Shown piece after piece: positions 1 through 31,635 of a DNA stretch of 31,635 nt; positions within the stretch are counted from its first letter, which is position 1; the number at the start of each line of letters is the position of its first letter. The stretch comes from a virus. Location: positions 1-31,635 of IMG/VR virus record IMGVR_UViG_3300037070_004394. The stretch is one strand, 5' to 3'. The position numbers were made by a program, and so were the translations under genes. The notes beneath the pieces are model-generated. The model searched no databases. It was given only the letters and a program-made list of their open reading frames with translations, and was not told the DNA's origin.

Positions 1-19
1 AGAGAGATGAAGCAGCCAT
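1..19 (-). CDS. Start of a further gene, cut by the window edge
   Basis: Only six codons (M-A-A-S-S-L) lie inside the window. An ATG at 19-17 follows an AAAGGA ribosome-binding sequence at a normal distance. It starts 18 bases after the stop of the preceding minus-strand gene, which matches the spacing of the other genes in this late operon. The product cannot be judged. Confidence 0.4.
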
Positions 20-37
20 TGGATGCGTCCTTTCGAG

Positions 38-505
38 TTACGGAACGATTGCGACGTTCACGAGGTTGCGCCCGTCGTCAAAGCGAAGCTGACCGTAGCC
101 CTGCGACGGTGAAGGGGCTCCAGCAGAAACTGACACCCACTTAGGGGTGGTGACGGAACAAACAGTCCCGTCTGAAACGGTGATGATGGCATCAAGCAGG
201 AAGGCGCCGCCTGCGGTGACGGGGCCGAGCCCCGGAGTCTGCGGCAGCAGGAAAACGACCTCCATCGGCACATAGAGCGTGCCGGAGGTTGCTGCCACCG
301 TCTTCGTCCGACCGATGGGGAAGGCTACTTCCGGCGCGAAGACAGCGGGCTGCTTCGCCGCACTAGGGCCCGATGGCGTTACCACCGGCTGAACCGTGGA
401 AACCGTGACGTCTGAACCGCCCGTGTTGGCAATGAGCAACATCGCCGTCACCGGTCGCCCGGCGATGACGTTGCTCGGGACTGTCATCGTTGCGCTCATC
501 GCCAT
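38..505 (-). CDS. Small beta-rich virion candidate, paralogue A
   Basis: This 155-residue protein is rich in Val, Thr, Ser, Gly, Ala and Pro and has no charged clusters, signal peptide or membrane segment. The N-terminal half carries a G-R-P-V-T-A stretch, then A-N-T-G-G-S-D-V-T-V and Q-P-V-V-T-P. The next gene upstream (515-904) has the same layout, so the two look like tandem duplicates. The pattern of alternating hydrophobic residues with N-x-G-G-S resembles Ig-like or CARDB-like beta sandwiches, which tailed phages often use as head decoration or tail domains. An AAGGA sequence precedes the ATG. It lies downstream of the capsid gene in the late operon, which supports a virion role. The function is inferred; no specific family was recognised. 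Confidence 0.75.
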   Translation of the reverse strand: MAMSATMTVPSNVIAGRPVTAMLLIANTGGSDVTVSTVQPVVTPSGPSAAKQPAVFAPEVAFPIGRTKTVAATSGTLYVPMEVVFLLPQTPGLGPVTAGGAFLLDAIITVSDGTVCSVTTPKWVSVSAGAPSPSQGYGQLRFDDGRNLVNVAIVP

Positions 506-514
506 GGGGAGTCC

Positions 515-904
515 TTAGGGAATCGGGTCAGACGCGGTGAGGGTGGTGGAGGTGGCGTCAGTCACCGCACCGTCCGAGGTGTAGACGGTGGCCCCAACGT
601 CGTAGACCTGGGAGGCGGGCATCGCCAGGCCGTACCCAGACGTTGGAGTGTTGGCGATGATGTCGTAAGCAAAGACGGTCGAGCCGCTCGCCGCCACGGA
701 CACCGTTGCTCCCGGGCCCAGCGCAACGACGCCTTGCGCGACGGAGGTTGTTTCCTTCGTCGAGTTTTGGGGGCTCATCATCGGCCGAATGGCCGTGACG
801 TTGACCGCCGAGCCGCCAGAGTTGGAGACGGTCAGCGCGACCGCCACCCGCTGGCCCGTGGTGGCCGTGGCTGAACTCAGGGCAACGCTTGCGGTGATGG
901 CCAT
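515..904 (-). CDS. Small beta-rich virion candidate, paralogue B
   Basis: The 129-residue product is almost entirely small and beta-branched residues, with no Cys and no predicted membrane segment. Its motif order (G-Q-R-V-A-V, S-N-S-G-G-S-A-V-N-V, R-P-M-M-S-P) matches that of the neighbouring 155-residue protein, so it is probably a tandem duplicate with an Ig/CARDB-like beta-sandwich fold. It starts three bases after the stop of the upstream gene and ends ten bases before the next, so all three small genes are co-transcribed. Its place after the major capsid gene suggests head decoration, head-tail joining or tail use. The role is inference only. Confidence 0.75.
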   Translation of the reverse strand: MAITASVALSSATATTGQRVAVALTVSNSGGSAVNVTAIRPMMSPQNSTKETTSVAQGVVALGPGATVSVAASGSTVFAYDIIANTPTSGYGLAMPASQVYDVGATVYTSDGAVTDATSTTLTASDPIP

Positions 905-907
905 GGT

Positions 908-1363
908 CTAGACGCTCGCGCTGTTCTGGAGGGTGAACCGGAGATCAATCTTGTCGCCGCTGGCTGGGTCTGCTGGCGTGCCAGGAGTGCTGTAGATGAC
1001 CAGGAGAATAGTGGGCGCGCTGTTGCTCGTGACATCGGTGGTGGCGTCCACTGCGGCGCCCCCAACGGTGGCCACGCCGCTCGCGGCGGTCGTCGAGAAC
1101 CTGACCCCCAGGAGCCGCTGGTAGCTGTCCTGAAGGACGACGGTCCATGCCCCTGTGCCGGTCCTGGTCACCGTCTTGATGCCCTGGGCCCCAACTGCGT
1201 ACGAGCCCGCCCCAGTCGTCGCCGCACTGGTGTAGGTGCGCGTGGCGGGGTTCCACTTCTGGAGCGTGACGGCCCCGCCGCCGGCAACAGAGACGCGGCA
1301 GAAGAGCTGGACGAGCCCCTTCTCGAGCGAGCTCTGGAATTGCTGGAAGTCTCTGTTTGCCAT
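908..1363 (-). CDS. Phage structural protein candidate downstream of capsid
   Basis: This 151-residue protein opens with a short polar helix (M-A-N-R-D-F-Q-Q-F-Q) and then becomes a Gly/Ala/Thr/Val-rich beta protein without Cys clusters or membrane segments. An AAGGGA sequence lies ahead of the ATG. The gene follows the major capsid gene by 12 bases and is co-oriented with it. This position and composition fit a minor head or tail protein, but I recognise no family. A beta-rich decoration protein is one alternative. Confidence 0.75.
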   Translation of the reverse strand: MANRDFQQFQSSLEKGLVQLFCRVSVAGGGAVTLQKWNPATRTYTSAATTGAGSYAVGAQGIKTVTRTGTGAWTVVLQDSYQRLLGVRFSTTAASGVATVGGAAVDATTDVTSNSAPTILLVIYSTPGTPADPASGDKIDLRFTLQNSASV

Positions 1364-1375
1364 GGTCTGGGTCCC

Positions 1376-2602
1376 TTACGCCGACAGGATGGTCTGCCCG
1401 TTTTTCCCGGGAGCGCTGCAGCCGAGGTTCGCGTAGTAGGCGACCCGGACTTCGCCTGCGTCTGCGTTGTAGACGCGGAGCATGTCGAGCCCGTCCCCGT
1501 ACTTGAGAATCTTCGGGACCTGGCCGAGCGAGTAGAGCTTCCAGGTGTTCAGCTTCAGCATGAAGCCGCGGGCGGCCTGAGTGCTTCGGTCGGCAACGAC
1601 CTTGATGACCGAACGGGCGCCGTGGATGGTGACGCCCTGGAAGGACAGGTCGGCGGGGCCCTTGAGGTCCACGTACTGGACCTTGGCGCCGAGCGCCTTC
1701 ACCAGCGCCGCGTAGCTTCCGAAGTTGGTCCCGAAGTGGTCCGGGGAGCTGCCTTCGCGGGCCAGAATCATCGTGTGGTCGACCAGTGCCTCTTCGATGG
1801 ACTGTGCCGAACCGTCGTAGGACAGGCCGTAGAGGCGGGAGTCCGTGGAGCGATTCACGCCGTAGAAGTTGTCCGAGCTTGTCGGTGCCGTGGTGGGCAG
1901 CCATGCCGGGAAGCCGGCGAGCTTTCCGTTGTTGTCGCCCTGGACGAGCAGCGAGTCACCGGCGGTCCAGCCCGAAGGCGAACCGGCCGAACCACCGAGG
2001 CCCGATGAGGCAACGGTGATGGTCCCGCTCATTACGTTCCGGGCAATGACGTACCCAAGCGCGGCCCGGGGAGTCCCGCCGGAGGTGGCGTTGGCCTGAA
2101 GGGTCTGGTTTACGCCGAACTGTGAGACGTCGGCCGGGTTCGACAGCGTAATCACGCCGGAGGTGATGCCGCCGGTGGCGATGACGCCGATGGTTCCGGT
2201 CCCGTCCCGTAGAAGCGCAGAGGCCGCCGAGATGGAACAGCCCTGGATGGCGCCGTCGATCATCATCGTCGAGAAGCGGATGAAGGAGCCCTTGTCGCTC
2301 GAGGCTGCCTCCATCGTCTGGTTGTCGATGGTGGCGACGTCGTAGTCCGTCTTCCGGGTCAGCATGAACTCGGCGAGGAGCGCCGGAGTCTGGTTGCCCT
2401 GGGCGTTGGAGAAGGTCGCCGACCGGCCCTGGTTCACCTCGTACTGAATGGGGATCGGGATGTACTTCCCGCCGGCTTCCGTCTCTTTTGGGACGAGGGC
2501 CAACATCGGGTTCTCGTCGTAGGCCAAGTTGTCGACCTTCTGGCCGTCGTACCACTCTTTAAGGGCCGCATTTCCGGCGGGCAAGTCGAGATAGGCGCTC
2601 AT
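1376..2602 (-). CDS. Major capsid protein
   Basis: The 408-residue product follows the scaffold gene and has the size and feel of an HK97-fold major capsid protein. It has an N-terminal helical segment with a K-x-W-Y-D motif, a K-Y-I-P-I-P beta strand followed by a G-R-S-A-T-F loop, an A-D-F/D-Y-D-V type middle and a Gly/Ala-rich centre. The N-P-M-L-A-L-V-P-K-E sequence near residue 32 resembles the N-terminal region of coat proteins in phages with a separate scaffold. The sequence before the ATG is only a weak ribosome-binding match, and a 52-base gap with a small hairpin separates it from the scaffold stop. The HK97 fold is inferred from context and composition. Confidence 0.88.
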   Translation of the reverse strand: MSAYLDLPAGNAALKEWYDGQKVDNLAYDENPMLALVPKETEAGGKYIPIPIQYEVNQGRSATFSNAQGNQTPALLAEFMLTRKTDYDVATIDNQTMEAASSDKGSFIRFSTMMIDGAIQGCSISAASALLRDGTGTIGVIATGGITSGVITLSNPADVSQFGVNQTLQANATSGGTPRAALGYVIARNVMSGTITVASSGLGGSAGSPSGWTAGDSLLVQGDNNGKLAGFPAWLPTTAPTSSDNFYGVNRSTDSRLYGLSYDGSAQSIEEALVDHTMILAREGSSPDHFGTNFGSYAALVKALGAKVQYVDLKGPADLSFQGVTIHGARSVIKVVADRSTQAARGFMLKLNTWKLYSLGQVPKILKYGDGLDMLRVYNADAGEVRVAYYANLGCSAPGKNGQTILSA

Positions 2603-2617
2603 GTGTCAACCCCATGT

Positions 2618-2631
2618 GGCGCCGTAGCGCC
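2618..2631 (-). other. UACG-tetraloop hairpin ahead of the capsid gene
   Basis: Read on the minus strand, the scaffold-capsid gap contains GGCGC-TACG-GCGCC, a perfect 5-bp stem capped by a UNCG-class tetraloop closed by C-G. It sits about 15 bases upstream of the capsid ATG in the longest intergenic gap of the head operon. No T-run follows, so it does not look like an intrinsic terminator. An mRNA-stabilising or processing role for the abundant capsid message is inference. Confidence 0.45.
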
Positions 2632-2654
2632 TGCAGCGAAACTTGTTGGTTGTC

Positions 2655-3515
2655 CTAGGACGCTCGGTGCGCCTGGACTGCGTCCATGGCGGCCAGGGCC
2701 CTGCGTCGCCTCTCCGCGTCGTCTACCGGCGGAGGCTTGGCGGCGGGGGTGCTGCCCGTCATGTCGTTGCTCAACGTGCGTCGTTGCAGGGGGTCGTTTC
2801 GCTTGTCGGCTGAAACTGGCGCAGCCGGCGCCTTGCCCAACTTCTTTGACTTCCCGGCCGCTTCCTCGAGCTGCTTCTCGATGGCGTCGGCCGCATCCTT
2901 CGGGGTGATGAGCTTCTGAGTTTTCGCGAACTCGCTCTGAATCTTCGCTGTCACCCGGTCGTGAACTTCAAAATGGTTGATGAGCTCGTAGGCGTCCGCT
3001 TGCTGCCTCACGAAGTCGTGCACTTCGTCCTTCCACGCATGAAAGGACTGCTCCGACTCGCGCAGGACCTGGGCCTTCTGCTCCTCGAGTTGCTTGCGGC
3101 CGGCCTCCTCGTGCTTCTTCTCGAGGGCGGCAATCTTCGCATCCATCGCTTCACCCAGGAGCTCGGGAGTTACCTTCCCGCCCGAAAGCCGGAGCTCGGT
3201 CATCTTGTCGTACCAGTCGTCCCCGTATTCCTTCTTCAGGAAGCTGACTGGGTCCCTCTTGGAGTTGGCCCGAGCGGACTTCCATTCCTCAAATTCAGCC
3301 TTCTCCGCCTTGAAGGCTTCGGCCTTCTGGGAGAGGTCGTGCGCCTTGAGGGCCAGGCCGCGCTCGCGCTTCGCCATCAGCGCGAAGCCCTTCTTCACTT
3401 GAGCGTCTTCGCCGCCCTGCGCGACTGGGGCTGCTGTCTCCACCGGAGCGGGCGACGCGGGGGCCGCACCGTTCGTCACGGGGGCGGCTGCAGGAGTCGA
3501 AGCGGCGAGAGTCAC
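2655..3515 (-). CDS. Capsid scaffolding protein
   Basis: The 286-residue product lies between portal and capsid genes, the usual scaffold position. An Ala/Pro-rich N-terminus is followed by a long charged, heptad-like region rich in Lys, Glu, Ala and Gln (roughly residues 40-230) that should form coiled-coil helices, and it ends in a basic R-R-R-R-A-L-A-A-M segment. Scaffold proteins usually have such a helical body and a basic C-terminus that contacts the coat protein. It starts with GTG overlapping the portal stop by four bases (GTGA). No protease motif was seen, so cleavage by an embedded protease is not supported. Confidence 0.85.
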   Translation of the reverse strand: MTLAASTPAAAPVTNGAAPASPAPVETAAPVAQGGEDAQVKKGFALMAKRERGLALKAHDLSQKAEAFKAEKAEFEEWKSARANSKRDPVSFLKKEYGDDWYDKMTELRLSGGKVTPELLGEAMDAKIAALEKKHEEAGRKQLEEQKAQVLRESEQSFHAWKDEVHDFVRQQADAYELINHFEVHDRVTAKIQSEFAKTQKLITPKDAADAIEKQLEEAAGKSKKLGKAPAAPVSADKRNDPLQRRTLSNDMTGSTPAAKPPPVDDAERRRRALAAMDAVQAHRAS

Positions 3516-5245
3516 GCGGCTGGAGCCAATCCCGGAACGTTCTGAATCAAATCAGAAGTCGGTGGAGGGGCGGCCTGAGCCTGGGGTCCTTCCGCAACCG
3601 GCGCGGGACTCGGGGAGGTCGCCATCGAAAGCAGCGTGTCAACCTGAGTCGAAAAACAGCGTAGCAGTTCCATACGCTCAGGTTCAAGCGCCTGCATTCG
3701 GCCGAGCGCGAGGTATTCGAGGACGAGCTCCTTCGCGAGGTCCAAGTCGTCCGTCGGCTCGGGAGGCGAGTACTCCCCCTCATCAACAATCGCGTCGAGC
3801 ACCGATGTGAGTAGGTCCTCCGCCGCGTTCTGGAGCCCCTCCACCTGCTCCAGATCCGGGAAGTCCAGCAGGCGTTTCCCTTGGCGAGGGGAGAGCATCC
3901 CTGCCTGGATGTACTCCTGGACCGTCTCGAGCCGTCCCGCGGGGTCGCTTGGGAGCTTCGACACCGGGAAGCACTGCATCACGTACTCGTCGGCCTCGAG
4001 GTCGATATCCCCCCAGTCCATCTTCCGGAGGAACTTCTTCCCCGGGACCGTCACCTCGTAAGTCCCGCCGTTCTCCGCGGCGATGTCCTTGGCGGTGGCG
4101 ATCGCCATCTTGGCCAGGTCCAGGTACAGCTTGTCGTTGTAGCGGCCGATAGTGCGGAAGCGGTCCGAGTCGTTGTCCTTGTAGGCGCGAATGGCCTTCC
4201 CGGAGTCGAGACCTTCCGGTTTCTTCGCCGCGGCTGCGAGCTGGGACACGCCGCCCTGCTGATATGCGCGCTCAATCAGGGTCGAGAGGTGGCCGTAGTA
4301 CTCCGGCGGAACCACCTGGGGGACGTAGAACGTCGGCGGCTGACCCGTGTAGTTAACGATGGCGCCGATGTCGTTGTTGATGTGCTCCTTGACGATTTTC
4401 GAGCCGTTCTGCAGAAAAACTTTGAACGTCCCGGCCAGGTGCATGCTGCGCTGGATGAGGAAGAGAAGTTTGTTTACCTCGAGCTGGATGTTCTGCAGCT
4501 GCTCGGCGAGGCCCTGGCTCCAGAAACCGAGCGGGCGAGGGCACCAACTGAAGCGGGCGAACGGGAAGAAGTCGTGATTCCACGGCTCCATTGGCGTGAG
4601 CGCGGCACCGTCCACCGTGATGATGTGCTTCCCATCCTTCGCGCCGGGGAATGAGGGCAGGTGCCAGGACTCTCGAACGGCGACCATGTCTGAAATGTTG
4701 GCGATGTTGCCGATGTCCTGGGCGCTGGGTGGGTTGGCGGACCCGATTGCTGACGCCTTGCCCGGGAAGTAGCCGGCGAGCTCGCCCCGGTCGATATTCT
4801 TTACTCGGTGCATCTGCCTGGGGAAGCCGTACATCGCCTCCACCTCGTCCACCCAGAGCTCTGCAGCCATCACGCGCTCGAAGGCCACGCGCTGGTGTTT
4901 GGCGAAGACGTGGATGACGCCATCCCCGCCGATGCATCCATCCCGGAAGGTCATGCCGCCCAGGTCGTAGGCGTTGTTCTCGTAGAAGATGCCGTCGACG
5001 AATTGGTTGAGCTTCTTTGCCTTCCGCTGCTCTCTCGAGGTGCCGCCGGAGGTGAGGAAGTAGGGCTTGGGCTTATTCTCCGCGACGTTCGCGCCAACGG
5101 TGTCGATGACGGACTGAACGACGTTGTAGGTGACGCGCTCGCGCACCGCGTTCTTGATGGCGTTCACCTTCGTCTGGTTGGCGCCGGAGATGCCGAAAAG
5201 GGTGTTGTTGCCGTAGAGGCGGGTCGAGATGACCTGCTGAGTCAT
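3512..5245 (-). CDS. Portal protein (frame continues upstream of first ATG)
   Basis: This 577-residue portion is a podovirus/siphovirus-type portal, the dodecameric ring through which DNA enters and leaves the head. Seen features include an R-L-Y-G-N segment near the start, a V-Q-S-V-I-D-T helix, the W-x-D-E acidic motif near residue 131, a D-S-G-K-A-I-R stretch near residue 348 and a long C-terminal helical region. The gene sits between TerL-linked small genes and the scaffold. The first in-frame ATG is at 5245, but the same frame stays open to 5431 and encodes typical portal N-terminal residues (R-W-W-T-L-S-G-T-E-A-A). The true N-terminus is therefore probably longer; see the separate entry for 5246-5415. 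Confidence 0.93.
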   Translation of the reverse strand: MTQQVISTRLYGNNTLFGISGANQTKVNAIKNAVRERVTYNVVQSVIDTVGANVAENKPKPYFLTSGGTSREQRKAKKLNQFVDGIFYENNAYDLGGMTFRDGCIGGDGVIHVFAKHQRVAFERVMAAELWVDEVEAMYGFPRQMHRVKNIDRGELAGYFPGKASAIGSANPPSAQDIGNIANISDMVAVRESWHLPSFPGAKDGKHIITVDGAALTPMEPWNHDFFPFARFSWCPRPLGFWSQGLAEQLQNIQLEVNKLLFLIQRSMHLAGTFKVFLQNGSKIVKEHINNDIGAIVNYTGQPPTFYVPQVVPPEYYGHLSTLIERAYQQGGVSQLAAAAKKPEGLDSGKAIRAYKDNDSDRFRTIGRYNDKLYLDLAKMAIATAKDIAAENGGTYEVTVPGKKFLRKMDWGDIDLEADEYVMQCFPVSKLPSDPAGRLETVQEYIQAGMLSPRQGKRLLDFPDLEQVEGLQNAAEDLLTSVLDAIVDEGEYSPPEPTDDLDLAKELVLEYLALGRMQALEPERMELLRCFSTQVDTLLSMATSPSPAPVAEGPQAQAAPPPTSDLIQNVPGLAPAA

Positions 5246-5415
5246 CCGCGCCGTTTGGTTCTGCTGAAGGAAGGTGACCGCGGCCTGGATGGCCTGAGCC
5301 GCCTCTGTGCCGGAAAGGGTCCACCAGCGACGCTCTTTCGGCGCCTGGCTGGCGTTGGGGGGCCCGTTGGAGCCGAAGGAGCGGTAGTCGATGGAGCCTA
5401 TGGCGACATGAGCAT
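5246..5415 (-). other. Portal N-terminal extension lacking an in-frame start
   Basis: The portal frame continues upstream of 5245 with codons for I-G-S-I-D-Y-R-S-F-G and R-R-W-W-T-L-S-G-T-E, then a helix ending in Q-N-Q-T-A-R. That pattern is expected at a portal N-terminus. No ATG, GTG or TTG exists in this frame before the TAA at 5434-5432. Two ATGs at 5415 and 5409 exist in another frame; the second has GGAAAG at ideal spacing but reads M-S-P-stop. Moving back one base at that point would give M-S-P-I-G-S-I-D and join the portal frame. A one-base sequence error, a recoding event or a non-standard start are all possible. Confidence 0.6.
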
Positions 5416-5431
5416 CTTTCCGTGACCGTCC

Positions 5432-5698
5432 TTAAGGGTCGTGCCGGGCGTCGTTCATCGGCCCGCATCCATCCGAGCTACAGCCGCGCAAGCATAGCCC
5501 ATCGCCGGAGTGTTCCGTAAGCGTGTGCCCACAGGTGCACTGGCCTTCGCCGTTCTCATCTCCGAACGGGCCCTGCTTCGCCTCTGGGGCGGCGACGTCC
5601 AGGAAGGCGACCGGGTGGAGCTCAACCTCGAAGTCCGCCGTCTTCACCTTCAGGGCTTTGTGCTTCGCCATCAGCTCGAGCAGGTCGGGGAGGGTCAC
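5432..5698 (-). CDS. Small zinc-ribbon protein (88 aa)
   Basis: The GTG at 5698 overlaps the upstream stop as GTGA and yields 88 residues beginning V-T-L-P-D-L-L-E-L-M. The N-terminal third looks helical then beta. The C-terminal third has a cysteine cluster (Q-C-T-C-G-H, L-C-L-R-G-C and D-G-C-G) with a His that could bind one zinc ion. A longer frame reaching 5842 is an overlap with the neighbouring gene in another frame and is not used. It lies directly before the portal gene, so it is expressed with the packaging module. The role is unknown; DNA binding or head-assembly accessory function are both possible. Confidence 0.75.
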   Translation of the reverse strand: MTLPDLLELMAKHKALKVKTADFEVELHPVAFLDVAAPEAKQGPFGDENGEGQCTCGHTLTEHSGDGLCLRGCSSDGCGPMNDARHDP

Positions 5699-5877
5699 GC
5701 TTCCGCCTTCTCTGGGGTCATCTGGGCATCGGCCCATTTCACGCACGCCCAGCAGATGAGCCGGCGCGTCGTGTTGGGGTGGCCGTCCAGCCTGGCCGGT
5801 ACGCCCTTCAAGTCGCGCCGTTGCTTGCGGCAGGAGACGCACAGCTTCGCGTCCGGGGACTGAATCAGGTCACTCAT
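5695..5877 (-). CDS. 60-residue Cys4 zinc-finger protein
   Basis: The product contains C-V-S-C near residue 13 and C-W-A-C near residue 42, separated by a basic stretch (K-Q-R-R-D-L-K). This is a classic Cys4 arrangement for a single structural zinc. The ATG lies inside the last codons of the preceding gene (8-base overlap) and its stop overlaps the next start. It sits between terminase and portal genes. The fold resembles HNH-associated or transcription-factor zinc fingers, but no catalytic His motif is present, so binding rather than cutting is more likely. Confidence 0.75.
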   Translation of the reverse strand: MSDLIQSPDAKLCVSCRKQRRDLKGVPARLDGHPNTTRRLICWACVKWADAQMTPEKAEA

Positions 5878-6052
5878 CGGCGCTCTTCCCGAAGATGCGA
5901 TCCCAGCCTTCTTTGAACGCCTGGCTGTTGCCCTTCTCGCCGTCGCCGCGGATGAACTGGCGCATCAGCTGGTTCTTCTGATGGCGCTCCGTCGGGGTGA
6001 GGCCCAGGTCTCTGCCTTCTTTTCGGATGGTGGCGCTACGTGTGTTTTTCAC
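5870..6052 (-). CDS. Small basic protein between terminase and portal
   Basis: From a GTG at 6052 the product is 60 residues, basic at the N-terminus (V-K-N-T-R-S-A-T-I-R-K) and helical throughout (L-T-P-T-E-R-H-Q-K-N-Q-L-M-R-Q-F), ending in a W-D-R-I-F-G motif. A TTG at 6097 would give 75 residues but overlaps the previous gene by 62 bases. Neither start has a clear ribosome-binding site, and I favour the GTG because the overlap (17 bases) is closer to neighbouring junctions. No family is recognised. A small nucleic-acid-binding role would fit the charge. Confidence 0.6.
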   Translation of the reverse strand: MKNTRSATIRKEGRDLGLTPTERHQKNQLMRQFIRGDGEKGNSQAFKEGWDRIFGKSADE

Positions 6053-6275
6053 CCATGAAATCGCTCTCGGTGGCCGTCCCTGTCGGTGATGCGTCAATGA
6101 TCGACGGAATCTTACCTCCCTTGTAGTGGAGGACCGGGCCCATGCTCGTGTTCACCCTCTCGGTCTTTCCGCACATGCAGCGATCGGCGAGCCAGGTGCA
6201 GACGTCCCCACAGGCTCCGCACTTCCACCGCGTGTCCGGGCCGGGGACAAACGAGGAGGTGTTCGGAAAGCTCAC
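6036..6275 (-). CDS. Zinc-ribbon miniprotein (79 aa)
   Basis: A GTG overlapping the upstream stop by four bases begins a 79-residue protein. A tight W-K-C-G-A-C-G motif near residues 18-24 is followed by R-C-M-C-G-K at about residues 32-37, giving four Cys ligands in about 17 residues. The C-terminal half (S-M-G-P-V-L-H-Y-K-G-G-K-I-P) looks beta-rich. This is the third small zinc-binding gene in the terminase-portal interval. The zinc ribbon resembles those that bind nucleic acid or partner proteins. The actual partner is unknown. Confidence 0.72.
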   Translation of the reverse strand: MSFPNTSSFVPGPDTRWKCGACGDVCTWLADRCMCGKTERVNTSMGPVLHYKGGKIPSIIDASPTGTATESDFMGEKHT

Positions 6276-6619
6276 GCCCCTGCCTCCATGTCCGCCTCGA
6301 GCTCTTCCCGCATCCGCGCCTTGTCGTCGAATTGGGCGAGGAGGGCGGCTTTCTTGGCTTGCTCTTCTGGGCTCAGGACGAGAGCCGACTTGGGGCGCTC
6401 GAAGAATGGGTTCTTCGGATAGTACGCGGGTTCAGGCGGCACATACGGAGGTGCTCCCGTCACCTCCCGAGTCAGCGAGCCGAACCGCCCAATCTGCTGA
6501 GCGAGCCCCTCGAGCGAGTCATTGAGGTAGCCCAGGCTCGAGGTGAGGTCCGCCACCTGGCCCCGGATAGCGGAGACCGCGTCCGGCATATCGATGCGTC
6601 GTCGTCTTTTCACAGCCAT
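6272..6619 (-). CDS. Hypothetical protein after TerL
   Basis: The 115-residue product starts with a run of basic residues (K-R-R-R-R), then a helix with heptad spacing (about residues 15-50), then a Pro/Tyr-rich linker (P-P-Y-V-P-P-E-P-A-Y-Y-P-K-N-P-F-F) and a charged C-terminal helix. The ATG overlaps the terminase stop by ten bases and has GGAGG seven bases upstream. A linker of this kind may be a docking peptide. The position suggests a packaging or head accessory protein, but no homologous family was recognised. Confidence 0.7.
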   Translation of the reverse strand: MAVKRRRRIDMPDAVSAIRGQVADLTSSLGYLNDSLEGLAQQIGRFGSLTREVTGAPPYVPPEPAYYPKNPFFERPKSALVLSPEEQAKKAALLAQFDDKARMREELEADMEAGA

Positions 6620-8106
6620 TCGTTGGCCTCCTCGTCTTCCGCTCGTTCCATCTTCGCCTGTCTCACTTCCTCTTCGGCCTGATTTTCCATTTCCTCCACC
6701 TGCTTCGCAAACCAGGCCGGGGTGTTGGGTGCCGGCGGCTTCTCTGCTTCGGGCTCAAACATCCAGTGTGCGGCCCGGCGCCACCCATAGAGACCGGCAT
6801 CGCAGCAGTGGTTCGCAAAGCGCGGATCCTCTGGTGGTGCTTGGCCGTCGTGCTCTTCCGGGACCCAGTCCGATTGCTTCGGAAGTTGCGCAATCTCCTC
6901 GGAGTACACTGAGCCGTAGGCTGTCTTGATTCTCCCGGCGAGCAATTCCCCGTTGAACATCTCCACGTGTGCGCGCTTGTCCGTCTTCTTGGCGGCCTCG
7001 AAGTGCATCCCGGTGCGCTGGGCCACCTCCTCCACGATGAGCGCGCCCAGGCCGCCCGTGTCTGCCACTCTGCCCACCACATCCAAGCCGAGCCGCGCTT
7101 CGATAGCTCTCGCCTCCGCGACGACAAGGTCTGAGGTGATTTCGCTCTCCTTCCAGCTGAAGGCCTCGATCAGGTCGCGCGATTTCGGATGAAATGCCCA
7201 GTAGACGAGGGCCATCGCATCCACCTTGCCGAGGTCCCATCCGACGACGTGTTGCCATCCTGGGCCCCACGGAATGAGGGCGCCCGGCTTGTAGCTGTTG
7301 CGGTGCTCGTCCCATTTATAGAACAGCGCGCCAGTGTCGTTGACCCAAATGCCGCAGTATTCGCGGAGCCACGTCGGATGCTTGTCGTCCCATCCGCGCT
7401 TGGCCTTGAGCGCGTAGACTTCCTCCCTGGCGTTCTTGAAATAGGGATTCTCCCATGGCATCCAGCGATGAAGGCTGTAGCCGCGGACCTTGGTGGATTC
7501 CCATCGCCTGGCGAAGTCGTTACCGCCTGAGACATCGAACCAATATCCGGCACAGACGACGCCCGGAGTGCCCTCGAGCACCTGGCAGCCCTGGAGGTCC
7601 ATTAGGCCGGGCTCGATCACGTCCTCACAGAGTGTCTTCATGTACGAGCCGAATAGCTGCGACTCGTCCACCACGTCGGCCGCCACCTTGTCGCCGCGCT
7701 TTTTCTGGGTCTCCTTCTCCTTGTCTGCTCCATGGAGTCGGACCATCCCGCCGCCAGGGAGCCGCACCTCGAGCTCCGTATCGTTGAACCTGGCGCCAAT
7801 GCCGAGACGTTGGTCGACCGCCCGGAGATGGTCCCAAATGAGGTGCTTGGCCCGAAGTCGGCTGATGCCCCAGTAGCGCGTGAGGGCCTTCTTCTTCGCG
7901 GCCTCGCCCAACAGGAACCTCGGATTAAATTCCGTCTTGCCGATGCGTCTCGGCCCAAGGATGCCCTTGCTTCGCGCTGGGTCGTCCCAGACGGCAAGTT
8001 GCTTGTCGAAGCACTCGGCTCGAAGCGCCTTCACGAGATCATCGGATACGTCCCGCGTCTCGATCCGTGCCTCAAGGGCCTCTACTCGTGATTCCAGTTG
8101 AGCCAT
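6610..8106 (-). CDS. terL: Terminase large subunit (packaging ATPase/nuclease)
   Basis: The 498-residue protein translocates DNA into the prohead and cuts concatemers. An N-terminal helix is followed by Walker A G-P-R-R-I-G-K-T at 51-58, Walker B A-D-V-V-D-E-S ending near 149 with the catalytic Glu, and an E-G-T-P-G coupling motif near 178. The RNase H-like nuclease domain has acidic residues in G-W-D-L-G (D291), V-A-D-T-G-G (D349) and H-C-C-D-A-G-L-Y (D436). All expected catalytic residues are present. The ATG at 8106 has GGAG at normal spacing and lies inside the 3' end of the HNH gene (35-base overlap), so the two are translationally linked. Confidence 0.95.
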   Translation of the reverse strand: MAQLESRVEALEARIETRDVSDDLVKALRAECFDKQLAVWDDPARSKGILGPRRIGKTEFNPRFLLGEAAKKKALTRYWGISRLRAKHLIWDHLRAVDQRLGIGARFNDTELEVRLPGGGMVRLHGADKEKETQKKRGDKVAADVVDESQLFGSYMKTLCEDVIEPGLMDLQGCQVLEGTPGVVCAGYWFDVSGGNDFARRWESTKVRGYSLHRWMPWENPYFKNAREEVYALKAKRGWDDKHPTWLREYCGIWVNDTGALFYKWDEHRNSYKPGALIPWGPGWQHVVGWDLGKVDAMALVYWAFHPKSRDLIEAFSWKESEITSDLVVAEARAIEARLGLDVVGRVADTGGLGALIVEEVAQRTGMHFEAAKKTDKRAHVEMFNGELLAGRIKTAYGSVYSEEIAQLPKQSDWVPEEHDGQAPPEDPRFANHCCDAGLYGWRRAAHWMFEPEAEKPPAPNTPAWFAKQVEEMENQAEEEVRQAKMERAEDEEANEWL

Positions 8107-8443
8107 GCTTCTCCAGGTATTCGGCCGCCAATCTCAAATAGTCCGGGTCGTCGTGCGCATACCCGAGCATCCTGTTGCACCCACTGCACAGCAACTCCCG
8201 GGTCTTTCCTGTGGCGTGGTTGTGGTCCACCGACAGGCTGCCCCACCGTTCGGCCTCCTGTGGCTTTCCGCAAATCGCGCATGCCGCGTTCTGAAGGAAA
8301 ATCATCCGCGCGTACTCGTTTGGCGTCAGTCCGTACTGACGTTTCCTCGACGCATGCCGCTTGCTCTCTCGGATGCGTGGCCCATGTTTCGCGTAGTAAC
8401 GCTTGTAGGCAGCGCGCATGTACTCGGGGTCGCCCACCTCCAT
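8072..8443 (-). CDS. HNH endonuclease, endonuclease VII-like, next to TerL
   Basis: The 123-residue product has a basic N-terminus (Y-K-R-Y-Y, R-K-R-Q-Y-G-L-T) followed by the recombination endonuclease VII arrangement: C-A-I-C near 55-58, the D-H-N-H catalytic motif near 73-76, and C-S-G-C-N near 86-90 with a following H-x-D-P-D-Y-L. The zinc Cys4 and the beta-beta-alpha metal His are intact. HNH proteins beside terminase often cooperate in cos-end cleavage, while T4 endonuclease VII resolves branched DNA before packaging. Either use fits. The start is ATG at 8443 sharing a base with the upstream stop (TGATG); a GTG one codon earlier is possible. Confidence 0.88.
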   Translation of the reverse strand: MEVGDPEYMRAAYKRYYAKHGPRIRESKRHASRKRQYGLTPNEYARMIFLQNAACAICGKPQEAERWGSLSVDHNHATGKTRELLCSGCNRMLGYAHDDPDYLRLAAEYLEKHGSTGITSRGP

Positions 8444-8706
8444 CACTGCACCCCGGCCGGACTCTCGGGCCGCTTCCCCTCGAGCCGCTCGATCCGCGCC
8501 TCCAGGTCCGAACCAGAGATGATCTCCGACAGCACCTTCGCCCCATAGATGAGGCAGCGGGCGGTGTTGGGGTCGCCGCCATTCCCTTCCGCCTTGAGCT
8601 CGCGCAGCACTTTGGCCACGAAAACGCGGAGGTGCTTCAGGGTCCGGAGAGGGGGACCGCGCCTGCGACGGGGGGATCCAGCGTTTTCGCTTGTGTCCGT
8701 GGCCAT
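8443..8706 (-). CDS. Possible small terminase-associated protein
   Basis: This 87-residue protein starts with a basic R-R-R-R-G patch and then has two helices, one carrying L-K-H-L-R-V-F-V-A-K-V-L-R-E-L and the other R-C-L-I-Y-G-A-K-V-L-S-E, ending in a coiled E-A-R-I-E-R-L-E segment. The strong GGAGG site five bases before the ATG gives confidence in the start. The gene is the first of the packaging cluster, two genes before TerL, which is where TerS is usually found. The helical, oligomer-friendly design would fit TerS, but no recognisable helix-turn-helix was seen, so the role stays tentative. Confidence 0.72.
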   Translation of the reverse strand: MATDTSENAGSPRRRRGPPLRTLKHLRVFVAKVLRELKAEGNGGDPNTARCLIYGAKVLSEIISGSDLEARIERLEGKRPESPAGVQ

Positions 8707-8728
8707 TTAGCCTCCGCTGATGGTGGCT

Positions 8729-8986
8729 TTATGCACCCGTTTCGAGGTCGATTGAGATGACATTGGAGTCCGGAACGAAGGTCTCCCGCCGCTCCATCTT
8801 GCCCTTCGAGTCGGGCCGCTCGTAGCGCACCAGGAGCCCGCCAGGGGTGCGATCGATGACGGCCCCCATATCGCCCGTGTTGAGAGTATTTTTCGTGACG
8901 CCGCCGTAGTTGACGACGTCTCGGGTCAGAAACCGCGTCACCTTCGGTCGCTTGGCTTCCTTCGCTTCTTTCGCAGGTTCGCTCAC
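8729..8986 (-). CDS. Small beta-rich hypothetical protein (85 aa)
   Basis: The GTG at 8986 overlaps the upstream stop (GTGA), giving a protein beginning V-S-E-P-A-K-E-A-K-E-A-K. After a Lys/Glu/Ala-rich leader comes a compact beta pattern (F-L-T-R-D-V-V-N-Y-G-G-V, then G-A-V-I-D-R-T-P-G-G-L-L-V-R-Y-E-R), which would suit a small SH3-like or barrel domain. A longer frame reaching 9064 is overlap with the next gene. Family and function are not recognised. Confidence 0.68.
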   Translation of the reverse strand: MSEPAKEAKEAKRPKVTRFLTRDVVNYGGVTKNTLNTGDMGAVIDRTPGGLLVRYERPDSKGKMERRETFVPDSNVISIDLETGA

Positions 8987-9504
8987 GGTGCCTCCATCCA
9001 AAACGGGTCGTAATTGAGCCCGGGGTACTTGTCGTAAATCCATTGCCCGATGTCTTTCGTCCAATGGGTGAAACCGGAAGGCCTGAAGCCGGCCAGCATC
9101 GTCTTCGCCACGCCAATCCTTCGGAACGGGGCCTTGACGTAGACCATGTGCACCAGCGAGCCCTGAACGACGGCGAACCCGTAGGCGGTGAAGTCGTCGT
9201 CAGCGGGGGCTGCCACGATGACGCGCACGCCTGGGCTCTGAAGCAGCAGGTCGACGATGCGGTGATGGTGGCGGAAGAAGGTCGCCTTGTTCGATAGCTT
9301 GGTTGCTCGACTGGATGCCCGGTGAGAGTTGACCCAGGCATCGGCAACCATCGGCCAGTCGCTTTTCCCTCCGGCCCGAAGGATGTAGTCGAGCTTGCTG
9401 GTGCTGGACGTTGCTCCTGTTACCGGAACCGCGGTCCTGCTCTCGCTCATTCGCTGGACTCCCGTAATCGCTGGTTCGAGGAAAATACCACATTGGTCCG
9501 TCAC
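8983..9504 (-). CDS. GNAT-type N-acetyltransferase
   Basis: The central and C-terminal part carries the GNAT core: a strand ending V-H-M-V-Y-V, followed by the acetyl-CoA pyrophosphate loop R-R-I-G-V-A (the R/Q-x-x-G-x-A motif) and an alpha helix, then W-I-Y-D-K-Y and N-Y-D-P-F near the end. Such enzymes move an acetyl group from acetyl-CoA to an amine. The substrate cannot be read from sequence; phage GNATs may modify host proteins or phage DNA-linked amines. The start is uncertain: GTG at 9504 keeps the 4-base overlap typical of this operon, while an ATG at 9450 has a GGGAG site at good spacing and would remove 18 residues. Confidence 0.75.
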   Translation of the reverse strand: MTDQCGIFLEPAITGVQRMSESRTAVPVTGATSSTSKLDYILRAGGKSDWPMVADAWVNSHRASSRATKLSNKATFFRHHHRIVDLLLQSPGVRVIVAAPADDDFTAYGFAVVQGSLVHMVYVKAPFRRIGVAKTMLAGFRPSGFTHWTKDIGQWIYDKYPGLNYDPFWMEAP

Positions 9505-9866
9505 GAATGTCGCTGCGCATCGACTTCAAAAAATTGCTCGTTGTAGTAATGCCGCCCGCTCAACCACGCCCACACCGAGGCCAACCCATAAGCCGGAAGA
9601 AAGAGCGGCCCTAAACACCGGTACTGCCAAACATGCCGGAGCTCATGCGCCAGGACGGAGGCGTTCTCCCCGTCCCGAACAAAGACACACTCCCCGATGG
9701 TGATGCCTCCCCAGCTCTGGAAGAACCACGCCCAGAACCCCCAGGTCCTCGGAACGAAGACGAGGGCGCCACCGCGGACACCGTAGAATTTCCCGCCACC
9801 CAGGAGCGCGGCGAGCAGGCCGAGGAGGGTGTTGGGGCTGGTCCACATCGAGCCGGCGAGTCTCAT
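9501..9866 (-). CDS. Membrane-associated HExxH metallopeptidase-like protein
   Basis: The 121-residue product has hydrophobic N-terminal and central stretches, with a H-E-L-R-H motif at about residues 74-78 and a likely third zinc ligand in F-F-E-V-D-A (E114). H-E-x-x-H with a downstream Glu is the gluzincin layout. The order of hydrophobic helix, H-E-L-R-H-V-W-Q-Y, hydrophobic W-rich helix and E-V-D-A is that of small peptidase-like proteins seen in phages and bacteria. The context is early/middle phage genes, not lysis, so a host-envelope or host-protein target is only a guess. The ATG overlaps the upstream stop as ATGA. Confidence 0.75.
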   Translation of the reverse strand: MRLAGSMWTSPNTLLGLLAALLGGGKFYGVRGGALVFVPRTWGFWAWFFQSWGGITIGECVFVRDGENASVLAHELRHVWQYRCLGPLFLPAYGLASVWAWLSGRHYYNEQFFEVDAQRHS

Positions 9867-10228
9867 CGGCAGCCCCTGGACTCGTTAACGCTCTTGAACT
9901 CGGTTCCACCGTCCGCGAGCCGGCGGGTGTAGTTCCGATTCACGACGGTCGGCATACAGGTGACGAGGTGCTGCTCCTCCCACTCGCCATCGCAGCCCGC
10001 GGGTTGGCCGGCATCGGGCCCGTTGACCATCGTTCGGTAGACGGGAGCCGTGGCTCGGCAGAATGGGCCCCGGTCCTCAATCGCCCCGCCATCTCCCGGC
10101 ACCCAGCACCTTCCACAACCGTCAATCCATGCGACTTCAACGGAGGGGGCGATCTGGACGGACAGAAACTTGTCGTCCTTGCCCACTTTCCACCCAGCGA
10201 GTAGCAGCGCAACCAGGGCGAGCCTCAT
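9863..10228 (-). CDS. Exported Cys-rich hypothetical protein
   Basis: With the ATG at 10228 (GGAG at good distance and an ATGA overlap with the upstream stop) the product is 121 residues. It opens with M-R-L-A-L-V-A-L-L-L-A-G-W-K, a hydrophobic stretch that could be a signal peptide or membrane anchor, and then has about six cysteines in pairs (G-C-G-R-C-W, F-C, G-C, C-M-P, G-C-R). Even spacing of cysteines suggests disulfides in the periplasm. A GTG three codons earlier was rejected for lack of a ribosome-binding site. No family was recognised. Confidence 0.68.
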   Translation of the reverse strand: MRLALVALLLAGWKVGKDDKFLSVQIAPSVEVAWIDGCGRCWVPGDGGAIEDRGPFCRATAPVYRTMVNGPDAGQPAGCDGEWEEQHLVTCMPTVVNRNYTRRLADGGTEFKSVNESRGCR

Positions 10229-10407
10229 TTGCTCCACCTCTGAGGCTTCTTCTTCACCTCACAACTCGCCACCATCCCGAATTTCACTTTCGTAACCATC
10301 CTTTCCACTCCGCATTCAGAGCAGGTGAAGCGTTCGCCCTCTTTGGGTGGCTTCTCGAGCCAGTTGAGGGCCATGGCCTGACATTGCTGGCAGGCAAAGG
10401 CTGTCAT
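10225..10407 (-). CDS. 60-residue zinc-ribbon protein
   Basis: This short protein shows C-Q-Q-C near residues 6-9 and C-S-E-C-G near residues 29-33, a Cys4 zinc ribbon spaced by a basic and Pro-containing linker. Its C-terminus is Lys-rich (K-K-K-P-Q-R-W-S-K). Zinc ribbons of this size in phages often bind DNA, RNA polymerase or a larger partner. ATGA overlaps exist at both ends. It belongs to a scattered set of tiny Cys4 genes in the same operon. Confidence 0.75.
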   Translation of the reverse strand: MTAFACQQCQAMALNWLEKPPKEGERFTCSECGVERMVTKVKFGMVASCEVKKKPQRWSK

Positions 10408-10685
10408 CGCGGCTCGCCGCCGCCATAGGCACCCAGAAGGACGTCGATCATGTCCGGCCCGGGCGCGTCCGCTATCGGCTCATCGTCGAAACCCGTGATG
10501 CGCATGTTCCGGCTGGGCGCGTGGCACGTGATGTTGACGTACACCGGGCCGGGGTTCGTGATGTCCATGAACTGGGTGTCCAGGAAGAACCCGTCGAGGC
10601 GCGGCCGATTCTGATACCGGGCCACCTCTTCCTCTAGGCGGCGCCTCCCCTCCGTCCTGAACCATGGCTCGGCCCTGTTTCTCAC
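10404..10685 (-). CDS. Hypothetical protein (93 aa)
   Basis: The GTG overlaps the upstream stop by four bases. The 93-residue product has a charged N-terminal helix (R-R-R-L-E-E-E-V-A-R-Y) and a beta-rich middle (V-Y-V-N-I-T-C-H and M-R-I-T-G-F), ending in acidic and Gly-rich sequence. No motif for catalysis or metal binding stands out. No family was recognised. It sits among small accessory genes of the replication-linked segment. Confidence 0.65.
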   Translation of the reverse strand: MRNRAEPWFRTEGRRRLEEEVARYQNRPRLDGFFLDTQFMDITNPGPVYVNITCHAPSRNMRITGFDDEPIADAPGPDMIDVLLGAYGGGEPR

Positions 10686-10945
10686 CCCTCCATCTCCGTC
10701 ATGTGCCCATTCAAGTAGGGCCTCGGAGCTGAGTGCCGGCAGACGGCATGGAAGGTCCCGAAGCTCTCCTGGCTTCTCCAGATTCCGGGACTTGTCTCCC
10801 AGCGCTCGAGAATCCGGGCGCCGGTGGGGGTGGGCTCGAATTCGATGACGTCGTCGATTTCGACCCCCTCCTCGTCGAAGTAGCGGACTTCATTAGCAAG
10901 GCAGCCGCACGGGAGGGTGAAGGTGTCTGTGGAGCGGATTTTCAT
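10682..10945 (-). CDS. Hypothetical protein (87 aa)
   Basis: The ATG at 10945 overlaps the upstream 59-residue gene's stop as ATGA, and a TTG two codons earlier was judged less likely. The product carries L-P-C-G-C-L near residue 12, an acidic D-E-E-G-V-E-I-D-D-V-I-E-F stretch and C-R-H later, so it could bind metal, but Cys and His are too far apart to be sure. No family is recognised. Confidence 0.65.
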   Translation of the reverse strand: MKIRSTDTFTLPCGCLANEVRYFDEEGVEIDDVIEFEPTPTGARILERWETSPGIWRSQESFGTFHAVCRHSAPRPYLNGHMTEMEG

Positions 10946-11121
10946 GGCCAAGTGTCCGTTCGTTCGGTGATGGGTCGTTCCCGCCAGGCTTTACCCAGAA
11001 TGCCGAGGCGCTTTTGCCAGGCCTTGAACGAGCAGAAGCCGCACAACCCCGCGTGCTCGGGAAAGGCGATTTTGCGCGCCTCCTTCGCCTTGTGCTCGCA
11101 TCCATCCGTTCCGCACTTCAT
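10942..11121 (-). CDS. 59-residue zinc-finger protein
   Basis: Reading from the ATG at 11121, the 59-residue product begins M-K-C-G-T-D-G-C-E-H and later has C-G-F-C-S. This gives four Cys and one His in a C-x4-C...C-x2-C pattern with a basic body (W-Q-K-R-L-G, W-R-E-R). Both ends fit 4-base ATGA overlaps with known neighbours (10942-10945 and 11118-11121), which strongly supports it as a real gene despite its size. The fold resembles small treble-clef or zinc-ribbon DNA-binding domains. Confidence 0.75.
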   Translation of the reverse strand: MKCGTDGCEHKAKEARKIAFPEHAGLCGFCSFKAWQKRLGILGKAWRERPITERTDTWP

Positions 11122-11582
11122 GGCCTCGCCTCGATGGTGACTCTCACCGCGTATTCCTTCGGTTTCCCGCGCTCTTGGGAGTAGGTCCAGGTTGCTCGTG
11201 GGTCTCTGTCATTCGGAAGGCCCAGGCAGTCAGCGACAGAATCCCTGCACGATTTAAGGCATCCGCGGAGGTTGTCGTCGTCGAGCTCGCGCGGGGCGAT
11301 TCGTGTAAGCGTCACCGTGACGGGCAGGACCACCAGCGCGCACTTCGCCACGCCCATCCAAGCTATCGCCGCCCGCTCCCGTCCCGTCCGCTTAGCCCGA
11401 GTCGCCCAATGCTCCCGGACGTTCGAGGTTGAGACCGTCCGAATGGGAATCGTAAAAATGACCGGGAAGGGGCCTGGCTTGGCCGTGGCGAGCATGTCGG
11501 GGTCGCTGCACACCAAGAGGCCCGATGGGGTCTGCGAACGCGCCAGCATGGCACCCAGCGCGGCTAGCTTGGATTTCCTCAT
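11118..11582 (-). CDS. RusA-like Holliday junction resolvase
   Basis: The 154-residue product carries the RusA-type layout: a leading H-W-A-T-R-A-K segment near 59-65, then L-D-D-D-N-L (residues 100-105) with the catalytic acidic pair, a conserved Lys at 110 in C-L-K-S, D114 and the D-S-V-A-D-C-L-G motif near 114-121, then D-R-D-P and W-T-Y near the end. RusA cuts four-way junctions in a dimer using acidic residues and one Lys. The first 40 residues are an extension beyond the usual RusA length (about 120). The context next to replication genes fits resolution of recombination or packaging intermediates. Confidence 0.82.
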   Translation of the reverse strand: MRKSKLAALGAMLARSQTPSGLLVCSDPDMLATAKPGPFPVIFTIPIRTVSTSNVREHWATRAKRTGRERAAIAWMGVAKCALVVLPVTVTLTRIAPRELDDDNLRGCLKSCRDSVADCLGLPNDRDPRATWTYSQERGKPKEYAVRVTIEARP

Positions 11583-11698
11583 CGCCTCACCGCCAGCAAC
11601 ACGGTAATCACCAGAAGCTCGCCCGCGATGAAGACTCCCAGGCCGACAGCCCAGGCCATCATGTCGCGCCAGAATTGAAGGTAGGCCTCAGGAGTCAT
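11579..11698 (-). CDS. 39-residue single-span membrane protein
   Basis: The ATG at 11698 and stop at 11579 fit 4-base overlaps with both neighbours. The 39 residues contain a polar N-terminus (M-T-P-E-A-Y-L-Q-F-W-R-D) and then a hydrophobic span (W-A-V-G-L-G-V-F-I-A and L-V-I-T-V-L-L-A-V), ending R-R. One membrane helix with a positively charged end is expected. The function is unknown. Confidence 0.65.
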   Translation of the reverse strand: MTPEAYLQFWRDMMAWAVGLGVFIAGELLVITVLLAVRR

Positions 11699-12219
11699 GG
11701 TTTCGGCGCTTTCGGTGGCGCTTCGTTTGCGTCTGGGGATGGCTCTTTCGTGGCGGATTCCGTGGCGCCTCGCTTGAGTTTGCGAATCCAGTTCGCCTCG
11801 GCAAATGCCGTATCGGTGCAGTCCGCGCTCAGAACTTGGGCGCAGCGCTCAACCGCCTCGTTCCACCCGGCGAGGTATCCCGACTCGGATGCTTGGGCCA
11901 ACGCGTTCGCCGCAGCTATCTGCCCGTCCCTGGGGTCTGGGATGGGTGGGGAGGAGGAGAGGGCGGCACGCAGCAAGCATTCCGGCTTGTGCGCCTGTGG
12001 CCCCAGCTTCGCATCGCACGACGGGCACCAGTGAGGGCTCTCGCAGCTCTCCAGCGCCTCCCTCAACCTCGCCTCGCGCTCCGCCCCTTCCCGAACCTGG
12101 GCTTCGAGGGAGGAGATGCGCAGCGCGGACTGAAGCATGGACGCCTTCAGGTCTTCTCCGATTGCCCTCGCCTCGGCCACGGGGTCCCGCGCTACTGGCC
12201 CGTACTTGTCGTCGCTCAC
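11695..12219 (-). CDS. Coiled-coil protein with zinc-finger motif
   Basis: The GTG at 12219 overlaps the previous stop by four bases. The 174-residue product has a long alpha-helical region (residues 15-60) with heptad spacing, then W-C-P-S-C-D-A-K-L near residue 68 and H-K-P-E-C, a C-x2-C...H-x3-C set for one zinc, then another helical part and a Pro/Lys-rich tail. Coiled coil plus a zinc knuckle suggests an oligomeric scaffold or DNA-binding accessory. No specific family is recognised. Confidence 0.72.
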   Translation of the reverse strand: MSDDKYGPVARDPVAEARAIGEDLKASMLQSALRISSLEAQVREGAEREARLREALESCESPHWCPSCDAKLGPQAHKPECLLRAALSSSPPIPDPRDGQIAAANALAQASESGYLAGWNEAVERCAQVLSADCTDTAFAEANWIRKLKRGATESATKEPSPDANEAPPKAPKP

Positions 12220-12599
12220 GTCTTCACCTCCGGGTGGAGGGCCCGCCGAAGATTGCCGATGGTGACGTTCATCTTCAGGTCATGGTCCATGCCGTCCATG
12301 TAGTCTCCGATGTCCACCTGATGGAGCACGTCCGCGGCCAATGCTTCGAGCGCCTCCACCCGGGAGCGGAGGGCGAGACACTCCTTCAGAATCTTCCGGG
12401 CCTCGTCTGGCGCGTGCTTCGGGCAATCCATCGCCAAGGACACGTCCGGACACCAGCACGGGATTTCTCGCCGCCCAGCCGCAAGCCCGGCGTTGAATTC
12501 AGCGGCCCCGCAGGTGCATGGCTGGTTCCGACATCCGGGAGCCGTACACTCAGGGTCACCGCATGGCAACGACGCGCAATCCTTGTCGTGCTCCCTCAC
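12216..12599 (-). CDS. Cys-rich hypothetical protein with C-terminal helix
   Basis: The start at GTG 12599 is chosen because TTGGAGG lies just upstream and the codon overlaps the preceding gene's stop by four bases. The 127-residue product has ten or more cysteines in its first half (C-A-S-L-P-C-G-D-P-E-C, C-T-C-G, C-W-C-P, D-C-P-K-H), enough for two zinc sites. The second half is a helical segment with L-R-S-R-V-E-A-L-E-A-L-A. A longer frame from 12638 was rejected as it runs through the upstream gene. The family is not recognised. Confidence 0.72.
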   Translation of the reverse strand: MREHDKDCASLPCGDPECTAPGCRNQPCTCGAAEFNAGLAAGRREIPCWCPDVSLAMDCPKHAPDEARKILKECLALRSRVEALEALAADVLHQVDIGDYMDGMDHDLKMNVTIGNLRRALHPEVKT

Positions 12600-12748
12600 G
12601 GCACCAACCTCCAAGGCTTGGTAACGGCCTGCCCACACCTGGAACAGACCCCGATTTTAACGATGGGGATGAGCCCCTCCGAGTCGGGAATGTTCGGGGC
12701 TGAACAGGGGAAGAGTCGGCAGAGCCAGGCGAGCCAGCGGATTTTCAT
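12596..12748 (-). CDS. 50-residue zinc/membrane-type miniprotein
   Basis: Reading from ATG 12748 gives 50 residues with M-K-I-R-W-L-A-W-L-C-R-L-F at the N-terminus, a Pro-Asn-Ile-Pro-Asp linker, then C-S-R-C-G and a basic end. Both overlaps (ATGA with the initiator gene stop, GTGA into the next gene) support it as real. The N-terminus could be an amphipathic or membrane-contacting helix, and the C-S-R-C pair with upstream Cys could bind zinc. The function is unknown. Confidence 0.62.
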   Translation of the reverse strand: MKIRWLAWLCRLFPCSAPNIPDSEGLIPIVKIGVCSRCGQAVTKPWRLVP

Positions 12749-13743
12749 GCGGCCTCTTTCCGCCCACTCACCCAGGCCTCAATGAGCGCATTCGGGTCGT
12801 CGGCCGTAATGACCTCCCGAGCCGCGTCGGAGTTCTGCCATGCCACGCCGCATGGCGAGCACCAGCCCCCGGAGACGTTGGCCGTGGAGGCGCAGACCCG
12901 ACAGGCCGGAACGGGTGGAGCCGGTGCCTCGGCCGGGGGGACAAAGTCGCGCCACTTCTTCCGAAATTGAGCCCAGCGGTTCCGGTTCTTCATCCAGAAC
13001 GGGTCCACCAGAAAAGCGTTGTAGGTCCCCTTGAGCCGGTCGAGGCTCCCGACGACGGCCGACGCCTCGGCGAACCAGGCTTCGGTGTCTGGTGGGTCCA
13101 GGCTCAATTCCGGAATCAGGCCGGCCTGTTGCTCGCGTTCGCCTTGAGCCCAAAGAAAGAAAACCTCACCGGGCTTGAATCCTGGCTTGAGCGGGGCCGG
13201 CTCTTTTCTCCGTTCAGGCTTCGCATCAATCGGAAGCCGGAGACTTCCCATCGCGGAGATCGGATTCGGTTCTTCTTCTTTTGTTTTTATCTTCTTCTGC
13301 GTCTGCGTCTGCGTCTGGTGCGTCGGTTTCGCGTCGGGATTTGTCGGTTTGGTGTCGGAAACCGACGCACTTGGTGTCGGTTCCGCGTCGGTTTCCGCGC
13401 TTTTCCCGACACGGTTGCGTTTCCAGGTCCGTTTATACCGGTCCAGTCCGCGGATCCGGATGCCTCCGGACTCCAGCGCCTCCATCAGTCCGACGTCCGA
13501 CAGGGCATTGGCCAACTCCGCGCTCGACCCTTGAAACCGGAGCGCCCCTGCCAACATCGTTACCGCTCGAGGGTTGTCACAGACCCCGGTCGGCGCCTCA
13601 TCCTGCGGCCCGAGCTCGAGTCCCCATGCCCAGAGGTCGAGAATCAGCCCCAGACACTCCCTCTCCGGAATGGCCAAGAGCCCGGAAAGCATGCGGGCCT
13701 TGCTCCATGTTTCCTGCGTCACCTGAATGAACGGCAGTCGCAA
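12745..13743 (-). CDS. Replication initiator-like protein (phage O/DnaD-type)
   Basis: The 332-residue product has a helical N-terminal half (M-R-L-P-F-I-Q-V onward, W-S-K-A-R-M-L-S-G-L-L, A-N-A-L-S-D-V-G-L-M-E-A-L-E) that resembles the winged-helix replisome organisers and phage O-type initiators. A low-complexity polar linker (P-T-P-S-A, K-P-T, Q-T-Q-T-Q-T-Q-K-K) spans roughly 110-160. A C-terminal part with W-F-A-E-A and F-W-M-K-N-R-N-R-W-A-Q-F follows, ending in a C-R-V-C...C-S-P-C zinc pair. It starts at TTG 13743 with GAGGGGG six bases upstream. The linker-coding DNA carries iteron-like repeats, which supports an initiator role. The assignment comes from layout and position, not a confirmed domain match. 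Confidence 0.72.
   Translation of the reverse strand: MRLPFIQVTQETWSKARMLSGLLAIPERECLGLILDLWAWGLELGPQDEAPTGVCDNPRAVTMLAGALRFQGSSAELANALSDVGLMEALESGGIRIRGLDRYKRTWKRNRVGKSAETDAEPTPSASVSDTKPTNPDAKPTHQTQTQTQKKIKTKEEEPNPISAMGSLRLPIDAKPERRKEPAPLKPGFKPGEVFFLWAQGEREQQAGLIPELSLDPPDTEAWFAEASAVVGSLDRLKGTYNAFLVDPFWMKNRNRWAQFRKKWRDFVPPAEAPAPPVPACRVCASTANVSGGWCSPCGVAWQNSDAAREVITADDPNALIEAWVSGRKEAA
13265..13412. other. Candidate replication origin inside initiator gene
   Basis: Direct GTCGG cores begin at 13322, 13333, 13343, 13354, 13376 and 13387. The steps are 11, 10, 11, 22 and 11 bases, so they are in phase with the DNA helix and not multiples of three. The full-length form GCGTCGGTTTC occurs at 13320-13330 and 13385-13395, and the same unit is inverted at 13357-13368 as part of a GTCGG-AAA-CCGAC palindrome (13354-13366). 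To the left lies an AT-rich, strand-asymmetric tract (13271-13298; purine-rich on the minus strand) and three CTGCGT units. Iterons in the linker of the initiator gene beside an AT-rich purine tract match the lambda O/ori arrangement. Confidence 0.6.
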
Positions 13744-13766
13744 TTTCGCCCCCTCGAGCGGTTGAG

Positions 13767-13955
13767 TCAGTTAATCGAGCTGGAAAGCTTCTGGACCTGC
13801 CGGGCGGGCTCCTCATGTTCGAGGGCCTCCCCGTAACCATTGACTGGAACCAGGACGTCGCACCGGACGCAGCGGAACTTCCCCACCGGGACGCGCGCAC
13901 CCGCGGCAATCATCTTGGTTCCCTTGGCGGGGATGTGGGAGCCGAGGCACATCAT
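13767..13955 (-). CDS. 62-residue Cys-pair hypothetical protein
   Basis: The ATG at 13955 overlaps the methyltransferase stop by four bases. The product has M-C-L-G-S-H near the start and C-V-R-C-D about residue 29, giving three cysteines and a His that might bind a metal, around a beta-rich core (V-P-V-G-K-F-R-C and V-L-V-P-V-N-G-Y). A 23-base gap follows it before the initiator gene. Family unknown. Confidence 0.66.
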   Translation of the reverse strand: MMCLGSHIPAKGTKMIAAGARVPVGKFRCVRCDVLVPVNGYGEALEHEEPARQVQKLSSSIN

Positions 13956-14767
13956 GCGGCCTCCGCGTGGGCGACAATCCGCCGGCCGATGAATTCAGCG
14001 ACCTGGGGAACTACGGCGTTTCCGAGGCACCTAAGTCGGTCCACCCGAGAGGGAACCCCATGAGCCACTCGACCCACGTCGGGTTCAACGGCCCAGGTTC
14101 CTCCGAAGTCCTCGAGGCCAGGGCGGAAAAAGACGGGTAGCCGCCCTGACTCTGGTTCGGCCCGCCCTTCTCGCCATCGCTCGCTCGAGGCGTTGGCCAC
14201 ATTGACCTCCGAGCCATCGCGTCCAGACTCAGCCGCTCGGCCGCACCCGGGCTCGGGCTCTGATTCATGCCGTACGGTGTCGCGCTCGGAGTAGGCAACC
14301 AGGAAGAGCCGATCACGTCGGTGATGGGCGCCAAGGGCTGCCGCTGGGACGCAGTCCCATTCCGCATCGAACCCGCTCGAGGCCAGGTCCCCGAGAATTC
14401 GCTCAACCCCCCGAACAAGGAGAGCTGCCACGTTCTCCACGAGGACGTAGCGGGGTCGAAGCTCGCGAATGAGCCGGAGGTATTCTCGCCAGAGACCGGA
14501 GCGCTCTCCGTCGAGGCCAGCGCCCTTGCCGGCAAGGCTGATGTCCTGACAAGGGAAGCCTCCACACAAGACGTCAACGGGGGGGGCATCACATCCTCGC
14601 AGGGTGCGGACGTCGTCGAAGAGGCGAGCTTCCGGCCAGTGCTTCCGAAGGACTTTTTGCGCATAGGGGTCGCACTCCACCTGCCAGAGGACCTTCATCC
14701 CGGCCCGCTCCAGGCCCAGGTCTAGACCACCGATTCCAGAGAAGAGACTCCCAACGGTGAGCGTCAC
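13952..14767 (-). CDS. C5-cytosine DNA methyltransferase
   Basis: With GTG 14767 (GTGA overlap) the protein is 271 residues. Motif I F-S-G-I-G-G-L-D-L-G is at 9-18, motif IV G-G-F-P-C-Q-D-I-S with the catalytic Cys near 73, motif VI E-N-V near 111, motif VIII H-R-R-D-R-L-F near 149-155 and motifs IX-X R-L-R-C-L-G-N-A-V-V-P-Q-V-A-E near the C-terminus. The enzyme moves a methyl group from S-adenosylmethionine to C5 of cytosine. The target-recognition region (about 160-245) is short. An in-frame extension to 14914 was rejected because it is Gly/Arg low complexity across the previous gene. No cognate endonuclease gene is adjacent, so it is probably an orphan that shields phage DNA. Confidence 0.93.
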   Translation of the reverse strand: MTLTVGSLFSGIGGLDLGLERAGMKVLWQVECDPYAQKVLRKHWPEARLFDDVRTLRGCDAPPVDVLCGGFPCQDISLAGKGAGLDGERSGLWREYLRLIRELRPRYVLVENVAALLVRGVERILGDLASSGFDAEWDCVPAAALGAHHRRDRLFLVAYSERDTVRHESEPEPGCGRAAESGRDGSEVNVANASSERWREGRAEPESGRLPVFFRPGLEDFGGTWAVEPDVGRVAHGVPSRVDRLRCLGNAVVPQVAEFIGRRIVAHAEAA

Positions 14768-15081
14768 TGAAGCCCCCTCGCCGCGTCGGCCCGGGAGTCC
14801 CAGAAATCCCCAAGGCGGTCCTTCAACCCCGCCACCCGACGAGCCGCCAGAGCTGCGCGTCGAAACTCCCCCGCGAGTACCCAGGATTTTTCCGCCTTGA
14901 TGAGGAGGTCGCACGCCCGGGACAGCTTCACGAGACTCCCGGAGAGAGCGCAGTCCGAAGCCTCGGACTCAAACTCTTCCGCCTGTTGAATCCAGACCCG
15001 CTTGTTCGGCTCGGAATGGAAGAGCCAGAACGCCATCACCACCACCGCCAGGCCGATAAGAAGGAAGAGGGTGGGAGTCAT
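14764..15081 (-). CDS. Small membrane protein with helical tail
   Basis: The N-terminus is a clear hydrophobic span (L-F-L-L-I-G-L-A-V-V-V-M-A-F-W-L-F) directly after M-T-P-T, followed by a charged helical domain of about 80 residues. One transmembrane helix, with the rest facing either side, is expected. The ATG overlaps the upstream stop (ATGA) and the stop overlaps the methyltransferase start. Function not recognised. Confidence 0.7.
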   Translation of the reverse strand: MTPTLFLLIGLAVVVMAFWLFHSEPNKRVWIQQAEEFESEASDCALSGSLVKLSRACDLLIKAEKSWVLAGEFRRAALAARRVAGLKDRLGDFWDSRADAARGLQ

Positions 15082-15404
15082 GGGCGCTCACCCATCAGTG
15101 CGGCATCGACACGCCTGAACAGGGCCGTCGCTCGCTGCTCAACCCACTTCCGATATCTGGCGTGCCGCTCTTCCTCGTCCTGTCCGCCCATCGCCAGCGG
15201 GACGCTCTTGCCGGGGCGCATGAGTCCGGTCTCCCGGCGAAAGATTTCGGCCCAGTGGTCGAATTTCTCGGTGTGGTCGTCGTAGGGCGCGGAGCACCAG
15301 TCGCGAAGGTCGGCCAATGCCTCTCGAAGCCGTTCCATCTCATCCGGAGCCCCGATAGCGGACTCGACCGAATAGACCCGTCGCACGTCTTCTGAGTCCG
15401 TCAC
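15078..15404 (-). CDS. Hypothetical helical protein (108 aa)
   Basis: The GTG overlaps the upstream stop by four bases. The product is charged and probably helical, with W-C-S-A-P-Y-D-D-H and F-D-H-W-A-E-I-F motifs and a C-terminal heptad-like run (R-K-W-V-E-Q-R-A-T-A-L-F). No catalytic motif or family is recognised. Confidence 0.65.
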   Translation of the reverse strand: MTDSEDVRRVYSVESAIGAPDEMERLREALADLRDWCSAPYDDHTEKFDHWAEIFRRETGLMRPGKSVPLAMGGQDEEERHARYRKWVEQRATALFRRVDAALMGERP

Positions 15405-15622
15405 GGCTTCACCTCCATAATCTTCGCCACGTGGCGGACCACCTCTCCGCGCTTCCGGACCTCTTCAGCCAGGCGGAGCGTCAGGTCTGCGTTCTCGGTC
15501 TCAAGCGTGACGATTCGAGACTCGAGGCGGGACATCACTGCCTCCGGCCAGCAGACGTAGCAGCTGCCGAGAGCCCGTTGATGGGCGCACAACTCCGGGG
15601 GACGGACGAGGGAGAGAGTCAT
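15401..15622 (-). CDS. Small coiled-coil protein with Cys/His N-terminus
   Basis: The 73-residue product has C-A-H-Q-R-A-L-G-S-C-Y-V-C-W near residues 12-25, a Cys/His cluster suited to zinc binding, followed by a well-formed coiled coil (R-L-E-S-R-I-V-T-L-E-T-E-N-A-D-L-T-L) up to the end. The start overlaps the adjacent methyltransferase stop by four bases. Such small coiled-coil genes are frequent in phages and likely form dimers. Role unknown. Confidence 0.7.
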   Translation of the reverse strand: MTLSLVRPPELCAHQRALGSCYVCWPEAVMSRLESRIVTLETENADLTLRLAEEVRKRGEVVRHVAKIMEVKP

Positions 15623-16515
15623 CCCGCCCGCGCTTTCTCGATGTCGAAGAGCCCGGCTTGCTTTCCTCCGGAGGCAATTTGAAGGTTTCGACAGGACTGC
15701 TCGAAGTAGCTTTTCTTGAGTTCCGCCCCAACGAAGCGCCGCTTCTCTTGGATGGCGACGTGTCCCTCGGAGCCGATACCCATAAAGGGGCTCCAGACGA
15801 GGTCCCCGGGGTTGCTCCAGAGATTGATGCAGCGGCGAATGACGCCCAGTTGAAGCGGGCAGATGTGCCGCTCGTCTTCATCCTCCCGGGCGCTCTGGTG
15901 CTGAAGGGTGTCGGAGGGGTCAATATCCGTCCAAACCGGGGAGGCCCACCGCTGCCACTGCTCCACCGGGAATTCCTCCGCGGTATGCGAGACGGGCGAG
16001 AGGTTCTCTCCCGGCGCCCTCATCGTCACCACGTAGTCCGGGATCCCCTGGCGGGAGCGGGTGGAGTCTTTCTTGATCTGCTTCCAGAGGAGCCCCAGCG
16101 CCTTGGTCCGCTGCATGGCGGTCACCGGGTCTTTCCAGATGACGACCTCGGAGTGAAAGATGAAGCCTTCCGCCTGGTAGGCCCGGATGATGTCCCCCCG
16201 GAAGTCCTGGAGCCCAATGTATCCGTGCCGCTCCTTCGAGGTGGGGAGCAACATGCAGTGAATGGAGACGTTCCGGCCCGGCCGCATCACCCTGGCTTGC
16301 TCCCTAATTAGGAAACGGAAGTGCTCAAAGAAGTCTTCTGGGCCCCGGCAGTTGCCCATGTCCCGCTCGCTGGAGGAGTAGGTGTAGAGGCTGGCGAAGG
16401 GCGGACTGAAAACGCTGAAGTCCACTGACTGGTCCGGAAGCCCGCGCGCCACCTCCACCGTGTCGCCGTGGTACGCCGCCCAATTCTCCCCTGTTTCCTG
16501 TGCGATGGTTTTCAT
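15619..16515 (-). CDS. SPPF-motif DNA methyltransferase (N6A/N4C class)
   Basis: Starting at ATG 16515 (ATGA overlap, GAGGGG upstream) the protein is 298 residues. It has S-P-P-F at 37-40 as motif IV and P-F-M-G-I-G-S-E-G around 243-251 as motif I, with A-E-L-K-K-S-Y-F following. Catalytic motif first and AdoMet-binding motif last is the beta-class order. S-P-P-F is found in both N6-adenine and N4-cytosine enzymes, so the exact base is unknown. The 378-residue frame reaching 16755 is Gly/Arg-rich overlap with the helicase and was rejected. It follows the helicase with a 4-base overlap, so the two proteins are made together. Confidence 0.88.
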   Translation of the reverse strand: MKTIAQETGENWAAYHGDTVEVARGLPDQSVDFSVFSPPFASLYTYSSSERDMGNCRGPEDFFEHFRFLIREQARVMRPGRNVSIHCMLLPTSKERHGYIGLQDFRGDIIRAYQAEGFIFHSEVVIWKDPVTAMQRTKALGLLWKQIKKDSTRSRQGIPDYVVTMRAPGENLSPVSHTAEEFPVEQWQRWASPVWTDIDPSDTLQHQSAREDEDERHICPLQLGVIRRCINLWSNPGDLVWSPFMGIGSEGHVAIQEKRRFVGAELKKSYFEQSCRNLQIASGGKQAGLFDIEKARAG

Positions 16516-17924
16516 GCGCCCCTCGTCTGAATCCATGACGGCAATTTCATTGCCGTGCGGTGGTTGGTGTCGTTGTTGAGCCTTCTGCTTCCGATGACTT
16601 CCGCCCGGACGGAGCCCGCTGTCTCGAGGGAGAGCTCCTTCGCCATCGCCTCCGCGTCCCGGGCCTTGCGCTCCAGGTTTTTGACGACGGCGCCCTCGAG
16701 CTCCGAGGCGAAGACGTGCACCTCGACCGCTCGGCGTTGCCCAAAGCGCCAGCATCGGCGGATGGCTTGGAAATACGACTCCCAGGAGTCAGTGAGCCCT
16801 ACGAAAGCCACCCGGGCGCAGTGCTGCCAGTTGAGCCCGAAGCCTGCGATGCTGCTTTTCGTCACAAGGACGCGATGCTTTCCCTGGGCGAACCCGAGCA
16901 GCCGCGCTTCCTTGACATCGATGTCATCCGAGCCGCGCACCTCCACTGCATCCGGAATGGCATCCATCAACGCGTCCGCCTCCGCGTTCAGGTCGCACCA
17001 GACGATCCACGGCTCATCGGCCGCCTCGTTCACCAGCGCCGCGGTGGAGGCCACCCGGTCTGCGAGTGAGTCTTTCCGGTAGCCTCGCCGCTCCATCAGC
17101 GTCTGGGAATCGGGCGCGAAGAGCTCGCCCGAGGCGAAGATCGCCGCCTGGTCCACTCCCAGAAGGTGCTGCTCCACCTTCAGTGGTGGGAGGTTATAGC
17201 CGCCGTCGTCATAGCCGAGGTCTGACGGAGCCCGAACCAGAGCCCCCCACGAGGCGACCCACTTCCAGAATTGCTTTCGGGCGTGACCCTTGAGGCGCCA
17301 GACCTGAGTCTCTCCGCCGTCGTGGCAGAAGAACTCAGCCAGCATCTCCGCCCGGGAGCAGACCCCCAGGAACTCGGCGTGCGTCCCGAGCTCCGTGTAG
17401 TCGTTGGGGGCCGGTGTGGCGGTGGCACAAAGCCGGTATTCCGTCCGCCCGAAGGCCTCGAGGAGTTGGGTCAGCGTCTTCGAGCCGAAGTGTTTGATGC
17501 AGGAGGACTCGTCCAACACCACCCCCGCGAAGGTGCTCGGGTCGAAGCGATGGAGCCGCTCGTAGTTGGTGGCGTTGATGCCGGAGCGGCAATCCGATTG
17601 CTCTCGAGCCAGGGTGACATCGATGCCGGCGAGCGCTCCTTCCGCCACCGTCTGCGCAGCTACCGCCAGTGGAGCCAGCACCAACACCGGACCACCGGCA
17701 TGCTCCCGAACCTGCCGAGCCCACTCGAGCTGCATCCGGGTTTTCCCGAGGCCGGTGGAGGCGAAGATTGCCGCCCTTCCCCGCCGAAGCGCCCACTTCA
17801 CCAGGTCTGCCTGGAAGTGAAAGAGGCCCTCTGAAAACTCAGCGCTCTCCACTGCGAAGCCGGAGGGCTTGGCGAGAGCCAGCTTCCCGGCCAGGAATTT
17901 CGTGTACTCCGGAAGGGCGCTCAC
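16512..17924 (-). CDS. SNF2-like DEAD-type helicase
   Basis: From GTG 17924 (GTGA overlap) this is a 470-residue superfamily 2 enzyme. Motif I is S-T-G-L-G-K-T (56-62), Ia is L-V-L-A-P-L-A-V near 81-88, motif II is V-L-D-E-S-S (D-E-x-x, 136-141), motif III A-T-A-T-P (167-171), and motifs V-VI are near the C-terminus in S-S-I-A-G-F-G-L-N-W and Q-A-I-R-R-C-W-R-F-G-Q. The SNF2 arrangement couples ATP hydrolysis to movement along double-stranded DNA without strand separation. No nuclease domain is present. Tight coupling to a DNA methyltransferase suggests they act together. Confidence 0.92.
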   Translation of the reverse strand: MSALPEYTKFLAGKLALAKPSGFAVESAEFSEGLFHFQADLVKWALRRGRAAIFASTGLGKTRMQLEWARQVREHAGGPVLVLAPLAVAAQTVAEGALAGIDVTLAREQSDCRSGINATNYERLHRFDPSTFAGVVLDESSCIKHFGSKTLTQLLEAFGRTEYRLCATATPAPNDYTELGTHAEFLGVCSRAEMLAEFFCHDGGETQVWRLKGHARKQFWKWVASWGALVRAPSDLGYDDGGYNLPPLKVEQHLLGVDQAAIFASGELFAPDSQTLMERRGYRKDSLADRVASTAALVNEAADEPWIVWCDLNAEADALMDAIPDAVEVRGSDDIDVKEARLLGFAQGKHRVLVTKSSIAGFGLNWQHCARVAFVGLTDSWESYFQAIRRCWRFGQRRAVEVHVFASELEGAVVKNLERKARDAEAMAKELSLETAGSVRAEVIGSRRLNNDTNHRTAMKLPSWIQTRGA

Positions 17925-18448
17925 TGAACCACCGCCCCGACGCAATCCACCATCACGCCGGCATGGCTGTAGTGAGGGGAATGGACTGGTCCGCCGAGCC
18001 ACTTCCCGCCGCACTTCGAGCAGGTCTCCAGTTGAGTGAATCGCTCCTGGGAGTCGGCGTAGGAAATCGACACCCCTCCGCCGCGTGCCGGAAGCGGAGG
18101 GGTGCCCACGGCCGAGACCATCTCAGCCGATGAAGTCGGAATGACGCCCGAGCGGGCCAAAGGGGGGAAAGACCGCTCGGGCGTCGGTGCTGCGACAGGG
18201 GACCAAACGGTTGCGGATTTGCCGGTGACGGAGCAGGTCCGCTCGCCGACACGGAATGCCAATCCACGCGAAACGAGCTCCGGGAGCCTCTTCTGAAGGG
18301 GGATGTCTTCCCCGGACTTGGCGCACAATTCTCGCGCGGTACAGGGGCCAACCATCCGGAGATGCCGGAGACATCGAAGTTGGAGCCCAGTGATGGTGGG
18401 GCCCTGGATGGAGCGGAATGCCTCGATCGAGGTTTGCGTTGCTGTCAT
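17921..18448 (-). CDS. Winged-helix/zinc protein upstream of the helicase
   Basis: With ATG 18448 (ATGA overlap) the 175-residue product opens M-T-A-T-Q-T-S-I-E-A-F-R-S-I-Q. It then has a winged-helix-like segment with A-R-E-L-C-A-K-S-G as helix and R-L-P-E-L-V-S-R-G-L-A-F-R-V as the recognition helix plus wing. A Ser/Pro linker follows, then a C-terminal C-S-K-C-G-G-K-W motif with later His and Cys for one zinc. It looks like a DNA-binding regulator or adaptor for the helicase-methyltransferase pair. Function is inference. Confidence 0.75.
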   Translation of the reverse strand: MTATQTSIEAFRSIQGPTITGLQLRCLRHLRMVGPCTARELCAKSGEDIPLQKRLPELVSRGLAFRVGERTCSVTGKSATVWSPVAAPTPERSFPPLARSGVIPTSSAEMVSAVGTPPLPARGGGVSISYADSQERFTQLETCSKCGGKWLGGPVHSPHYSHAGVMVDCVGAVVQ

Positions 18449-18534
18449 CGCGCGCACCCGAAGAGGAGCAGAGAGACAGCAGCCACCAGGAACATGGCCG
18501 GGAAGTTTTCGAGGAGCTTAAGGAGGAGCCTCAT
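18445..18534 (-). CDS. 29-residue membrane or lipopeptide-like protein
   Basis: The ATG at 18534 and stop at 18445 form ATGA overlaps with both neighbours. The 29 residues are M-R-L-L-L-K-L-L-E-N-F-P-A then a hydrophobic span ending L-L-L-F-G-C-A-R. The L-F-G-C end looks like a weak lipobox but leaves only two residues after Cys. It is either a tiny membrane protein or a coupling open frame. A real gene is likely because of the exact overlaps. Confidence 0.55.
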   Translation of the reverse strand: MRLLLKLLENFPAMFLVAAVSLLLFGCAR

Positions 18535-19031
18535 CCGCCCACCCCCGCTGAAAGCTCGTCCTTCGACTCGGCGTAGGCCTGATTCCTCCAGGCCCGACCG
18601 GCCGACTCGTGCTCACAGAGACTTGCGAACGTGTCCCCGACCTTCTCCCAGCAATGAGCCGCTCCGCCCTCGTTATTGGTCAGGTCGTGATGACAGCAAT
18701 CGCAGATTCCGAGGCAGTTCGAGGTTGCCTGCCGAACCCGTACTCTCCCGAATGCGTGATGGAGCTGAAGCGGTCGCGCCGTGCTGCACATCTCGCAGAC
18801 GCCATCCGCCCGAGCCATCACCGCGGCTCGAATCTCCGCCGTCTCCTCCTTCTTCGTCCTCCGCTTCGAGGCCTTTCGGGCGCGAGCGGCAACAACGGAG
18901 CGCTTGGGCTTGAGCGCGGCGCGGAGTTCCCCGAGTGGCCCCGGAGGCGCCCATTCATATTCGGCGTTGGCCTCGAAGTAGGTGAGGAGCGCCTTCGCCG
19001 TCTTCCGACTGATTCGGACCGAGGGCGCCAT
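18531..19031 (-). CDS. HNH endonuclease
   Basis: The 166-residue product has a basic, coiled N-terminal region, then C-E-M-C near 79-82, L-H-H-A-F-G-R with the catalytic His pair near 91-92, N-C-L-G-I-C near 105-110 and C-C-H-H near 112-115. The order C-x2-C, HH, N, C-x2-C-H-H is the HNH fold with a structural zinc. It could be a homing-type nuclease or a repair/recombination enzyme; the lack of an intron or group I context favours a functional phage gene. It starts one base after the TAA of the next gene. Confidence 0.82.
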   Translation of the reverse strand: MAPSVRISRKTAKALLTYFEANAEYEWAPPGPLGELRAALKPKRSVVAARARKASKRRTKKEETAEIRAAVMARADGVCEMCSTARPLQLHHAFGRVRVRQATSNCLGICDCCHHDLTNNEGGAAHCWEKVGDTFASLCEHESAGRAWRNQAYAESKDELSAGVGG

Positions 19032-19223
19032 TTACGCCGCCTCCGTCTTCGGAAGTAGCTTGGGCACCAGCACTGAAATCCGCTCCACCACCGTCCTCGC
19101 CCGTTCCAAATCCGTCAGAACGTCGTCCGTGTCTCCAATCACCGCCGATTGCATGGCCATCGCGAGGAGCTGATTCAGGAAACCTAGCTCTAGCCGGATG
19201 AGGGCGGTTTGATTCGCGCTCAT
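19032..19223 (-). CDS. Small helical protein (63 aa)
   Basis: The ATG at 19223 overlaps the helix-turn-helix gene stop (ATGA), giving 63 residues beginning M-S-A-N-Q-T-A-L-I-R. It is almost all alpha-helical with two amphipathic stretches (L-N-Q-L-L-A-M-A-M-Q and V-V-E-R-I-S-V-L-V-P) separated by D-T-D-D. A longer frame to 19271 is rejected. No family is recognised; a dimerising cofactor is possible. Confidence 0.65.
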   Translation of the reverse strand: MSANQTALIRLELGFLNQLLAMAMQSAVIGDTDDVLTDLERARTVVERISVLVPKLLPKTEAA

Positions 19224-19417
19224 GACGCCCTGCCCTTCAGAAACCGGGCGAGGTCCGAGGGATAGACCCACATCGCCGGGCTCCCACGGAATTGATGGGC
19301 CACCAGCGCCCCGAAGCGAGCCCAGCGGCGAACGGTAGCGGCCGACACGCCGAGAGACTCAGCCACCTCGGACGGACGAAAGGGCACCTCGGTCCGGACC
19401 AGTCGGAGGGCTTTCAT
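19220..19417 (-). CDS. MerR/excisionase-like helix-turn-helix protein
   Basis: The 65-residue product has V-A-E-S-L-G-V-S-A-A-T-V-R-R-W-A-R (about 18-34), the MerR/excisionase helix-turn-helix signature with the recognition helix ending in W-A-R, then a wing (G-S-P-A-M-W-V-Y-P-S-D-L-A-R-F-L). The size is that of phage excisionase or AlpA-type regulators. No integrase was found in the window, so transcriptional control is more likely than excision. ATGA overlaps at both ends. Confidence 0.82.
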   Translation of the reverse strand: MKALRLVRTEVPFRPSEVAESLGVSAATVRRWARFGALVAHQFRGSPAMWVYPSDLARFLKGRAS

Positions 19418-19947
19418 AGCCCACCTCCGGCCGACACCACTTCCGAGGCGAGAGAGGTCCTGGAGGGTCGGATAATGTTGCGGGCGCGCTTGGGGGCCGA
19501 AACGTGCCCCAGGTCAGCTAGTACCCGGTCCAGGAGCGCCAACACCTGAACCCTGGAGCGGAGGGGGTGGGTGTCCCAAATTCCAATCTCCCCTACGTGC
19601 TTGCGGAGGGCTCGCCGGGCGTACTCCCCCTCAATCTCTCCCTTCCCTGCCTGGATGATTGCCCCGAGGAGGGACCATGAAACGGGCGTCCCGAACCCGG
19701 ACTCCGAAAACTCCCGCCCATCGGCATCCCGCGCCAGCCCGGCGCGACACCAGCCCCGGCGAATGAGTCTCCGCACCTCCCTGAGGACCGGGATTGCCGC
19801 CGCGCGTTCTTCCGCGGCCGACTTCGGGACATATCGGCACTCGGAGATTCTCGCGGAAATGCGGGAATGCTTGCCAGCCGCACAGGGGACTGCGCCAGAA
19901 AACCAATTAAGACGGGGGTTTGTTGTCCTGCTCTTGTTTGACAGCAC
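19414..19947 (-). CDS. DUF6197-type phage protein
   Basis: The central part (R-R-L-I-R-R-G-W-C-R-A-G-L-A-R-D-A-D-G near 59-77, then S-W-S-L-L-G-A-I and W-D-T-H-P-L-R-S-R with a L-A-L-L-D-R-V-L-A-D helix) resembles the DUF6197 family seen in phages of Actinobacteria and others, whose function is unknown. The N-terminal 40 residues look unlike a protein domain. The GTG at 19947 ends a strong hairpin, and another GTG in G-A-G-V-R-R (codon 58, preceded by AGGGAG) could be the true start. It leads the whole left operon. Confidence 0.68.
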   Translation of the reverse strand: MLSNKSRTTNPRLNWFSGAVPCAAGKHSRISARISECRYVPKSAAEERAAAIPVLREVRRLIRRGWCRAGLARDADGREFSESGFGTPVSWSLLGAIIQAGKGEIEGEYARRALRKHVGEIGIWDTHPLRSRVQVLALLDRVLADLGHVSAPKRARNIIRPSRTSLASEVVSAGGGL

Positions 19948-20090
19948 CGGAGTCGCTCCGGTGGATGAGACACGTTATGTCAACTTCGACGAACGCGCCT
20001 CATCCACCAATCAACGGGTTGAGTGAAAATGCCCGCCGTCGCGTTCTCTAGTCCTACCGCCAGGCAGGATGTTGAAAACGGAGGCGGGCA
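19945..20090. promoter_or_regulatory. Structured intergenic region with three inverted repeats
   Basis: This is the only long stretch without a convincing gene (19948-20243). It holds an 8-bp stem with 3-base loop, CACCGGAG-TCG-CTCCGGTG (19945-19963), a 9-bp inverted repeat GTGGATGAG/CTCATCCAC (19961-19969 and 19999-20007), and an 8-bp inverted repeat TGCCCGCC/GGCGGGCA (20030-20037 and 20083-20090). A TTGACA sequence on the minus strand (19983-19978) sits inside the second repeat, but no -10 match was seen. It may be the promoter/operator region or an RNA leader for the left operon. Confidence 0.5.
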
Positions 20091-20226
20091 AGCTGCTGAC
20101 TCGGGTTTCGTTAGCGCTGGCGGTCGCATGATGTGGCCACTAGTACGACAACGGTCTGACATCTGACTAGGCCAAAAGTACATGGGCCCAATCTTATTTT
20201 CACTTCGCAGCGCGGCGTTGCGGAAG

Positions 20227-20243
20227 TTTCAGAATCACTGAAA
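20227..20243. terminator. Hairpin after the ribbon-helix-helix gene
   Basis: TTTCAG-AATCA-CTGAAA is a perfect 6-bp stem with a 5-base loop immediately after the TAA of the small regulator (20246-20244). It can extend with outer GAAGT/ACTTC pairs and a bulge. There is no long T tract on either strand, so termination may be partial or factor-dependent, and an operator is an alternative. Confidence 0.4.
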
Positions 20244-20453
20244 TTACTTCTCGGATTTACGCTCCTTTTGCCAAGTCTCGAACGCGCTGCGGCAAAAGTG
20301 AACCACCACGTCGTTGCGGCTGAGCTTCTCCCCTTCCGCCCGCTTCGCGTTCTCCACCTCCACCACCATATCCAGGGCCTTCGCTAGGTCTGCTGGGCAT
20401 CGGACCTTGAGGTCTACAGGTGGCGGGCCGGCCTTCGGAATGACTGGGCTCAA
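20244..20453 (-). CDS. Ribbon-helix-helix regulator (Arc/MetJ-like)
   Basis: I prefer a TTG start at 20453 because AAGGAGG lies seven bases upstream, giving 69 residues. The product has P-P-V-D-L-K-V-R-C-P as the beta strand, then L-A-K-A-L-D-M-V-V-E-V-E-N and L-S-R-N-D-V-V-V-H-F-C-R-S-A-F-E as two helices, the Arc/ribbon-helix-helix order, with a basic tail. Such proteins bind operators as dimers. An ATG at 20573 and a frame start at 20639 exist but would overlap the divergent promoter and give unlikely N-terminal sequence. The gene diverges from the plus-strand early operon, so it is a good candidate for its repressor. Confidence 0.7.
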   Translation of the reverse strand: MSPVIPKAGPPPVDLKVRCPADLAKALDMVVEVENAKRAEGEKLSRNDVVVHFCRSAFETWQKERKSEK

Positions 20454-20539
20454 TCTCTTCCCCTCCTTAAGCGCCGCATTTCGCACGGGTCTACTCCTTG
20501 TAGTTGGTCCGCTTGCCTCCCGCCACACTGTCACGTATT

Positions 20540-20577
20540 TGCCCCAGTTGACAAGAGGTAGAGCCTGGGGCATTAAT
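20540..20577 (+). promoter_or_regulatory. Early promoter with inverted-repeat operator
   Basis: A perfect -35 TTGACA (20548-20553) is followed after 18 bases by ATTAAT (20572-20577) as -10. The 8-bp inverted repeat TGCCCCAG (20540-20547) and CTGGGGCA (20565-20572) brackets the -35 box; its right half reaches the -10. A dimeric or tetrameric repressor at these half-sites would block RNA polymerase. Transcription would start near 20584 and reach the first early gene at 20606. Confidence 0.7.
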
Positions 20578-20605
20578 TTACCCCTCACCGCCAGGAGACA
20601 ACACA

Positions 20606-20830
20606 ATGGACCCATCGCTCGCCGAAACGCTCGCCGCACTCACCAGGGCCAAGCTGAATCTAGACAACGCCATCGTCTACGAAGACGCCTGCATTAAAGG
20701 GACGGCCGGGGGCAGCGACATCACCAAGGCCAACTGGGTCCGTCGCAGGGCGGAGCTGGAGTTCATGCTGGCGGCGAAGTTCGTCGTCTTTGCGGTGGGC
20801 GCAGAAGACGTTGGCGCGGTGGCCCAGTGA
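20606..20830 (+). CDS. First early gene, hypothetical (74 aa)
   Basis: AGGAG (20593-20597) lies eight bases before the ATG. The 74-residue product is mostly alpha-helical (L-A-E-T-L-A-A-L-T-R-A-K-L-N, V-R-R-R-A-E-L-E-F-M-L-A-A-K) with Ala-rich ends. No known domain is visible. It is the first gene behind the strongest promoter in the window, so it should be made early and in quantity. Confidence 0.75.
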   Translation: MDPSLAETLAALTRAKLNLDNAIVYEDACIKGTAGGSDITKANWVRRRAELEFMLAAKFVVFAVGAEDVGAVAQ

Positions 20831-21129
20831 TGGTCTCCGCCCTCATCAAGCTTGACCGGACCAGGTGCAGCTGCTTCCGCCGGGACGTGGCCTGCAATTG
20901 CGACTTCCTCGAGGTCGAGCACCACGTCGTCGGGGTGGTGGACGACATCGGGAATGAGTGGAGCGCCGAAGTCCTGGGTGTGGCCGATGACCGGGGAGAC
21001 GTCATCTCCCTCATGGGTCGCGAGCTGACCTGGGCAGAGCAGGCCTTGATTGAGGAGGCGGAGCGGATTGAGCGGCTCTCGAATGAAGCCCGCATCCCAT
21101 ACACGTTGCCGGAGGGTGCGCGATGCTAA
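20830..21129 (+). CDS. Early hypothetical protein with Cys cluster
   Basis: The ATG at 20830 shares a base with the previous stop (TGATG); a GTG three bases earlier is possible. The product (99 residues) has R-C-S-C-F near residue 12 and C-N-C-D near 22, four cysteines that may bind zinc, followed by a beta-rich region (V-V-G-V-V-D-D-I, V-L-G-V-A-D-D-R-G-D-V-I) and a C-terminal helix. Its last codons overlap the recombinase start by seven bases. Family not recognised. Confidence 0.72.
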   Translation: MVSALIKLDRTRCSCFRRDVACNCDFLEVEHHVVGVVDDIGNEWSAEVLGVADDRGDVISLMGRELTWAEQALIEEAERIERLSNEARIPYTLPEGARC

Positions 21130-22049
21130 CGGACGAAGAGAAGAAGATGGTGGGCGGGTCGGACGGCTCCGCCATAGCCGGGCTCAATCCGAACAAGTCC
21201 CCGCACGCCGTGTGGCGTCGAATCGTCGAGGGCTTCGACGAGCCGGCGGGCAAGGCCGCGCGCCGGGGCACACTGATGGAGCCGGTCATCAGATCCATGG
21301 CGGCCGAAGACTTCGGGCTTACTCTTCTGGGTCCCCGGAAACTGAAGGACCCGCGCCGCGCTTTCATGCGCTCCAATCTGGATGATGTGAACCAGGCCGA
21401 CGACGGCCCGGAGGTGGTGGAGTTCAAGAGTGTGAGCGGCTTCGCGGCCAAGGAGTACGGGGAGGCGGACGACGCCTTCCCCCTTATTCACCACTGCCAG
21501 GTACAGATTTACCTAGCCCTCTCTGGCTTCAAGCGCGCCCGCCTCATTGCCCTGATTGGGATGGATGACCTCCGACAGTACTTCGTCGAGTCGAACCCGG
21601 AGATTCAGGGGATGCTCTTCGAGCATATCGACCGCTTCTGGGTTGACCACGTATTGACCCGAAAGCCCCCACCCGAAGACGCCTCGGAGGGCTGCGCGGA
21701 GTGGTTGGCGGCGCGTTACCCGGTGGCCAAGGGACCGGTTGTGCAGGCCACGCCCGAGGCCGAGCGCTGGGCGACTCAACTCCAGGCGGCGAAGCTGGCA
21801 AAGGATGCCGCCGAGTACCGGGAGGAAGAGGCAAAGAATCACCTCAAGGCGCTTTGTGGCGACGCGTCGAGCATTGAGGGCCGCGGGTGGCGGGCCGCGT
21901 GGTCGAACGTGAAGGGCCGGACGGCGCTCGAAGTTGAGGCGCTGTTGAAGGAGTTGAATCCTCCCGCCGCAATCCTCGCCAAGCACACCATCCAGAAGCC
22001 CGGTTATCGGGCCTTTCGGTCTACCTTTCAAAACGGAGAGTCAAAATGA
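21123..22049 (+). CDS. YqaJ-like recombination exonuclease
   Basis: This 308-residue enzyme belongs to the YqaJ viral recombinase/exonuclease group (PD-(D/E)xK fold). It has G-G-S-D-G-S-A-I-A-G-L-N-P near the start, L-M-E-P with an acidic residue near 53, R-S-N-L-D-D near 84-88 and the E-F-K core (100-102). Like lambda exonuclease, it would resect one strand of DNA so that the partner annealing protein can act. The C-terminal 100 residues are helical and may contact ERF, which follows with a 4-base overlap. GGAGGG lies seven bases upstream of the ATG. Confidence 0.9.
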   Translation: MLTDEEKKMVGGSDGSAIAGLNPNKSPHAVWRRIVEGFDEPAGKAARRGTLMEPVIRSMAAEDFGLTLLGPRKLKDPRRAFMRSNLDDVNQADDGPEVVEFKSVSGFAAKEYGEADDAFPLIHHCQVQIYLALSGFKRARLIALIGMDDLRQYFVESNPEIQGMLFEHIDRFWVDHVLTRKPPPEDASEGCAEWLAARYPVAKGPVVQATPEAERWATQLQAAKLAKDAAEYREEEAKNHLKALCGDASSIEGRGWRAAWSNVKGRTALEVEALLKELNPPAAILAKHTIQKPGYRAFRSTFQNGESK

Positions 22050-22792
22050 GCGACGCAATCGAAGAGAAGATGGAATCAGCCACTATCGGAGCACTCGCTG
22101 CAGCGCTGGCCAAGGCGCAAGGGATGATGCACGGCGCCAAGCGGGAGAGCATCAACCCCCAGTTCCAGGGGAAGAAATACGCTGACCTCGCGAGCGTCTG
22201 GGAGGCGTGCCGCGCCCCTCTTTCAGCGAACGGGCTGGCCGTGACGCAGACCGTGAGCTCTGGCAACGGAGGCGTCCGAGTCACCACCACGCTCCTTCAT
22301 TCTTCGGGTGAGTGGATGCGCGACCGATGCACATTCCCCGTGACTCAGAACACGGCCCAGGGCTACGGGTCCGCCATCACGTACGGGCGGAGGTATGCCC
22401 TCGCGGCACTGGTGGGTGTTGCCCCGGACGATGACGACGACGGCAATGCGGCAAGCGCTGGCGCCCCACAGCAGGGGCAGGTCCGGGCTCAGCCTCAGAT
22501 GTCCGCTCGCTCCACCACGGAAGCGGTCAAAGAGAAGCTCGCCGCAAAGCTGGGCGCATCGGCCGTGAAGGTGGTCCCGGTCAGCGCCCCGGAAGAGAAC
22601 GGGGACGTCTCGGCGGTCATCACCTTCACCAAGCATAAGGGGAAGAGGTTGTCCGACGTGGATGACCGGACCGTGGCGTGGTTCCTCGAGAAGGCAGAAG
22701 AGAAGGCGATGGACACCGCCGACAAGTGGCACGCCAAGAATCTCCAGTGGCTTCAGGCGGTGCGCGAAGAGATGGCTCGGAGGTCCCAGTGA
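22046..22792 (+). CDS. erf: ERF single-strand annealing protein with ExoX-like C-terminus
   Basis: The first 125 residues match ERF: A-L-A-K-A-Q-G near 21-27, N-P-Q-F-Q-G-K-K-Y-A-D-L near 37-48, and the signature G-S-A-I-T-Y-G-R-R-Y-A-L-A-A-L-V-G near 108-124. ERF anneals complementary strands and pairs with the exonuclease just upstream. After an acidic/Gln-rich linker the C-terminal 60 residues (I-T-F-T-K-H-K-G-K-R-L-S-D-V, then W-F-L-E-K-A) resemble the ExoX-like C-terminal domain, often seen fused to phage annealing or nuclease proteins. GGAG precedes the ATG. Confidence 0.92.
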   Translation: MSDAIEEKMESATIGALAAALAKAQGMMHGAKRESINPQFQGKKYADLASVWEACRAPLSANGLAVTQTVSSGNGGVRVTTTLLHSSGEWMRDRCTFPVTQNTAQGYGSAITYGRRYALAALVGVAPDDDDDGNAASAGAPQQGQVRAQPQMSARSTTEAVKEKLAAKLGASAVKVVPVSAPEENGDVSAVITFTKHKGKRLSDVDDRTVAWFLEKAEEKAMDTADKWHAKNLQWLQAVREEMARRSQ

Positions 22793-22995
22793 TGGACGCA
22801 CTCTCCGACGAACGCTACCGATGGGAGTTGATGGAAGAGACGCTCGACTCCTATGCGAAGGAGGCCAAGGCGGCGACGGCTCATCAGAGCGAACTGCTCG
22901 AGGTGTTGAAGGACTTCGTTTTGGACCACGACAACGGGCTGGGGCCGAGCGTCGAGAGGCTGCGCGACGCCATCAAGAAAGCTGAGGCCCCGTGA
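22792..22995 (+). CDS. Small coiled-coil early protein (67 aa)
   Basis: The ATG at 22792 follows the ERF stop as TGATG; a GTG three bases earlier is also possible. The 67 residues are helical with R-Y-R-W-E-L-M-E-E-T and L-L-E-V-L-K-D-F-V-L repeats and end in K-K-A-E-A-P. No motif identifies a function. It is co-expressed with the recombination pair. Confidence 0.7.
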   Translation: MDALSDERYRWELMEETLDSYAKEAKAATAHQSELLEVLKDFVLDHDNGLGPSVERLRDAIKKAEAP

Positions 22996-23228
22996 GCGAC
23001 GGCGGCTCAGTTTTCCCGGTCAATGGCGGCTACCACGCCGCGTGCGTCCAGGGCGAAGGGTGTCGCGTGATGCCTGGCCTGATGATTCGGGACCACATCG
23101 CGACCCAGGCGATGGCGGCCATCCTGTCGAATCGAATCTTCACCAGTCCGCCCGCCAGAGACGAGACGGCCAAGTGGGCCTACGAGTATGCGGACGCCAT
23201 GCTCTCGGCCCGGAAGGTCGCCCCGTGA
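22992..23228 (+). CDS. Common small phage protein (78 aa)
   Basis: The GTG overlaps the previous stop as GTGA. The product begins S-D-G-G-S-V-F-P and then has G-L-M-I-R-D-H-I-A-T-Q-A-M-A-A-I-L and Y-E-Y-A-D-A-M-L-S-A-R near the end. This 'FP...GL..RD..A..AM..IL...A..YA.ADAML..R' pattern is seen in many phages next to recombination or replication genes, with no known function. Predicted mostly alpha-helical. Confidence 0.78.
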   Translation: MSDGGSVFPVNGGYHAACVQGEGCRVMPGLMIRDHIATQAMAAILSNRIFTSPPARDETAKWAYEYADAMLSARKVAP

Positions 23229-23449
23229 CCATCCCCCACCACTCCGTCCCCTGGATTCGCCTGGCTGGAGGGATAGACCATGCTCACGCCTCCACCCAAG
23301 GTAGGTGGAGAGTCATGGCCTGTGGGGCTACGTCCCAGGTAAAGCACGCAAGTGAAACGCCTCGACGGAAGTGCAAGAGGTGCGTGAAGGCGTTGTCTGA
23401 GGGTGTGGCGGTGGACCCAGATACTAAATTAGTAGCCAGTAGTAGCTGA
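23225..23449 (+). CDS. Last early gene, small Cys/His protein
   Basis: The GTG at 23225 overlaps the previous stop by four bases, giving 74 residues. Features are W-I-R-L-A-G-G-I-D-H-A-H-A, then V-M-A-C-G and the basic R-R-K-C-K-R-C-V-K motif. With two His and three Cys the protein could hold a single zinc. It ends nine bases from the converging lysis-side gene. A longer frame from 23042 runs through the previous gene and was rejected. Confidence 0.68.
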   Translation: MTIPHHSVPWIRLAGGIDHAHASTQGRWRVMACGATSQVKHASETPRRKCKRCVKALSEGVAVDPDTKLVASSS

Positions 23450-23462
23450 TTGGTAGGTCAGC
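23445..23462. terminator. Weak bidirectional hairpin at the convergence
   Basis: GCTGA (23445-23449) pairs with TCAGC (23458-23462) across an 8-base loop, spanning the two converging stop codons. Plus-strand sequence after it is CTTT. The stem is short, so termination may be partial. It is the only candidate stop signal between the early operon and the minus-strand lysis genes. Confidence 0.3.
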
Positions 23463-23625
23463 CTTTGCCGAGCAGGTGCAGCGTCCCGCCAGCCGCCCCG
23501 AGAAGGAACGCCAGCAGGCCGCACCCGAAGGCCAGCCGGCCAAGCTCCGCCATCTTCCCGCTGGCAGACAAGGCATAGACCAGCGCACCAACGAGAGCCA
23601 CCAGGAGCGAAGCGTAAATCACCAT
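23458..23625 (-). CDS. 55-residue two-span membrane protein
   Basis: The ATG at 23625 directly follows the TGA of the preceding frame. The 55 residues contain two hydrophobic spans (Y-A-S-L-L-V-A-L-V-G-A-L-V-Y-A-L and L-A-F-G-C-G-L-L-A-F-L-L-G-A-A) joined by S-A-S-G-K-M-A-E-L-G-R. This K-x-A-E-L-G-R linker is common in small phage membrane proteins of the lysis region. A second holin or antiholin is possible. A different, longer frame in the same interval (23429-23662) is an out-of-frame shadow. Confidence 0.75.
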   Translation of the reverse strand: MVIYASLLVALVGALVYALSASGKMAELGRLAFGCGLLAFLLGAAGGTLHLLGKG

Positions 23626-23799
23626 TCAGAACCTCCACCGTGCGCCAGCGCCAGCGGACCACCCGCCGGCATCAGTCCTGCCGAAAAGGTACGCCGCCAG
23701 AGACGGAAATAGCTGTAGCCCGGCCTCAGCCCTGGCGAATGCTCCGACCCCGGTTTCTAGTCCGCTTTCGAGAGCGAGGTACGGCCCGAAAGCTACTTG
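23626..23799 (-). other. Open frame without start, C-terminal beta-barrel-like fragment
   Basis: After the slippery-looking C-CCC-AAG (23802-23796) at the 3' end of the holin gene, the -1 frame encodes 57 residues with alternating polar/hydrophobic pattern (V-A-F-G-P-Y-L-A-L-E-S-G, A-F-A-R-A-E-A-G-L-Q-L, A-G-A-G-A-R-W-R-F) and stops immediately before the next ATG. The pattern and terminal Phe resemble outer-membrane beta strands. No ATG, GTG or TTG exists in this frame back to a TAA inside the holin gene. It may be reached by frameshift, be a decayed gene, or reflect a one-base error. Confidence 0.45.
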
Positions 23800-24071
23800 G
23801 GGAGGCTTGGAGCCGTCAGCGCCGCCACCTTCACCACCGTGCGGCTCTTGGTGTACCCGAAGAGGGACGCCATCTGAATCAGCGCTCCGATGACCGCCAG
23901 GACTGCCGGAATCCAGGGCTTGTCCACTCCAGCATCCTGGAGCGAGTGGAGCACGGTTGCCACCGTCTCCAGCACTACGCCCAGAATCATCGCGGCGACA
24001 GTCAGCTTAAATTCCGTGGTGCTGGTTCCGGACGGGGCGGGAACGGTCGGGACAACAATCGGGTCGGCCAT
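23793..24071 (-). CDS. Holin-like protein
   Basis: The 92-residue product has two membrane spans (T-V-A-A-M-I-L-G-V-V-L-E-T-V-A-T-V-L and W-I-P-A-V-L-A-V-I-G-A-L-I-Q-M-A-S-L-F-G) after a polar N-terminus rich in Pro/Thr/Ser, and a short charged tail. It lies 12 bases downstream of the endolysin gene. Size, two spans and position fit a class II holin that opens the inner membrane for the endolysin. The frame beyond its stop may be used by -1 shifting. Confidence 0.82.
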   Translation of the reverse strand: MADPIVVPTVPAPSGTSTTEFKLTVAAMILGVVLETVATVLHSLQDAGVDKPWIPAVLAVIGALIQMASLFGYTKSRTVVKVAALTAPSLPK

Positions 24072-24083
24072 GGGTTGCTCCTT

Positions 24084-24590
24084 TTACGAGGTAGGGGGCT
24101 TATCGACTTCGGTGACTCGGCGGGACTGATCGCGTCTGGCGATGTGCACGTGAGGACCGGAGACGTCGTGCTCAATCAACTCCCACTCCGGCTTGGGGCA
24201 CCGCTCCCGGAGGTACTCCATCACGGCCGAGAGGTGGGCGAGCTCGTAGTGCTTGCTTCGGATGTCCACCGCGCAGCCGATGAGGTGCCACGAGAAGCGC
24301 TTGAAGGCCCAGCGGTTGATTTCCCCTTCGGTCATCTTCGCCAGGTCATCGGCGAGGGACTGCTCTGAAGGAGAGAAGGCGTCCTGAATCTGCCGGCGGT
24401 AGATGAGCCGATTCGCGTAGGCGATGTAGATGCGCTGCTGCTCTCCAGGCGTCCTGATCACGTGGGTGACAACCACTTCCGGCAGCCCGCTCTCCAGGCT
24501 CCAGGTGTCCAGCGCCATCACCACATCTCGGGCTTCGTGGTGGAGGAGGGCGCGGAATTCACCCTTCAGATGGGGCTCGGTGAAATTCAT
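24084..24590 (-). CDS. M15-type endolysin (peptidoglycan peptidase)
   Basis: The start at ATG 24590 overlaps the previous stop (ATGA); the longer frame to 24869 is Gly/Arg-rich overlap and was rejected. The 168-residue product has T-P-G-E-Q near 48-51, S-W-H-L-I-G-C-A-V-D-I with zinc ligands H102 and D109, and G-P-H-V-H-I with the third His near 147-149. The S-x-H-x6-D...H-x-H set is that of M15B/VanY-like D,D-carboxypeptidases and L,D-endopeptidases used as endolysins. It has no signal peptide, so it depends on the holin. Confidence 0.9.
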   Translation of the reverse strand: MNFTEPHLKGEFRALLHHEARDVVMALDTWSLESGLPEVVVTHVIRTPGEQQRIYIAYANRLIYRRQIQDAFSPSEQSLADDLAKMTEGEINRWAFKRFSWHLIGCAVDIRSKHYELAHLSAVMEYLRERCPKPEWELIEHDVSGPHVHIARRDQSRRVTEVDKPPTS

Positions 24591-24967
24591 GGCTCCTCGG
24601 GGGGCAACGGCTGTTCTAGACGGCTCGAACGCTGGCCACGCTGGACGGCCTTGTAGAGGTCCCTGACGTCTGCCCGGGTCTCCCGTTGCTCCGCCTTCAC
24701 CTCGCGCACCTCCGCCTTTACTGCCTGTACTTCCTCCTTCGCCTCCACCGCCACATTCATGGCTTTGGTCGTGGCCACCTCCGAGCTTCGATCCAGCCGA
24801 GCCACGACGTATTGAGCGCCCTGGAAACCGAGGGCCAGGAGGGCGACGAAGCCTCCGCTCAGCCACCACTTCGTATGTCTGGCTGCTTTGACCGCCTTCC
24901 GGAGCTCCGAGGTGCGGACTCGGGCCCTGGGGTCCGTGTTGGGTTCCTCCTCCAGAACCGGGACCAT
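24587..24967 (-). CDS. Membrane coiled-coil protein, possible inner-membrane spanin
   Basis: A basic N-terminus with K-A-A-R-H-T-K is followed by one hydrophobic span (W-L-S-G-G-F-V-A-L-L-A-L-G-F) near residue 35 and then a long coiled coil (V-A-V-E-A-K-E-E-V-Q-A-V-K-A-E-V-R-E) to a charged, Pro-rich end. One N-terminal anchor with a periplasmic coiled coil is the layout of Rz-type inner-membrane spanins. A matching outer lipoprotein would be expected; the lipoprotein at 25163-26284 is too large for a usual o-spanin. An XhlA-like role is an alternative. Confidence 0.65.
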   Translation of the reverse strand: MVPVLEEEPNTDPRARVRTSELRKAVKAARHTKWWLSGGFVALLALGFQGAQYVVARLDRSSEVATTKAMNVAVEAKEEVQAVKAEVREVKAEQRETRADVRDLYKAVQRGQRSSRLEQPLPPEEP

Positions 24968-24987
24968 GGCTCAGTCCACCGGGCCCA

Positions 24988-25161
24988 TCAGACGCTCTCG
25001 GGAACGCACTGGTAGATGCGCACTCCGCCGTCTGCGTCCCACATCAACTCGCAATGGATTCGGGTGATGTGCCCGGTGCCGGCATCGGCCTGGTTCAGGC
25101 GCGCGTCGATGTGCTGGCTTGTGGTCGGCGAGGAGAGCAGGAAGGCGAGCAGGGCGGCCAT
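24988..25161 (-). CDS. Small secreted-type protein (57 aa)
   Basis: I chose ATG 25161, two bases beyond the previous stop, over the earlier in-frame codon at 25182. The product opens with M-A-A-L-L-A-F-L-L-S-S-P-T-T-S, a short hydrophobic leader, then D-A-R-L-N-Q-A-D and I-H-C-E-L-M-W-D with two cysteines in total. A signal peptide or membrane anchor is possible but short. It belongs to the run of export-signal genes before the lysis cluster. Confidence 0.6.
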   Translation of the reverse strand: MAALLAFLLSSPTTSQHIDARLNQADAGTGHITRIHCELMWDADGGVRIYQCVPESV

Positions 25162-25162
25162 C

Positions 25163-26284
25163 TCAGTTGTCGCTCCGGCCAATCTCGTGCCATGCGGAAT
25201 TCATGTAGATGAGATGGAGCGTGTCGGTGGCGCCCATGACGAACGCGCCCGCCAGTTCCGTCAGCCCCGCCGTGTCGGCGAACTCGCAATTCCCTGAGCC
25301 GGTGTTGAGAATGTAGACGTGGGAGCCGTTCTGGGCGCCTGTCTCGGACAGGGTGACAGTGACCCCGGTGGCGTCGTTGCATGCATAGGTGACGAGGCCT
25401 GTCGGGGTCAGGGTGTCCGTGGGCTTCGTGCCGGCGGCATCGTCCGCGACGGTAATGGTTGTCTGTGCCGACTGAAGATAGAAACCGTTGAGGTCTACGG
25501 CGGCCTTCTTGGTCACCCAGGCGTCATTGTACCAAGCCTCGATTTGGGCCCCGGCAGTGCTGAGCGTAGTATTGTTGCCGGTCTTAATGGCATGGGCGCT
25601 GGAACCGTTTGCGACGTTGCCTGCGATGAAGCTGCCGAGCGTGGCTGTCTGGGACAATCTGGTATTGTTCCCAGTGTCCCTGATTGAATTGATCCAACCT
25701 GTTGCCCACGCCGTTCCAGGCGCTCCTAGGTTGTATGCGGCGTCGGCTGTCGAGGTGATGTTGCCCGTCGTCGTGATGCCGCCTGTGACCACAACGTCAC
25801 CTTCCACGTCCACCGACATCACATCCAGGTTCGCCTGGTTGCGCCAAATGGTGTGTTTGTCGTTGGCGTCCAGGAGGACCGTGGTTTTTATCAGGAAGCC
25901 TGGCGTCGTGGTGGATGTGGCGGTGGCCGCCGAGACAGCCGAGGTGATGGATTTGGAACCGGACCCCGTGAAGCTGAGGACATTGCCTGCGGTGGTCAGG
26001 GTTGGGCCGTTGAAAATCACATTGTCGGAAAACGTCTTCTCGCCCGCGAAGGTCTGAGTGTCGATGGTGACGACGCCTGGGTGTGTAGCGTCGGCTGGCT
26101 GAAGGGTGAGGTCCGAGCCGGAGATGCTCGCTCCGTACGCATTGGGAACCGCGCCCACGGCTGCAACGGCCGAAACGCCCCCGCCGCCTCCTCCTCCTGA
26201 CGACTTCAGTCCGCCGGACCCAAACCCCGAGCATGCCGCTGCCAGAAAGGCCGCGATGACGACGCATGCGACAACGCGCCTCAT
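25163..26284 (-). CDS. Probable lipoprotein with fibre-like beta region
   Basis: From ATG 26284 (GGAAGG upstream, TAATG overlap) the 373-residue product has a lipoprotein signal: M-R-R-V-V-A-C-V-V-I-A-A-F-L-A-A-A-C-S-G with lipobox A-A-A-C, then a Gly-rich linker. The rest is Thr/Asn/Ala/Val-rich. A segment G-V-V-T-I-D-T-Q-T-F-A-G-E-K-T-F-S-D-N-V-I-F resembles shaft repeats of phage fibre proteins. Later parts contain N-N-T-T-L-S-T-A-G and C-N-D-A-T, then W-H-E-I-G near the end. Lipid anchoring of a fibre-like protein is unusual; it may be exposed on the infected cell, or the signal may be misread. Confidence 0.72.
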   Translation of the reverse strand: MRRVVACVVIAAFLAAACSGFGSGGLKSSGGGGGGGVSAVAAVGAVPNAYGASISGSDLTLQPADATHPGVVTIDTQTFAGEKTFSDNVIFNGPTLTTAGNVLSFTGSGSKSITSAVSAATATSTTTPGFLIKTTVLLDANDKHTIWRNQANLDVMSVDVEGDVVVTGGITTTGNITSTADAAYNLGAPGTAWATGWINSIRDTGNNTRLSQTATLGSFIAGNVANGSSAHAIKTGNNTTLSTAGAQIEAWYNDAWVTKKAAVDLNGFYLQSAQTTITVADDAAGTKPTDTLTPTGLVTYACNDATGVTVTLSETGAQNGSHVYILNTGSGNCEFADTAGLTELAGAFVMGATDTLHLIYMNSAWHEIGRSDN

Positions 26285-26589
26285 TACAGTCCTTCCTTGT
26301 TCTTCCACAGGGTGAGCGCATTCCCGGTCATCAGGTTCAACACAGACGTCCGGAACGCTCCGTTAGGTAGGTCGTCCGTGTAGCAGGTCGGCGCTGCAAC
26401 CCCGGCGTCGCCCAGGAGAGTGAAGCCGCAGATGGTGGCGGAGACGACGGCAGTTCCGGGAGCCACCTGGAAATTGATGGACGTCAGCACCGCTGGAGCC
26501 GAGAGCCAGGTCTGCGCCCTGTCTGCGATGGCTGTGGAGGCGATGCCGAGCAGGAGACCGGCGGAGAGAAGGGCGAGAGAGCGGCGCAT
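26284..26589 (-). CDS. Exported protein with signal peptide (101 aa)
   Basis: With ATG 26589 (TAATG overlap) the product starts M-R-R-S-L-A-L-L-S-A-G-L-L-L-G-I-A-S-T-A-I-A-D, a textbook signal peptide with an A-I-A cleavage site before D-R-A-Q. The mature part of about 80 residues is beta-rich with two cysteines (T-I-C-G-F and P-T-C-Y), so one disulfide is possible. An earlier start at 26649 was rejected. It is followed directly by the lipoprotein gene. Confidence 0.72.
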   Translation of the reverse strand: MRRSLALLSAGLLLGIASTAIADRAQTWLSAPAVLTSINFQVAPGTAVVSATICGFTLLGDAGVAAPTCYTDDLPNGAFRTSVLNLMTGNALTLWKNKEGL

Positions 26590-26948
26590 TAGAGGAGCTC
26601 CCAGACCTTGACTGTGGCGGTTGTGGTGGCACCCAGAAACGCAATCCACCCGTGTGTTGGATGCAGCGTGATTTGCACCCGCTCCAGCGCCGTATTGAGG
26701 CGGACACCGTTGGCCGCAGTGACAGTTGCGGCGGCGGTTGTTCCGGAGAGGAAGTAGCAGTCGACGTCCGATTGAAACATCAACACCTTGCCCTTCAAGG
26801 CGCCCCTGTCTTCGACATAGTTGAACGGAGCCGCCGTGGTGGCGTTGTTCGCCGCGACGGTTGATGTGGCGACGATGGTCCCCAGCGGAATGGGCGTTCC
26901 ATTGAGTCGCGTGTCGAGAATCTTGACCGTTTCAGGCCTGGCGCTCAT
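26589..26948 (-). CDS. Small virion-type protein (119 aa)
   Basis: This 119-residue protein is rich in Thr/Ala/Val with a beta pattern (V-K-I-L-D-T-R-L, P-I-P-L-G-T-I-V-A-T-S, G-K-V-L-M-F-Q-S-D-V-D-C-Y-F, A-T-V-K-V-W-E-L-L). There is no signal peptide. Size and composition fit a small head or tail-fibre-associated protein. Its ATG overlaps the stop of the next gene (ATGA). Family not recognised. Confidence 0.68.
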   Translation of the reverse strand: MSARPETVKILDTRLNGTPIPLGTIVATSTVAANNATTAAPFNYVEDRGALKGKVLMFQSDVDCYFLSGTTAAATVTAANGVRLNTALERVQITLHPTHGWIAFLGATTTATVKVWELL

Positions 26949-27148
26949 CGCTTCCCCTTCTTTCGGAGGGCCTCGATGAAGGCGGCTTTTGACTTGTCCG
27001 GAGAGTCTTTTTCTTCCTCTTCCTCCGGAGCCTCCTCTTCCGCATCCATCGCGGCATCCAGGGCGATTCCACCCCGGCCGCAGTGCTCGCAGACTTCATC
27101 CTCTTCGTACTCGGCCGGTTCGGCTTCTTGCATCGAAGGCTGGAGCAT
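26945..27148 (-). CDS. Acidic small protein with zinc knuckle (67 aa)
   Basis: The ATG at 27148 follows the previous stop as TGATG. The 67-residue product has V-C-E-H-C-G-R-G-G (C-x2-C with a His) in the first third, then a very acidic run (D-A-E-E-E-A-P-E-E-E-E-E-K), and a basic amphipathic end (A-F-I-E-A-L-R-K-K-G-K-R). The longer frame to 27577 is rejected as shadow. It may be a binding adaptor for the large internal protein. Unrecognised family. Confidence 0.65.
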   Translation of the reverse strand: MLQPSMQEAEPAEYEEDEVCEHCGRGGIALDAAMDAEEEAPEEEEEKDSPDKSKAAFIEALRKKGKR

Positions 27149-29973
27149 CACTGGTCTCCTCGAGCCTGAGCCTGTTGCATGGGCGTCAGGGAACGATTCG
27201 CAATGGTTAGCTTGGAGGCCGCTTGCGCCGGAGGTGCACCACCCGGCGTGCTCTGGGAAGCTCGAGCCGATGGACCCTTGATGGCCGCCTGATTCCGAAG
27301 GATGACTTCCGGCTTCAGGGACCCGTCCAGGTCCGTTCCCAGTAACAGACTTAGCATGAGACGCGACTTGTACGGAACGGGGCCCCGGTGGCTGGTGAGC
27401 TTGTCCAGGGCGGACTCCTGGATTTTCTTGAACAGGTCCGGGTAGACGGTCTGGACCGCCTCCACCGCCTCCGGGGTGAGGGTGCCAGCCGCTGCCTGCT
27501 TCAGGATGGAGACGGGGGACTGAACCGCCTCGTAGTAGCGGTTGAACTTGCCGATCTCCGTCTGGCTCGGGACCCACTTCGCGGCCAGGGGGCCGATGTT
27601 GGGCGGCTTCGGCATCTTGGCCTGAAGGAAGGCCATCCCTCGGGCGCTGGATACCTGCAGCGCCTGGGCGACGTTGGGGGCGTGCTCCTGGAGCCCCTCG
27701 GTCTGCTTCGTCAGGCGCTCGTTCAGGGCATCGGGCTGGGCCGCCTGGGTAATTTTGTCGGCCCGGCGGAGGAAGGTCGCCCGGGCCTGCTCTGGGGTGT
27801 TTCCGAAGCTGTTGGCAATGCCGGCGGCGACTTCGCTCCGGCCAATCCTCGCAGCCTTTGGTGAGCCTCGGACCAGCACCCCCGCTCCGGTGTCGATGGC
27901 CCGGGAGATGGTCTGCCCCGCGCTGTCCAGGGCCGAGAGGATGGCCACCATCCGGGGAACGCTCTTGACCGTCCGACCGACGTTTAGCGTCGCCTTAACG
28001 GCGCTGGTGACGGCCCCAGGGAGGACCATCCCCGCGGCGGCCAAGGCTGCTGTCTCGCCCATTCCGACGGGTCCGGAGTTGGGAATACCAACGCCTCCGG
28101 ACTTGAGGTACTTCATCGTCGCGGCAGCTTCGCCCGCGAGTTGTTGTTCCGCAGCCAGCTTCTCGGCTCGCCCGACGAGCTCGTCCACCGCGCTTCGGTT
28201 GAACTTACTCAGCGGCGCTGACTTGGCGGATGCCTCGGCCTCGTTGATCACCTTCTTGGAAGCGGCGACCACCTGCCCCCACGCCTCGGCCCTGGAAACG
28301 CCCTTGTCGTTGGCGAGAGAGTTCAGCCATGTGGTTACCTTGGTGGAGGGGATTTGGCCGGCGCTGTCCATGAAGGCCTTCCGGAAAGCGCCTCCTTTCC
28401 CGACGAGCTGCAGCCATTCCGCCTGGGCCTCGTCGAGCGCGGCCCGGCGAGCTCCGGCGACTCCGAAAACAGACTCGTCCGTCAGGGTGCGCTTGACCGT
28501 CCGACGCACCTCCTTCAGCAGGGCAACCGAGTTCCGGTCCGAGAAACCCAGCGCCATCGCGTCTTTGCCGTAGGGAATGGCTTCGTCCAGGCTCTGACGC
28601 AGCGTCTTCAGCCGATTGAACGCGGCGAGCGGCTCGAGCCGGTCTCCTGCGTCGCGGATGAGCCCTTCCCGGACCTTCTCCATGTGACGGGCCATCGCCG
28701 AGCTGTGGAGCTCCGGCTCCGCGCGCATGGCTGCAATGGCCTCGTCCATCTTGCTCAGGGCTGACTCGTACCCGGTCTTGACGGCGGCGCCATCGGCGGT
28801 GGCGAGCAATACCTCTGCCTCCCGTGGGGCGAGATCTATGTTGATGCTTCTCAGGACGTCATCGGTCTTGTCGAGGACCGACTGCATCCCCTCGCGGAGT
28901 TCGCCCGTTGCCCGCTGAAGCGCCTTCGGGTCCGTGTGGATCTTGCTGACATTCGCAGCCAGGAAGTCGGCGGTCTCTGGGGACGTCCGCGCTAGCAGCT
29001 TGGTTGTCCCAGGGAACGCGGTCTCGAGCTCCTTTAGCTTGCTACCGTTCTTAAGGACCCACTGCGCCATCTCCGGAGTGGCGTTGGTCATCTCCTGGGT
29101 GATGCCCGGCATTTGCTTCTCGAGCAGCGACACCTCAGCACGGTGCTCGATGATCAGAGTAGCAACGTCTGGGGCGGTTCCGGCGGCTTCCGCGGCTCGG
29201 ACGGCTACCCCCTCAACGCCCTGCTTTCCCTTCCTGAAGAGGCCGCTGATGGCCTCTCTGGCCTTCCCAATCGCGACGGGGGCGCCAACCTCTGCGACGC
29301 CTGCCAGCATTCCGAAGCCGCCACCCAAGGCGGCGTTCAGGCCGATTTCAGCGATCGCGGACTGGGCGGTGAGGTTCGGGTCGCCTAGGGCGGCCTCGTG
29401 CACGACGTTGCCCACACCATAGGCCGCGCCCTCAACGGCCCCGCCTGCGGCCACTGCCGCCCCCTTGGCGAGCATCTGACCGCCCAGGGTCGTCGCCTCG
29501 GGGAGGAGTGCCTTCGCGCCAGCAGTGACCGCCTGGCCGGCTCTGGAGATGAGCGCCGGGGCAGAGAGGCTGGCAGCAGTCTTGGCGAGGCCCATGGCCC
29601 CAACTTCGGCGGCTGCAGCTGGGGCTGAGGCCCCCATGGTGAGAAGAAGCGGGGCGGCGATGCCGACACCTGTCCCGACCATGGCCGCCGTCGGGTTGAC
29701 CTCTTCGCGCGCCTTGATGGCCTTGGGGTCGGCCCCAAGCGCCACCTGTGCCGGGGTGGACAGCCCCAGTGTCATGGCCCTGCCGGCCGCTTCCGTGCCG
29801 GCCATCAGAGCCTGAGAAGTGGTCCCGTACTTCTTCTCGTTCTCGTGAGCGGCGATCTCTTCCGGCGTCCCAACTCGGAAGCCCGCCCCGAGCGCCCCGT
29901 CGACGTCCGCGGACGGCAGGTATCCGGACTCGCCGTCCGGACTGACGACGAAAACTTTGCCAGGAGCCGCCAC
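27148..29973 (-). CDS. Large internal virion / ejection-protein candidate (941 aa)
   Basis: The 941-residue product has an N-terminal 40-residue beta part, then a region of Ala/Gly-rich hydrophobic helices (roughly 85-235: V-G-I-A-A-P-L-L-L-T-M-G-A, A-A-A-E-V-G-A-M-G-L, A-L-G-G-G-F-G-M-L-A-G) that could enter a membrane. Long amphipathic alpha-helical domains make up the rest, with further Gly/Ala helices near 650-690. No lysozyme-type catalytic motif was seen. Very large, helical proteins with membrane-active stretches match podovirus internal core proteins that form the DNA ejection channel (as gp15/gp16 of T7). It could also be a tape measure, but no tail-tube gene is nearby. Confidence 0.72.
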   Translation of the reverse strand: MAAPGKVFVVSPDGESGYLPSADVDGALGAGFRVGTPEEIAAHENEKKYGTTSQALMAGTEAAGRAMTLGLSTPAQVALGADPKAIKAREEVNPTAAMVGTGVGIAAPLLLTMGASAPAAAAEVGAMGLAKTAASLSAPALISRAGQAVTAGAKALLPEATTLGGQMLAKGAAVAAGGAVEGAAYGVGNVVHEAALGDPNLTAQSAIAEIGLNAALGGGFGMLAGVAEVGAPVAIGKAREAISGLFRKGKQGVEGVAVRAAEAAGTAPDVATLIIEHRAEVSLLEKQMPGITQEMTNATPEMAQWVLKNGSKLKELETAFPGTTKLLARTSPETADFLAANVSKIHTDPKALQRATGELREGMQSVLDKTDDVLRSINIDLAPREAEVLLATADGAAVKTGYESALSKMDEAIAAMRAEPELHSSAMARHMEKVREGLIRDAGDRLEPLAAFNRLKTLRQSLDEAIPYGKDAMALGFSDRNSVALLKEVRRTVKRTLTDESVFGVAGARRAALDEAQAEWLQLVGKGGAFRKAFMDSAGQIPSTKVTTWLNSLANDKGVSRAEAWGQVVAASKKVINEAEASAKSAPLSKFNRSAVDELVGRAEKLAAEQQLAGEAAATMKYLKSGGVGIPNSGPVGMGETAALAAAGMVLPGAVTSAVKATLNVGRTVKSVPRMVAILSALDSAGQTISRAIDTGAGVLVRGSPKAARIGRSEVAAGIANSFGNTPEQARATFLRRADKITQAAQPDALNERLTKQTEGLQEHAPNVAQALQVSSARGMAFLQAKMPKPPNIGPLAAKWVPSQTEIGKFNRYYEAVQSPVSILKQAAAGTLTPEAVEAVQTVYPDLFKKIQESALDKLTSHRGPVPYKSRLMLSLLLGTDLDGSLKPEVILRNQAAIKGPSARASQSTPGGAPPAQAASKLTIANRSLTPMQQAQARGDQ

Positions 29974-29975
29974 TT

Positions 29976-31635
29976 CTACTGCTCCAGCTTGGCGGCGAAC
30001 TCGCCCGGGTCTTTGTAGGTGCGGGGGTCCATGTAGGACTTCAGGACTCCGCGCATCTTCCGTTCAACGGACTTCTTGAACTGTTCCATCTTCGCTTGCT
30101 GGTTTCCGAGAGCAGTTGCGTTCCCCATCATCAGCTCGAGCATCTGCTGTGAGCCCTTGTCGAGCGCGCCGAATCTGTAGAGCTGATTGGCGTTCCCCAT
30201 GATGGCTCCCTGAAGCGTTTCCATTCTGGCTCGCGCGTCCGTGGGCGCCTTTTCGACGCCGTAGGTCTTCCGGAGACTGATGAGCTCGTTGAGGTCCGCA
30301 ACCAGGCTCCCATGCGCCGCCGTGGCTTCTCGGGCAACGGCGGCGGCTTTTGGATCCAGCGCGAACCCGTAGCCTGGGACGAATAGCTCTGCGTTTCCGT
30401 CCTTCGCTGACGCCGCCGCCTTGAGACGGTCCGAAGCAATTTTCTCCTGCTCCAGGAAGAGGCCCATGTCTTGGACGGCCACCGTGTGTCGCTCGGTCGC
30501 CGACTTCTCCTTCATCGCCGCAACGGATGCCATCGCGGCCGCAGTGGCGCGCTGGTCCCCGAATTTCGCGGACGCGGCCTCGAGTTGGGCGGCGATGGCG
30601 TCTCGGGCGTCCGCCTTGACGAGCTGCTGAGCGGTCGCCATGTCCCGACCCATCTGCATGTGTTGGGCGAGCGCGTTCTCCTTCTTGGAGAGGTTGGTTT
30701 TCTGCGCGTCGATGTCTCGGTCAATAGCCTTGTCGATGATGGACAGGGCCATATTGGGCCCTCCCGCCAGACCCTGGCCGATGCCGCTCAGGATGATAGC
30801 GATGGACGAGCCGATCTGCTGGCCGGTGGTTCGGCTTTCCCAGAGCTTGTTCGGGTTGATTTGGCCCGTCAGGACGTCGTTGTAGAGCTTGTCCCCGCGC
30901 GCCTGGTGGGCGGCGTTGATGTCGGCGAATTTCTGGACGCGAGCTTCCTGCTCGAGCGCCGCGGCCTGGCGAATTTGGGACTCTGCCTGCGCCTGCTTCT
31001 GTTGTGCCTCGAGGCCCGTTCTTGCCGCCTGGATGCCTTCGAGCTCGGCACCCTTGATTTCCGCCTGGGTGTTCGGCATCCGCGGAGCCCCGCCCATTCC
31101 CGGCATGCCTGGCGAACCACCAGACGTTGGGACCGGAGCGGGAGGGGGAGCGGCAAGGGTGGGCGCTGCGACAGGCTCCGTGGCCGGCGCTGGGATGGAG
31201 ACGTACCTTTGCTCCACCGGTGCGGTCGCCGAGGACTGCAGGGAGAAGGTCTGGGTCGGCGCGATGGTTTCCGGGAATTCGCTCGGGTCCAAGGGCGGGC
31301 GTGCCGATGGGTCCGCAATCGAGAACTCGCTGGGTCCGGCTTGCGGTGCTGGCTGTCCGCCCTGCAAAGCCATCATCTGACTCCAGGTGGCGTCGTCGAA
31401 GACGGGCTCTGCCTGGGGGGCGACCACTCCGCCGCCCGCGAAGTGCTGGACCACCCGATTTCGCATCTCGGGACTGAGCCCGTTCTTCGCTACCCGGAAC
31501 TCTCCCTTGCCGTCGTCCAGGCGGTAGAAGTCCTCGCCGTCCTCGAGCATCTTGTACTTCGCGAGGGGAGGAACCTCACCGCCTTCGCTCGCGGTAATGA
31601 GGCCGCCCAGGAGGTTCCCACCCGCAGTACCAGCT
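29976..31635 (-). CDS. Virion-associated protein, 5' end beyond the window
   Basis: The frame remains open to the window edge: upstream of the ATG at 31550 the codons read G-G-L-I-T-A-S-E-G-G-E-V-P-P-L-A-K-Y-K, with no ribosome-binding site before the ATG, so the start lies outside. About 550 residues are visible. The first part has acidic and Gly-rich sequence, a Pro/Ala-rich linker (about 70-170 of the visible part), then long alpha-helical, coiled-coil-like regions (A-R-T-G-L-E-A-Q-Q-K-Q-A-Q-A, A-T-A-A-A-M-A-S-V-A-A-M). It precedes the 941-residue protein by two bases, so a second internal or tail-hub component is likely. Confidence 0.75.
   Translation of the reverse strand, partial: AGTAGGNLLGGLITASEGGEVPPLAKYKMLEDGEDFYRLDDGKGEFRVAKNGLSPEMRNRVVQHFAGGGVVAPQAEPVFDDATWSQMMALQGGQPAPQAGPSEFSIADPSARPPLDPSEFPETIAPTQTFSLQSSATAPVEQRYVSIPAPATEPVAAPTLAAPPPAPVPTSGGSPGMPGMGGAPRMPNTQAEIKGAELEGIQAARTGLEAQQKQAQAESQIRQAAALEQEARVQKFADINAAHQARGDKLYNDVLTGQINPNKLWESRTTGQQIGSSIAIILSGIGQGLAGGPNMALSIIDKAIDRDIDAQKTNLSKKENALAQHMQMGRDMATAQQLVKADARDAIAAQLEAASAKFGDQRATAAAMASVAAMKEKSATERHTVAVQDMGLFLEQEKIASDRLKAAASAKDGNAELFVPGYGFALDPKAAAVAREATAAHGSLVADLNELISLRKTYGVEKAPTDARARMETLQGAIMGNANQLYRFGALDKGSQQMLELMMGNATALGNQQAKMEQFKKSVERKMRGVLKSYMDPRTYKDPGEFAAKLEQ

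Follow-up and report, generated by a model that had tools for sequence, protein, structure and literature searches.

The 153-bp gap between a small leftward gene and the rightward YqaJ/ERF recombination operon of a phage with no detectable integrase is best explained, tentatively, as a bidirectional promoter under a single operator, where the product of the small gene would act as an autorepressor of its own gene and of the operon. We infer each component of this circuit, namely, promoter use, the ribbon-helix-helix (RHH) fold of the protein, its binding to an inverted repeat, and repression rather than activation.

In the proposed mechanism, the gap would function as one promoter arranged around the near-symmetric -10 region ATTAATTTA (20572-20580). 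Rightward transcription, directed by TTGACA at 20548, would start near 20584-20586 and enter the YqaJ/ERF operon, while leftward transcription, directed by TTGTCT at 20601-20596, would start near 20565-20568 and produce the small RHH-like protein. This protein, probably as two dimers with one on each arm, would then occupy the inverted repeat at 20540-20572 and cover the rightward -35 and spacer together with the leftward start site. Once enough protein had accumulated, it would silence both the gene that encodes it and the recombination operon.

The virus and its genome

The window, that is, the whole stretch of DNA analyzed, is the IMG/VR virus record IMGVR_UViG_3300037070_004394 of 31,635 bases. 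A second IMG/VR record, IMGVR_UViG_3300037071_004601 (L103/L104), matches window positions 1-14237 at 99.99% and positions 27083-31631 at 99.6%, and the ~6.9 kb between its two matched stretches adds structural genes missing from the window. Because this second record overlaps both window ends and fills the gap between them, the two together appear to complete a genome of ~38.6 kb that is circular or circularly permuted. The genome encodes a portal, a large terminase, and a major head protein, as well as a helicase, DNA methyltransferases, endonuclease VII, and a RusA-like resolvase; the genes for its YqaJ/RecE-like exonuclease and its ERF annealing protein belong to a short operon read rightward (Table 1). 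A search for tRNA genes found none, and a peptide-pattern scan of GTDB contigs found no relative of the portal.

Neither tyrosine integrase (PF00589) nor serine resolvase (PF00239) was matched in either overlapping contig, with controls positive. A lysogeny-type switch is unsupported because these integrase and resolvase families were not found in contigs that appear to cover the genome. The first-pass annotation had read the arrangement as an autoregulated switch; its divergent units and its repeat over a promoter-grade site stand and are joined by a predicted minus-strand promoter, whereas the lysogeny sense of the word finds no support. In this phage without detectable integrase, a small MerR/excisionase-like HTH_17 gene is present at window positions 19220-19417 on the minus strand (E=5.2e-7), and the same gene also matches MerR_1 (E=2.3e-5).

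Table 1. Features of the divergent region and the rightward operon (window coordinates)
Feature	Position	Strand	Basis or remark
Predicted 69-aa RHH-like regulator gene, TTG start	20244..20453	-	codon model, ribosome-binding site, predicted helices
AAGGAGG ribosome-binding site of the TTG start	20462..20468	-	8 nt upstream of TTG 20453
Alternative in-frame GTG start, 80-aa product	20484..20486	-	AAGGAG at 20499-20494, 7 nt away
Inverted repeat, left arm TGCCCCAG	20540..20547		read from sequence
Predicted rightward -35, TTGACA	20548..20553	+	best plus-strand promoter-like site of the window
Inverted repeat, right arm CTGGGGCA	20565..20572		read from sequence
Predicted shared AT-rich -10 region ATTAATTTA	20572..20580		best bidirectional site of the window
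Predicted leftward -35, TTGTCT	20601-20596	-	ranks 2-3 on the minus strand of the window
AGGAG ribosome-binding site, first rightward gene	20593..20597	+	hybrid energy -7.4 kcal/mol
First rightward operon gene, 74 aa	20606..20830	+	codon model 0.51 bits/codon; no family match
Second rightward operon gene, 100 aa	20827..21129	+	codon model 0.35 bits/codon
YqaJ/RecE-like exonuclease gene	21123..22049	+	PF09588 E=2.9e-13; phrog_434 E=1.1e-59
ERF single-strand annealing protein gene	22046..22792	+	PF04404 E=7.8e-22

A predicted bidirectional promoter

Direct reading finds the repeat, TTGACA, ATTAAT, and the TTG start behind AAGGAGG at the positions that the first-pass annotation had given them. 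TTGACA is flush with the left arm of the repeat, and ATTAAT (20572-20577), whose first A is also the last base of the right arm, follows after a spacer of 18 bp. A strict consensus scan did not report a promoter in the divergent gap, since ATTAAT, which has no -11 A, agrees with TATAAT at only 4/6 positions. In a position-weight scan that used an E. coli-like matrix from general knowledge, which may not be that of the host, TTGACA-N18-ATTAAT ranks first on the plus strand of the window, and only 0.5% of shuffles of the region (n=1000) reach its score, in agreement with the promoter originally proposed there.

The earlier account missed a predicted minus-strand promoter of the regulator gene over the same -10, and it is this second promoter that makes autoregulation physically plausible. 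The minus-strand score is matched by 3.1% of the region shuffles and the joint score by 0/1000; with a shared -10, the two-way score is 10.1-10.8 here vs 7.1 for the next site in the window. The -10 region can be read in two ways: ATTAAT at 20572-20577 may serve both strands with 18-bp spacers and without a -11A, or TAATTT (plus strand, 20574-20579) and TAAATT (minus strand, 20580-20575), both of which fit TANNNT, may be used with spacers of 20 and 15 bp, respectively. Under both readings the predicted starts lie 18-19 bp apart, which, together with the shared symmetric -10, places the site at sequence level within the criterion for bidirectional sigma70 promoters (7-25 bp). The predicted two-way promoter thus exceeds chance and is better supported than had been claimed.

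The inverted repeat overlaps the predicted promoters of both directions. Its left arm abuts the rightward -35. Its right arm, set within the rightward spacer, reaches the -10 and takes in the predicted leftward start. Just past the -10, CCCC at 20581-20584 is complementary to GGGG at 20567-20570 in the right arm, forming GGGG-N10-CCCC around ATTAATTTA, and may possibly constitute a third half-site. Farther away, a gap of 296 bp that follows the regulator gene downstream contains a perfect 8-bp hairpin, CACCGGAG-TCG-CTCCGGTG, flanked by two facing copies of TTGACA, one on the plus and one on the minus strand (window 19938-19983).

Operator or coincidence

The arms TGCCCCAG and CTGGGGCA form a perfect inverted repeat of 8 bp per arm; they are 17 bp apart, or 25 bp from center to center. 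Taken alone, the repeat is weak, near-chance evidence (P about 0.03), because 3.2% of dinucleotide-shuffled versions of the intergenic region (153 bp) contain a perfect 8-bp repeat with a spacer of 3-30 and 36 such perfect repeats are found window-wide (25.6 +/- 6.2 expected). A second operator copy with <=2 mismatches was absent from both contigs of the virus, and a search of IMG/VR for the exact operator pattern returned none. Another exact 8-bp inverted repeat, CTTTTGCC/GGCAAAAG (20265-20272/20291-20298, spacer 18), sits within the coding sequence of the regulator gene and is probably due to chance, though its geometry resembles that of the proposed operator.

The main rival, a possible one, keeps the bidirectional promoter and dismisses the repeat as chance: the small protein would bind other DNA or have another function, and the operon would be early, constitutive, and transcribed by host RNA polymerase. 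The abundance of such repeats, down to the one inside the regulator gene, speaks for this explanation, as do the lack of a second operator copy, an arm spacing unusual for RHH proteins, and the lack of a significant sequence match for the RHH fold; it sits poorly with the fact that both arms abut promoter hexamers and with the recurrence of a divergent DNA-binding gene beside the ERF operon in L142, L009, and L015. It is unlikely that the repeat is instead the operator of a host protein or of the phage HTH_17 protein and that the small protein is a mere neighbor, even though the HTH_17 gene has HTH_17 and MerR_1 matches, a widely gapped 8-bp palindrome would fit many dimeric regulators, and the plus-strand promoter is readable as over-spaced (18-20 bp). 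MerR-type sites are located within the -35/-10 spacer, whereas the arms here flank the -35, and the HTH_17 gene lies ~1 kb off in another unit.

Two further explanations would deprive the repeat of any role as a DNA site. That the regulator gene begins at ATG 20573, yielding 109 aa and turning the repeat into coding sequence, is very improbable: the minus-strand frame is open to 20639 and GAGGGG stands upstream (hybrid energy -10.7 kcal/mol), but the ATG lies at or upstream of the predicted minus-strand transcript start, and this start is rejected because of codon usage, the codons of 20454-20573 scoring -0.13 bits/codon, like out-of-frame sequence, vs 0.31 for the 69-aa part. That the repeat works as an RNA hairpin in the regulator leader is scarcely credible. 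Its arms are complementary and could be transcribed if the minus-strand transcript began upstream of 20572, but the minimum-energy fold of the 119-nt leader leaves the two arms unpaired with each other, and a hairpin role is rejected because the leader does not exceed its shuffles in structure (z -0.64). Rfam had no match anywhere in the window.

The putative regulator gene and its product

With 0.31 bits/codon vs 0.28 for reference genes, the 69-aa frame is coding-like. TTG had been named its best start, and its AAGGAGG is indeed the best ribosome-binding site on offer (-13.2 kcal/mol, near the 1st percentile among random 22-mers); the in-frame GTG at 20486, whose AAGGAG has a hybrid energy of -8.4 kcal/mol, nevertheless competes, and an 80-aa product from it is possible and a real competitor.

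The assignment of this product to the RHH fold is weaker than in the earlier account. At full length, the 69-aa protein matched no profile in Pfam, NCBIfam, or PHROGs, and a significant RHH profile match, taken as the criterion of family membership, was not among its results; PF01402 had no match in the record, with 14/14 controls positive. A hand-trimmed 49-aa core produced sub-threshold matches to RHH_1 (E=0.2; 12.1 bits, cut-off 20.5) and to YlcI/YnfO NF041551 (E=0.087) and to no other Pfam or NCBIfam family, while ten shuffled cores gave a single match across both libraries, which was not to an RHH family. The RHH ribbon forms only between two chains. A single-sequence AF2 model (pLDDT 71) consists of an N-terminal coil and helices at 21-40 and 46-66, placed as they might be in an isolated RHH chain. 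A Foldseek search with this model returned no RHH protein among its matches and none that was meaningful. What stands of the assignment is a coding-like frame with RHH-compatible secondary structure, and the protein is probably an RHH protein. Searches for homologues of the predicted 69-aa protein yielded no usable match in IMG/VR, GTDB contigs, INPHARED phages, PLSDB, or PDB, and across these collections it is an orphan.

Comparison with known systems

The regulation of bidirectional promoters has been studied only recently (PMC12825309). In E. coli, the commonest separation of their starts is 18 bp (PMC12825309; PMC10268837), and one studied case, acrR/acrAB, encodes an autorepressor, the acrR product (PMC12825309). 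The predicted phage promoter resembles those of the acrR/acrAB type in its near-symmetric -10, its -35 on each side, its predicted starts ~18 bp apart, and a product that is possibly an autorepressor. It differs from the E. coli bidirectional promoters in being predicted from phage sequence and in having hexamers or spacers that are sub-optimal in either reading.

Among RHH proteins, AmrZ binds half-sites with a 5-bp linker and autoregulates at its own promoter (PMC3325190). The phage protein is akin to P22 Arc and Mnt and to AmrZ in its small size and its presumed short strand followed by two helices, autoregulation being here only proposed, and unlike them in the lack of a significant sequence or fold match and in arms 25 bp apart vs about 10. 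That the arms are unusually far apart for a single Arc-type dimer had been noticed before and holds: 25 bp, or ~2.4 helical turns, is wider than Arc/AmrZ sites, which argues against one Arc-like dimer and favors two dimers or another protein. The E. coli NikR site has a 16-bp gap. NikR, an RHH tetramer whose two RHH domains bind the separated half-sites of a pseudo-palindrome (PMC9860126), offers an RHH precedent for such separation, but it does so through a C-terminal metal-binding tetramer domain that is absent from the 69-aa protein.

It is doubtful that the protein represents an orphan RHH subfamily whose dimer pair settles on arms 25 bp apart, with one operator closing both directions of a shared-(-10) promoter; if true, the recombination operon of a phage without integrase would be governed by a minimal circuit, autoregulated in both directions. 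The autorepressor reading, if true, would contribute a small orphan repressor as well as a phage bidirectional promoter under one operator, and it would show how an integrase-less phage limits its recombination genes. It would leave the overall understanding of phage gene control as it is. A self-controlling circuit of this type would be sensible yet ordinary in kind, and its repressor appears less certain than originally thought.

Relatives and a recurring layout

A small divergent gene for a DNA-binding protein beside the ERF operon is, as judged from gene order, a recurring layout that employs unrelated folds, because divergent HTH_3-type genes stand beside the ERF operon in three other loci. 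In G054, a structural relative with a portal 61% identical, the ERF operon adjoins a divergent XRE-type HTH gene (L142:7280-7564, HTH_3 E=7.8e-8), and in L009 and L015 that position is taken by HTH_3-like genes, likewise divergent (E=2.2e-4 and 1e-3). The HTH gene is divergent from the operon in all three, like the gene described here, which is RHH-like and without sequence homology to them.

Other relatives share different parts of the genome. Portal relatives (L107-L139) have the structural genes in common and lack the early module, and the YqaJ query had no relative in IMG/VR and only distant exonucleases in INPHARED. Helicase relatives (L023-L102) have the helicase and methyltransferase genes in common and lack the regulator. 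The pair of helicase and DNA methyltransferase genes is common to at least 80 viral contigs without the rest of the early region, which suggests a cassette moving as a unit. The divergent gap of L057 holds no comparable repeat; the first gene of its YqaJ operon (L057:1662-1859) is RHH-like by eye only. In or near the ERF/YqaJ region of another phage, L006:4392-4559 resembles CopG/FitA RHH proteins (E=3e-4).
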